The notes under the pieces were generated by a model that was not told the origin of the DNA, did no database searches, and saw nothing but the letters and a program-made list of their open reading frames with translations. This document shows, one piece after another, positions 1-64,000 of a DNA stretch of 64,000 bases. The stretch's first letter is position 1; the number at the start of each line of letters is the position of its first letter. The position numbers were made by a program, and so were the translations under genes. Source of the stretch: Odontesthes bonariensis. Lineage: Eukaryota > Chordata > Actinopteri > Atheriniformes > Atherinopsidae. The DNA is taken from the NCBI RefSeq assembly GCF_027942865.1, contig NC_134509.1, forward strand, positions 11,744,017 to 11,808,016. Direction: 5' to 3'.

Positions 1-1250
1 GGACGAGTTGAAACTGTCAGAATAAGATGACTCTCACAGCCTAAAACCTACAGAGGGGAAGTGTTTGTCAAAAATCATCAGTCTCAGTAAACAGAATGAT
101 CCCTCTCATCACATCTGAGTTCTACTTCCCATCAGCCACTGGTTGGAGTTGTACTCTAGAGGGCGCCATTATACGTCATTTATTATATATCATCAATAAG
201 AGGACTTGTTGATATTTTTTCAATGTTATTGTGAACATTGTCAAAAGTATACATATCATGTATTGTATATAGATTATCTTGTAATGGTTTATTTGGGTTA
301 GAGTTTCATTGGGTCAAAGATTTGTTCTTTGTTTTGGTGTGGTCCAGGTTACTTTTTGTCATTCGTGCACATCCTGCATCACACAGTTACATTGGTTCAT
401 GTTTTGTTTTGTAAAGCTTTCCCTCTTGTGTGTGCTGTTGAGTTTACTTTTCTTCTTCAACTGCCCACCTACCAAGCCTTAGTCTGCGCCAGAGTCGTCT
501 TCACTAAACAGAAACCATACAACCGTACCGAGTACAATCATACAAGATGTTCAATGTGCAGCCAGCCAATTTAAAACGTTTTCTTCCCCCTTTATTTCAA
601 CATCTGTAGTTCTCATTCTTCACCCTCAGGATGTTTATGACTTTTCTGCTGTGAACCAGCACCTCTCAAGATTTGTGGAGTGCTTTTCATCTGTCAGTCT
701 TCTTTACTGATTTATTAATGAAACAACGTATTCTACTGGCCCAAAATGTTTGCATTCTTTACCTCTACCCATCCAGACCTGCACATGCCTCCAGCTATCA
801 CCTCATTCTTCCCAGCAGATTTATTTCTGTAAGTAGGTGTTTGATTTTGACCTCATCACAGAAACCCCATAAAGTATAAAGGTCATTGTGGTTGTGAGAA
901 ATTAGTTCTTTCAGAGCAGCTTTCAACATATTCTCCTCTGCTGTTGATGCAAGTTTTTTAGAGTTCAAGGAAATAAAGCCAATGAAGAAGAGGGAGAGAG
1001 GTTGCGTGAGAGGATGTCAAATGTGCGTTGAAAGTGTCTTTAAAAAGATAATTATTGAATCGTGTTTCAACAGGCTTTTGTCCCCAGGGGAGCAGGTATC
1101 TTTTCCCTGATGTTCTTTATTTTTCTTCGACAGTTACATTTCACTGTGGGGAAATATGCCAGACCACTTAAACATGTCTATTGTATCAAATCATATTAGA
1201 TGTAAATACCCCTTTCCTAAACTCTTTAAGTAAACAGAAAATTCAGTAAA
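1..1250. other. Intergenic, no gene recognised
   Basis: I see no convincing exon chain here. Open frames are short and none has a signal peptide, P/Q-rich composition or matched splice sites. The stretch is AT-rich single-copy-looking DNA downstream of the first SCPP gene, whose 3' UTR probably ends between about 1,250 and 1,510, where AATAAA-type signals occur on the minus strand. Confidence 0.5.
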
Positions 1251-1575
1251 GAAAAATTGCTTCAAAATGTTTATTTCTTAAAAGAAGATGACATAAAAAG
1301 AGGAGGATAGAAACAACTAGCATACAGATACTGTGAAAATGAGAGATCACATCGCAGTCTGAACTCCTACAACAGTTCATTGATAATCAAAGACATCAGT
1401 AATCAAACAATTCTCCAGAAATAAAAACTCATTCTACACAAGTGACCTTCTCATACTGTAGACTGCTAATGTTTGGAAATTTCAAAAAGGTTGTGTAAAG
1501 TATACTTTTATTTCTTGACAAGCACTTGCTGAACCAAAGTCACTGCAAATGATGAAGGAAGGAATTCCCACTCCT

Positions 1576-3064
1576 TTACATCTTTGTTGGCATCTGCAAA
1601 AACAGAAGAGTAAACAGTTGTATTTTACTTTTTATATTTTTGTAACCCTTTATTGTGAGTGTGAACATCTATTTGTAGTGCACTCTGATTTTCAAAGGAA
1701 TAGATTAATGTTACCTGGTTTGTCTGTGTAGGTTGGTCCTGCTGGAGGGATTGCAGCGGGTCCTGAGATGGAACGGCGTTTGTATTGAAGGGTGGAATCT
1801 GAAACAAGAAACCAAACACATGAGAAAAAAGTAGAGAAACAGAACCTCAATGCACGGCAAGACTGGAGCTTTCCATTTGATCTTTCTTGGTCTTACATTC
1901 ACGGGTTGCTGGGGAATGTTTTGAGGAGGATATCCAAATGGAAGAACCTGTGACATAAAAATAAGGTCATTGAACAAAATAAGTTTTCACAGAGACGGGA
2001 AAAGGTCGGATGAAAATTTAGAAAAGACTCACATCTGGTGAAATAGGACCATTTGTCATAGGTGGCATGTTCTGCATTACCTGAAACAAAAGTAAAAGCA
2101 CCAAATTCAGAACTGTACTATACATATTTCTATGTTTGCAGATATGGATAATATGGATGTATGTCAAAGTGCAGGATAGTTACCCTTTGGTTAGTAAAGT
2201 CATAGGGGTAGAACTGCAAATTTTAAAACACAAGATCACAAAAATATCAATTAATCTTGTTGCACCGGTTGTTTATTGTACCAAACGTACTCTTAGAAGC
2301 AGCAAATGAACACTTACGACTTCTAAGCTCTGTCTGCCTGGTGGCTGAGGAATGGAGAACTTGACCAAACCATAACGGGAGATGGGCTGCAGAAAGTAAA
2401 ACCAATCACAAGTAAAAACAGTTACGTCTTGTTCATTCATATTTTCTTATGTACAGAGACTTAATGAAAAGCAGTGTATGATTGCCTGTTCTGGGTTTGG
2501 TCCTGCTGCACCACCAGCAAATCCGAACGGGTAAATCTGAGAGAAACACAGACGTACAGTTGTACTGTCAGCGGAGTCGATCGTCTCATTAAAGGCCACA
2601 TTTCATAGATACTAGATTTTGTTTTAGAGTCATGAAAAGATGCAGATGGTGTTTAGAAAAAAAAAGTGTGACATACAAATTCCATACTGTAAGCTCCCGG
2701 AAGTCCAGCTTGTGGGAAACCAGCGATGAGGGGGCTTTTCACCTGAGTGAATGTTGGGGAAAAAAAGTCTTAATTGTTTTAAACGGTCAAGATGATATTT
2801 CTGAAAAAATACGCAATAAATAAACGAAAAAATAGATTAGCTACACAGTGCAGAGCATGATTACCTGTGTAGGGGGCACCTGCTGTCTGGTGCCTGTGTA
2901 ATGAGGCAAGTACTGATACTAGGGAGAGAAACAAAAATGGTCGAATCACATAAAACAGAAGATTTCTTTGTTGTATTTGTATTTGCATTTGTCTTCTATT
3001 TAACACTTACTGGTACAGCACTGGCTGTGCCAGCCAAACACAGGCAGAAGATGGCCAGTTTCAT
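1576..3064 (-). CDS. P/Q-rich SCPP gene 1 (secreted matrix protein, about 174 aa)
   Basis: Ten coding exons on the minus strand, all in phase 0: 3011-3064, 2865-2918, 2677-2742, 2486-2536, 2318-2386, 2184-2213, 2033-2080, 1897-1947, 1715-1798 and 1576-1593. The first encodes the signal peptide MKLAIFCLCLAGTASAVP, with cleavage expected after TASA. The mature protein is rich in Pro and Gln with aromatic patches (IYPFGF, FYPYDF, VLPFGYPPQN) and one S-x-E site (SLEV) for FAM20C-type phosphorylation. It ends MPTKM-stop. The start is the only ATG before a hydrophobic segment. The exon pair holding IPQPPG and FYPYDF matches gene 2, so the two look like tandem paralogs. The intron after the fourth coding exon uses a GC donor at about 2485. 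SCPP class is well supported by architecture, position near odam and composition; I cannot assign the exact orthologue (scpp5, scpp7 or scpp9 are possible). Confidence 0.82.
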
Positions 3065-3160
3065 TTTTGTCCTGCAGACATAAAATTCAATCGTACAAAT
3101 TCTTAAAAAAGTCACACTGGGTGGTTGCTTTCTGTTTGAAGAGTATGCAGGTACTCACCC

Positions 3161-3271
3161 TCTGCGATAAAAACAAACACCCAAGAAACAAGACAAAATG
3201 GTGAATTTTGTGGATGAGATGATGCCAGCTGATGGTATCTTATCATACATAGAGCTACTTTGACTCTTATA
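3161..3271 (-). promoter_or_regulatory. Core promoter and non-coding exon 1 of SCPP gene 1
   Basis: A minus-strand TATA-like motif (TATAAG) lies at 3266-3271. About 25 bases downstream a non-coding first exon would run from near 3240 to 3161, ending at a good donor (AG|GTGAGTAC). A short untranslated first exon before the signal-peptide exon is the usual SCPP layout. The start site is inferred from TATA spacing. Confidence 0.55.
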
Positions 3272-3630
3272 GTGTGCCAGCTTCCTGAAGAGCCAATTGC
3301 AGTCAAGGGGTGTGAAACAGCTCAATGAGTGGTTACTGTTGGTGTCTAGCCATCAGCTTTACTAAATGACCAGTGGTCAAACCTGCTCTCTGACTAATAG
3401 CAGAGTTAGCATGATGTCTGGAGGCGGAGCACCTTCACTCTGTTCACCTCTCATTTTGCTGTCATGACATTTTTATTGAGCCTTAGGTGTGCAGTTTTTG
3501 GCACATCGGTTTTCTAGATTCCAGAGTCTCATGATCTGTTTCATAATCACTAAAAACAGCAAAGTTGTGGCTCAGGAGTTGGATTGTGGCCCCTCCACTG
3601 ATCGGTGTGTCTGTGTTCTGACTTTCTTAA

Positions 3631-4188
3631 GCCCTATTCAGACGGGACTAGTTTAATGGGGGGACCTGGGGTAAAGTAATAATAACCGGGAAATCTAGTC
3701 CCGTCCGAACGCGCCATGTCAGTAAAGATAGCGGAGTATGTCGGTAAACTTTGCAGAGAATTCTACCTCCTGTGAAACGGTCCGGAGTATCTACCATAGG
3801 TAATACTAATCCCGTGCGAATGCGACCTTCGGTAATAAGTACGGAATATGTTGTCACATCCTTTTAAAGGGAGAAACAATTAGGTGTGTCTGTTTGCAAA
3901 CATGGAGGTTCTGGATGAAGCGTTCTCGTCCAATTTCGGACTTTGGCTTGCTTCGACCTGGTCGGCGCCATGTCTGTTTACAGATGGGGTTTATGGAAGT
4001 GAAATGAAGACGTGCATAGCATCCAGGATGTGACGGTTGTGCGTAACCAACAACTACTCCCATGTTAGATGAATATTACAGGGATTTCTTGTCCCGTCCG
4101 AATTGGTCATTTCTTCTCCCTTGGCGTCGTCTGGTTAACCAACATTACCATACGTCCCCCCATTGAACTAGTCCCGTCCGAATAGGGC
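3631..4188. mobile_element. Non-autonomous DNA transposon (MITE), 558 bp
   Basis: The ends form inverted repeats of about 37 bp beginning GCCCTATTC, with GACGGGACTAGTT inside, differing at only a few positions. Both ends are flanked by TTAA. TTAA fits piggyBac or Kolobok; a TAA/TTA duplication would fit PIF/Harbinger, and the sequence cannot separate them because TTAA is palindromic. Variants of the motif CCCGTCCGAA recur inside the element. It has no transposase and sits just upstream of the gene 1 promoter. Confidence 0.75.
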
Positions 4189-4194
4189 TTAAGT

Positions 4195-5000
4195 CTACAT
4201 GTCTCACTGTGAAAATACGTTTGTGCTTTGTTTGGATAACAACTGTCATACCTTTACCAAACTGCTTAATAAAAGTGCTTTACCGAAAGTCTGCCCAGGT
4301 AACACTGAACTGGTTTGATACTGTGTATAATAGAATTAGAAAGTCCAAATCTAAACAAGATACAGTGTCCAATGATAGGGGGGCATCACATGGATTACAA
4401 AATTGGACTGACATAATTTGACAAGAAATAAATCTTGATAACACACCTCTCTGGTCCGCACACCAGTCAGAGTCATTCTGGACACAGCTGCGGTACCAAC
4501 AGATAACAATGCAATTCATCTGTAAGTGACTCTGTATCAACTATAACAATGTTGTCTCTGAAGGAGATAACAATTCATGTACAATGTGCACTGTCAACTT
4601 TTTCATTTGTGCACATTGTATATAGAGTAAATACAGTACATTTTATATTTATTTTCAATTGATTTTGTATATACTGTCATTACTGTGATTGTTTGCCTTT
4701 ATATGCCTTTCTATTTGCACTGACGTGGAACAGTATTCCAGTTTATGTGCTATGAACTAAGTATGACCGTACAATAACAAGATACACAGCCTGCTTTCTT
4801 TGATTATGAGAGTCAACAATAATTTCATTCACTGCTTACTCACAATCTTGAAAACCCTCAAGTGAAAACTTGTGATCATTTGTGAATAATTTGTATAAAA
4901 GCTGACTTAAGGCGAATCACAGACATGTGTAGAAACCACAAAATGCTGAGTGTTGGTACTCCTTCCAAATATATTGATATGAGCAAAAGAACCACAAGAA
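4195..5000. other. Intergenic, no gene recognised
   Basis: AT-rich sequence between the MITE and the 3' end of SCPP gene 2. A minus-strand AATAAA-type signal near 5026 is the likely end of gene 2. No exon pattern, RNA gene or repeat was recognised. Confidence 0.4.
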
Positions 5001-5480
5001 AACAGATGAATGCATTCAGTTCATTTATTTTGAAACAGAGATTGCAAGTTTGATTGAGAAAACAAACTACAGATGATGAGAAAACCATGTGCAGGAAGAA
5101 AAAAAAATCACTACATGGTCACATTCCTTTTACAAAGAAAAGAGCACTTTTATAGTTTTTATGGTTGAAAAACCTTAGCACCACCTACAGACTGGACTTT
5201 TCCTCCAAAATGCAGAGCACCAATTTTCATAATTTGGAAAAAAGCATTGCTGGCCGATCACCTTTCATTGAAGTTGGTTGTGGGTCTTACACCATGGGTC
5301 ACCTTAAATGAAAAACAAAACTCATTCTGAATGATGTTTTCAGAAATGATTTCATTGTTTAGACGAATATGCTAGTGATACGATTAAATCTATGATCCTT
5401 GTGGACGTGAGAGATTGTTTTTGTGTCTGTGTAGTACCTGTTTGCACACACAAGTGCAAAAGCTGCTGACTCAGATATCT

Positions 5481-7131
5481 TCAGTCATCCTCCTCCTCAT
5501 CATCATCACTGGGTTTGGCAGCCTGAAATGACAGAGGCATCTGGTGAACCAATCAGGAGTAAGAACAATCTCCAACATGTCATCTGGTGAGTCAGTGTTT
5601 TTCAACAGCTCAGCAGAAATAGTTGGAAGACATTTATTGAAAGGAACCCGTTGCCCTCATCACCACTGTAAATTCAACCTCTACTGCAGTCATTTGAATT
5701 TATCATCATCATAACAAATCATACAGTATCATTGATGCTGTACTTTCTACATTTTGTTCAATGAATTTGAATAGTCCACAATGCAAATGGTCAGTTGCTC
5801 TTACAGGGGCAGCAGCGGCTGGTGCAGCTGGAGCAACTGGAACTACAGCAATGACAGGAACAAGGGGGGCAGCGGGGGCAGCGGGGGCAGCGGGGGCAGC
5901 AGGGGCAGCAGGGGCAGCAGGGGCTGCGGCAGCAGGATCTGGCAAGTTGAATCCGAAGGGGTAGAACTGAAGCAGATGAGAAAGAAATTTCGAACATTAG
6001 TTCAATAAAATCTCACAGAAGTTTTCTGCCAAAAAGCTTCAAATCTGCAGGCACTTACAATCTCCTGATCCTCGCCATTTGGCTGGGGAATATCCTGCTT
6101 AATGAAGCCTCGGACCTTTCAATGAAAATACATGCAGGCATTCATATATGCACTTAAAAAGCTTACTTTACTTTGTATCCAGGTTTTGTCTCTAAATCAG
6201 CATTATCTATTTATAGTATGATTCACTCTTTTATCACAATTGTACAATAAACTCACTTTACTTTACTTACTTTACTTCTTTAATTGTTGCTACAATAGAC
6301 TCAATATTTAGACTACGTAAATATCAAGCTGTAATGTGTCACTCACAGGTCCTCCGATAAGCTGTCTCTGGTCATCAACTGGGAGCAGCTGAAAAGGAAA
6401 AACAGACATTAATTTTATTTAAAAGAGTGCTTACCAGATGTGCCTTGAAAAGATGTCAAATAATGACATTTAGCTCTTACAACTTCCAGAGATCCAGCTG
6501 GGACTCCAACAGGGATAGCCTGGGCAGCCTGTGAAGAAAATATGAATCAAACTGACCTTTAGATGAGACACTTGGGCTATAGGGGACTTAAGGTTTAAAG
6601 TAGAAGAGCCCGTCAGCTAAGAATAAAAGAAAAATTATCACCTCATTCACTGAGATCTAAAAAAATGGTATTTTAGTGTTTTGTGTGTGTGTTTATGTGT
6701 CTGTCATACTATATAACATCTTATCTAGGGTTTGTGTCATTATACCTGAGCTGGAGCGTGGTGGATGTCAAACTCCATGTACTTCTGCGACTGTTTTAGA
6801 GAGAAAATGATACAGATTCAACAAAATGCTGGTCGGTCTTAGATGAATAATTCAGACAAACGTGTTTGGTTAGGTATTTTTCACAGATGAAAAATACCTA
6901 ACCAAACAAGAAAGAAACTGAAAGAAACAAAAAGACCATAAAAACTAAGAGAACCACTCGTGGATTTTAAGTTGTGATTATGTTGTCAGTTATTTGCAAT
7001 AATTAAAAGGTACACAGAAAAATCACATGAGTAAGTAAGAAATAAAATTATCTCAGAGATAAAGGGGTCTCTCTTACAGGGGCGCAGAAAGCAATCCCAA
7101 GGATGCAGGCTGTAAGCAGGATGAATTTCAT
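5481..7131 (-). CDS. P/Q-rich SCPP gene 2 with Ala-Pro repeat and acidic tail (about 154 aa)
   Basis: Eight coding phase-0 exons: 7078-7131, 6746-6790, 6642-6656, 6481-6528, 6347-6388, 6059-6115, 5805-5966 and 5481-5522. Exon one gives the signal peptide MKFILLTACILGIAFCAP. Next come SQKYMEFDIHHAPAQ, a five-codon exon (ISVNE), an exon ending SLEV (S-x-E site), LLPVDDQRQLIGGP, an IPQPNGEDQEI exon and an exon starting FYPFGF. That last exon runs into repeated AAP units and then VPVIAVVPV and a second Ala-rich stretch. The last exon encodes AAKPSDDDEEEDD, an acidic tail suited to Ca2+ or mineral binding. The IPQP...FYPFGF exon pair is shared with gene 1. An untranslated first exon probably starts near 7310 and ends at the donor at 7258. 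It is secreted and probably acts in mineralised or epithelial matrix; the orthologue is unassigned. Confidence 0.82.
5864..5925 (+). repeat. GC-rich Ala-Pro coding minisatellite, potential G-quadruplex
   Basis: On the plus strand, runs of four to six G are separated by CAGC or CAGCA spacers of 4-5 bases, at least seven runs in a row. The minus strand encodes the AAP repeats of SCPP gene 2. Runs and spacing meet the usual G-quadruplex pattern, with the G-rich strand being the template strand of the gene. The surrounding DNA is AT-rich, so the block stands out. Confidence 0.7.
6864..6907. repeat. Perfect 18-bp hairpin in SCPP gene 2 intron
   Basis: Positions 6864-6881 and 6890-6907 are exact reverse complements around the 8-base loop 6882-6889. 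It lies in the intron between the signal-peptide exon and the following coding exon. It may be a remnant of a small inverted-repeat element; no function can be read from it. Confidence 0.75.
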
Positions 7132-7258
7132 CTTGAATTAAGCTGTCAAAGAGAACATTTTGAGTCATTACATTTTGTAGCATTCACTGCAGAACTCCAG
7201 AAAGAAGTAAAATATCGCAATGTTGAAAAATTTGCAGTGCATGAGTGGTCTACATTAC

Positions 7259-7342
7259 CTTTCCGTTACGGCTGCTCGTGTGTACTGTAGGACTCTTGAA
7301 GAGGGGTGTGATTAGTGACGGGAGATCTGCTCCTATTTATTT
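7259..7342 (-). promoter_or_regulatory. Core promoter and exon 1 of SCPP gene 2
   Basis: An A/T-rich TATA-like motif (AAATAAATAG on the minus strand) lies at about 7333-7342. A short untranslated exon follows, ending at 7259 before a GTAATG donor. The start site is inferred from spacing. Confidence 0.45.
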
Positions 7343-7621
7343 GCTGACAAAACAAAGAACATGCAAACTTTTGACAGGTACTGGTGACAAGCCAAAATAT
7401 TTCACTTTATGAGTCCAAAACTGGCTGCCTTAGTTCCGTGAGAATTCCCCCTAAGACTTTTTTGGCTTGAAACGTTGAAATGTGACATTAATCACATTTG
7501 TTGCTTCAGCGATATGATTTATAAGGTGCATCTGTGCAAGAGATTTCACACTCAAGAGGTTTCACGAGGACTCAAATTTATACAAGGATTAACTGTATAC
7601 TACCTCTATAAAGCACATATA

Positions 7622-7622
7622 C

Positions 7623-7684
<62 letters not shown>
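7622..7684. repeat. (GAT)n microsatellite, about 20 units
   Basis: An uninterrupted trinucleotide tract. The methionine run it encodes in one frame is a by-product, not a protein feature. Confidence 0.97.
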
Positions 7685-7686
<2 letters not shown>

Positions 7687-8020
7687 TGGATGACAAATAT
7701 TACTCTGATTCTAGATCATATAGACATATTTTTCCTCTGTGCTGTTGTACTTTTCAGACATCTACATTTTGAGGTGATTCTTCCTTACGGTATGTATTGG
7801 CCGTAAAGACGTTGGTTTTCCTTTGAATATAGGGCAATTGGAAGGTACAGGTTCTTGTCCTTCTTTTTTTAAATAAAGGCTTTTTGGGTACTGGTGGCCT
7901 TTATTCAAAAGTAGGTAAGAAGGAGGCAAATGGAGTTGGGGAAGACATGCAGCAAAGGGCCCCAGGCTGGGACTGGAACCTGGGTTAGATGTGTCTAGGA
8001 ACCGCAGCCACTGTACATGG

Positions 8021-8874
8021 TGTCATGGTCACGGATTTATAAACATTTTCTGGACTCTATTCATTTCCTGTTTTATTTTTTTAACCTCTTAACACACAAT
8101 GTCCCGTGAACGGGACGCTGACGCCATTTTGTTTACAAATTTTTAACGAAATTGATGTCATACGGCATGTACACAAACAAATAATTGTAATGCCGCATAC
8201 CGTTTGAAAGCTGAAACCGTCAGCTATCGTTTGAGCCCAACCACGAAGAACAACACTCTCCACAGCACTAACAGTAGTGTGATCTTCTCTGTATGTGACG
8301 CCATGGTATTTGCAACTGAAAACAATGCAATTGACACTTCAGGCATAAACTTGGAAGTGTTACCTTTCCAATGGTACCAAGTACATGCATGTATCTACAA
8401 CCATGTGGGATCTCTGCTACTTTCAAGTTGGGTATGCCAATTTCGCAAATGAAGTTTGAAAAAGGGGGTGTGTTCTAAAGGGTTAACCGTTGTCATCCTT
8501 ATTTCACTTCCTGTCAAGTTTCCCACCAGTCTCAGCCACACCTGGTGGCCATCAGTAATTATTCTCAGTACCATTTATACTCCTAGCTTTCCAGACCTTC
8601 CTTGCCAGATTGTCTAGGTTCCTGTGTTCCAAGCTCTCTAGCGTTCCAAGTGTATGTATGATTGTGTTTGACCTTTTTCAGGTGTTTTTTGACTCTTCTC
8701 TTGCCTTGCCCAGTTTGATACCTCTGCCAGTGGATTTTTGACTTGGACTGTTTTTTGACTCTGCCTCTGCCTACCCCTGCCTGTACTTTTGCCCTGCGGA
8801 TTGCCTACCTGTGTATGACCTTTATTAAATTGTGTTTGATCTCTGCACTTGAGTCTCCAAGTCTGTTCGTTACA
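8021..8874. mobile_element. Solo LTR of an LTR retrotransposon (fossil), with a MITE inside
   Basis: The segment begins TGTCATGG and ends GTTACA (TG...CA ends) and is flanked on both sides by the 5-bp duplication CATGG (8016-8020 and 8875-8879), as expected for LTR element integration. No internal coding region is present, so it is a solo LTR. It is about 450 bp once the inserted MITE at 8081-8486 is removed. The family is uncertain (Gypsy-like or endogenous-retrovirus-like). It is clearly an old, inert copy. Confidence 0.6.
8081..8486. mobile_element. piggyBac-like MITE, about 400 bp, inside the solo LTR
   Basis: Flanked by TTAA at 8081-8084 and 8483-8486. The inner ends begin CCTCTTAACAC and, on the other strand, CCCTTTAGAAC, an imperfect terminal repeat resembling the CCC(T)TT ends of piggyBac elements. 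No transposase is encoded. It is the youngest of three nested insertions here. Confidence 0.5.
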
Positions 8875-8919
8875 CATGGGGTGCCTGCTTAACCAGACGG
8901 GCTATACAGCACCCAATCC

Positions 8920-9640
8920 CGTGCTTCTGAATATACCAAAAATAAAAAAGTTACATTTGCAAATTCAACAGTGAACCCTCTTTCCAAAATGTGCAGCTTC
9001 ACTAAGCAGAATACTTTCTTTCACATGGTTGGGGAGCTGAACTCCAAACATTCCTCTTCCAGCTCTTTCACCCAGCAACGTGGGGTGTACAAACGCCTTT
9101 GGTCTAAAGAGCAGACACTCTAGTCTCTGCAATGGGACTCCCTCAAGGCTATCTTTAGTCTCCTTGTCTCATCTCTGATTGATGACTTTCTTGTCTGGTC
9201 CATGAGTTTTGGTCGTCTGCCATTTCTTGGGAGGTTTATTGTGCTGTTACAGTCTTTACATTTTCTAATTATGGATGCAATGGAGCTCTCTGACATAAAA
9301 GATTAAAAGATTCTGAAGTCTAATCTCTACTTCTCCACAGGGATATGTTTAGGGCGCTCCTTGGTTTTTATTGTGCTGGTTGCATCGTGGTGCCCCTTGC
9401 TTAGGCTCTGGGCCTCTCACAACAAGTCTATATATACAACGATCATGTGACAGTTAGGTTGACTTAATTGTGAACAAGTTCCGTGACTTACTAAAGTAAC
9501 GGTCAGGACCAGATCATAATTCAAAGCTTCAAAAGAAATATTTCAATACATATACACACACTACTTTACTTTATTTTAGAAGTTGTAAAACAAAACAAGC
9601 AAGGATTGCAAGTATTGTTCAGACTCAAACTGTAAGAGAG
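8920..9640. other. Intergenic, no gene recognised
   Basis: No exon chain, RNA gene or clear repeat identified between the nested SINE/LTR block and the Tc1/mariner remnant. Confidence 0.4.
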
Positions 9641-9931
9641 AGGTTCAGTGAGCATGAGACGTGATTTCCACACAATTTACCACCATGAAGTCCAGACCTC
9701 AACTCCGCTGAGAATCTTTGGGATGTGCTGGACTTTCTGGGTCTTCCATTATAACCACGTGATTTTGGCAAAAACATTGCAACTTTCGATGGAAATTTAT
9801 GCTTTTATGTTGCATAAGCTTATCAAAACTCTGCCTCAGCAAATTCTGTGGTTGTCGATTGCAAATCGAGCAAAAAGTGATCCAAAAAATACGAAAGTGG
9901 GTGACTTCTTTTTGGCCAGGCACTCTGTTTA
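9640..9931 (+). mobile_element. Tc1/mariner transposon 3' remnant
   Basis: One plus-strand frame near 9690-9735 reads SPDLNSAENLWDVLD, the conserved C-terminal stretch of Tc1/mariner transposases around the last catalytic acidic residue. The stretch ends in a TTTTTGGCCAGGCACT-like terminus typical of these elements in fish. The rest of the element is missing. It lies immediately past the 3' end of SCPP gene 3. Confidence 0.7.
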
Positions 9932-10113
9932 AAATCTTTTTTTATTTGATATAATTCATCATGACAAAGTAAAAGACAAAACCAATAATGATACATATTC
10001 ATAGTTAGTAACATCCATGAGATACATCATTATTATTCTACATTTTGCATCAGTGCTGTGTTAAGTTTTCTTTGTTGGTATATAGTGTTTTATGTCGGCT
10101 GATGGCTGCAGCC

Positions 10114-12079
10114 TCAAACGAGATTTCCCTGTGTGGGCTGGATTTTGGCTTGAGCAGGTGTTTGGACAGTGGAAGCCTCAGGCACTGCTTTCTCCAAAGC
10201 TGCGGGAATGCTGTTAGCATTCGGCTGTGATTCTGAGCAAGCCACCTTCTGTAATGGTTGGGCTCCAACTGCTGAGCCTCCCACGGCTTTCACAGCACCT
10301 TGCTGCGCTGGATTTGTGATTCCAGCTGCCTGGGTCTGAGGCTGAACAGCTCCTCCACCTGCAGGTAGGTTCGTGAGCAAAGTAGGCATAAACATACCCA
10401 ACCTGCTCATTTTAGCTGCAGTCTGAAACAGAGAAGAGAAGACAGATACTCTAAGAGGCACGGGAGGGGAAACAGTTTCATCATCAATGGGATCACTGAG
10501 TTCACTAAACAGTTTAGACACGCTAAGAGACAGATAAATATCTGGGCTGTCTTACCTCAAGTTCCTCTGAGCTAAGACCGCCAAGTGAAGGGTTCTAGAA
10601 AAGAATGACAGCATATGACAAATGAATATTCTCAGGGAGAAAAATGGGAAGTTACAAAAGCTATGTTGATATCCAAGATCCCATTATGGAGTATTCACCA
10701 TGGCTTGTTGTAGCATGAATAAAACCTGGGGAGTCTGTGGATGAGAGATAATGCAATGATTGTGATGTTTGCCTCATATTGAAGTAAAATATGTCCTTTT
10801 TATGATATAAAAGAGACCTGTTGCTGTGTTTGTTGAGGTGCTGCTCCTGAGGGTGCAGCTAGCCCTGCAGCATTTTCCGCAGGTAACACTGGACTGCTTG
10901 GCAGCTGCTGTGCTGGACTTTGAGGGACGGATGATTCAACCCGCATTGGGAATCCATATGGGGAGAACTATTTGAGAAATGAATTAAATTTATGTATTTG
11001 ATTTATTTTTTGTCAGCACTGACTTGTAATAGATTGCAACAAGTTACATGCAGAATATGAGGAATTAACAGTAAGACTTGGAGCGACTTTCCATTTCAGC
11101 GCCATAAATCAAGCAGTAATAATTATGGCAAAGTACAGACATCTTTATTTGCACAACACTGACTCTTATGAAGGAGACTCAAGCTGTCTCAATTTTCCTT
11201 TGAAAGCACATTAAAAGGGAAAGAAAACTGCATTGAAGAAAAATGTTTAAGACCCCCAAGGGGCAATCTTTCAATCTGATTTGGGTTGTGGTTGTATATT
11301 TTTTCTTTGTATCTACAGTCTATGGTATATACATGCAATGCTTTGTAGTGTGGGTGTGATATAGCTGCAGGCAATAACACTGTGTGTGTCCTAATAATAT
11401 CTTACCAGCTGATTGCTATAGGGGGATGGAAGCAGTGGGAAGAATCCATAAGATGGAAACATCTGGTCACAGCATAAATGTGAAATGAAAACATCATGAA
11501 TTTATGTTAATGTTGTTTTAACATTAGAGTAGAAAAATATAATAGAGTTGAATTAAGTCTTTACCAGAGGCTGCTGTGCCATTGTCAGCTGGTTAGCAGG
11601 GAAAGGTCCATGGACACTCTGCTGGAGGGGGATTATCAGTGGACTGCCCCCTTGTGGAAACCAGGTGTACTGTGGCAGTGAGGGCTGGGCGCCAGCTTGG
11701 GGATCCAGCTGCTGGGGAGACCCAGGATGTGGTTGCTGTGGGTTGGGAGAAAGAGGAGCTGGCGTCTGAGCCTCAGGGTTCTGGTTTGTGGCCTCCCCTG
11801 GCTGACTTCTTTGAGTGGCTCCTCCTTGTGACGGCTGGAGAGGATTGACATTTGGGTCAACCTGTAAAAGAAAAGAAAAATCCAACAATTGTCAGAGTCC
11901 CTGCAGATTTTACAAATTGTTAAACTGAATAAATGTTAAACTAATAGGCAGAAAATTAAGTAATGAATATTAAATTGTAGATAAAGTTCAAATATTATTT
12001 TCAAAAATATTGTGAGTCCACTCACTGGTACAGCAGACACCATTATAATGACACATGATAGCAGGAATATGGTAATCAT
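10114..12079 (-). CDS. P/Q-rich SCPP gene 3, amelotin/ameloblastin-like (about 313 aa)
   Basis: Seven phase-0 coding exons: 12026-12079, 11565-11861, 11406-11462, 10818-10967, 10699-10734, 10556-10594 and 10114-10422. Signal peptide MITIFLLSCVIIMVSAVP, then a 99-codon P/Q-rich exon, MFPSYGFFPLLPSPYSNQL, an exon starting FSPYGFP, TPQVLFMLQQAM, NPSLGGLSSEELE and a 102-codon Ala/Gln/Pro-rich last exon. The short exon with SSEEL gives adjacent S-x-E phosphorylation sites. It resembles the SSEE exon of amelotin and ameloblastin, and the following MFMPTLLTNLPAGGG also recalls amelotin. All exons join in frame to one stop, so the gene looks intact. Its likely role is as an epithelially secreted tooth-surface or enameloid matrix protein. 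The orthologue (amtn-like, scpp5 or other) needs a phylogeny. The donor after the FSPYGFP exon (GTCTCT) is weak. Confidence 0.8.
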
Positions 12080-12209
12080 TTCCAATAAGTTCAGAAAATC
12101 AATATTGTTTTAAATTTTTCTCAGCGAAGGCTTTCAAGAGATGTCCCCTACAGAGCACTCAGTGAATTCACTGAAACTGCCTGGATGGGAGCGTGGTCTT
12201 ATGCATTGC

Positions 12210-12980
12210 TCGCAGAGTGAAACAACCAATCACATGGCAGAAGAAAACAGACAAAATACACCTAATCATTTGTTCTGAATTAAGCAGTCAATTAGAAACC
12301 CACCAGAAATTGTTCTGAATACCTTGAAATGCATGTTGTTCTGCAACTGTGATGCTGTAACGTCTATAGAAATGAATGAACAATCACTGAGGAGGACAGG
12401 ACTTGGGGTTTCCTGTTACTCAGAGCACCTGTGGGTGCGGCTGATGTGTAAGTGTCTAACCGGTGTAATTACCACACCATATATGTGGAATGTGCAAAAA
12501 AAGTCTACTTTTTCTAAAGCTGCAAACATATACACTGTAGTTAGACTGTCTGGTGCAAAGCAAACAATGAAACAAACAAAAAAAAAGTTACATTGCCTCA
12601 CATACAGAGACCTGAACAGTTGAAGTCAGTCAGTGACTGCATGTGTATATGGAAAAACTGAAGGGAAGACAAATAACTATGCAGAATTAATTAACAATCA
12701 TAGCTGCAACATTATGCTGTGAAAATCTGTGTCTGCCGTGTAAAGCTTTTTAAAGCTTTATATTTCTCATTTATTATATTCAATTTCAGTCATACATCTA
12801 TTGAATATCATAAATTACATGTGTTTCTGAGCACATAAATTCAGGAGAATACCCTGAGCAAAGGTTCACTGTATAAAATGAACTTATTCTGCTAATTCCA
12901 CTGCGTCACTAGAAAAACTGTGGGTCTTTTGGATGTAACAGGAAGCCATTTTATTTTACTATTTCTAAATGATAAATAAG
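12210..12980. other. Intergenic, upstream of SCPP gene 3
   Basis: AT-rich sequence with no exon chain. The SCPP gene 3 promoter should lie near 12,190-12,210, where a CATAAG-like motif is present on the minus strand, but I could not fix the untranslated first exon. Confidence 0.35.
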
Positions 12981-12984
12981 AGAT

Positions 12985-13230
12985 TTATTGAGTCTATAGG
13001 CTGGAGCCTGTCCCAGCTGCCATTGGGCAAGAGGCAGGGTACACCTCGGACAGATCACCAGTCCATCACAGCGCCACCACAAGTACACCCACACTTACTC
13101 TGATGGTCAATTTAGAAACACTAGTTACCCGAACATGCATGATTTTAGATTATGGGAAGAATCCAGAGGACCCAGGGAGAACCCACACATGCAAACTTTG
13201 CACAAAAATCCTGCGGCTGATGTTCAAACC
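12985..13230. repeat. Degenerate teleost interspersed repeat
   Basis: Contains the widespread fish repeat text 'GGCTGGAGCCTGTCCCAGCT' followed by 'GGGCAAGAGGCAGGGTACAC' and a 'CCAGTCCATCACAG' block. The same family occurs at 41,320-41,520 and, more degenerate, at 29,690-29,890 with its mirror copy at 41,950-42,150. The class (SINE or LINE tail) was not determined. Confidence 0.7.
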
Positions 13231-13234
13231 GGCA

Positions 13235-14560
13235 ACAATGGTTGCAGATTTATTAACAGAGCTAATCACCACACCAGCCACGTAGCCCTGTTTGATTTTA
13301 AATTTAAACAAACCGATTGGAGGAAGCAGGGATTTGATACAAGACAGTCTACACTGCAGGATGAGTGGTCAACTGTCTGTGACCAAATTAGTTTTAGCGT
13401 ACCACAAAGCATGACTCGAAAAGAAAGAGTGAGCAGCCCTAATTTTTTAGGTGTAGACAGCTTGAGACACAATATAATTATTATTTTTTTTTTACTATTG
13501 ATCCTAAAAACTAATAAGCGACTAGAAAATCTAACAAACAAAGTCTTTTGCAATTTAAATTAGTTATTTATCTTGGGCAATATACTATCATTTCTTTATT
13601 CTAATATTTTTGCTTTCCTGATATTTGACCCGTATACTGGTCATAGTAAAGTCCAGTAAAATATCTAGTCTAATGTCACTGTGGTCCATGCTGAAAATAC
13701 ACTTTCCCGCCAAAAAAATATAAAAAACAAATATACAAATACATTTTTTTCAGAATGCATTTTATTTTTCAAAACCATCCAATACATATGGTAACACACA
13801 AAAAGGAACTCTGTCAGTGCACATTCAAAAGAAATGAAATTTGATTCGAGGACATCAAACGACAAACTTTTTTGACATTCATCATCAGTATCAAAGGAAA
13901 AACTATTGTTTTGGCACAAATAAAACACACAGAAGACACAGTAAGAGAAAAATTAAAAGTTATGAATGAGTAAGTCTACGGAAGAGTCAACAGTTCAGAG
14001 CACTGAATGAGAATATTGGTCAAGACTATGAGTCAGAAACACAGTACGACAGACTTCACTGATGAAGCACAGAGTCAGTTATTATCAGCTTACACTCATC
14101 CCCTTCTTAAGCTGTGTTGATCCAGGGATGGTTATATGTGTGCCAACTGACTGGATATGACACTGGTGTGTCATCAGCACCCTCTTATCCGTGTCTGCAA
14201 GACCTGCCTCTGACAAAACTCGTCATTACCCCTGAAGTCCCTGTCTCAGTTTTACATATTCCGATGAATTTAACTATATTTTTATAGGGTTTCTTTTTTT
14301 AGTGACTTCATAAAACAAAAGACATTGTGCTCAAAGACTGGAACAAAAAAAAGATGAAACAGTCGTTGACACATTACTGAAATGTTTTATATGCAAACTA
14401 ATACATTCATGTTTTTTTTTTATTGACTGTACTATTGACGATTGAAAATACTATTGACGTGTAAAATTGAAAAGACACAGAATACATTGCCTTGTTTCTG
14501 TGCACTCCTTAAGTCATTGGAGAGTCAAAGCAAACTAATTCATGCTGCTGTTCCTCTTAT
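13235..14560. other. Intergenic, no gene recognised
   Basis: AT-rich with T- and A-runs. Nothing resembling SCPP exons or RNA genes. The 3' end of the small SCPP gene at 14,575 is probably within this stretch. Confidence 0.4.
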
Positions 14561-14574
14561 CCGATCAGAGCAGT

Positions 14575-15040
14575 TCACCTGGTATCGCCTCTGATCTCCG
14601 TGGTCTTGGGGGGTTGCGGGCCTCGCGTTGTGGTTGGTGCCGTTCTCGTCGGTGCAGTTGTCGTCGTAGGTGGTTTTGGGCACAGAATAGGAAACAGAGC
14701 ACAGAGACCAATTTTAGTCCGCGGGTTGCATCTCTGGAGAAAGGGAAAACAGTCACAGAAATAACTGTCAGTAAGTAAATAAGAAGGAATCATTATCAAA
14801 TCATTCATCTATTATCAGTTATAAATTATTACCTCATTACTGTCAGACTCACTGCTTGAACTATCACTGCCAAAACAGTTCTGGAAAAGGAATAGATGCG
14901 TTATTTACTTTCAATGTGAGCAGGAAAAAGTCATGACCATCTGAAAAATTAGATGGGAATGAAATGTTTGCACTTACCGTTGCATAGGAGTCAGCAAAGA
15001 GGAATATCACGAGGAGGAAAATCTTCATCTTGCATTCCAT
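14575..15040 (-). CDS. Small SCPP-like gene 4 with Ser/acidic and Thr/Pro-rich segments (85-89 aa)
   Basis: Three phase-0 coding exons: 14978-15040, 14833-14880 and 14575-14733. Two in-frame ATGs exist. The second, at 15028, gives the cleaner signal peptide MKIFLLVIFLFADSYAT; the first adds MECK. The middle exon encodes NCFGSDSSSSESDSNE, with two S-x-E sites and an acidic/Ser cluster. The last exon starts RCNPRTKIGLCALFPILCPK and continues with Thr/Pro repeats (likely O-glycosylated) to GDTR-stop. Four cysteines after the signal peptide are unusual for an SCPP. The plan of signal exon, Ser/acidic exon ending SNE and Thr-rich exon matches copies B-F further right, so it is probably a distant member of that family. 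Confidence 0.7.
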
Positions 15041-15059
15041 GTTGTAATTCAAATCTTCT

Positions 15060-17780
15060 TAGAACTGCCTCTGTGTAACAGTAGAGCAAAAGAATAAACA
15101 GCTCATTAATTAATAAGATATCGAGCTCATGTGCTCTCCCTTCAGATGGTCGCCTCTGGAATCTCAATTAGCTTTTAAACAGCCTCAGTGTGTCGACATT
15201 CCTTTCCCACTTCAACGGTGTTACTTCATCTCAGATGCGGTGTGGTTGGCCGGAGACTAAACCAACAAAGGTGTGAACGTAGTTTCGGCACTAGATGTGG
15301 TTGTGTTTGTGTCACTTTAAATGTCCACATCCTGTGGAGAATCATGAGAGTCTTAAACAAAGTCCTCCAAACCTTAGATTCTCTCAGCTGAGCACACACA
15401 CTCACAAAGGGATTGCACTCTGATCCAGACAGTATACCACAGTAAGTTCCTCGGTAAGTTTGTACTTACAGAGGAAGCCGGTACAGAGTTTATACTTGCG
15501 AAACACGATGTGTTGCAGAAAGCGGTGTTTTCCACTTGAAAAAGCATTACCTGCTCAATCCTTTTCAAATACTAGAATTATCTTGTGTACACATGGGTGA
15601 ACTCGTTGTTTTCCTGTGTTGCAGTCATTAAGATTTGCACCTTGTTGCAGGTCTCTTCTTGGAAATTCTTTCCATGACAGTTTGGTAATGAGGTCCTTAC
15701 TCACCATTACCTATCATTTCTGTATCCCTTCAAGCATGGTGAATATAAAATGACGCCGTGCAAAATGATAATGAAAACTGACCATTTTTCATTTACTGCA
15801 GAAATAATAAACCAAATATTTGATTCACAATAGAACATAGAAAACACATCAAATGCTTAAAGTGAAATTTTTTTCCATTCTAGCTTATCTTTAATATCAC
15901 AGCAGCAACAGGTCTCAAAAAAGTTGAGAGCGTACCATGTTTAAAACTGTGAAGGATCCCCTATTCTTCTGTCTCTAAGCGTCTGGGAACTGAGGAGACC
16001 AGTTGCTGAAACTTTGGGAAAGAAGTCTGGACTGCAAGCAAGTCAGTCCAGTAGCTGGTATCTCCTACAACGAAGCCATGCTGTTGTAATAGATGATGAT
16101 AGAGCTTTAACATGTATTTGTAGATGTCTTATTCCGGTCTCCGACCATATTTCGTCCCAGAAAAGAAACTTTAACTGAACTACTTGCCATGAAAGTGTGT
16201 TATTTGTCTGAACAAATTAAGGCTTTTTTAAAGAAACTGAAGTACTTACCTCATCTTCAGTTAACTTTTGATCTGTTAGATTCCCCTTCTTCCAGGGTTA
16301 GGGTTAGTTTCAAAGGGCATATAATTTCCTTTTGAGATAAAGCATTTTTTCATTTAATTCATTTTAGCCTCTAATCTTGTTGAAACTTCGTAGTAAGGGG
16401 ATACACTTGTCTACCTCACAAGTCAAGTTGAGAGAACCATCATAGGCCTCTAAATAAAGGATAATTTCAAAAAACTAATCTGGGATGCAAAAGCATAGCT
16501 GCTTCCATTCATCTTTTTCTGTCTCTATCCCAGGTTTTTTCTGTATGATATTGTGGGATGTAATCCAACTACAAAGAGGGCAACAGACAATGTGGACATA
16601 CAGAGAGAGGCAGTCATGCATTATCATACTTATTCCTAATTTTGTTTCAGAATCACCAATGACCATAACATACACCTTTGGAGTGTGAGAGGAAACTGGA
16701 ACCACCCAGTGAAAACCAGCACAGGCAACAGAGAGAACATACAGACCACACACAGTGCGTCTTCCCCACAAGGAAAGTCACAAGTTTTGCATTAACACCA
16801 ACAGATATGATCCACTAATTGTTGCTCTTTTTTTCTTTTTTTGAGCTGGACAACAATCTGTTTGTTTAATTTGCCAGTACTACCTCATTTACAATAGACA
16901 CACAAGGTTTGCTCATGAGCAGCATCTTATGACCCAATGTGTGAATGTGTGAGTGGGTTTGGTATATTGACAATAGGCTGGGCAGGTCTGACAGAGTATT
17001 AACTCCAGCCTGGTTACGTTCATAGGGGAGGGATTTACAGCTGCATTTACTGATGCAACGCGATTAACATGATGAATTTGTTTTAAAGAGCTAAATGTAT
17101 TATTATCTGTGTTGTAATGTCGGCAGTAATGAAACAGGCTGCAATAATCAATATGTTAAGATTAACAACTGAACACATAAGTAGTCTCAAATGATTTATG
17201 GTTTTCTTTCATCTGGTCTCAGTATGGTGATGCAGTCTCCCTGCTCTTATATAAAAAAAGCTGTTTTCACATATATGTGAAAAAATAATTGATAAAAATC
17301 ATACTGAACACAAAGTAAGCTGCGTGAACTGAAGATGGATAATGTTTGTGAACAGCAAGTTAACATAGTGGTGAATTAAAGACAGATTTGTTGTCTTTAA
17401 GTTCAAACAGGACTAAAATGAGAGTCAGCATTGGACTTGTCAGTTGGTCGGTTGTTATTGCAGCTTAATTTGCTGCCTTCCACCAGCCAGAAAATGTTAA
17501 ACCAACAGTGACTTTTAGCCATGCTACACTGTTAATATTAGATATGTCCCATCTGAAACGCTGATGTCTCTCAAATGTGTGGTTTTTAGAAATAACAAAC
17601 AAAAAAGGCAAAAAATATATAGACCACATATTTTCTAGTTCTTGTTTATTTTGAACATACAGAGAACAATTAGATTTTGATTTAGAAGCTCACTGGAACT
17701 AGAAATGTCATTTTAAACAGTTGTGGGGCTCTCAGTAAAAGATGAGAAACTGACTATGTTAATAATTTTAACATAGGTTT
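15060..17780. other. Intergenic, upstream of SCPP-like gene 4
   Basis: No exon chain found. It holds a degenerate copy of the common fish interspersed repeat near 16,650-16,770 (GTGAGAGGAAACTGGAACC...GAGAACATACAGACC) and a two-unit GGGTTA stretch near 16,295 that is too short to call telomeric. The untranslated first exon of gene 4 must lie in the left part but could not be fixed. Confidence 0.4.
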
Positions 17781-17805
17781 CAAGCACAATGATTCCATCC
17801 CAGAT

Positions 17806-18334
17806 TTATTTTGCAGCAGTAGTAGTTGCTGGGGTGGTTGCAGCTGTAGTTGAAGAAGTTGCAGCGGTGGTAGTTGTAGCTGTAGTAGTTGTAGTGCTTG
17901 GTGCAGTAGTGGTTTGTTGGCGGAGGATGGAGAGAAGGTACTGAAGCCAACGTCCGTTCAGACAAGGATGGCCATGATGACGATTAGACTGCTGATGGCC
18001 CTGCAACAAAATCAGAAACCCGTGTTCACGTCTGCAGCACAGTGGAGGATCCTCTAACAATGGGACAGCTATACACAGCCAAATGTGGAACCATCTAGAA
18101 AAAAATCCCAAAATAAAACAAAACACACCCTTTGGAAGAGGGAGCCAGGACCTAAGCGTGCAACTCGTTTGGATGCCAAGTCATTCTGAAACCAAACAAA
18201 CAACAAAACACATTGATTTTTAGCTGTAAGACTCAGCACAACAAGGCTGACAGAGTCTTTGAGAATATTGCACTTACAGAATCGGCCAACGCAAGGCTCA
18301 GCAGGACTCCAAGCAGAAATATTACCTTGAGCAT
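17806..18334 (-). CDS. Small SCPP-like gene 5 with Thr/Ala-rich tail (about 102 aa)
   Basis: Three phase-0 coding exons: 18278-18334, 18129-18185 and 17806-18000. The signal peptide MLKVIFLLGVLLSLALADS is close to those of copies B-F (MLK-x-A/I-F/L...LLSL-x-LAQP). The second exon is basic (NDLASKRVARLGPGSLFQR) and lacks the Ser/acidic cluster and S-x-E sites of the others. The third encodes a His/Arg-containing segment, then QYLLSILRQQ and a Thr/Ala-rich tail of about 35 residues ending TTTAAK. The amphipathic LLSILRQQ stretch parallels LILALLQ in copies B-F. It is secreted and probably heavily O-glycosylated. The signal exon begins at 18349 after a consensus acceptor. SCPP membership rests on architecture and neighbours, not on phosphosites. 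Confidence 0.68.
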
Positions 18335-18369
18335 GGTTTCGCTAATCGCCTGTTGAATTACAAAATACA

Positions 18370-19853
18370 ATAATGATCATACGATCAAAATTATCAGTTA
18401 AATTCACATCCCGCCAACATGATGCAGAAAATAAGACAATAAAAGAATGATATAGTTACACTTGAGTCTTCACAACGGCAGCACACTTTCTCACAGCTGG
18501 ACGGCAGGAGTAGGATGATGTTTCCCTGAAAGTGGAGCTACTTTATGTACAGTGGTGGCAGGGTTGGGTTTAAGCTCTTTAGTATTTTGCATTGTTGGGA
18601 AATTGAAATTATTAGGACATCTTCCACCTACAGATTTCAAGGTGGAGAAATAGATATGGGAGCAATCAAATGGACATGGACACATCAAAAGTTTAGGCAC
18701 CCCTTGATAAATCCTATGCTGCTGTCATTATTTCAGTGAGTTGAAGATTAATTGATTTTAAAAGAGCATAAAGAACAAAAAATGTAATTAGTCATTTATT
18801 TTTTAATATTTTTTGCAAAACGTTGGTCTACAAAAAATATATATATATAATATCTATACCTATATATATACTGTATATAAATAATCTCTCATAACCCTCA
18901 AAACCTTTTCCATTTTCTATAAATCATTAGTTGTGGATCCCTGTCAGCTGCTAACTCTGTTAAACCAAACCCATGCCCACAAAGCAGAAAAGAGTTTTAA
19001 CCAATTTGCAGCCACCTAAATTGGTTGTCAAATAATCTTAAATTCATAATTTAGAAGGTCAACAGGATAAGCCAAGTACTCACAAATTGAAAGGGGACAA
19101 TCATAATGCCATCTATTGTAATAAAATAATTCCCCTCCTGTGCCTGTTATACTGGAACAAACACAGGCCGCCAGTAAAATTGCCCTCTGAGCTTTAACTG
19201 TAGCGTGACTTAACTGTGCATGGAAACATGAAAAAAGTGTCTCGCTCCGTCTCTGCGGACTTCAAATACATCATGAATTTGAAAAAAACTCTATATCAGA
19301 TGCTTTACAAAGAAATACTTGTTGTTACTGTATTTTTTTGTAGATATTCAAGCCAGACTTTCTAGTTGTGTAACAAAAAAACAGGTACAACCTAGTCAGC
19401 AGGAAATAGGTTGCAATGTTATGTCTACAGGAAACCACAACTTCTTATGTTACTAATCAATGTGTTGTTTGTTATTGGGTTGGGTTTTTTTTAAGCGACA
19501 TAGCTGCAGTGATGGACTGAGATCAAAAATCTACCCTAGCATTTGCAACATCAAACCTAATGCCAATCACACCCAGATATTAACACAAACAGCTGGAGAC
19601 AAAACCATAAAGCATGACAAGGGAACAGCTTTTCCAACGCAGAACACAAGCTTACACAAAAGACACTTTATTCATGACAATCACCTGGATGCACATTCAG
19701 AGCAAATACATAAGCTTCATATTGACGAACAGAACATGATTTTATAAGTGTTCCTCCAAAGCATGATCTCCTGCACAGTTCCCACTACAGTAACGCCATC
19801 AGGACTTGAAAGGAAATAGCTAGCTTTTGATGTGTGCTGGATTTAAATTGTTC
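18370..19853. other. Intergenic, no gene recognised
   Basis: A TA-rich simple stretch at about 18,835-18,880 and otherwise unremarkable AT-rich DNA. The gene 5 promoter should lie near 18,540 (a minus-strand CATAAAG motif). Confidence 0.4.
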
Positions 19854-19861
19854 CTTTAGAT

Positions 19862-21119
19862 CAGACCTGGGCATTTTACGGCCCGCGGGCCAGATACGGC
19901 CCTTTGCCCGTCCCTGTCCGGCCCGCGCCCCCCTGTCCCCTCCAGTCAAAAATAAAAACGGATTTTGGTGTGCATGCGATGCAGCTGTCTTTTATTTTGA
20001 AAGGGCCTGACGCATTGTTTATGAATGCACGCACAGTGACAGGTGGCTAGCATCCGAATCCCGGATCCACACAAAATGTCGTCTCACGGTAAAAAAAGAA
20101 AAGTTGATTCAGAATGCCGCGTTTTCAACAAGGCATGCACAGCGAAATGTTTGTTTACAGAGGTAAAAGGTAAAGCTGTGTGTTTAGTTTGTGGTGTGTC
20201 AGTGGCTGTCTTATAAAGGAGTATAATATCCACCGTCACTACGTGACTAAACACGGGGAGAAATACAATAACTTTTCAGAAAAAGAGCGCGCAGCTGAGT
20301 CGTCTGTGTTGCTCGCCAAGCTGCAATCTCAACAAACACTTTTTACAAAACGTTTGCCATCCAGAGGTGCTGCAGTCAAGACAGGTTTTGTTATTTCGCA
20401 CAAGATTGCTAGAAAGAGCAAGCCCTTCTCTGATGGAGAGTTTATTAAGGAGTGTTTGGTGGACTCGTCTGCGCTAATATGTACCGAGAAAAAAGACGCT
20501 TTTGAGAACGTCTCCCTCTCCCGCCGCACCGTAACGAGGATTGAGGACATCGCGAAAAACCTGGTGCTACAACTGAAAGACAGCGTGAATGACTTTGAGT
20601 ACTTTTCCCTGGCTTTGGATGAGAGCTGTGATATACGGGGCACTGCCCAGCTGCTCATCTTCATGCGCGGGATCAATGCAGACTTCAGAATCACGGAGGA
20701 GCTGGCAGACATGCGGTCAATGAAAGGGACAACAACGAGGAGTGATCTCTTAGCTTATGGAGTAAAATAGCTGTCAAAATGTTCGTGTGCATAAACTAGA
20801 AATGCATGCATATGTTTTGATGTTCGTGTGCATAAACTAGAAATGCATGCATAAATGAGTCCAAAAGTTTTGACATCAAGAATTACGAGTTACGAATTAC
20901 GAGTTACGCATGCAAGTTTTTTTTGTTGTTTTTTTTTTTTAAACTTTATTAGTAATTCAACAAAATAACAGTTTACAAATGTGAGCATAACGCCAAAAAG
21001 AAGATAGCCAGGGGGAGCATAGGAATAATAATAAAAAGAAGAAGATGACCTTCATGATGCACTTACAACAAGAAAGCTAATGAACACAAAGACTTATGTG
21101 CCAAGGAATCTCTTGTAAC

Positions 21120-21150
<31 letters not shown>

Positions 21151-22286
21151 GGAATTATGACAACAGTTCGTCCAAAATCAAGTTGGGAACAGGCCCATAT
21201 AGTTGTTTTTGCTTTTTTATTAAAAACAACTATATGGGCCTGTTCCCAACTTGGGATTTTGGACGAACTGTTGTCATAATTCCTAATTTTTAATTTTTTT
21301 TGTTTTTTTGTTACAAGAGATTCCTTGGCACACATGTCTTTGTGTTCATTAGCTTTCTTGTTGTAAGTGCATCATGAAGGTCATCTTCTTCTTTTTATTA
21401 TTATTCCTATGCTCCCCCTGGCTATCTTCTTTTTGGCGTTATGCTCACATTTGTAAACTGTTATTTTGTTAAATTACTAATAAAGTTTAAAAAAAAAAAA
21501 AAAACTTGCATGCATAACTCGTAATTCGTAACTCGTAATTCGTAATTCTTGATGTCAAAACTTTTGGACTCATTTATGCATGCATTTCTAGTTTATGCAC
21601 ACGAACATCAAAACATATGCATGCATTTCTAGTTTATGCACACAAACATTTTTGACAGCTATTTTACTCCATATTAGCTGAGGTAAATGCATGTCTCGAA
21701 AGCTTGGGGCTGAAATGGGACAAACTGGTGGGCGTTACAACAGATGGGTGTCCAAATCTCACAGGATAAAAAGTTGGTCTGTTAAAGCGAATCCAGGACA
21801 AAGTGGCAAATTAACTTTTTTTCATTGTATTATACATCAGGAACTGTTATGCAAGTGAATCACATTGTTGATGTTGTAACTAAAACTGTTAACTTTATCA
21901 GATCAAGGGCACTGAATCATAGACAGTTCGTTTCACTTTTAGAAGAAACTGAGGCTGACCACCGTGACCTAAGCTACCACACAACTGTCAGGTGGCTGAG
22001 TCTGGGAAAAGTGCTAAAAAAACTTAGTTTGTTTATTATTAACTATTAATTTGATAGAATTAGTATTAATTCTCACTTCAACCTAAACCACATTTTGTTC
22101 ATGTTTATAAATATTTAAATATTCTTATTTATTACCAAAATAATCTGATTTAAATACTTTATTATAAAAAGAAATATAATGAGAAAACATAAGTCAATAT
22201 TAAATTTGAGTCATTGCTGGTTCGGCCCTCCAACACATTTCAGATTTTTCATGCGGCCCCCTGAAGAAATTAATTGCCCACCCCTG
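19862..22286 (+). mobile_element. hAT transposon with BED-finger transposase, broken and interrupted
   Basis: Exact 8-bp target duplication CTTTAGAT at 19854-19861 and 22287-22294, with imperfect inverted ends starting CAG (CAGACCTGGGCA and, on the other strand, CAGGGGTGGGCA). The transposase frame starts at about 20076 (MSSHGKKRK...). It includes a BED-type zinc finger (CLVC...HRHYVTKH) with a frameshift near 20,210, then a long open stretch 20,217-20,770 (FSLALDESCDIRGTAQLLIF). The continuation lies beyond a foldback insertion: GLKWDKLVGVTTDG at about 21,710 and HTTVRWLSLGKVLKK at about 22,010. This matches the GTF2IRD2/ZBED-like group of hAT transposases. The C-terminal dimerisation region is missing, so the element cannot be autonomous. 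Confidence 0.85.
20756..21673. mobile_element. Palindromic foldback DNA element, 918 bp, inside the hAT
   Basis: Starts TATGGAGTAAAATAGC and ends with its reverse complement, flanked by the 6-bp duplication TTAGCT (20750-20755 and 21674-21679). The two halves are near-complete inverted copies meeting at about 21,205-21,225. They include mirrored poly-A/poly-T tracts and mirrored subrepeats (GTTCGTGTGCATAAACTAG twice per arm, GAATTACGAGTTAC units). It has no coding capacity. It interrupts the transposase at the codons following DLLAY. The superfamily is unknown. Confidence 0.82.
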
Positions 22287-22319
22287 CTTTAGATAGAACA
22301 TTGCATATGCCGAAATAAA

Positions 22320-23100
22320 CGTTGTGTCACGTTTCGCTGGGGCAAGGAAAGAGGACCCAAGTGCAGACACAAAGCGAGAGCCAGGAGGCAAAAATTAATC
22401 TTAAATATTTATTTTGAAATATGAAAAGGGCGCGGCACAGCCGGATACAATTACCAAAAGAACACTAAAAAAACTAAATCCAGGAACTGACAAAACTATT
22501 AGGAACCGTAATGAACTGGGGAAAACACAAGCAAGCACTAACAGCGATATGAATGGACAATCTGAGGAAAACAGAGGATCTAACAAATGCTGAGAACAAA
22601 CCAGAAGACTAAATACTGAGAATGATTTATTAGTTCTGTCAAAACCACTCTAGTCAAAACGAGACGAGAAACAGAGATAAGTTTCAGAAGCTTATTCTGA
22701 ATGCATACAATTTGTGTTTGGCGGTATGGCTCTGTTCGGAGGAAGTTCCCGACTGTTCCATGAGCTCCATGGAAGCCAAGACAGGGAACAGCAGCATCCT
22801 CAGGAGGAGTGCCTTCCATTTGCTGCAAAGGCAACAAACCCCCCAAACAGACCATACTGGAACGCAAACCAGCCAATTGGATTAGTTGGAACCAGGGTAT
22901 CCTACAACCCCCCAAAGCGAAATATTAGGCTACCAAACGTGTGTCACCATTATGATTAGTAGTAGTAGTATTACAAAAATAATTATTATTAAACGCGACT
23001 ATGCTTGACGTTAAAAAGGTGGAACTGCCGTAGCCCTACATGAACACAGACTGAAATGTGATGCGAGTATTTAATGGGGGCAAGCATTGAAACTCAACCA
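22320..23100. other. Unclassified repeat-like block, no gene
   Basis: Starts with a GTTGTGTCACGTTTCGCTGG segment and a GGCGCGGCACAGCC-bearing stretch that look like parts of interspersed elements, but no terminal repeats or target duplications could be defined. No host exon recognised. Confidence 0.35.
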
Positions 23101-23159
23101 CTTAGGTACACCATGTAAAATATAGTCGGTCTCCACAGCAGCGACAGAGCTTTGCGGCA

Positions 23160-23425
23160 GGGCAAATCAGAGCAAGATCCGAGCAAAGCAGAGCAAGATC
23201 CAAGCAAAACAGAGCAAGATCCATGCAAAGCAGAACAGGATCCAAGCAAAGCAGAACAGGATCCAAGCAAAGCAAAGCAGAATCCAAGCAAAGCAGAGTC
23301 CAAGCTCAACAGAACAGACCTAAGTAAGGCAGAACAGAATCCAAGTAAAGCAGCACAAGATCTAGCAGAGCAGGATCCAAGACAGAACAGACCCTAGACA
23401 GCATAACGAGATCCAAGCAAAGCAT
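23160..23425. repeat. Minisatellite, period about 20 bp
   Basis: Imperfect tandem units of the form GATCCAAGCAAAGCAGARCA, roughly a dozen in a row with some shortened units. Long frames on either strand here (for example KAEQDPS repeats) are by-products of the repeat. Confidence 0.88.
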
Positions 23426-23559
23426 TAGTGTTTATCTACGCAGATCAGCTCTTATATTCAGGGCCTATCAAACGATGAGCCGAATTAATACAAGCAGAAC
23501 ATGAGCAATAATAATCACAGTGATCTACATGATGAGCTTAATTCGATTATAGCTATAGT

Positions 23560-24340
23560 TGGGTTATGCTCCCTATTTGAGCAAGGGCAATACCCATCCC
23601 CGGACACACGGCGGCGAATGAACCGAACCACAGGCACAAAGCACACCACACCCCGGCACGACAGGTGGCGCCGCACCCATCAGACTGTAATGCAGACATA
23701 CCAATCAGCAGCGTGTAGCACCTGTTGGGGAGGTGAGGCGCGCGCTCCACCTTAGAAGCAGCACCACGAGGACCCACGGACCAATTAGGAGGATGGCTTG
23801 TAATCCAAATGCGCCGGCATGAGACCCACGCCACACAGCTACAGTCACACAAAATCATGTGAAATCGGTGTAAAATAAGCTGCGTGTCTACCCGCGGCGG
23901 CCCTGCCACATTACAGGAGCTTGGCCGCGGCCTCGACTCTGCCCGCGGCACACTGTGGACAGCCCGCCCGGTGTCGCGTCTTGGCTCGGCTGGACTTGGG
24001 AAGGTTGGGTGTCCTCCACGGCGTCCATCTCAGCCGAATCTTCCGAGTCCTCCGGCAGACTCTCCGACTCCGCCGGCAGGCGGGGATCCATGCCGGACGA
24101 CAGGGTAGGCAGCAGCAATAATAATACTAGCATCGGCGCGTATGCTGATCGGAGCTACGTCTTGCAAGCAGAAGCGAAAAGAGCAGTGACAGCAAACCAG
24201 TTGGTAGTTTAAATGAAGCGCCCCAAATGCCAGTATCCAATTGCGAGCAGCAGCTGATTAACCATAGCGCAGTTGGTTTGTGGTCAGCCACAAGGGTTGG
24301 GTCGGCGTCAGGCAAAGGGCGCGTTGACTACGTGGTCTGC
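23560..24340. other. CpG-rich, GC-rich intergenic block
   Basis: Markedly richer in G+C and CpG than the AT-rich flanks (for example CCGCGGCGGCC, CTCCGCCGGCAGGCGGGG). No host gene frame with support; several overlapping short frames are composition effects. It may be an orphan CpG island, or part of a GC-rich mobile element whose ends I could not define. Confidence 0.45.
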
Positions 24341-24439
24341 CAGAACTATCGCAGGTTGCTCCATTTAGTGCAGCTGAGGATAAATTACAGTTTTTCTTTA
24401 CTATTCTTTAATATTACTGGGCATGTATTGTTGTAATGT

Positions 24440-24879
24440 TTTAAATACTTGAACGCAGTTTTTCTAGAGAAGATAATTGTTTTGTATATGGGAGTATCGT
24501 CCATTGACTCTTTTGGGCTTTCACATGCGCGAGTATACCAACAACCGGTAAGTTACATGCTGTTTATAAAGTTGTTTTGTAACGTCCCCATTCCAGTAAT
24601 GTAAGAACCATGCATATGGTTTTGATGGTAAGGCTTGTGACTTTATTGTCGGATGGTTTATAAAGTGGTGTGACGTTTCTGCAGTGTGCAACTTGTTGTT
24701 TTACGTGGAAGGTTTAGCACTTGCCCCTTAGCCACCACGTATTTGGCTAGGATGACAGGCTGCGCAAACAGCGCAATCGCCGCACAGGGAGCGCCGATTT
24801 GCACCAGTCTGTGTCCTACTGTCAGTATTTGACAACCTCTAGCAATGGGATTGCGCTTCAAATGCCCCGGAGTTCCCCT
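24440..24879. mobile_element. Partial TTAA-type DNA element (Kolobok-like end)
   Basis: The right part ends AAATGCCCCGGAGTTCCCCT followed by TTAA at 24880-24883. Read in reverse, it gives a TTAA + AGGGGAACTCCGGGGC start, like ends of Kolobok-type MITEs in fish. A matching left end was not found, so it is one-ended or degraded, and the left limit is arbitrary. Confidence 0.4.
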
Positions 24880-25679
24880 TTAAGTTAAAGATTTTACAAT
24901 AAAAGAATGAGGTTCAACGATGAGAGTAGAAGATACAAAAGCTCATTATGTTTGGAGGGCTAATCCTACAAACGTGTTGTATCACGTTAAATGTCAATCC
25001 AAAATTTACAGTTAATCTCTTTTCAGTTGGGTAACAGTGAAGTGGTGTCAACTGGACAGGATTTGTGTTCTTTATTTAATTGTCAATCTACGGTGGGCTA
25101 AATTATGAAACTAAATGAAAGAGAATATCACAAAATGCAGTTTAAAATGTCACTGTAGCAGTTTAAAAGCTTAAGATACTGAATTATACACCTTGGAAGT
25201 GTTCCCACCTTAAAAAAAAAATTACAATGGAAATCTCTTTCTTTTTTTAAAACAGAACACAAAAGTCAATATAGTTTCCATTTATGAAGTTTTAATTCAC
25301 AGATTCTACAGAAGATGATGAATGCTGATATACATTATTGACTAAGTCATGTTTATGAGTGAGGACGCACTCTGATTAGAAACAATGTGATTTGAATTTG
25401 AAATGAGAGAAGGCAAAATTGTGCAAAGTAGTTAAATGATGTCAAAGTTATCTTCTCAAAGATGATTTTTCAGTCACTCTCTCGTTTCTGATCACATTTC
25501 AGAATTTATTTTGTATTCTGAAGAAGTTGCTGGAGCAGGCGCTGGCTCAAACCCCACGATTTAAGTTTGTAAAGAGAAAAACTTAAACAGTCATAGATTC
25601 TCAATGAAATGTAAAAAGCAGATCAGAAAGTGTTGATTTCAGTTCACTCGTTTATTGATTTCCAGTAACATTTCAGTTT

Positions 25680-25950
25680 TCAGTTTTGAGCAGCAAGAAG
25701 TTGCTGGAGCAGGGTGAGAATCAGCTGGTTCAGAGATGATGCAGTAGTAGTAGCACCTTGTGCTGTAGTCGTAGCCTTAGTGGTGGTTGCCTTCAAGGAC
25801 ATCAGAAACGGTGCAATTAAACACACAGAAGAAGAAAGTTTTGTTCATTTCACAATGTGTGGTTTAATAGTAGGGGACAGAGAGGAGACTCACCTCATTT
25901 GAGTTCGAACCAGACTCAGAGCTCGAGCGAGCAAAACGCTGATGCTCCAT
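25680..25950 (-). pseudogene. Array copy A: truncated small SCPP-like gene without signal exon
   Basis: Contains the last two coding exons of the family: 25894-25950 (MEHQRFARSSSESGSNSNE) and 25680-25790 (ATTTKATTTAQ...LLAAQN-stop), both open and near-identical to copies C and D. The match to C/D runs from about 25,543 to 26,033 and then stops inside the intron where the signal-peptide exon should follow. No replacement signal exon or TATA promoter is visible. The next sequence instead resembles the far-upstream flank of copy B in inverted orientation. It is therefore a truncated copy, probably not expressed as a secreted protein. Confidence 0.75.
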
Positions 25951-26035
25951 CTGTAGAAAATGCATCAGGAGAAAATTTTCTGTTGTCTGCTTTATGTTTT
26001 ATTGAAGAATAATAGAAGCTGCACACGTAATTTCA

Positions 26036-28150
26036 AGGTGCTTTTTGAAATACTAAGACCAATGGATTTTTCTAAAATCCAAAAATAAGTATTTATTCTA
26101 CTTCATCTTACTTTAATTGTTCATATTTGAAATACTGACATTTCAAATAGTTAATGCAATAGTCAATTCAGTGCATTGATTATTATTTTTTAAATCTGAT
26201 GTTTTCTTTAGGTTTTTCTGCAATTCAAAAATAAATATTTCTTCTTCTTTTAGGAAAAACACAATCATACTGTGGTTGTACAGGTTCATACTTCACCCTA
26301 CTAACAAATTTGTAAACAGATGTCACATGCGGAAATGCCACATCCTATGATTAGAAATCAAGTGCATTAGTGGCTTGGGTAAGGTACAGGCAACACCCAT
26401 TGAAACTGCCATTTCTGCCTGTCTTCTCTTGTTTTGGAAAATACGTTGAGAATGTGACGCAAGACAAATACATGCTTACCAAGCAATGATCAAAGATCGC
26501 TTTTATAGAGTTTTATTTGCTTTCTGTCTGTGAAACTGTCATGCTTGTCATCATGTAATATTGCTCTGAAAAAGGATCAAAATCAAAAGCATGAAGGCAT
26601 GAATTGAAGTTCAACCTCAACTTTTGGACAGCTCTCTTTAGAATATTATCAACAACCCTCTGATGTGACATAAAACTCATTAAAAAGCTAATAACTGCGA
26701 GCTGACTGTTGAAACAATTAAACCACAATGCTAACAGTAACACTAGACAATTTGGCAAATTTTCTTGCTCTTTGTCTCCCACCACTCTCATAAAAACAAA
26801 TCTCCACGTTAGCCATGCAAATGTACAGCCACATCAATTTGTTGTCCTGTCAAAAAGGCCACGAACATGACACCAAAGCCAAGGAAATGTCAAGCAACAG
26901 CAAAGCAAAACAGTGCGGTGCAGGTCTGGAACCCTGGCACTATTGGGCATTATTGGGCAGCCCAGAAATGTACTTAAAAAGAGTCAATGTACTTTGAATC
27001 GAGTCAGATGCAAATAGTTTTAAGGTTCACAAACTTTGCTTAGTTGAAGTGAGGACTTTCTCTTGAAAACCTGTGTGTTCAAACAACTTTGTACTTGATT
27101 TGCTTGGTCGGAAGCAAATCAATTCGAAAGGCATGATCGCCCAAGTTTATAAGTTTGTTAGCAAACATTAGTTTTGGTCAAACTTTGGTTTCCTTCTGCA
27201 AAATGTATGCAGTAGATGCTATGGAAGTGTCTGCTTTTGTTTTTCTTAAGCCGTGATGATTCATTAAAACCTATCCAATTTGTTTTTAACGCCAAAACAG
27301 CACCAAGTAATTTCTTTGTATTATATTATTTAAATTTTATAATTAAACTTAATCGAACATTAACGAATGACAAAACCAACACAGTATTTTCCAACTTATA
27401 AATTCTGGACAAGAAAAAATTCTGACCCTCCTTGTCAACGGTTATGTGTAACTACTCAACTCCTATGGCCTCCAGACAGAGTTTGTTACTTGTTAAAGTT
27501 GGATATGACTCCTTCGTTGACAGTTGGATTAAATGCCATGACACTCTTTATCTATATACAGTTCATTTCTTGTCAAGGTTCATTTAACAAAAAGACAAAT
27601 CTATGTCACAGGACTCAAATTTGTGACATTTTCTGGAATTTACATGATTCTGTGTTGCATGTGCATAATTTCAAGCTTGAATGTGTCTTCGTTGCTTAAT
27701 AGTGTCAGCTGTAATGGATGAACTCTATTGTTTTGTCTTGAGCCACAGTAGCAACTTATTTCCTAAAACAAGAGAAGACGGGCCGAAATGCAAACTTCAC
27801 TGGGTGTTGCCGGTGACTTACCCTAACCACTAATGCACCTGGTTTCTAATCATAGGACAAGGTATTTCCATGTGTGACATCTGCTCGCAAGGTTTACTGG
27901 CAGGATTAAGTGTGGACCTGCACAACCACAGTATGATAATGCTCAGTGTTTTTCTCTAAAAGTGAAATTACTTATTTTGGATTTCAGATCAAATCTGATG
28001 GAACCTAGTATTTCATAAAGAAGTAATTAGATAAGCACAAGAAACCATTGTAATCCAGAGTTTTCAGTCTATAATCATTAGACACACATTGTGAAACATG
28101 GAGGATGAAAATTTCTTCATGAATTAAGTTTCCCAACAGCTCTGCTCTTC
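26036..28150. other. Intergenic with inverted upstream flanks of copies A and B
   Basis: Blocks at about 26,040-26,480 are recognisably inverted relative to 27,740-28,020: the AGTATTTC segment, the CAACACCCA-TTGAAACTGCCATTTCTG segment and the CAGATGTCACA segment. Copies A and B are thus divergent with mirrored upstream DNA at older divergence than the big palindrome. The centre (about 26,500-27,700) shows no gene. Confidence 0.5.
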
Positions 28151-28156
28151 TAACTG

Positions 28157-28233
28157 TATATAAGAGAAGTTCAGCATTCAGACCAACACTACAACAACCT
28201 CCTCGTCCATCTTTAAGACAGTCTGCTGAAACT
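28157..28233 (+). promoter_or_regulatory. TATA promoter and exon 1 of copy B
   Basis: TATATAAG at 28157-28164, then an untranslated exon from about 28,187 to 28233 containing CAACACTACAACAACCTCC, ending at a GTGAGTGC donor. The same layout occurs upstream of copies C, D, E and F. Confidence 0.75.
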
Positions 28234-28389
28234 GTGAGTGCTTCACTGCTATTGAATCAATATGTACTTTCAGTGTTTTCTGTGTAAGGTTGAATAGTGT
28301 TTTTTTTTTTTATTCACTTTCTCCAATTAGTTCATATGAGAAAGGTTTTTATTATTAACTTTGTTCCAACAGGTGTGATCACTGAAACC

Positions 28390-28848
28390 ATGCTGAAGAT
28401 TGCATTTATTCTCGGATGCCTCCTGAGCCTCATTTTGGCTCAACCTGTAAGTTTGATTTGATCATACTCAAAATTATTATCAACGATCATGTGTAGATAC
28501 CATTGTTATCGCAGTCATAAAGTACAGAAATACTAATACTATCAAACCTTCTACAGATGGAGCACCAGCGTTTTGCTCGCTCGAGCTCTGACTCTGGTTC
28601 TAATGAGGTGAGTGTTTCCTCTGTCCTGTGCAGTAAAACCACACATGAATGTTACTGTGAAATTTCCAGTACAGTCCTCTGCTGTAAGTTTGACAAGATT
28701 ATTACTGATTTTCTTGTAGGCCACATCTACATCACTAAATACACAACAGCTGCTCCAGCTCATTCTTGCCCTCCTTCAACGAACCACCACAACTACTGCT
28801 GCAACTACTACAGCTGCAACTACAGTTGCCACCACTGCTCCTAGATAA
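28390..28848 (+). CDS. Array copy B: small SCPP-like secreted protein (78 aa)
   Basis: Three phase-0 coding exons: 28390-28446 (signal peptide MLKIAFILGCLLSLILAQP), 28557-28607 (MEHQRFARSSSDSGSNE) and 28720-28848. The last exon starts ATSTSLNTQQLLQLILALLQ and continues as a Thr/Ala-rich tail ending TTAPR. SNE is an S-x-E phosphorylation site; the Thr run is a probable O-glycosylation target. A 3' UTR intron is likely (donor after 28880, acceptor before 28988), with AATAAA near 29,073. Its body mirrors copy E, but its promoter, exon 1 and first intron do not: they are closer to copy C in the promoter flank and unlike E/F in intron 1. It is probably a tooth, scale or skin matrix peptide; the orthologue is not assigned. 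Confidence 0.75.
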
Positions 28849-29689
28849 AGACAATCTGAATTGTCAACATGAGTCAGTTGGTGAGAGAAAACAGCTTTTG
28901 GATATATTTTTCACATTCACGTTGTTTCTGATCAGATTATCATGTTTTATTAATTATCCATAACTATAAACCTTTTTCTCATTTCAGATTTCAACACTGC
29001 TGCTGTACTCGGAGCGCTTCCTCTTTCATCCAAATGTGGATGAACTCTCATTAAAGTCAGCAGTAAATGACAAATAAACTCTATTAATGGAAAATATTTG
29101 AACTGTCTTTCATTTTTATTTTGAAACTGACATGTTTATTAGCAATGTTTGGTTTCGGAATATTGAAATAGTGGAAATGTTTTACCTCCAAATCTCCAAA
29201 TAACCATTTTATGAATTATAATGTAATGTTGAATTGATATAAAACGTCACTTACATTTCTTAGAAGTCCTAAAGAAGGACATAGAGTTGCTTGTCAAACT
29301 GAATTATTGGGTGCAGTGTATTTAAAGTCAAGGCTCTGAGCCTTATTTCAAAGACTGCAACATTTTGAAAAATGCTTAAAAGTGAACAGGCATCTGAAGG
29401 AGGTGTCTTTAAAGAGAAGGAAGTAGCAGTTACATGTCAGGCCAACCTAGTCTCACAGCAAAACATAAAATAGTCTTAAAGCCGAAATCATTCATGCTTA
29501 TTTATTTATTTTGTGTGAAATGAACTGGAACTTTTTAAGATGACATATTTCACAGGGCTGCTCCCAACTGAACAGTTGACAATTTGTAGCACTTTTATAA
29601 TAAATATATTCAGAGTTTGGGGCGGTATTGGGCTGACATGGTTAACATACAGTTAGACAAAAGGTTCACAGTTTGAATCTCATATTGTT

Positions 29690-29890
29690 TGAATCTGTTT
29701 GAAGTTTGCTTGGTGTCCTCTCGCGTGTGCAACTTCTCCCCAGGATTTTCCTCCAGACTTTCTCCCACAATTCAAACACATACATGCTAGGTTAATCAGT
29801 GATTCTAAATTGGCTGTAGGGGTAAGTGTGTGGTACAGGGTGTACCCTGACCCTTGCTCAAATGTAGCTTGTAGACTCCGGCCGTCCTTC
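29690..29890. repeat. Degenerate teleost interspersed repeat (left arm copy)
   Basis: Recognisable CTTCTCCCCAGGATTTTCCT...GGTTAATCAGTGATTCTAAA...GGGTGTACCCTGACC order of a widespread fish repeat. Present at the mirrored place in the right arm (41,950-42,150), so it predates the inverted duplication. Confidence 0.7.
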
Positions 29891-30322
29891 AAAAAATGAC
29901 TGATTTTTACCACACAATGTTAGCTGCATGTAGCTCTTCCATTAAGGCCCGCAGGTTGCACCACTCATTCCGACATCCCGCCATTCCGACAAGGCTTTCC
30001 ATAAAAGGAAATGTGGGTTACTCAACAGATAACAGTCCCTTCTTTCTGTTCATGCATTTTACATGTTTTAAGACAAGTTTAATTAATGCCTCTCCCCCTC
30101 TCTCTGCCTGTTATTCTTCAAAGCTGGTGATGTTTGAATGATATTAAATTGATACTGAATGATGATTTAAGGGTTAAATCTACAGTCAGAGGGAAGGATC
30201 AGGTGGATGTGGGCTTATTTTGGATTTTAGAAATAAAAATTAAAGATGATGGCACCCAGGATCTATCCATAAGGGCTGCGTTGTTACTATTCACTATAAA
30301 TCTGGTTAGTGCGTGTAACAGC

Positions 30323-30979
30323 TGTCATTCAATTCAATTCAATTCAAATTCAAAAATACTTTATTTATCCCAGAGGGAAATTAAATGTTGATGTAACTCA
30401 ATTAAATCAAGGAGTTATTATAGAGGCTGATGGCTGTGGGCAGGAGTGATTTCCTGTAGCGGTCCGTTTTGCATCCAAACTGAAGAAGCCTTTGACTGAA
30501 GAGACTCTGTTTTCCGATAACAGTCTCATGGAGAGGATGTTCAGGGTTGTCCATAATTCTCTTGATTTTATGCAAAATCCTTCTTTGCATTATTGTCTCC
30601 AGAGGTTCCACAGTCGTCCCCATAACAGAAGCAGCCTTCTTTATCAGGTTGTTGAGTCTTTTTAGGTCCCTGGTTCTGATGCTGCTGCCCCAACAGATGA
30701 CGCAAGAGGAAATGACGCTCTCAACAACAGACTTGTAGAAGATCTGCAAAATCTTGTTGCAAACCTTGAAGGACCTTAGCTTCCTCAAGAAGTACAGTCT
30801 GCTCTGTCCTTTCTTGTAGATGGCTTCACTGTTGTGTCTCCAGTCCAGTCTGTTGTCCACATGAACACCAAGGTATTTATATTCCTCAACAGCCTCCACT
30901 TCTTCTCCCATGATGGAAACAGGGTTTGATCTGACCCTGTTTCTCCTGAAATCTACAATCATCTCCTTTGTTTTGTCAT
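30323..30979 (-). mobile_element. 5'-truncated L2-like LINE fragment, left arm only
   Basis: The insert 30329-30973 is flanked by the duplication TGTCAT (30323-30328 and 30974-30979). On the minus strand it encodes the C-terminal part of a non-LTR reverse transcriptase, from DKTKEMIVDFRRNR through EEYKYLGVHVDNRLDW, SRLYFLRKLRSF and VICWGSSI to YRKSLLPTAISLYNNS. It ends with a tail of TTGAA units, as in L2-clade elements. The empty site is preserved in the right arm at about 40,620. The residues before DKTKE in the long open frame belong to the flanking DNA, not to the LINE. Confidence 0.88.
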
Positions 30980-33900
30980 GGAGGATACCGTCAGATCCTG
31001 ACAATGTCATGAGTCCGTTGTCATTTTCAAAATTTTCATTTGCAGCACCGGGACTTTCAACACAGGTGAACTGTCATTGATGTCTGTAATTGCAATTATT
31101 AATGTTGCATATGATGCCAGCGTGCAAAAGACGCATGGACTCTGTGGAGAGCTCTGCTCCAGCTGGCTGCTGTGACAGGTCACTGACGCTGTATTTCTGC
31201 TTAATCTAACATGTTTCAGACTCACCCGATTTACATAAATATCTGTATTTTGATATTTGAAATTTCAGGGGATTTTGATAATAATTTTCTTACAGTTGGT
31301 TTGTGAGGTTGTGGAGTTCCTCTAAAAAAAAAAAAGGCTTTAATAGGATATTAAAGGAATTATCGGAATGGCAGGATGTTTATAAAAAACAAACAAAAAC
31401 ATCCAACGATGGGAGAAAAAAAGTGTCGGAATGGCAGCATGTAACCCAGGCCCCCACCCCTTCTTCTCTCTTGTTCCAGTCTTAATGCTCATACACCCGG
31501 TTGATTACCATTTTATACACGTGAAAATGCTTGTTGAGACACTGCTGCAACTTTAGACTTTTTCTGGACCATATTTTTATTATTATTACTCTTTCCCCCA
31601 AAAAGCAGCTAACAAAAATGTATAAATTTAATGAACAAATCTTAATTAACCTCTCTGCCCCTGTTGGCTTCAAGCATACTGAAAGAATCCTTATCGTTGC
31701 ATTACTTGATCATAAGATGGCTGCCCTCACAAATTTGACCAACAAAATGAGAATTTTCACCAGATAAAACAACTTCAACCTTACAAATTTCGTGGTTGTT
31801 GAGTGACCGCTTACACAGTCATTTTTGCGGAAGACAGTTTGTTGCCATGTTTTCAACCGAAGAACATCCACATTGGCCAATATGTCCTGCCAGTGATCTG
31901 CTGTAACTGATCAATTTCCCAGTCTAATTACAAATTATCAACTACAAGACAGTAAAAATGTAAAAGTAAGTGAAAAGCCTTGGAAGGACATACCATCTCA
32001 GTCTCAGAAAGGTGAGGGTTACAAAACCATCTCTAAAGAGATCAGACTTCACTAATCCACAGTCAGACAGATTATGTGCAAATGGAGTAAATCTAAGGCC
32101 AACCATTAAAGATCACTCCCAGGACAAACTGTGTAACTCCGGGGTAATCTGTAAGCAATATAAGGCCTTAAGTTTTAATGCAACCTCACTTCTCACCCTT
32201 ACCTCCAGAGTCATTCACAGAGCCTCTTCTTTTGTCATCCAACCTGTTGCCACCTGTTGCTCTCCAGCTGAAAAATGACCAAAGTTTTACAGTGGGTAAA
32301 TTTTATTAAACTATGTCTAATTTCGTGATATCATTTTTGTCCCAGATTATTTTTTTAAATATGGAGAGTATGAAGGCGAAAACAGATTTGGTTCTTGTCA
32401 GCTGTTCTGGACCAAAAACGGTGCAAAGAAATAAAATGTCCATGTCAGAATTTCAATAACCATTACAAACGGGTGTCTGTGTATGAAGAATGCATGAAGT
32501 AAGTCTTTCTGCATCAGTACAATTCAAAGCGTATGGATTCAGTATGATGATACAGCTTTAAGGTGTTATTAATAAATAATTGGTTAAAATGGTTCAATCA
32601 ATATTTCAGCTGACTCAATTCGTCAGTAAGAAAGGTTTCTTACCACTGACATTTGTTTAAAATACATCTAACAAACAGACTAAGACACTGTTTTACTTTG
32701 AAGCACCTTAAAGCAACGTGAGAGAAGTTTGTGAACCTCATGTTATTCTGACTTGTCTTGATGTACCAAGAAGACCAGGAAGTGCACTTACTCAGGAGCA
32801 CATTGAGGCTCATGGTAATGTGGACTGAAAAGAAGATATTCATGTCTGTCACCTGAACTGTGAATATAGGGCAGGACCAAAATATTTTAAACGTCAACAT
32901 ATTTTGGAATCACAAATTTTGTTTTTAAAGATTTGTGAACATGTGTCGTCTCAGCTTACATACCTGATGTTCCTGTAAGAAGTGAGCATCTAGATTCAAT
33001 TTACCTTAAGTAGGAACTTCAGTAGCTTTAGACCAAAACATTTTACATGATGTCATTAAAGGTGTTACGGTACTTGGATTACACTGACGAAAGGTTAAAA
33101 GATGCTTGACTAAATTATTGAATGTTTGCTCACAAGTAGACCAAGTTTTCATGCTCTTGTATGCTTTTGGGATTTGCTTTATGAAATTTTTTCAAAAGGA
33201 GAAATTAAGTACATCCCAACTACCATTAAGCATCCTGGAAAGGTTACCCTATGAAACTGTAACTAACAAAGTTGTGTGAACCACTGTTACAGCTGAAGTG
33301 CAGGCTTTTAAGTTCAGATACATAAAAATAAGGCACTCTTTTCAATAAAATCTACATTATAGTAAGAACTGAACTGTAAACATCCAGGCTGAGATGCCTG
33401 TCCCACTTATTGTCAGCAATGGTGAGTCCACCAAGGAACATAAGGAATCCTCTTGTGACATTTAGCAGATTTTGATTCCAACAGCGTGAACTCTGTGACC
33501 ACTGTAACCAATTAAAACTTGCATAAAGAAAACACTCTCTGATCATTACACCAGCATAGCAACAGATTTCCAACAGAAAGAGGAGACAGAAATGCACGCG
33601 TCATTGGGTGTTACCTGTAACTTACCTCAACCACTAAACCAAATGTTTACAAAATTCCAATAGTCAAGCTCTGTTCTGAACCTGTATAAAATGGTTGCAT
33701 GCAGTGTTTTCTAACTATACTTGAATTAACTTTTTACCTTCAGTTATTTTCACATGTCAAAAATCTCCTCAAATTCGCTTCACCAGTGAACAGAAACCTA
33801 GCTCATGGTCCAAAGTAAACGTGTGCATTAATACATTTCTTTTAGCGGAAACACATGTAACACCGAGTTTTCTCAAGCTGTGGATGGTAAAATTGCTGCT

Positions 33901-34174
33901 TTGAATTAAGATAAATTTCTGCATGGGTAGTTTAGAGGATGAACTCTAGCAGTCTTTCCCACTGAAAGCAGCAACATGAAATGCATTCAAATACTGTAAG
34001 TACAGCTTTTGACCACAGAAGCCAGTAATCCTCCCCACTCCCACTCTTAGAGAGCACAATTTATCAATGTAATTCCAGGTTAATGTAATGTCTAATCATT
34101 GACACACGTTGAATCATGGGGTAGGAAGATTTCTAAATGAATTAGGTTTCCCAACAGTTCTGCTTCTCTAACTG

Positions 34175-34254
34175 TATATAAGACCAGTTCAACATTCAGA
34201 GCAACACTACAACAACCTCCTTCTTGTCCATCTGTGAGATTGTCATCTGAATCT
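34175..34254 (+). promoter_or_regulatory. TATA promoter and exon 1 of copy C
   Basis: TATATAAG at 34175-34182 and an untranslated exon from about 34,203 to 34254, ending before GTGAGTGC. Mirror-identical in layout to copy D. Confidence 0.78.
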
Positions 34255-34410
34255 GTGAGTGCTTTACAGTAATCTTATAGATATTTAGCTTCTGGATTGT
34301 CTGTGTGAGGATGTCATTGTATCATTTTTTATCATTTGCTTGGTCTAATGTGTTAATTCGAGACTGTTTTTATTATTAAAACTGTTCCAACAGGTGTGAT
34401 CACTGAAACC

Positions 34411-34858
34411 ATGCTGAAGCTTGCACTTGTTCTTGGATGCCTCCTGAGCCTCACTCTGGCTCAGCCTGTAAGTGTGATATTACCATACTCAGCATCATTA
34501 TCAGCAATTACGTGTGCAGCTTCTATTATTCTTCAATAAAACATAAAGCAGACAACAGAAAATTTTCTCCTGACGCATTTTCTACAGATGGAGCATCAGC
34601 GTTTTGCTCGCTCGAGCTCTGAGTCTGGTTCGAACTCAAATGAGGTGAGTCTCCTCTCTGTCCCCTACTATTAAACCACACATTGTGAAATGAACAAAAC
34701 TTTCTTCTTCTGTGTGTTTAATTGCACCGTTTCTGATGTCCTTGAAGGCAACCACCACTAAGGCTACGACTACAGCACAAGGTGCTACTACTACTGCATC
34801 ATCTCTGAACCAGCTGATTCTCGCCCTGCTCCAGCAACTTCTTGCTGCTCAAAACTGA
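34411..34858 (+). CDS. Array copy C: small SCPP-like secreted protein (74 aa)
   Basis: Coding exons 34411-34467 (MLKLALVLGCLLSLTLAQP), 34588-34644 (MEHQRFARSSSESGSNSNE) and 34748-34858 (ATTTKATTTAQGATTTASS then LNQLILALLQQLLAAQN-stop), all phase 0. AATAAA follows at 34881. The ATG lies 17 bases into the exon after a consensus acceptor. Mature residues comprise a short basic/aromatic start (HQRFAR), a Ser/acidic cluster with two S-x-E sites, a Thr-rich stretch and a hydrophobic Leu/Gln helix at the C-terminus. In copies B, E and F the order of the Thr stretch and the Leu helix is reversed. It looks intact. Function is inferred from the SCPP-type architecture and location only. Confidence 0.78.
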
Positions 34859-35289
34859 AAACTGAAATGTTACTGGAAATCAATAAACGAGTGAACTGAA
34901 ATCAACACTTTCTGATCTGCTTTTTACATTTTTTTGAGAATCTATGACTGTTTAAGTTTTTCTCTTTTCAAACTTAAATCATGGGATTTGAACCAGTGCT
35001 TGCTCTCTTTCAGTCATCAGTGCTCACTATTGTCTGCAGCATCTTAGAAATCAACATCATAAAAAGAAATTGTGCAGACTCTGGGGTATCTTTTCTTTAA
35101 AACTAGTATATATTATCCATTAGAGACTCTGAGTCCTTTTGAACCTTAAAGAATTGGAAATATTTTTTCTAAAGTTCCCTTTCTTAAGTAACAGTTTGTT
35201 CATAAACACATCTCTATTGATTATTTGCTGTATTGTTACATTTCAAAGTGATTATTAATGGTTAAGAGTCAGTCAATATTTTTAAATTA

Positions 35290-36310
35290 AGAAAAATAAT
35301 TCTATCACAGACACAGCATGTCTACCACTTCAGATGTGCAAATAATTTTATAATCACAGAATAAGATATTAAAAACCATGACAACTCTGGAAAGGAGACA
35401 CCACTTTTTCTATCTTTTTACATGGTTTTGTGAAATTCTTGAATGCCCATTGGATCATGATTAGATTTTGTACTCCTATTTGCATTTACATGCCACATAT
35501 TGCAGTTTGACACTTCCAGATATCTTAAAATACACAAATTTTCTGTCCAAAGGTATTCATTAGTTTCTGACTTCATGAAAAATAGTCAGGTTTCCTCAGG
35601 ACAAATGTATCTGAGCCTGTCAACCACACCACAGACATTCAGGTCATTTAATAACTATAGTAATATTTTCTCACCTGAATTCACTGAGACTCCCTTGTTA
35701 ATGCTTGGATTAAGGTTAGGCCATTTTGAGGTGAAGTTTGGATTATTATTTATTCTAAAACTCAACTTTAATCTGTTCTTCTCCAGAACTGACCTGTTTA
35801 CAGAGCTGCTTGGTCTCCAATGTGCTGCTTTCTCACTGGTGTTGGCAAGCCTGGGCCCTTTCACAAGTGCATTACTGAGATCATGTGAAACTTGGGGGAC
35901 TTAACTGAAAGTTAACTTGTATTTTTCATTTTTTTAGAATCTGTGAAAATAAATTTTTATTCAGTCCCACTTCAACAACATGGATTATGTTGTGTATGCT
36001 CATCACAAACACAAAAAATCCATACTGCAACCGTTTCAGGTTGTAAAGTCACCAGGCAGAAAAAATGCCAAAAGGGAGTATATTTGTACAAAAGGGAATC
36101 AAACTTTTGAAAAACCTACCTAATACCAAAAATTGCTGCTCCTGTCAGGATGCCAGTTTTAGTCCTGGCATTTGAAGAAATTATAGTTCCTTTTCTTTTC
36201 TGTTCAGATAAGATTCACAGGATAAAGAGGTTCAAAGAACAATCTTTGAACAACCAGAACAAATGGCACCGTTTCGGCTGTACTGATTTCTTAACACAAA
36301 GAATATTTAC
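35290..36310. other. Spacer of the giant inverted repeat
   Basis: About 1 kb of AT-rich DNA unique between the arms. It contains one open stretch of 134 codons (35,500-35,904, plus) with no signal peptide, splice context or recognisable domain; I do not call it a gene. Confidence 0.6.
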
Positions 36311-36754
36311 CCACTCTCCATTAATAATCATTTCGAAATGTAACAATACAGCAAATAATCAACAGTGATGTGTTCATGACCAAACTGTTGTATGTTCTAA
36401 ACCTTTTATCAAAGGTTTGTATGGTGCTACGTAAGGGAACTGAAGAAAAAATATTTCCAATTCTTTAAGGTTCAAAAGGACTCAGAGTCTCTAATGGATA
36501 ATATATACTAGTTCAAAGAAAATATATCCCAGAGTCTGCACGATTTCTTTTTATGAAGTTGATTTCTAAGATGCTGCAGACAATAGTGAGCACTGATGAC
36601 TGAAAGAGAGCGAGCACTGGCTCAAACCCCACGATTTAAGTTTGAAAAGAGAAAAACTTAAACAGTCAAAGATTCTCAATGAAATGTAAAAAGCAGATCA
36701 GAAAGTGTTGATTTCAGTTCACTCGTTTATTGATTTCCAGTAACATTTCAGTTT

Positions 36755-37202
36755 TCAGTTTTGAGCAGCAAGAAGTTGCTGGAGCAGGGTGAGAATCAGC
36801 TGGTTCAGAGATGATGCAGTAGTAGTAGCACCTTGTGCTCTAGTCGTAGCCTTAGTGGTGGTTGCCTTCAAGGACATCAGAAACAGTGCAATTAAACACA
36901 CAGAAGAAGAAGGTTTTTTTCATTTCACAATGTGTGGTTTAATAGTAGGGGACAGAGAGGAGACTCACCTCATTTGAGTTCGAACCAGACTTGGAGCTCG
37001 AGCGAGCAAAACGCTGATGCTCCATCTGTAGAAAATGCGTCAGGAGAAAATTTTCTGTTGTCTGCTTTATGTTTTATTGAAGAATAATAGAAGCTGCACA
37101 CGTAATTGCTGATAATGATGCTGAGTATGGTAATATCATACTTACAGGCTGAGCCAGAGTGAGGCTCAGGAGGCATCCAAGAACAAGTGCAAGCTTCAGC
37201 AT
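36755..37202 (-). CDS. Array copy D: small SCPP-like secreted protein (74 aa)
   Basis: Mirror of copy C: coding exons 37146-37202, 36969-37025 and 36755-36865. The signal peptide is identical to C. Two coding differences are visible: the Ser cluster reads SSSKSGSNSNE (Glu to Lys, removing one S-x-E site but keeping SNE), and one Thr in the tail is Arg (ATTRAQG). All splice sites and the stop are kept, so it is probably functional. Facing copy C tail to tail across the spacer, it could give antisense overlap if either transcript read through. Confidence 0.78.
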
Positions 37203-37430
37203 GGTTTCAGTGATCACACCTGTTGGAACAGTTTTAATAATAAAAACGGATTCTAATTAACACATTAGACCAAGCAAATGATAAAAAATGATACAATGAC
37301 ATCCTCACACAGACAATCCAGAAGCTGAATATCTATAAGATTACTGTAAAGCACTCACAGATTCAGATGACAATCTCACAGATGGACAAGAAGGAGGTTG
37401 TTGTAGTGTTGCTCTGAATGTTGAACTGGT

Positions 37431-37438
37431 CTTATATA
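37431..37438 (-). promoter_or_regulatory. TATA box of copy D
   Basis: Minus-strand TATATAAG, mirror of the copy C promoter, followed by the same CAACACTACAACAACCTCC leader sequence in exon 1. Confidence 0.78.
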
Positions 37439-40400
37439 CAGTTAGAGGAGCAGAACTATTGGGAAACCTAATTCATTTAGAAATCTTCCTACCCCATGAT
37501 TCAACGTGTGTCAATGATTAGACATTACATTAACCTGGAATTACATTGATAAATTGTGCTCTCTAAGAGTGGGAGTGGGGAGGATTACTGGCTTCTGTGG
37601 TCAAAAGCTGTACTTACAGTATTTGAATGCATTTCATGTTGCTGCTTTCAGTGGGAAAGACTGCTAGAGTTCATCCTCTAAACTACCCATGCAGAAATTT
37701 ATCTTAATTCAAAGCAGCAATTTTACCATCCACAGCTTGAGAAAACTCGGTGTTACATGTGTTTCCGCTAAAAGAAATGTATTAATGCACACGTTTACTT
37801 TGGACCATGAGCTAGGTTTCTGTTCACTGGTGAAGCGAATTTGAGGAGATTTTTGACATGTGAAAATAACTGAAGGTAAAAAGTTAATTCAAGTATAGTT
37901 AGAAAACACTGCATGCAACCATTTTATACAGGTTCAGAACAGAGCTTGACTATTGGAATTTTGTAAACATTTGGTTTAGTGGTTGAGGTAAGTTACAGGT
38001 AACACCCAATGACGCGTGCATTTCTGTCTCCTCTTTCTGTTGGAAATCTGTTGCTATGCTGGTGTAATGATCAGAGAGTGTTTTCTTTATGCAAGTTTTA
38101 ATTGGTTACAGTGGTCACAGAGTTCACGCTGTTGGAATCAAAATCTGCTAAATGTCACAAGAGGATTTCTTATGTTCCTTGGTGGACTCACCATTGCTGA
38201 CAATAAGTGGGACAGGCATCTCAGCCTGGATGTTTACAGTTCAGTTCTTACTATAATGTAGATTTTATTGAAAGAGTGCCTTATTTTTATGTATCTGAAC
38301 TTAAAAGCCTGCACTTCAGCTGTAACAGTGGTTCACACAACTTTGTTAGTTACAGTTTCATAGGGTAACCTTTCCAGGATGCTTAATGGTAGTTGGGATG
38401 TACTTAATTTCTCCTTTTGAAAAAATTTCATAAAGCAAATCTCAAAAGCATACAAGAGCATGAAAACTTGGTCTACTTGTGAGCAAACATTCAATAATTT
38501 AGTCAAGCATCTTTTTACCTTTTGTCAGTGTAATCCAAGTACCGTAACACCTTTAATGACATCATGTAAAATGTTTTGGTCTAAAGCTACTGAAGTTCCT
38601 ACTTAAGGTAAATTGAATCTCGATGCTCACTTCTTACAGGAACATCAGGTATGTAAGCTGAGACGACACATGTTCACAAATCTTTAAAAACAAAATTTGT
38701 GATTCCAAAAAATGTTGACGTTTAAAATATTTTGGTCCTGCCCTATATTCACAGTTCAGGTGACAGACATGAATATCTTCTTTTCAGTCCACATTACCAT
38801 GAGCCTCAATGTGCTCCTGAGTAAGTGCGCTTCTTGGTCTTCTTGGTACATCAAGACAAGTCAGAATAACATGAGGTTCACAAACTTCTCTCACGTTGCT
38901 TTAAGGTGCTTCAAAGTAAAACAGTGTCTTAGTCTGTTTGTTAGATGCATTTTAAACAAATGTCAGTGGTAAGAAACCTTTCTTACTGACGAATTGAGTC
39001 AGCTGAAATATTGATTGAACCATTTTAACCAATTATTTATTAATAACACCTTAAAGCTGTATCATCATACTGAATCCATACGCTTTGAATTGTACTGATG
39101 CAGAAAGACTTGTACTTCATGCATTCTTCATACACAGACACCCATTTGTAATGGTTATTGAAATTCTGACATGGACATTTTATTTCTTTGCACCGTTTTT
39201 GGTCCAGAACAGCTGACAAGAACTAAATCTGTTTTCGCCTTCATACTCTCCATATTTAAAAAAATAATCTGGGACAAAAATCATATCACGAAATTAGACA
39301 TAGTTTAATAAAATTTACCCACTGTAAAACTTTGGTCATTTTTCAGCTGGAGAGCAACAGGTGGCAACAGGTTGGATGACAAAAGAAGAGGCTCTGTGAA
39401 TGACTCTGGAGGTAGGGTGAGAAGTGAGGTTGCATTAAAACTTAAGGCCTTATATTGCTTACAGATTACCCCGGAGTTACACAGTTTGTCCTGGGAGTGA
39501 TCTTTAATGGTTAGCCTTAGATTTACTCCATTTGCACACAATCTGTCTGACTGTGGATTAGTGTAGTCTGATCTCTTTAGAGATGGTTTTGTAACCCTCA
39601 CCTTTCTGAGACTGAGATGGTATGTCCTTCCAAGGCTTTTCACTTACTTTTACATTTTTACTGTCTTGTAGTTGATAATTTGTAATTAGACTGGGAAATT
39701 GATCAGTTACAGCAGATCACTGGCAGGACATATTGGCCAATGTGGATGTTCTTCGGTTGAAAACATAGCAACAAACTGTCTTCCGCAAAAATGACTGTGT
39801 AAGCGGTCACTCAACAACCACGAAATTTGTAAGGTTGAAGTTGTTTTATCTGGTGAAAATTCTCATTTTGTTGGTCAAATTTGTGAGGGCAGCCATCTTA
39901 TGATCAAGTAATGCAACGATAAGGATTCTCTCAATATGCTTGAAGCCAACAGGGGCAGAGAGGTTAATTAAGATTTGTTCATTAAATTTATACATTTTTG
40001 TTAGCTGCTTTTTGGGGGAAAGAGTAATAATAATAAAAATATGGTCCAGAAAAAGTCTAAGGTTGCAGCAGTGTCTCAACAAGCATTTTCCCGTGTATAA
40101 AATGGTAATCAACCGGGTGTATGAGCATTAAGACTGGAACAAGAGAGAAGAAGGGGTGGGGGCCTGGGTTACATGCTGCCATTCCGACACTTTTTTTCTC
40201 CCATCGTTGGATGTTTTTTTTGTTTTTTATAAACATCCTGCCATTCCGATAATTCCTTTAATATCCTATTGAAGCCTTTTTTTTTTTTAGAGGAACTCCA
40301 CAACCTCACAAACCAACTATAAAAAATCCCCTGAAATTTCAAATATCAAAATACAGATATTTATGTAAATCGGGTGAGTCTGAAACATGTTAGATTAAGC

Positions 40401-40795
40401 AGAAATACAGTGTCAGTGACCTGTCACAGCAGCCAGCTGGAGCAGAGCTCTCCACAGAGTCCATGCGTCTTTTGCACGCTGGCATCATATGCAACATTAA
40501 TAATTGCAATTACAGACATCAATGACAGTTCACCTGTGTTGAAAGTCCCGGTGCTGCAAATGAAAATTTTGAAAATGACAACGGACTCATGACATTGTCA
40601 GGATCTGATGGTATCCTCCATGACAGCTGTTACACGCACTAACCAGATTTATAGTGAATAGTAACAACGCAGCCCTTATGGATAGATCCTGGGTGCCATC
40701 ATCTTTAATTTTTATTTCTAAAATCCAAAATAAGCCCACATCCACCTGATCCTTCCCTCTGACTGTAGATTTAGCCCTTAAATCATCATTCAGTA

Positions 40796-41689
40796 AAACC
40801 TGACTTTTGTGAGCTTTGCACTGGTAAATGTTCCGATCAAATTGATTAGATGCTTTTAAGTATATCTGCATATGCCTGGTGGGCCAGTGTCCATCGAGCT
40901 ATCTGAAATAAAGAAGCTGTGTGATTCGACTAGTCACCTTGGCAACGGGGAAGAGGAGGGGCTACGTTTTTCACCAACCTCGAATTGGAAATCTTAATGC
41001 GCTCATACGGCGAGTTTCAATACGTTTTTAGAAATAAGTGCAACACCGTTGCAGCAGCAAAAGTGTAAGTTTAAATGTAGTCCTTTGCAATCACAATAAT
41101 ATTACAGGGAAACTGCTTGAATGGTAGCCCATTCATTTATTTCATTTAGGTGCAATCCCGCAGGGGAGAAGCGCTCTTGGCAGCAGTTTAAGATGAAATA
41201 TAAAAACATTGTTCAAACAGGTGAGACCTCGGCATGGAGGTACCTCATTTTGATCATGTTTTACACTGTAAAATAAATATTAAGTGGCTTCTCATCTATA
41301 CCATCCATCCATCCATTATCTATACACCGCTGAATCCGTCAGTCGGGTCGTGGGGGGGCTGGAGCCTATCCCAGCGGTCAATGGGCAAGAGGCGGGGTAC
41401 ACCCTGGACAGGCCGCCAGTCCATCACAGGGCCACATAGAGACAAACGAGACAAACAACCATACACACTCACAGTCACTCTGAAGGACAATTTAGAGTCA
41501 TCATCTATATCATGTTCTGTTAAATAATTAAGCCTATTTAAACAAACACAGACTTCTACTGAGCCAACAGAAAGAAGGCAGATGCCCGTAAAACGGGTGG
41601 TGGCCACCACCTCTAACGGGAGGGCAGTGGCTGAGGGAATCCCCGGAGGGAGTCCACCCCCAAGACACGAGTGCCTTTATAAAATATAA
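40796..41689 (+). mobile_element. DNA transposon fragment with Myb/SANT-like exons, right arm only
   Basis: Absent from the mirrored site near 30,150-30,160. Plus-strand segments read LELEILMRSYGEFQYVFRNK (about 40,980-41,075), CNPAGEKRSWQQFKMKYKNI (about 41,150-41,215) and ANRKKADARKTGGG (about 41,565-41,610). Together they form the Myb/SANT-type DNA-binding domain common in PIF/Harbinger-associated proteins of fish, with introns between. A common interspersed repeat (41,300-41,520) sits in the last intron. No terminal repeats or clear target duplication (at most TA) were found. It is a fragment, not a complete gene. Confidence 0.7.
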
Positions 41690-42993
41690 TCAATTTAATA
41701 TCATTCAAACATCACCAGCTTTGAAGAATAACAGGCAGAGAGAGTGGGAGAGGCATTAATTAAACTTGTCTTAAAACATGTAAAATGCATGAACAGAAAG
41801 AAGGGACTGTTATCTGTTGAGTAACCCACATTTCCTTTTATGGAAAGCCTTGTCGGAATGGCGGGATGTCGGAATGAGTGGTGCAACCTGCGGGCCTTAA
41901 TGGAAGAGCTACATGCAGCTAACATTGTGTGGTAAAAATCAGTCATTTTTTGAAGGACGGCCGGAGTCTACAAGCTACATTTGAGCAAGGGTCAGGGTAC
42001 ACCCTGTACCACACACTTACCCCTACAGCCAATTTAGAATCACTGATTAACCTAGCATGTATGTGTTTGAATTGTGGGAGAAAGTCTGGAGGAAAATCCT
42101 GGGGAGAAGTTGCACACGCGAGAGGACACCAAGCAAACTTCAAACAGATTCAAACAATATGAGATTCAAACTGTGAACCTTTTGTCTAACTGTATGTTAA
42201 CCATGTCAGCCCAATACCGCCCCAAACTCTGAATATATTTATTATAAAAGTGCTACAAATTGTCAACTGTTCAGTTGGGAGCAGCCCTGTGAAATATGTC
42301 ATCTTAAAAAGTTCCAGTTCATTTCACACAAAATAAATAAATAAGCATGAATGATTTCGGCTTTAAGACTATTTTATGTTTTGCTGTGAGACTAGGTTGG
42401 CCTGACATGTAACTGCTACTTCCTTCTCTTTAAAGACACCTCCTTCAGATGCCTGTTCACTTTTAAGCATTTTTCAAAATGTTGCAGTCTTTGAAATAAG
42501 GCTCAGAGCCTTGACTTTAAATACACTGCACCCAATAATTCAGTTTGACAAGCAACTCTATGTCCTTCTTTAGGACTTCTAAGAAATGTAAGTGACGTTT
42601 TATATCAATTCAACATTACATTATAATTCATAAAATGGTTATTTGGAGATTTGGAGGTAAAACATTTCCACTATTTCAATATTCCGAAACCAAACATTGC
42701 TAATAAACATGTCAGTTTCAAAATAAAAATGAAAGACAGTTCAAATATTTTCCATTAATAGAGTTTATTTGTCATTTACTGCAGACTTTAATGAGAGTTC
42801 ATCCACATTTGGATGAGAGAGGAAGCGCTCCGATTACAGCAGCAGTGTTGAAATCTGAAATGAGAAAAAGGTTTATAGTTATGGATAATTAATAAAACAT
42901 GATAATCTGATCAGAAACAACGTGTATGTGAAAAATATATCCAAGAGCTGTTTTCTCTCACCAACTGACTCATGTTGACAATTCAGATTGTCT

Positions 42994-43452
42994 TTATCTA
43001 GGAGCAGTGGTGGCAACTGTAGTTGCAGCTGTAGTAGTTGCAGCAGTAGTTGTGGTGGTTAGTTGAAGGAGGGCAAGAAGGAGCTGGAGCAGCTGTTGTG
43101 TATTTGTAGATGTAGATGTGGCCTACAAGAAAATCAGTAATAATCTTGTCAAACTTATGGCAGAGGACTGTACTGGAAATTTCACAGTAACATTCATGTG
43201 TGGTTTTACTGCACAGGACAGAGGAAACACTCACCTCATTAGAACCAGACTCAGAGCTCGAGCGAGCAAAACGCTGGTGCTCCATCTGTAGAAGGTTTGA
43301 TAGTATTAGTATTTCTGTACTTTATGACTACGATAACAATGGTATCTACGCATGATTGTTGATAATGATTTTGAGTATGATCATATCAAACTTACAGGTT
43401 GAGCCAAAATGAGACTCAGGAGGCATCCGAGAATAAATGCAATCTTCAGCAT
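42994..43452 (-). CDS. Array copy E: small SCPP-like secreted protein (78 aa)
   Basis: Coding exons 43396-43452 (signal peptide identical to copy B), 43235-43285 (MEHQRFARSSSESGSNE) and 42994-43122, which starts ATSTSTNTQQLLQLLLALLQ and continues with a Thr/Ala tail ending TTAPR. All phase 0 and open. Compared with B the Ser cluster has Glu instead of Asp, giving an extra S-x-E site. Exon 1, intron 1 and promoter are F-like, so E is a mosaic: F-like at the 5' end and B-like from exon 2 onward. The 3' UTR intron and polyA site mirror B. Confidence 0.76.
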
Positions 43453-43661
43453 GGTTTCAGTGATCACACCTGTTGGAACAAGGAAATGAAAGATTTTCTC
43501 AGGTGAACAAATAAGTCCAAGTAATTATAAGAATGTACTTCACCATCCTCAAAAATGGAAAAATATGAAAATAAAGATTCATATTATCATGATAAAGTCC
43601 TCACAGTTTCAGCAGATGAACAAGGAGGTTGTTGTAGTGTTGCTCTGAGTGTTTAACTGGT

Positions 43662-43669
43662 CTTATATA
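43662..43669 (-). promoter_or_regulatory. TATA box of copy E
   Basis: Minus-strand TATATAAG with the same downstream leader as the other copies. The upstream flank (CTTGAAATCTGGAGGTGG) is shared with copy F and not with B. Confidence 0.76.
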
Positions 43670-43699
43670 CAGTTAGAGGAGCAGAGCTGTTGGGAAACT

Positions 43700-45130
43700 T
43701 TGATCATTAAGAAATCTTCCACCTCCAGATTTCAAGGTGGGAACAATGGTGACAAACAGAAACTACATCTGGATAGGATTATATGGCTATATTGAACTCA
43801 TGTAATAGCTGCTATCGAAATACTAAGATCCGTCCAGTGTGTTTGTCATGTTTTACCACTGTTGTGTTGGTTCATTCTCCACCCTCATCAACTATTTGGT
43901 AAATAGATGCCACACATGAAAACACCTGATCGTCATTACACATCAAGCAATTTAGTGCTTTGGGTAATACCCAGTGCAGTTTGCATTTCTCTTTGTCTTT
44001 ACTTTGTTTTAGAAACTTTTTGCTGAACTGACAAAAGATTCTCTAACACATGTAAATGTACATTTCATTCACATGAGAGTTTTTCAACCAGGCATCACTG
44101 AAGCAGTGCCTGAAGTAAAACAGAGGTTGTTTGATATAAAATTTCCAACAACTTGAACAAGAAAATGCATTTTCAGTGAAAAAGTGGTGTGCATGCTGAG
44201 CGCTGAATGAATTCCTTTAAAACTTTATGAGCTGAACAGCAACAGTGGAAGAATTTAATTCTGAATATATTGTTTAATTAACGGGAATATCATGAAATCT
44301 CACGAGTTATTGTATGAGACTATAAGGTTCTTAGATGTTCACATAGGTGGAAGGAGAAATGATTAGATCATAGATTGGAGCTCTTTGGAGATTTTTTGCT
44401 TATTAACTTGTGCTCATTGCAGGAAGGTCATGTAGTTCAGGTTAGGTAGCATGTAGTGTTCCACCAACATTTATGGGTGCCTTCATGATGAGGAGTATAT
44501 TGTGTGTCGCGGCCTTTTAAGTTTACAAATGATATTTTCCAACAAAGGCTGTGGGTGGCAGCAGGTGGTTGTGTTCTTGCATGCACTTCAGTTTGTTAAA
44601 AAATATATGTAGTTTATTTTTTAACAACAAAAAAACTATGAACAAAACAATAACAAAAAATTTCTTACAATTTGGATGAAAACGAAAGTTAACTTATTTT
44701 GATTTAACAAGATCTAAAAGTGGTCAAAAAATCATTCAACCACCACCTCCCGTCCTCACATCGGACATTTGAAAAGAGCCCCTGGTGTGTTCTTAATCTG
44801 TCTGATTAATGGGCGGGTCTAAAAGTCACCAAAATAATTTAAACAATCTCAAATACAAAAATGAACCCCAGATCTTGACTCCAAATCAACCAAAGTATAT
44901 TCCAATATCCCAAAGAAAACCAAACCTATAGAACCCATGACTTACAAAACATAAATGGCCATAACATTGTGTTTTTGTGTGATGTGACATTTGGGGCCTT
45001 TATTTGGACAACCTGATAGTATCCTGATTCATACTGAAGCCAGTATAGAACACATTTCCAGCATAAAGAACGATAAACTGAGAGTAGTCATGCACTTGAT
45101 TGGAGATGACTTTTTAACACAAATTTGATT
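43700..45130. other. Intergenic upstream of copy E
   Basis: Holds the upstream block common to the array at about 43,900-44,020 (AGATGCCACACATGAAA, then ATTTAGTG and CAGTTTGCATTTCT). No gene recognised in the remainder. Confidence 0.5.
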
Positions 45131-45137
45131 GTGTTAA

Positions 45138-45971
45138 AGGGGAAGTTCGGCTTTTATTAAACCTGGACCCTATTTATGGCATAAAATACATTCATCTACT
45201 CACTGATAACAGTTTGGTGAAAGTCGGCGTTCTTCAGACGCTATTTAGAGATCTGCGTATATCCATATAACGGGAGAGAACAGGGCACTGACAATACAGC
45301 CTCTAAATAAGGCATTATCTGTCTTTATTTCACCAATACAGTGGAAACCGCTTATAGTGGTCACGGATATAGTAATCAACCGCTTATATAGATCAAAAGG
45401 CTTGGGACAGAATCATTTCTATACAAATGCTGTTTAAATAATTTGTTTATAGTAATCAAGAAATCCGCTTATAATGTTCATTTTTTGGCCATTTTATGAA
45501 TGTAAACATGTGCAAAAATAATTTTAAAACTACGTGTAGCTATTTTATTTTTTACTCCCTTGATTCCTTGCTGGACGTCTGCTTCTGCCCTATGCTTCTG
45601 CCTCGCTAGCTAACGTAACGAGTTGACACCGGGCAGCAAGCGCGCGAATCATGGCTGGAAAAAGGAAGTCATTTTTTCTGAATGAAAAACGTAGTCTCCT
45701 CGAGGCGTATGACAAATTACCAAAAACGAGCCAACGAGATGCTGCGGCGAAGCTTGGCATTCCTCGGATGCTTTTGCTGGGCGCCGTCGTTTTCTTTCTC
45801 CGTCGTTAGCATTCATGACTGTCTCTCGTTGCTTTCGGGGGCTTTCTACACACGCATTTACTGGGATGACGTCATTGACGCGCCAACTTTCACCAAACTT
45901 TTATCGGTGAGTAGATGAACGTATTTTATGCCAGAAATACGGTCCAGGTTTAAAAAAAACGAACTTCCCCT
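45138..45971. mobile_element. TTAA-type (Kolobok-like) element carrying a pogo/Tigger fragment
   Basis: Terminal inverted repeats of about 95 bp start AGGGGAAGTTCG and contain AAACCTGGACC. TTAA is at 45134-45137 on the left and a one-base variant, TCAA, at 45972-45975 on the right. Inside, at 45339 after a TA, a Tigger-type end begins CAGTGGAAACCGCTTATAGT. A plus-strand frame 45651-45809 encodes MAGKRKSFFLNEKRSLLEAY and DAAAKLGIPR, the CENP-B/pogo helix-turn-helix start of such transposases, truncated after about 50 residues. The second Tigger end is missing. Confidence 0.7.
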
Positions 45972-46292
45972 TCAAGGCATTTAAATGCATTAACTTTGAC
46001 AGCACCAGTAAAAAAATTGAAAACATTTTGTTTGAAGTAAATTAAAAGGTTAATTTCTGAGTCACAAATCAAAACAGTGTATGGGAGATCTCTGTGCCCA
46101 GGAAGACAAGGAAAAACTCCTCAGACACTGGAGTTAAGAGGGAGTCTGGAAGAAACCTTGGGAGAGGCAATTCAAAGAGAGATCCCCTCTCTACTGATGG
46201 CTGAGGGAGAAAGAGCAGGTGCACTGGAAAATCATAGTTCATGTTGGAAATGTGTGGGTAGTTTTTATTCAGAGTGGAGTTGGATTTTGAAG

Positions 46293-49200
46293 TTAAACAT
46301 TGAGGCAGCGTGGATGCAGGTGGGTGGAGAGTCTTAGCCAAGGATGGAGCTGTAGCTGCTCTAGTGTAGCCCGTTTCTCAGGGTCTACGTTCAGACACAG
46401 CTGCAAGAAATCCAGGCAGTCTGGAAAGCAGGAAACAGAAGGAGAGCGGGGGTTTAGGTGGCATCACATTTGTTTATGTGTAAATTTGCAAGTATGTATT
46501 CGCTTTATTTGCTACATGAGTAGAACATATAATATTTTCTACATTTGTTCAAATTTACAACAGAGTGACAAGATGATCTATGTTTTTATGAACACAAGCT
46601 CTGTGTGGCTGTGTGCTACCCAGTGATAGACTCCAGTTGACTTCATTCCACCCGTAGTAGTACGTTGGAGTAGAAAATGGCTCCTGATGATCCAGCAGTT
46701 CGTACAGCAGTGCTCCCAGCTGCCACACTGTGGTGGGAGCAGCCCGGTACTCTCCCTTCAGGAAGTACTCTGGAGGTGCATAGAGGCGAGTTCCTTGAAT
46801 ACATACAGACAGATGGAGACAGTCAATAAGAAATTACAGAGGAAGAAGCCTTGTTTTAACAGAATATGTTTCTTTTCAAAGGTTGAGGAAAAGAAATGGA
46901 TATCCTACCACTGTATCTACGGTACGGTTCCTCACTCACTAAACAGCCACAGCCAAAATAAATGACTCGGACACGTGGGACATCAGATTCTGTTGTGATG
47001 AGGATGTTGTCTACCTTGATGTCTCTGTGAAAGACTCCATTTGAGTGCATTTCAAAGGCAGCATCCACTATCTGCCTGAAGATGACCTGTGAAAGAAGAA
47101 GAGTGATACAGTTAGGACTGAGATGGCGTTGGTGGAAGTTGGTGAGTACTGGGGCTTTCAGTTGTGCAGGTCTGATGATGGGTCAACACTTACATCCTAA
47201 ATACGTAATCTATGTGACTCTTGTTTCCTGTACACGTGGAGTGTGAATTTCAACTCGACGTTCACGATTAGAAAATACAAGAAATTCAACTCTGTATGAG
47301 CCTCATTAACCTTAAACCTCAGTACCATGGCATCAGCTTCCTCCAGATAGCCTCCTTTTCTCCTGCGGTACGTGTGCAGATCAACGCAGGGGACTGGTCT
47401 TTCCATGACCAGGATAACTTCATCCTCTAGATCAAAGTGGTCCAAAAGAGTTATAGCAGCACACCTTCCAGATGACTCAACTCCACCTGCTGCTTTCACC
47501 ATGAGGGCGACTTCTGCACTGAGCTTATCCACATCATGAGACTAAGAGCAAAAAACACAAACAAAATATTTAAAACGTCCTCTAGATTAAAAAGATCAGA
47601 AGGAGATCCGCCAATATTTGCTTTGCACAATCTTACAATAAAATGACTAACATTATGTCTGAGCTTATTTCAACATTTTCTGTTTGGACACTGATGTAAT
47701 CACTTACCTTTTGTGTGCAGCAAACCCTTTCTTTTGGGAGGTGTTTGATGGCCACCTGAAGACAGAAACACACGTTACTTCGGTTTTCTAAGAATAGAGT
47801 GTCTGTATAATAGCCTGTGTGTGTGTCTGGTGTGTGTGAAAGAGCAAAAATAAAATAATCATGTAAGACTTACTGGCACAGCCTCTGTTCTACTGTAGCC
47901 TGCATACACAGACCCACAACCACCTTTCCCGATGATGAAGATCTCTATATACCTGGCTTCAAATTCAGCTGCAGAGACAAACATGCATGTTTTAATATTA
48001 CTATCATTTACCTCTTGATCACATCACAGTATCCAACACTTCAGCCTTGTGGTGCTTTTGTGCCTTTTTGCTGAGATGGGAAGACAAATGTCACCCTCAT
48101 GTCTTTACAGAAAAAGTAAAACCCCTGTCAGCAGCTGGTTAGCTTAGCTTAGTCTCCTCAGTGTCAGAGGTGCTGCTAGGTGGTGTTCCAGAGGTTGTGC
48201 TGAACTCAGCTAATCAGCTGCTGCTTGAGAAGAACAACCATCCCTTTGCAGTTTAATTGAACTTTCTTTCACTCTGTCAGCTCACCTCGACTAGTCTTCG
48301 CTGGGAAGGGCATGTCATACAGTTTCTTCACATGTGAGGGTGAATGAATGCTGCTCTTGATCTTCCTCTCATTGCCACTATCCATCACGATGATGTTGGG
48401 GTCACGTGAAACTTTGCTACCCCATATCTTTTTATTTGGGTTTTCTTTAGCCAGGTCAGCCTTCCTCTTGCTTCCTCTCACCCTGGAACCATCTGATTTA
48501 GAAGTGATGAGGAAACTGCTGTTGGTCTCACAGTCACCCCTCATTTTTTTCTTTGGGGGCTCTTTATCACAGCTGGGCTTCCTTTTGTTCCTCAGCGCTT
48601 TGGCATCATCCATCGTGTTGTAGGCTGGATTTCTGGTATCAGAGATGCCTGAAAGGAAGCGAAGCACACAGTGGACACGTATATATTGACAGTATATAGC
48701 AAAGTAACAAAGACAAATACTGTCTTTTGTACTTCTTTCCTTTTATCTGGTAACTTTAAGCTAATTGTGATAAAAGGAAATCATTCAATGAATAATAGAA
48801 CATAGTTTTGAAATAACAAATTATGTTACAGGTTATAATAGTAGTTTCCAACTATTATGTGCTATTGATGTTTTAAAAAAGTGATCAGGGTGACATTTCA
48901 AATGTTTAGTGGTTTTCCCTCTTAATTTCTCAACAGGTTTGAAGTACCAGACGAAAGCTCTCAGACTTATATGATGTCCCTGCTGTTAAAACTGTATGCG
49001 ACATTTAATCGTGCATACCTGTATCTGAAGCCCTTTTATAAGAGTACTTTGACTTGAAATGAATTATTTTTACGTTGCTGTGTTTGTGCATTTATGTAAT
49101 TAAGGATGTGAATACTATGTCCACCACGCTCTGTAACTATGTAATGGTCATCCCGTCAACATGTTAGCTTCTCCCTCTGACACCGCAACTCTTCCTAAAC

Positions 49201-49562
49201 TAGTTCCAACATAATTTAAAAGTGAAGATTTATGACTATATAAGTGAATCTCTCTGTAATCCTTTGTCTGTGATACCATTTTATTTTTGTAGGTCTTTGC
49301 AGTTATTTATTTAAAACTATGGAAAAACCAAGAACAGCTCAAAAATCATAGACTTCTGCAATGGATAGAGGGGTTGCAAGTACACATAGCTTATTTCAAG
49401 GTGTCACAAACCCAAACGGTTCAAGTCCTATGTCCTAAATGACACTGATATTGTAAGATGACTTCATGAAAACCTTTTTGACTGGATGTCTCACTCACCT
49501 TGATATTTTCCAGAAGCCAAGGATTGAAGGTTCTTGCACTGTTGTGTATAATTACTGTCCAT
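46293..49562 (-). CDS. PIM-related Ser/Thr kinase-like gene (about 421 aa), probable pseudokinase
   Basis: Eight coding exons join without a stop: 49499-49562, 48286-48648, 47874-47968, 47708-47755, 47326-47541, 46909-47086, 46620-46793 and 46293-46420 (1,266 bp). The N-terminal 140 residues are Lys/Ser-rich and nuclear-localisation-like (KEPPKKKMRG, GSKRKADL). The kinase domain follows: Gly loop IGKGGCGSVYAG, VAIKHLP (ATP-site Lys), HRDIKVDN (catalytic loop), then RVIYFGCG where DFG is expected, GTRLYAPPEYF, TVWQLGALLYELLD and LNVDPEKRATLEQLQLHPWL. The layout and the ALLYELL, RATLEQ and HPW segments match PIM kinases, a family greatly expanded in fish. The metal-binding Asp of DFG is Tyr, and the Asp of the DVWS motif is Thr, so catalysis is doubtful. 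The start ATG at 49562 gives the longest frame; an internal ATG at 48613 is an alternative. Confidence 0.82.
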
Positions 49563-49569
49563 GGTGTTA

Positions 49570-51500
49570 AAAGGATGTTCAAATGAAATTGTTTGAGAAA
49601 ATCTTGCAATAAGCTGTCAATAAGCAGTGGACATGTGTAGTTCTCTTTGTTTTGTGTGTTTATTCTGCAGTGAACTAGTGTTCTGTGAGTCTGTTAGAAT
49701 GTTGGCCTGAAGGTCTGTCCTGATACATCACAATCCGAAGAGTGACATGGAATGGAATAAAGAACATTAAATTATTCCAACAAACCTACACTGAATGATA
49801 TACTTCACATACATATTACTACAGCTATATCAAGAATAAGTGTATATTTGCTAAAATGCTAAAATGAAACACTTAAAATTTACATTTTCCAGGATGGAAA
49901 AAGTGCTAGTTTTACTTTTTTATTGTATTCAAATCCTATTTTTTATAACATCTATTAGCAGAAATGCAGAAATTTTAGTCCAAAGTCGCTGTGGGTCCGC
50001 TTTCTCACCTTCTACCATGTTGCCAATGATACTACAGTAGCCCAGAAGGGTCAAAGTAAACACTGGCTACTGCAGGTCTTTTGTTGTTTGCTTATTTTGG
50101 ACAAAGTATAGGTTTGGGCAAGGTGGGAGGTATTAATTCTAGTGGAAATGAGCAGTTTAAGCTGCTTGATCTCACTCCACACACTACATGATGTGTTTAG
50201 ACTGTCCAAGAAACAATGTCTGGACAACACACTGTGACCAAAAAATCAGAAATCCCTTTACATGATGGTGCTGTTCTTCACAGCAGCTTCACTTTCAGCC
50301 CATCTTTCTAAAACACTGTGTTCTTACTTGTGACTCTTTAAGTCCAAGCTTCCTAAACGCTCAGTCTTCTATGAGACGTCAGGTGATTGGATAAATATGG
50401 TACAATGGGAAGAAACTGCTCGGTCTTTAGAGGCTTTCCAAACTACAATTATTAAGTGTACTCTGCATTTGTATTTGTTAAGTAAAAAAAAACAGAAATT
50501 GTCTTTGTATTTAAAAAAATTGCCATAAAAAATACAATTTGTCACTTGTACTAGACTTAAGATTTGGGATATGCACGTGTACAAGTTTCCTTTAATAACC
50601 TATCAAAGTCATTTCAAACACTTTAGTTTTGGTTAATTTTTTTTCATAAACACAACAATTTATATGTTTGATCATGTTAAAAACTGGATTTGTTTTTTCA
50701 GTTTGACATGTGAGCCGAGCCAGTGAACTAACATCATAACCAAGCATGAACAGGGACAAAGATATGGCCATGGAATTATTTTTGTCTAGATAGCTCAGTC
50801 TTTAGAAAAAGTCTGGCTGGTGGGTCTGGATCTTTGGAGATGATTTTATTGAATTATTTTATACCACGAAAGGAGCAATTAAATTAAAAATGTTCTTTGT
50901 CTAAAATTAAATTCACCTGTTTAGCTCCCGTTAAGTAATCATCTCACCAGAGCCCTTAAGTAAAGTTTGCCAGCATGACAAAATTGTGCATCTCCAGTAG
51001 CAATGTATTGAACGGAGAACCTCTAAATAGATGCCACTCAAAGAAATACCTGGTCTTATGAAGTGCATTGGTGCATTACAAATCAAGGGAATTAGTGGTT
51101 TAGATAAGTTTCAGTCAACACCAAGTGAGCTTGCATTCCCTTCTGTATTGTATTGGTTTAGGAAAATTGATGCTACTGTGGATCAAGCTACCCAAAACAA
51201 TAAGAAATCATGTACAGTACATCTATATAATGAACTGAAAGCATCTTCATTTAACAGTTGAAGCATTGTCAGAGCTTCTCCTCATCCTCTTTTATGATGT
51301 CTAAGAAAATGTAATGATGTTTTACATCATTTATCATCATTTAATAGTTGCTTACAACATAATTTTTGCATAATCTGCTTCATTTTAAATGTATACTGTG
51401 GTTTTTTGGAGATTCTGAAATAAAGCATTTACACTCTTTCAATATTCAAAAAAACCACCAATCATTGTTGAATGTCAGTTTTTAGTAAAAATGAAACACA
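49570..51500. other. Intergenic: duplicated block upstream of the kinase gene and downstream of copy F
   Basis: About 49,970-51,030 is repeated in direct orientation at about 53,165-53,760 (shared CTGTGGGTCC, TACTACAGT-GCCCAGAAGGG and ACTCAGT segments in the same order). At 51,020-51,190 there is an orphan copy of the array's upstream block, with no promoter or exons attached. No gene recognised. Confidence 0.5.
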
Positions 51501-51770
51501 GTTCAAATATTTACAATTAATAAAGTTTATTTCTCATTTGCTGCAGACATTAACGAGAGTAGATCCACATGTTTGGATGACAAAATGTGTTGAGAGTGGA
51601 AGCGCTCTGATTGAAACAGCAGTGCTGAAATCTGAAATGAGAAAAAACTTTATAGTTATGGATAATTAATAAAACATGATAATCTGATCAGAAACAACGT
51701 GAATGTGAAAAATATATCCAAAAGCTGTTTTCTCTCACCAACTGACTCATGTTGACAATTCAGATTGTCT

Positions 51771-52235
51771 TTATCTAGGAGCAGTGGTGGCAACTGTAGT
51801 TGCAGCTGTAGTAGTTGCAGCAGTAGTTGTGGTGGTTCGTTGAAGGAGGGCAAGAAGGAGCTGGAGCAGCTGTTGTGTATTTAGTGATGCGGCCTACAAG
51901 AAAATCAGTAATAATGAATCAGTCAAATCAGTCAAACTTATGGCAGAGGACTGTACTGGAAATTTCACAGTAACATTCATGTGTGGTTTTACTGCACAGG
52001 ACAGAGGAAACACTCACCTCATTAGAACCAGAGTCAGAGCTCGAGCGAGCAAAACGCTGGTGCTCCATCTGTAGAAGGTTTGATAGTATTAGTATTTCTG
52101 TACTTTATGACTACGATAACAATGGTATCTACACATGATCGTTGATAATAATTTTGAGTATGATCAAATCAAACTTACAGGTTGAGCCAAAATGAGGCTC
52201 AGGAGGCATCCGAGAATAATTGCAACCTTCAGCAT
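51771..52235 (-). CDS. Array copy F: small SCPP-like secreted protein (76 aa)
   Basis: Coding exons 52179-52235 (MLKVAIILGCLLSLILAQP), 52018-52068 (MEHQRFARSSSDSGSNE) and 51771-51893 (AASLNTQQLLQLLLALLQ, then a Thr/Ala tail ending TTAPR). All phase 0. It lacks two codons at the start of the last exon relative to B and E (A-A-S-L versus A-T-S-T-S-L). The 3' half is nearly identical to copy B over the coding tail and the following 3' UTR intron. It sits outside the giant palindrome, with the kinase gene between E and F. PolyA signal near 51,525. Confidence 0.76.
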
Positions 52236-52444
52236 GGTTTCAGTGATCACACCTGATGGAACAAAGAAAGGAAAGATTTTCTCAGGTGAACAAATAAGTC
52301 CAAGTAATTATAAAAATGTACTTCACCATCCTCAAAAATGGAAATATATTGAAAATAAAGATTCATATTATCATGATAAAGTCCTCACAGTTTCAGCAGA
52401 TGAACAAGGAGGTTGTTGTAGTGTTGCTCTAAGTGTTTAACTGG

Positions 52445-52452
52445 TCTTATAT
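52445..52452 (-). promoter_or_regulatory. TATA box of copy F
   Basis: Minus-strand TATATAAG with the same exon 1 leader and upstream flank as copy E. Confidence 0.76.
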
Positions 52453-52479
52453 ACAGTTAGAGGAGCAGAGCTGTTGGGC

Positions 52480-55400
52480 AACTTTGATCATTAAGAAATC
52501 TTCCACCTCCAGATTTCAAGGTGTGAACAATGGTGACAAACAGAAATTACATCTGGATAGGATTATATGGCTATATTGAACTCATGTAATAGCTGCTACG
52601 GAAATATTTTGTCGTGTTTTACCACTGTTATGTTGATTCATTCTCCACCCTTTTTTTTACTTTTTGGTAAACAGATGCCACACATGAAAATCATTAGTCT
52701 TGTCATTACACGTCAAGTAATTTAGTGGTTTATGCACTATGCAGCTTGCAAAAAAAAGCCTCACAAATACACGTTTACGTTTCATTTACATGAGTTTTAC
52801 AACCAGGCATCACTGAAGCAGTAGCTGAAATAAAACAGACGTTATATAATTTACAATCTCCACAATACAACTTAAAGAGGAACATTCTTTTTCATGAAGA
52901 AAGTGGTGTGTATACTGAGTGCTGAATGACTGGATTTCAATGTGCCTAAGATGCGTAAGTCTGAGTGCTATACCTTTTATTTAATCTTCTGCAAAGAAAG
53001 TTAGAAGCACCAGTTAGAAGTTGGTTAGAATGCCTAATACAGCGCTGTGGCATTGAACATGGCAAGTTCCGAGTAAACTCATGAGATTGAATTATTTTCA
53101 CCTTGTTTAAACAATACACTCAAGTCAATTAAAAGTTTAATTTGTGAGTCACAATTCAAAACAGTGTATGGGAGGTCACTGTGGGTCCCTATTCTCATCC
53201 TTTTCCATGTTTCCAATATTACTACAGTGGCCCAGAAGGGACATAATAAACATTGGCTCGACTGCAGGTCAATTTTTTTGGACACAGTATAGGTTTGGAT
53301 TAGGTGAAAAGTGTTAAGACTGACCAGAGATTGTTGAATATCTTATCCTGCAGGTCTACTTGAGGACGTATACCTTTTATTATTTTTATTATTTTTCTCA
53401 CTGTACATTACTGCAGTGCCTTTCACCCCATTTCTATGAAACACTATGTTTTTACTCATTTCTCTTTTTGGCCACGCGTCCTAAACACTCAGTATTCCCT
53501 GAGAGGTCTGGTGATTGGTTTAATTTGGTGCAATGACGGGAAACTGGTCAATCTTTCGAGGTCTGCCAAACTGGAATTGTGCAGAGTACTTTGTATTTGT
53601 GTTTGTTGAGCCAAATAAGTGTCCAAGTTTCCTTAAATAATCTTTCAAAGAGCAATTATTTTCAAAATTTGAATCACCTTTTTAGCTGCTGTCATGTAAT
53701 CACCTCACCACAGCCCTTGAGTAGAACAAAATAAATTACAGACCAAATAGATGCCACAGTATAACATATTTAACAGAGGTGTTTCAAAAGGCTTGTGGAG
53801 ATGCCCAAGACTCAGTCTCAATATCAAACATGTTTGACATTTTCAAAGAGTCATTGGAGAGGAGTTGTGCAGTTACATCCAAGAGCATAAAAGACAGGCT
53901 CAGTGGACACAACAACGTGCAACCTGAGAACGGAACATAACAAACAAACAACAAGATCCGAGAGAACACGGTGATGAAACTGTGGTCTGCATGGAAAACA
54001 CTGCAGAATTTATATTTTATTACCTGAGAAAAGAGAGAAACCATGAAAACAGTTCTCTTCAACAACCAGGTGAGTGAAACAGAATGAATCGCCAGGAGGG
54101 ATTTGTAACATGTGCAGTGTGATATTAATGATGAGATTTGTCAGCATGACAGCTTGATGGAGGGCAGTCACATGAGCTCACGGCTAAATCTGACTAAAAA
54201 ACATGCAGAGTGTGACCCCCTGCTGTGGATCAGCCATGGAGTGTGAACATGTTATTCCTTTAAAAGTCCTCAATGCAATAGAAGCATGTCCTGGAGTGTG
54301 AACGTGACAACAATCCTGTGGCAAAAACCATGTCACAACTTGACTAACCAGTAAATTGGAGCTTTTTGAATAAAACTGGATTGAAATAAACCCAAAAAAT
54401 TGTGCGCAACTACATTTTTTAAGGCTTTCACGTAGATAAACTGTTGTGAGCATCTAGTTTCTGTTTAGTAATTGTTTTTTCAACAATTATTAGAAATCTT
54501 CCACCTCTATGTTGCAAGGTGTGGCTAATGTTTGTTGACAGACATTACATAATCACGTGGACATGTAGATCTCATTCCATAGCTCCGATCTGAAACACTA
54601 CAGTCTGGTGGATTTGTTCAAAATGTAGATGTATGTATGAACTCTACTGCAGACAGTAGACTCTATTGCATGAAAAACTTGTACATTACCAGTATTAACA
54701 AGTTTTAATCTCCATCATTCTGTATTGGCAAACCAACAGATGCCGCAAATACCTGGCGCATTGGTGCATTACAAATCAAGTGAATTAGTGGTTTTGGTCA
54801 ATTTCAGTCAACACCCCATGAGCTTGCTTGAGTCTTATATTGGTTTAGGAGAAGCTACACAAAAATTAATCATTGAAGCAAACTAAAGTGTGTGTTAATT
54901 TGAAACTTAATCGCTGGGAGGCCCATCGACATTCCTGTGGTGTAGTGTTCACACCACAATGATACAGATGTGGGATTTCCACACCCCAGAAAGAGACAGA
55001 CACTACATCAATTTAAAAAATAAAAAAAAATAGTCCTTTTGAGATGATTTTGGGGATAACCAGACCTTTCTTCTATTTGCCACAACTTGCTTGTAAAGCC
55101 AACTAGTAAAGCCATCAGTGAATAATAAATAGATTCTTTCATGTGAAGGTAGAGTGGGAATTCTAATACAAACCAAATGTTTCTTTCCCTTCATGGACAT
55201 GTAGATCAAGGGATTCCTTGAAACCTATCTCCCCCGTTTCTAACAGACCTCCCACACGTCCCCTTCTTTACCTCTGGAAAGAGGACCATTTTCTTCAGGT
55301 TAATCTTCAGATGGATCATTGAAACCATGTTTATTATCTTTGTACAGGTCCTTTAAAAACATTTTAAGGCCAAGAGCTGCATTTTGATACACCTTACTCG

Positions 55401-55900
55401 AAGTGTAATAAGACAAAATCATTCATTAGGAAAATTTGTAACTTTTATATGGAGCCACATTGCCATCTAGCGGTCAATTGCAATAAGTTGTTATATGCCT
55501 TTATTTTATACCTTTATTTTATACCTTTATTTTATACCTTGGTTTACAGTTACTTTACATGGACATAACTGTCAATATTATTAAGTACTGTGTCTATTGT
55601 TTTTTTGTACTGTAACCGTTGTTGATAGTCTTATTCTACATCTTACTAAGGTATTGTAGGATTATCCATCTAGTCCAGATCTGACAAGTCTAAGTCTTAC
55701 GGTTTTTAAATTGTACCTGGTCTAAAATGCTCCAAAAAAGCAGAGAAATGGACCTTATGTGGACTTTAATAAAGTAGAATAACAGTTTCATAAATTACAA
55801 ACTTGTTATAAATAATCTCTTTCCTGTCCTTTAAACAGTTTACAGTATTAGTGGCATTTCCTGGTCCATATGCCACCAGTCTATTTATTGTTTTTTTTTT
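52480..55900. other. Intergenic with decayed duplicates of the array's upstream DNA
   Basis: Contains the upstream block of copy F (52,670-52,760), the second copy of the 49,970 block (53,165-53,760) and another orphan upstream block (54,730-54,870: AACAGATGCC, then ATTACAAATCAAGTGAATTAGTGG). Four tandem units of CTTTATTTTATAC occur at about 55,499-55,545. A TATA-like ATAAAAG and a short ATG frame at 53,885-54,070 lack a signal peptide and are not called. Confidence 0.5.
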
Positions 55901-55911
55901 CATTGCACCTT

Positions 55912-56500
55912 TCAAGTTTCAAGTTTCAAGTTTATTTATTTAACAAAGGGACAGCATATATTACTAGCATTTAAAACAAAATGAAAAATATACAAGATTG
56001 TAGCCATAAGGCTAATTTCCATCTTTAGTCCCTTGACAGGTTTGATGTTCCTTAAAAAAGAAATAAAAAACAAGTATTGCACACAATTATAAAATTTAAA
56101 AGTCAAAGATATCTCACTCATTTTAAAATAAATAATACAAAATACAAATACAAAGTTAAATACAGCAATAAGTTAAGAACAACTGCCAGTACCAACTATA
56201 TTGAATTATGTTGACAGTATTGTTTATCAGGAAGCCATGATTTTACCTGTTTAATAAATTAATTTAATTTTGGCAATTCTCTAATTGTGCTGGGAATTAT
56301 GTTCCAGGTGTGAGAGGCTCTGTGGGAGAATACAGCCTGACTAAAAGCGCTCTTCCTAAATGGGATAGAGCAATCACCCCTGGAACTGGCTCTGGTAACC
56401 CTGTTTGTGCTTTTTGTAATAAATTTCTGTAGAGGAGGAGGGGCCAGGCCATGGTGTAAGGATGTCTGGATCGCCCTTAAAGATCTGTGAAAAGACATTG
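55912..56500 (-). mobile_element. Non-LTR retrotransposon (LINE) 3' fragment
   Basis: Minus-strand frame 56259-56498 contains NRVTRASSRGDCSIPFRKSA and ASHTWNIIPSTIRELPKLN-stop, the extreme C-terminus typical of reverse transcriptases of fish LINEs. About 340 bp of 3' UTR follow, ending in CTTGAAA units at 55,912-55,935. More degenerate coding sequence may extend to about 56,840. 5'-truncated. Confidence 0.68.
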
Positions 56501-57376
56501 TTCTGCCTGTCCCCTAAACTGCTCAGTCTAAAGCTTTTTTCGTTGGAGGTAATGAGCAGCAATGAAGACACCACTAGGAATAATGCAAGTGTTCTTAGTT
56601 TAGGGTAAGTAGGGAGAGTGGTACCCAGCAGAAATGGGAAGTTACATCCTGTTAGACTTGGGTTTTGTTTAAGTCCATCCACAGTGTCTGCTCTGGTTTC
56701 CTCCTTCAGACCAACGATTTGCACCCCACTGTCATTACCTCTACATGGTTTATTCATAACTGTTGCAGAGATGACACAATTTAAGTTCAGACTCTCAGAG
56801 AGTTTATTTTTTTTAGCTTCACAGGGAGGGAAAGGCAAACCTCTTGAATGGCTGTTTGTCTTCCAGTAAAATATATTTTCCTTTCTTCATTTGCTATGGC
56901 AGGAATCTTGCTTGATTTGGTGTGATTTTAGTATGGCTTCATGTCAACGCTGCAGAGTCTTGCTTAAATATGTAGTTTCTATGAATGTATTTTCTAATTT
57001 AATTATTTCTTCTTTTTTTTTTACAGAGCAAAGTCAACTATGGAGTTTTGAAACCAAAAAATATACACATTTTATCAGTTCATCAATGATATGTGAAAAT
57101 TATTATTCCCATTCTTGTTCTAATGCGGGCTTTTGGTTGGTGTTAGTGTACCTATTCGAACACTGACTATATATCGGAAGGTAATACTTTGTAAATACCA
57201 GAGGCATCTCGTAAAGCCAGCGTGTTTGTGTTAAAAAATAGAACTGAAATGAGATTAAAGGCAGTTTAATTAAGCAAAATTCTTTATTCAACATGTGAAA
57301 GCAAAGATTTGGTCAGGACATGGCAAACACCCTCTTATGTTCACTTTAACAATTGCTTTTGTTTCCAAGGTGACAT

Positions 57377-60034
57377 CTAAGGCTCAAACAGGAAGGGAAA
57401 GTTGGAGTTACCCTAAAGAAAAAAAAAAGTTAATTACGAAAGATTAGCTCCATCAAATGAGAGCAATCCCACACAGAAGATTCTGTGTTAGTGTGAATGT
57501 AATATGTGAAAGATTTAAACTTATACCTCATCATTCCCAGGACCAGTTGTGTCACCACGAGGATCAGGAGGAATTGTAGTGGACTCTCTCTGGGTCCCCG
57601 CTGGCCACATCTGACGCGGAGCATATACAAAGTTACAAAAAGACACAGAAGTCAAGTAAAGTTTTCTTACTTTAATGATTAAATTAAAAAAGAACAAGAA
57701 GAAAGAACTCACCTTTTCTGTCTGCAGCTTTGGCTTGGAACCCTGCTGAAATTTGATGATATGCATGAAAGTTAGACAACAAAACTAAAAAAGTAAATAT
57801 ATACACAGATCAGTTAGGTCGTCAGTATGTATGAGTTTCTTCAAACTGTGAAGAAACCTCAAATCAATATCTATAAAAAAAAAAAACTTCTGAATAAAAC
57901 ACAGTTAATTAGATATAATATTTTATCAAGTTATATCAGAAACAATTATCAAAACGCAATAACTGAAAGCATTATCTGCACAAATTAACAATTTGCACCA
58001 TCCTGAGAAATAAACTCCAACCATTATATTACTAGAGCTTTCTGATAAATGTTTCATGTATTTGTTAGGGGAGGCATTACTCATGATGTCTCATTGCAAC
58101 ACACTTACCACATCCACACTGTCATGACTCAACATTTGCAGCTATGTTATTAAAGGATAAGACCGGTTTTTTTACATTGGGCCCTTGATTTCACATTATA
58201 ATATGATGTTCTACTCACCCCTGCTTGTTGTTGGTCATTTGGAGCTGTTCCGAAGATATTCGCGAGGCGTCTGGCTGCTCTCTTGAGATATTCGGCCATG
58301 AAACGGTTTCCTATGGGCAAGCTTATACAGGCACAAACTATGCTGTTTATAATTTATTAATTACTCTACACCAGCACTGATAACGTGGAGGTGCGTCGCT
58401 TACTTAAAAAAATCCGGGTTACTAATTTTGAATTTTAGCCGAATGAATAAATAGGCAGCAGGTCTGTGGGCTGCCTGTGGCAGTAGCAGACGAGGACGTC
58501 AGTAACACCCACTTTACGACAAAAAAATCAAAATTACAATAACCCGGATTTTTTTAAGTAAGCGACGCACCTCCACGTTATCAGTGCTAGTGTAGAGTAA
58601 TTAATAAATTATAAACAGCATAGTTTGTGCCTGTATGAGCTTGCCCATAGGAAACCGTTTCATGGCCGAATATCTCAAGAGAGCAGCCAGACGCCTCGCG
58701 AATATCTTCGGAACAGCTCCAAATGACCAACAACAAGCAGGGGTGAGTAGAACATCATGCTATAATGTGAAATCAAGGGCCCAATGTCAAAAAACCGGTC
58801 TTATCCTTTAACTTTAAGTCTCCCTTTAAGTCATTATTGTCTGCAGCGGTTCTAACTTAATTGAACTAACCTGAGATCTTTCTCATCTCTGTACTTAAGG
58901 GTACGTTTTGGTGTCTGACCTGCAGTGGGAGCTGTGGTCTCTGTGTGGTTCTGTCCAGGTTCTGCTGTCCATTGCTGGGCTGCAACACTGCAGTATTCCT
59001 CTGCTGGGGATAGCCATAAGGTGATACAAAGTAAGGGAAGCCCTGTGGATGAAAGAAACAATTAATCAGTGACAATCTTCTTAACAAACATATTGACATT
59101 TGTACACGATCAGATCATATTTTGATTTGATACCTGTTGCCTGTGAAGCTGAGGAAACCCAAAAGATGGATACTGAAACTGTGGATACATCTAAAGGAGA
59201 TTGAAAGAGAGTTATTGACTCCTCCATATGATTGTGAGGAGCTTGTAGTTACATGATGCCTTTGTTGTCTTGTTAGGCTGTTTTGTTACCTGCATAGGGT
59301 TTTGGGCCTGTTGAGGGATGTTAGGATTGTTGGGATCCTGTGCAGGTCCAAGCTGCTCTTGCTGGCCATTGGGGAGAAGCACAGGTGTCAGCTGGTTACC
59401 CTGGTTGGGGAGCAACAGCTGTGGTCCCTGGGGACCAAAGGGACCTGCCATTTGAGGGTTGAAATTCACCATCTGAGGGGTGAGCAGTACCTCAGGCTGC
59501 TGCTGCTGCAGAACATACTGGGGTAACAGTGAAGAGGCCTTAAAAGGAAACAGGTATATCATTTTCAATTATATCATTTTCAATGATATATATATATATA
59601 TCAATGATGTTTCAATTTGCATATTACTTTTCAAAGCAAACATTAAAATGGAGGCACAGAGATTTTTTTTAAAAATCAACTTTTTTTTCGTACCTGTGCT
59701 TGTCCAAAAGCTGCAAGAGTTAATGCGTTCAGCCTCAGAATCTGAACACGCATAAGAATTTGAATGAGATGAACAATATTATTACAAGAATGTCAAGAAA
59801 TGTCAAAAGAGGGTATCCAACAGCAATTAAAGCTTAAAGTGATTTACCTCATTACTATTGCTTGCAATAAGTCCGATCTGCAGCTTTGAGAAAACATTAC
59901 AAAACAATCAATTTCCCATTTAAGATGACACGCTATACGCAAGTGGAATAAAGCAGCACAAAGATGCAACTCACTGGCATAGAAATGCTTGTCCTAAACA
60001 GGCAGATCAACAGAAGGGCAGTTTGAGACTTCAT
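57377..60034 (-). CDS. odam: Odontogenic ameloblast-associated protein (ODAM), about 239 aa
   Basis: Nine phase-0 coding exons: 59975-60034, 59848-59877, 59694-59741, 59290-59538, 59134-59190, 58920-59042, 57713-57745, 57527-57610 and 57377-57412. Signal peptide MKSQTALLLICLFRTSISMP; then LIASNSNE (S-x-E site, as in tetrapod ODAM ASNSNE), ILRLNALTLAAFGQAQ, an 83-codon Gln/Pro-rich exon (VLLTPQMVNFNPQMAGPFGP), MYPQFQYPSFGFPQL, GFPYFVSPYGYPQQ, a short Lys-rich exon, an exon with STTIPPDPRGDTTGP and a final GNSNFPFLFEP. Human ODAM is about 279 aa and likewise ends in EP. ODAM is secreted by maturation-stage ameloblasts and junctional or gingival-type epithelium and sits at the tooth-surface basal lamina. 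A second donor 45 bases downstream of the exon ending at 58920 would extend it but breaks phase 0. A P-R-G-D motif occurs near the end. Confidence 0.86.
58154..58807. mobile_element. TTAA-flanked long-inverted-repeat element in an odam intron
   Basis: Flanked by TTAA at 58150-58153 and 58808-58811. The arms of about 270 bp (58154-58430 and 58535-58807) are near-exact reverse complements starting AGGATAAGACCGG, around a spacer of about 100 bp. No transposase. It fits a Kolobok-like or similar TTAA-targeting MITE and shares the general end design with the element at 45,138. Confidence 0.8.
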
Positions 60035-60168
60035 GATGTCCTGCAGTGAGTACAAACGTGAGGCATGTTTTTAAAAAGTTCCATCAATTGGTAAAATGTT
60101 CTTCAAGTTCATTATTTTTACCATGACACAAGAGACATTCACTGAACATTACAAGGTGGTCCTCTCAC

Positions 60169-60231
60169 CGTTTCTCTTCTCTTCCTTGCCTTCCTGCATC
60201 TGCCTGCTCACCTTGCTCAGATGCCTTTTAA
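60169..60231 (-). promoter_or_regulatory. odam: Core promoter and exon 1 of odam
   Basis: Minus-strand TTTAAAAG at 60224-60231, then about 25 bases later an untranslated exon of about 30 bp ending at 60169 before a GTGAGAGG donor. The following exon begins at 60040 with GACATC and the start codon. Confidence 0.6.
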
Positions 60232-60239
60232 AGTCTCTG

Positions 60240-61760
60240 TGTGTGACCCGCCGTAGTCCCCCAACAACTCATCCAGACAATATGCGGTCAGCGTGACAGA
60301 CATTTCTCATGGCAACAGACTCAGACACTGACAACACAGGAGCAGTAAGTATGTCATTAAGTGTAAGTCATGTCTCTAAACACCATGTCATCCTCTGTGT
60401 CAAGTTGTTCACAGGTCTCTTCTTAAGATTCTTAATCTAAAACATAGGAAGATGACAAAATCACCAGATTGTAACTGGATTCTTCTTTTTTTTGCTTGTA
60501 TTTGCTAGAATTCTTCACTTGGTTTGTCAAGCATAGAGAAGACACTAAACACTAGTCCCTTAAAGTAAAGTTTTTATGCATGTGTTAAGACTTGAGTCTG
60601 TAATTATGGACATTAAGACCAACAGGAATTCTGGCATGTCATGAGAAAAAAAGAAGAAAAACAGGAGTGGGGAGCTTATGATCAGACATTTATCACAGGT
60701 TTATGTCACAGGTTCATGTTCAGACTGATGTTGGCTTCTAGCAATTATAAATAAATAAATAATGAATGCTTCAATGCAAATGGCTGACTACTGGTCTCGA
60801 TAAGATCGGTAGACAGCTTAGAAAACGTGCAACAGTTGGGTGCTTGTGACGGCCTGTATGGAGAGGTTTGACTGATGCAATCATTGGTGCAATAGATGAT
60901 AATTGGTGGAATAATTCAGAAGTAAAAGATTTTTTTTTTTTTTTTTTTTCATATGCATCCATACAGATATGTTGATATTCCTGTGCTCACAAGAAATTAG
61001 TAATGGTTGAAATAACAGTTAAGCGCAAACTTGTTTTTCCTGGGTAGGTCCTTTTGATTGCAAAGATTTTGATTTTCTTTTTGTTATAACAGCAAAAGCA
61101 CAAATTCCACCAATTCCACAACAATATTGATTACCCAGCATGCACAGTACCGGGATCCTGAAATTTATACATTTTAAGAAAGATTTACCATCATTACCTT
61201 TATCATTTATCAGTCTATGTTTTTCCTACTGATGTTACGTGTCAAAATATTTTCCATAGAAAAACAACTTATTCTGCATCAGTTTGTACTGGACCAGCCT
61301 ACCTTGGAATTATGGTAGTTTTGTAAGTCCTGCGGTCTGTTTCATGAGTTAACTTCAACAGCAGTGCGTGAAATTTACAGTTCTGTCGGAGTGTTTTCAA
61401 GAGCCTTTCAAGTTTTCCATATTTTGAATTATATTTCAATCTCATATGAAATAGATTCAGTTAATTTGGTCCTCTTCAATCTTAACATAATACTGCAATC
61501 ATACAAAACAAAATTAGGTTTGTTGTGGTGCATGGTTTATTCTTAGTGGTTAGGGGGAGACGCAGAGCATTGGTTCAGTGAACAGTGCCTTGAGAGACCA
61601 ATCACGAATGTAATGAAGTTGCAGGACCGAGAGAAGAGAAATAACCTACAACTTCCATCCTGTTGTGCTGATCCCTTGCCGGTAGTTGTTTGTGGTCTTG
61701 AAAACAACCCTGTTTCATACTAAATCATGTGGGACCCTTGTGTGGACTGGAGGAGAAGTC
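60240..61760. other. Intergenic upstream of odam
   Basis: No exon chain seen. A poly-T tract lies at about 60,930-60,950. Distal odam regulatory DNA would be expected here, but nothing specific can be read. Confidence 0.4.
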
Positions 61761-62796
61761 ATTGGGCCTCATGCAAGAACCGTTCGTACGCACAGATTTG
61801 TTCTTAAACCGTCCGTACGAGTGATTTAAGAGAATTTGCGCATTCACCAATCTTTTCGTATTTTACGTTTTCTTTCAGGTACGAACAGAATTTACGAGTG
61901 ATCCAGACCTGCTCACAGGCATGTCAATGAATTAGATATAATATCCTGCAAAGAGGTAAGTTTTAAAGCTTGATTTTAAGATCAGAGAGGATTTCTGTCC
62001 CCCCCAAGCAGGTAGCCGGTTCCAAAAGAGAGGAGCCTGAAACCTAAAGGCTCTGCCTCTCATTCTAGTCCTAGAAATTCTAGGAACAACAAATAGATCA
62101 GCATAACAATATTAACTCGCACGAACAATAAGATCTTTCAGATTGATGGGAGCTTAGTCATTAAGGACTGTGTATGTAATGGGGAGGACTTTAAATTCTA
62201 TACAAAACTTCACAGGGAGTCAACGTAGAGAGGCCTAAAGATATGTGATCTCTCTTGGCAGAACCGGTCAGTGCCCTGGCCGCAGTGTTCTAGATCAACC
62301 AAAAAATCCTCAGGGAATAACTTGGACAACCAGCTGAAATGGTACTGCAGTAGTAGACCAGTTTTTCGGTGTCCCTTTTACACAAGATGCTTTGTGATGT
62401 CACCCAGATGAAAGAAGGCAGCTCTAATGAGAGTTAAAACAAAAATCCTGGTAAAAAACAATGACTGCAGAACTAAAAGATTAGGCAATACCATCAAGTT
62501 TCTGGGGCCAAAAAAAACAATGGGCCTCATGCAAGAACATTTTCGTATTTTCATTCTAAATTTCTCTCACTTTTTTCATAAGAAGGTCTCGTACGAACAC
62601 GCCACGTCAGATTCAACAAACGCTCTTAACTTCGGAAAAAGTGTGTAAACGACCTGCGTAAATGATGAATCCCACTCGTGCGTATCTAAGTGCACGTGCA
62701 CGAGGATAATAGATTTGCATACTCCACGCCAAAATTATACCATATTAGGAGCTGTGCTTCCTCTCTTCTGTGCCAGGAAGTGTTCAGTGTTGAATC

Positions 62797-63009
62797 ATGA
62801 GAATGGCATCAAGGCGCAAAAAGAACAACTTTATGGGCTCTGAGATTGAAGTTCTGCTTTTAGAGATCCAAAAAGGAAAATCTGTCATTTTTAGCAGTGT
62901 CAGCAGTGGAATTACAGGACCTGCTAAAGCGAAGAAATGGGAAGCAATTACGAGTGCTGTTAATACTGTGTCACCTGTAGTTCGTAATGTCACCGAAATA
63001 AAAAAATAA
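62797..63009 (+). pseudogene. Harbinger Myb/SANT-like DNA-binding protein remnant
   Basis: Encodes MRMASRRKKNNFMGSEIEVL then LLEIQKGKSVIF and AKAKKWEAITSAVNTVS, a Myb/SANT-like trihelix of the NAIF1-like kind that accompanies Harbinger transposases. The frame stops at 63,009 shortly after the first domain (EIKK-stop), so it is truncated. Confidence 0.6.
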
Positions 63010-63249
63010 ATGGCTTGATATGAAAATGGCTTAAAAAAAAAACGTCTCTCCATGAGCAGGCGCTCGATGACTGCAACTAAAGCCATGCAATCAGTTGTTG
63101 CCTCATCATGATGGCTCTTTGATGGGGTGGTCCATGAGGGGGTTCTTCTGGCACCACACCTTCTGGTCTGCCTGGGCTGGTTCAGGTTGTAGGAGACCCT
63201 CGTTCATGGCAATATTGCGCAAATCTGGCATTCCTTCTCTGGGCTATTT

Positions 63250-63716
63250 GCCCCCTGCTGTATCGAGACACACCCACCTGGCCTTCAGCTCAGTGCGCTC
63301 CATGACAGCACGGGTGCTTTGATGCGTATATGTGTCTCGTGCTCCAGTTATGATTGGCAGTCCAGCCATGGGATGAAAGTCCCTCTTAATTTGTACTTGT
63401 TGGACAGCGGTGTATGGGAATTTGATGTACCATGGGTGATAAACTGATGAGAGCTTTGATGACCAAGGGGAGCGCACGACTCACAGAGGACTAGGACACC
63501 CCCGATCTGTCTCCAATCTCGCTCTGAAAGGTTCTGTGGCCAATCAACTCCAGAGAAAAACACGCCGATCAAACCCCACAACTGTTGTGGCTCTAGCAAG
63601 CTGCATATTTGTAGCAGCACAGTCCTTGGTAATCTAAATCGCGATGTCAGCCATTCGTCTGTCTCCACACGGTCTCTTCCAAGAGCCTGACGCACTAAGG
63701 CATCCAAAAGTAGCAA
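63250..63716 (-). pseudogene. HARBI1-like transposase N-terminal fragment
   Basis: The minus-strand frame begins MLLLDALVRQALGRDRVETD and WLTSRFRLPRTVLLQICSLL, like the start of Harbinger nucleases (ER-x-R-P/S...LL...). Later parts are in shifted frames with segments such as HQSSHQFITHGTSNSHTPLS. No complete DDE domain is present. Confidence 0.5.
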
Positions 63717-64000
63717 GACAGCCGCTGGTTACGCTTCCCATTGACCTTGTTATATACAGATTCAAATGAACCTTCAATTAGTGCATAATTGAAGTCAAAC
63801 AGAATAATGTCAGCATCATTGTGGGGTATAATGTGTATATTTATTTATGTTTTCTTCAAAGTAATTAAATATACAATCCATTAGTCAAGCAAACTTGATT
63901 GGAATAACAGCAGACTATTTTACGAAACGCCTACGACAGGTCTGGATCACTCGTAAATTCTGTTCGTACTTGAAAGAAAACGTAAAATGTGAAAAGATTG

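Follow-up and report, generated by a model that had tools for sequence, protein, structure and literature searches.

A palindrome of SCPP-like genes beside SPARC-domain exons in a teleost genome, with probable arm-to-arm gene conversion

SCPP-like genes at the locus

The window analyzed here is a stretch of 64,000 bases (C4:11,744,017-11,808,016), which lies on a contig of 43.25 Mb in a genome of 945 Mb in 187 contigs and contains no N. The size of this genome, its gene content, and the SCPP cluster point to a teleost. A SPARC_Ca_bdg exon was found at C4:11,814,738, 6.7 kb to the right of the window, and two SPARC-domain exons of this locus (L019) were above the cut-off. The genome held 13 SPARC_Ca_bdg matches in several places, including another on C4 at 10.47 Mb, and the name sparcl1 for the exons near the window is inferred from the neighboring genes. 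Clustering around sparcl1 is a mark of SCPP genes, and the nearby SPARC-domain exons therefore support the SCPP-cluster setting, where the first-pass annotation had also placed this locus.

The genes and other features are listed in Table 1. Genes B, C, D, and E had open frames and consensus splice sites, and gene F was a further copy with an open frame. B to E each had three coding exons, separated by introns that fall between codons, for a signal peptide, a short Ser-rich acidic segment, and a last segment with a Leu-rich stretch and a Thr-rich part. The coding part of exon 2 was 57 bases and that of exon 3 was 51 or 57 bases, while the exon 4 acceptor was picked from nine candidates in C and likewise in D. 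The TATA motif AACTGTATATAAGA, located 220-240 bases upstream of the ATG, and a first-exon motif were present in B to F. A motif search of copy A found no exon 1, TATA box or exon 2 motif, and its identity extended over 500 bp only, at 98.0% to C and 97.6% to D.

SCPP genes have an untranslated exon 1, an exon 2 that encodes the signal peptide and a few mature residues, and introns between codons. The coding sizes and splice sites of the genes described here followed this plan, with the signal peptide recognized by eye and exon 1 predicted. SCPP proteins also carry a Ser-x-Glu phosphorylation motif near the N terminus. Each of the five proteins (B to F) contained the form SNE, and SSE was additionally found in C and E, while in D the E of this second motif was replaced by K. 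The count of two small SCPP-like genes in each palindrome arm, made at first pass, thus held for B and C on the left and D and E on the right. Copies A and F were absent from the first-pass annotation, as was the chimeric nature of B, whose 5′ end lies outside the palindrome.

Table 1. Positions of genes, palindrome parts, and identical runs in the window.
Feature	Position	Strand	Details
Gene B	28390..28848	+	coding exons 28390-28446, 28557-28607, 28720-28848; 78 aa; chimeric by sequence comparison
Gene C	34411..34858	+	coding exons 34411-34467, 34588-34644, 34748-34858; 74 aa
Gene D	36755..37202	-	coding exons 37202-37146, 37025-36969, 36865-36755; 74 aa
Gene E	42994..43452	-	coding exons 43452-43396, 43285-43235, 43122-42994; 78 aa
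Gene F	51771..52235	-	B/E-type copy outside the palindrome; coding exons 52235-52179, 52068-52018, 51893-51771; 76 aa
Copy A	25533..26032	-	truncated C/D copy (exons 3 and 4); self-BLAST, motif search
Gene G	17806..18334	-	diverged, same plan (signal-peptide, short, and Thr-rich exons)
Gene H	14575..15040	-	diverged, same plan, acidic serine-rich exon
Left palindrome arm	28366..35269	+	probably the inverted copy; self-BLAST, block alignment
Right palindrome arm	36310..43476	-	self-BLAST, block alignment
Spacer (~1 kb)	35270..36309		genome search, query 35291-36309
Left-arm insert	30331..30974		abundant-repeat piece; repeat search; flanking TGTCAT, empty site in right arm
Right-arm extra piece	40795..~41694		self-BLAST, alignment
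Identical run, 1,037 bp	29060..30096		between arms; likely conversion tract; alignment
Identical run, 709 bp	33446..34154		between arms; likely conversion tract; alignment

The minus strand carried A, D, E, F, G, and H, together with open frames rich in P/Q (10-12 kb and 59 kb), whose composition makes them candidate SCPP genes. Since B and C alone among the SCPP-like genes seen here are on the plus strand, the copied arm is probably the left one. Genome searches with C DNA and with the B protein gave 6 and 14 matches, respectively, all of them inside the window. The search with B DNA gave six matches in the window among 40 scored of 232 candidates, and the other 34 of these 40 matched only query bases 1,325-1,631, which are a dispersed repeat at the end of the query. 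No further B- or C-type copy was found elsewhere in the genome by these searches (for B DNA, among 40 scored of 232), which miss genes as diverged as G and H, so that a distant scpp3 gene elsewhere would escape them.

The genes of the palindrome are most likely scpp3, judging from their position, exon plan, several small copies, and protein character. This is the best fit because of the cluster position and the small multiple copies, together with the variable number and the tooth role reported for scpp3. The Pfam matches of B (MUCL1, 24.6 of 35 bits) and C (New_glue, 20.5 of 31; MUCL1, 18 of 35) were below the cut-off. Six window frames that were SCPP-like or otherwise neither kinase nor repeat were run against Pfam, and five of them drew no match. 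These blanks carry no weight, since such proteins have little conserved sequence.

Structure and edges of the palindrome

Self-BLAST paired 30,974-35,181 with 40,625-36,433 on the minus strand (98.3% over 4,210 columns), 30,153-30,328 with 40,795-40,620, and 28,092-30,153 with 43,734-41,689. When the arms were aligned in three blocks with the private pieces left out, 92 mismatches were counted in 6,236 aligned bases (1.5%), which corresponds to an arm-to-arm identity of 98.5%. There were also 9 gap events of 1-35 columns, some of them at the ragged inner edge. The arms without their private pieces measured 6.28 and 6.27 kb. These alignments confirmed the previously described inverted arms around a spacer of about 1 kb, the arm size of about 6.27 kb after removal of one unique insertion from each, and, to within about 20 bases, an inner boundary at 35,290 (here 35,269). 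The term “giant” was an overstatement, as arms of 6.3 kb compare with more than 10 kb for the palindromes of mammalian sex chromosomes in the text of PMC5997626.

High identity began at 28,366/43,476 or a few bases beyond. This outer edge coincided with the 3′ end of intron 1 of B and E, just before the acceptor of exon 2, and beyond it the flanks of B and E were alike only as old paralogues. The inner end faded near 35,269/36,310, and no homology past the arm was evident by eye at the inner join. With the spacer as query, 1 of 16 genome matches was full-length, while the other 15 were short and 67-76% alike. A scan of 264 kb, comprising the window and 100 kb on each side (78 N in the flanks), was made for inverted pairs at least 1 kb long with an identity of 85% or more. 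It returned the two palindrome blocks and the pair of gene B and gene F, and no others. The first-pass claim that gene palindromes are rare outside sex chromosomes was gauged over these 264 kb.

Each arm carried one private piece. The left-arm insert was flanked by TGTCAT on each side, and the right arm had the exact empty site. This repeat was 98% identical to its best copies among the matches listed, and its open frame and repeated AATTC end suggest that it is probably the 3′ end of a LINE. The right-arm extra piece reflects either an insertion there or a deletion in the left arm. Both pieces lie within the homogenized middle of the arms and have not been erased, which counts against conversion.

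The comparison of B, E, and F located a sharp change at the outer edge. From the TATA motif to the end of intron 1, the identity was 67.7% for B-E, 67.2% for B-F, and 97.5% for E-F, while over the next 280 bp it was 97.5, 98.6, and 96.8%, respectively. As B is about 67% identical to E and F before the end of intron 1 and 97-99% identical after it, this comparison indicates that B is a chimera, with its 5′ part outside the palindrome. The promoter and first exon of B are thus unlike those of E and F, while the coding body is nearly the same. The B-F identity dropped again past about 28,985, giving a B-F tract of about 620 bp that was broken by two small indels. Ectopic gene conversion and recombination leave sharp edges of this kind within homologous genes, and the outer edge of the palindrome probably goes back to recombination between scpp3-like genes. 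This edge coincides with the chimera join in B, which suggests that pairing between homologous genes in opposite orientation started the inverted copy.

Divergence along the arms

The divergence between the arms was U-shaped, lowest in mid-arm and highest at both ends. In 500-base bins from the outside to the spacer, it was 2.8% in the first bin, 0-1.2% in nine bins, and then 1.6, 2.8, and 10.2%. Two long runs without any difference were found, both outside the coding exons. When the mismatches were placed at random, a longest run at least as long as that observed appeared in 0 of 20,000 trials for the whole arm (P=0.0002 without the inner edge), and a second run of at least 709 bp in 0 of 20,000 both with and without the inner edge; this test presumes even mutation, and constraint or mutation coldspots could mimic its result. 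The GC content of the identical runs was 37.2 and 37.7%, compared with 37.1% in mid-arm, so there was no GC rise as a sign of GC-biased conversion in these runs. Within this one genome, the identical runs and the U-shaped divergence fit a palindrome under conversion, and the proposal of arm-to-arm gene conversion made in the first-pass annotation is probably right.

The gene units differed at 34 of 1,471 positions and the middle at 27 of 4,397 (P=3e-7), while against the segment 30,098-33,445 alone the comparison was 34/1,471 to 26/2,681 (P=0.0009). This excess would follow from the position of the genes at the arm ends, and gene position and arm edge are confounded in these comparisons. The extra divergence of the gene units could also stem from paralogues outside the palindrome. 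Non-coding parts of the gene units showed 12/488 and 11/520 differences, compared with 11/463 in coding parts. The pN/pS values were 0.029/0.031 for B-E (5 and 2 changes) and 0.018/0.017 for C-D (3 and 1 changes), and as pN equals pS at these few sites, the proteins showed no evidence of constraint or of positive selection. Protein selection is unneeded as a cause of the extra gene divergence, because the non-coding parts differ equally and pN equals pS.

The copies outside the palindrome were compared with the gene bodies inside it. The B, E, and F bodies had 13, 16, and 21 pairwise differences in 614 positions, and the C, D, and A bodies had 10, 12, and 14 in 500. Of the 16 sites in these 614 positions that distinguish B from E, 12 had the F base in B. 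C matched A at 6/6 differing sites of 34,620-34,773, and D matched A at 6/7 of 34,823-34,992.

Origin of the palindrome and its possible meaning

A recent inverted segmental duplication in the sparcl1-linked SCPP cluster, followed by arm-to-arm conversion, is in our view the probable origin of this structure. The duplication would have produced a second copy of a block of two scpp3-like genes, with E and D keeping the native strand and B and C forming the inverted copy, and the resulting palindrome encloses a unique 1-kb spacer. Because the outer join falls where intron 1 of an older family member ends, it most likely arose through homologous invasion of one scpp3-like gene by another in opposite orientation. 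At the inner join, where homology beyond the arm was not evident, end joining or template switching is the probable means of closure. Arm-to-arm gene conversion would then have homogenized the middle, while the arm ends, where the genes sit, would have received fewer conversion tracts and drifted. Such a history would account for the U-shaped profile, because conversion tracts must lie inside the homology and therefore cover the ends least.

The same structure could in principle be an assembly artefact, in which one locus was folded back or two haplotypes were joined in opposite orientation. The arm identity of 98.5% falls within the range of allelic divergence of some fishes. However, a fold-back would yield identical arms and no spacer, whereas the arms differ by 92 mismatches, 9 gap events, and one private piece each, one of these pieces has target-site repeats and an exact empty site, and the spacer has a single full-length match in the genome. 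Against a mis-join of haplotypes, B and E are only 67.7% alike before exon 2, as paralogues and not alleles. With a window free of N inside a contig of this size, we consider an artefact very improbable. An inverted duplication without later conversion, its uneven divergence reflecting unequal ages of the duplication steps or a mutation rate that varies along the arm, is unlikely but deserves more weight. The rough equidistance of the B/E/F bodies and of the C/D/A bodies, as from one burst, agrees with it, but it does not readily explain why unchanged runs of 1,037 and 709 bp lie beside 1-3% divergence in one continuous arm, or why the edges of the B-F tract are sharp on both sides.

A further explanation, which we regard as possible though not favored, concerns the gene units, which would diverge because F and the truncated A feed in changes or because selection favors divergence. 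The sites that B shares with F and those that C and D share with A may point to an outside supply, as may the excess of differences in the gene units over the middle segment. On the other hand, gene position is confounded with arm edge, and the similar differences of coding and non-coding parts and the equality of pN and pS leave selection on the proteins unneeded. This explanation is compatible with a duplication followed by arm-to-arm conversion. It is rather doubtful, on the other hand, that the palindrome is a local conversion device kept by selection, whose middle is homogenized while the gene units at its edges import the bodies of neighbors and keep different promoters. If this were true, tooth-matrix genes could exchange protein and expression pattern separately, and repeated palindromic doubling would help explain the variable scpp3 number among teleosts.

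Like the palindromes of mammalian sex chromosomes, the locus has inverted arms around a spacer, paired genes, and signs of arm-to-arm conversion. Its arms are shorter, as noted above, their identity is 98.5% compared with more than 99% in the text of PMC8981503, they carry tooth-matrix-like genes and not testis genes, and a GC rise was not seen. The likeness to the teleost scpp3 genes of SCPP cluster Ia lies in the sparcl1 cluster and several small copies of variable number. Passages of PMC10932694 give eight scpp3 copies in gilthead bream, six in stickleback, and two in spotted parrotfish, and those of PMC13367325 state that the number “varies considerably” across 63 teleosts, with most actinopterygians having at least three. 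Neither palindromes nor gene conversion were described in the portions of these reports consulted. The strings “palindrom” and “gene conversion” occurred 0 times each in the main text of PMC13367325, a count that leaves aside the figures and supplements with the gene directions, and no title or abstract opening among the matches listed concerned a palindromic SCPP array.

According to the parrotfish paper (PMC10932694, in the part consulted), what makes the number of scpp3 genes vary is still to be determined. The locus offers one concrete route to it, namely inverted duplication joined within homologous genes, together with conversion. Such a mechanism is of interest, while the variable number of the family is already known and the kind of system is not new. 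We predict that other toothed teleosts have scpp3 arrays of palindromic or mosaic structure, and caution is suggested for scpp3 copy counts and orthology derived from short reads.

If the genes are scpp3, the first-pass assignment to tooth or scale matrix leans to tooth and away from scale, as the sections consulted of PMC13367325 and PMC10932694 assign scpp3 to tooth formation. By analogy with this family, the probable effect of the duplicated genes is a higher dosage of a small Thr-rich protein that is secreted and phosphorylated and belongs to the tooth-forming epithelium. The papers disagree on the cell layer, with expression in the inner dental epithelium of fugu in the excerpt of PMC10568847 and in the outer dental epithelium in that of PMC13367325. 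The same excerpt of PMC10568847 reports that similar sequences in medaka are annotated as non-coding RNA.

Elements recurring beside the SCPP-like genes

Of six sites that carry a recurrent short sequence, five lie upstream of the SCPP-like genes A (a truncated copy), B, C, D, and E, and the sixth lies downstream of F. These sites were 67-81% alike, and the sequence is either an old repeat or an upstream element common to the genes. For the left-arm insert of the palindrome (30331-30974), 2,071 candidate copies were found at first look, which indicated a very abundant repeat, and the 39 other copies scored were all 98% alike to it. The frame of the insert was labeled ALKBH8_N by Pfam, a label frequent on LINE reverse transcriptase ends.

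Positions of the features on the window scale
Feature	Position	Strand	Basis
Recurrent sequence, upstream of A	26217-26468
Recurrent sequence, upstream of B	27732-27988
Recurrent sequence, upstream of C	33557-33637
Recurrent sequence, upstream of D	37976-38056
Recurrent sequence, upstream of E	43905-44015
Recurrent sequence, downstream of F	51029-51202
Single open frame, 218 aa, Gly/Gln-rich	68445-69101 (L019:4445-5101, right of the window)
Protein kinase exons	46555-47541	minus	Pfam Pkinase
Self-inverted-repeat element, 918 bp	20756-21673		window self-comparison

Other coding sequences

Seen from the window, the Gly/Gln-rich frame lies before the SPARC exons; it had no match in the Pfam search. 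A single-exon scpp9b is reported for acanthomorphs in PMC13367325, and the frame is possibly this gene.

The SCPP cluster also contains the kinase exons. Pfam Pkinase scored 39 bits on 46856-47182 and 24.8 bits, under the cut-off, on 46555-46833. These exons possibly belong to a PIM-like kinase, a group that is expanded in fish.

Self-complementary elements

The region 20174-22049 contains an open frame, which resembles a transposase-derived protein, followed by the 918-bp element, an inverted repeat of itself at 92%. The Pfam search of 20174-20770 returned no match. A second self-complementary element (58150-58811; 90% in the window self-comparison) had a partial inverted copy of 518 bp (91%) about 146 kb leftward in the 264 kb compared.
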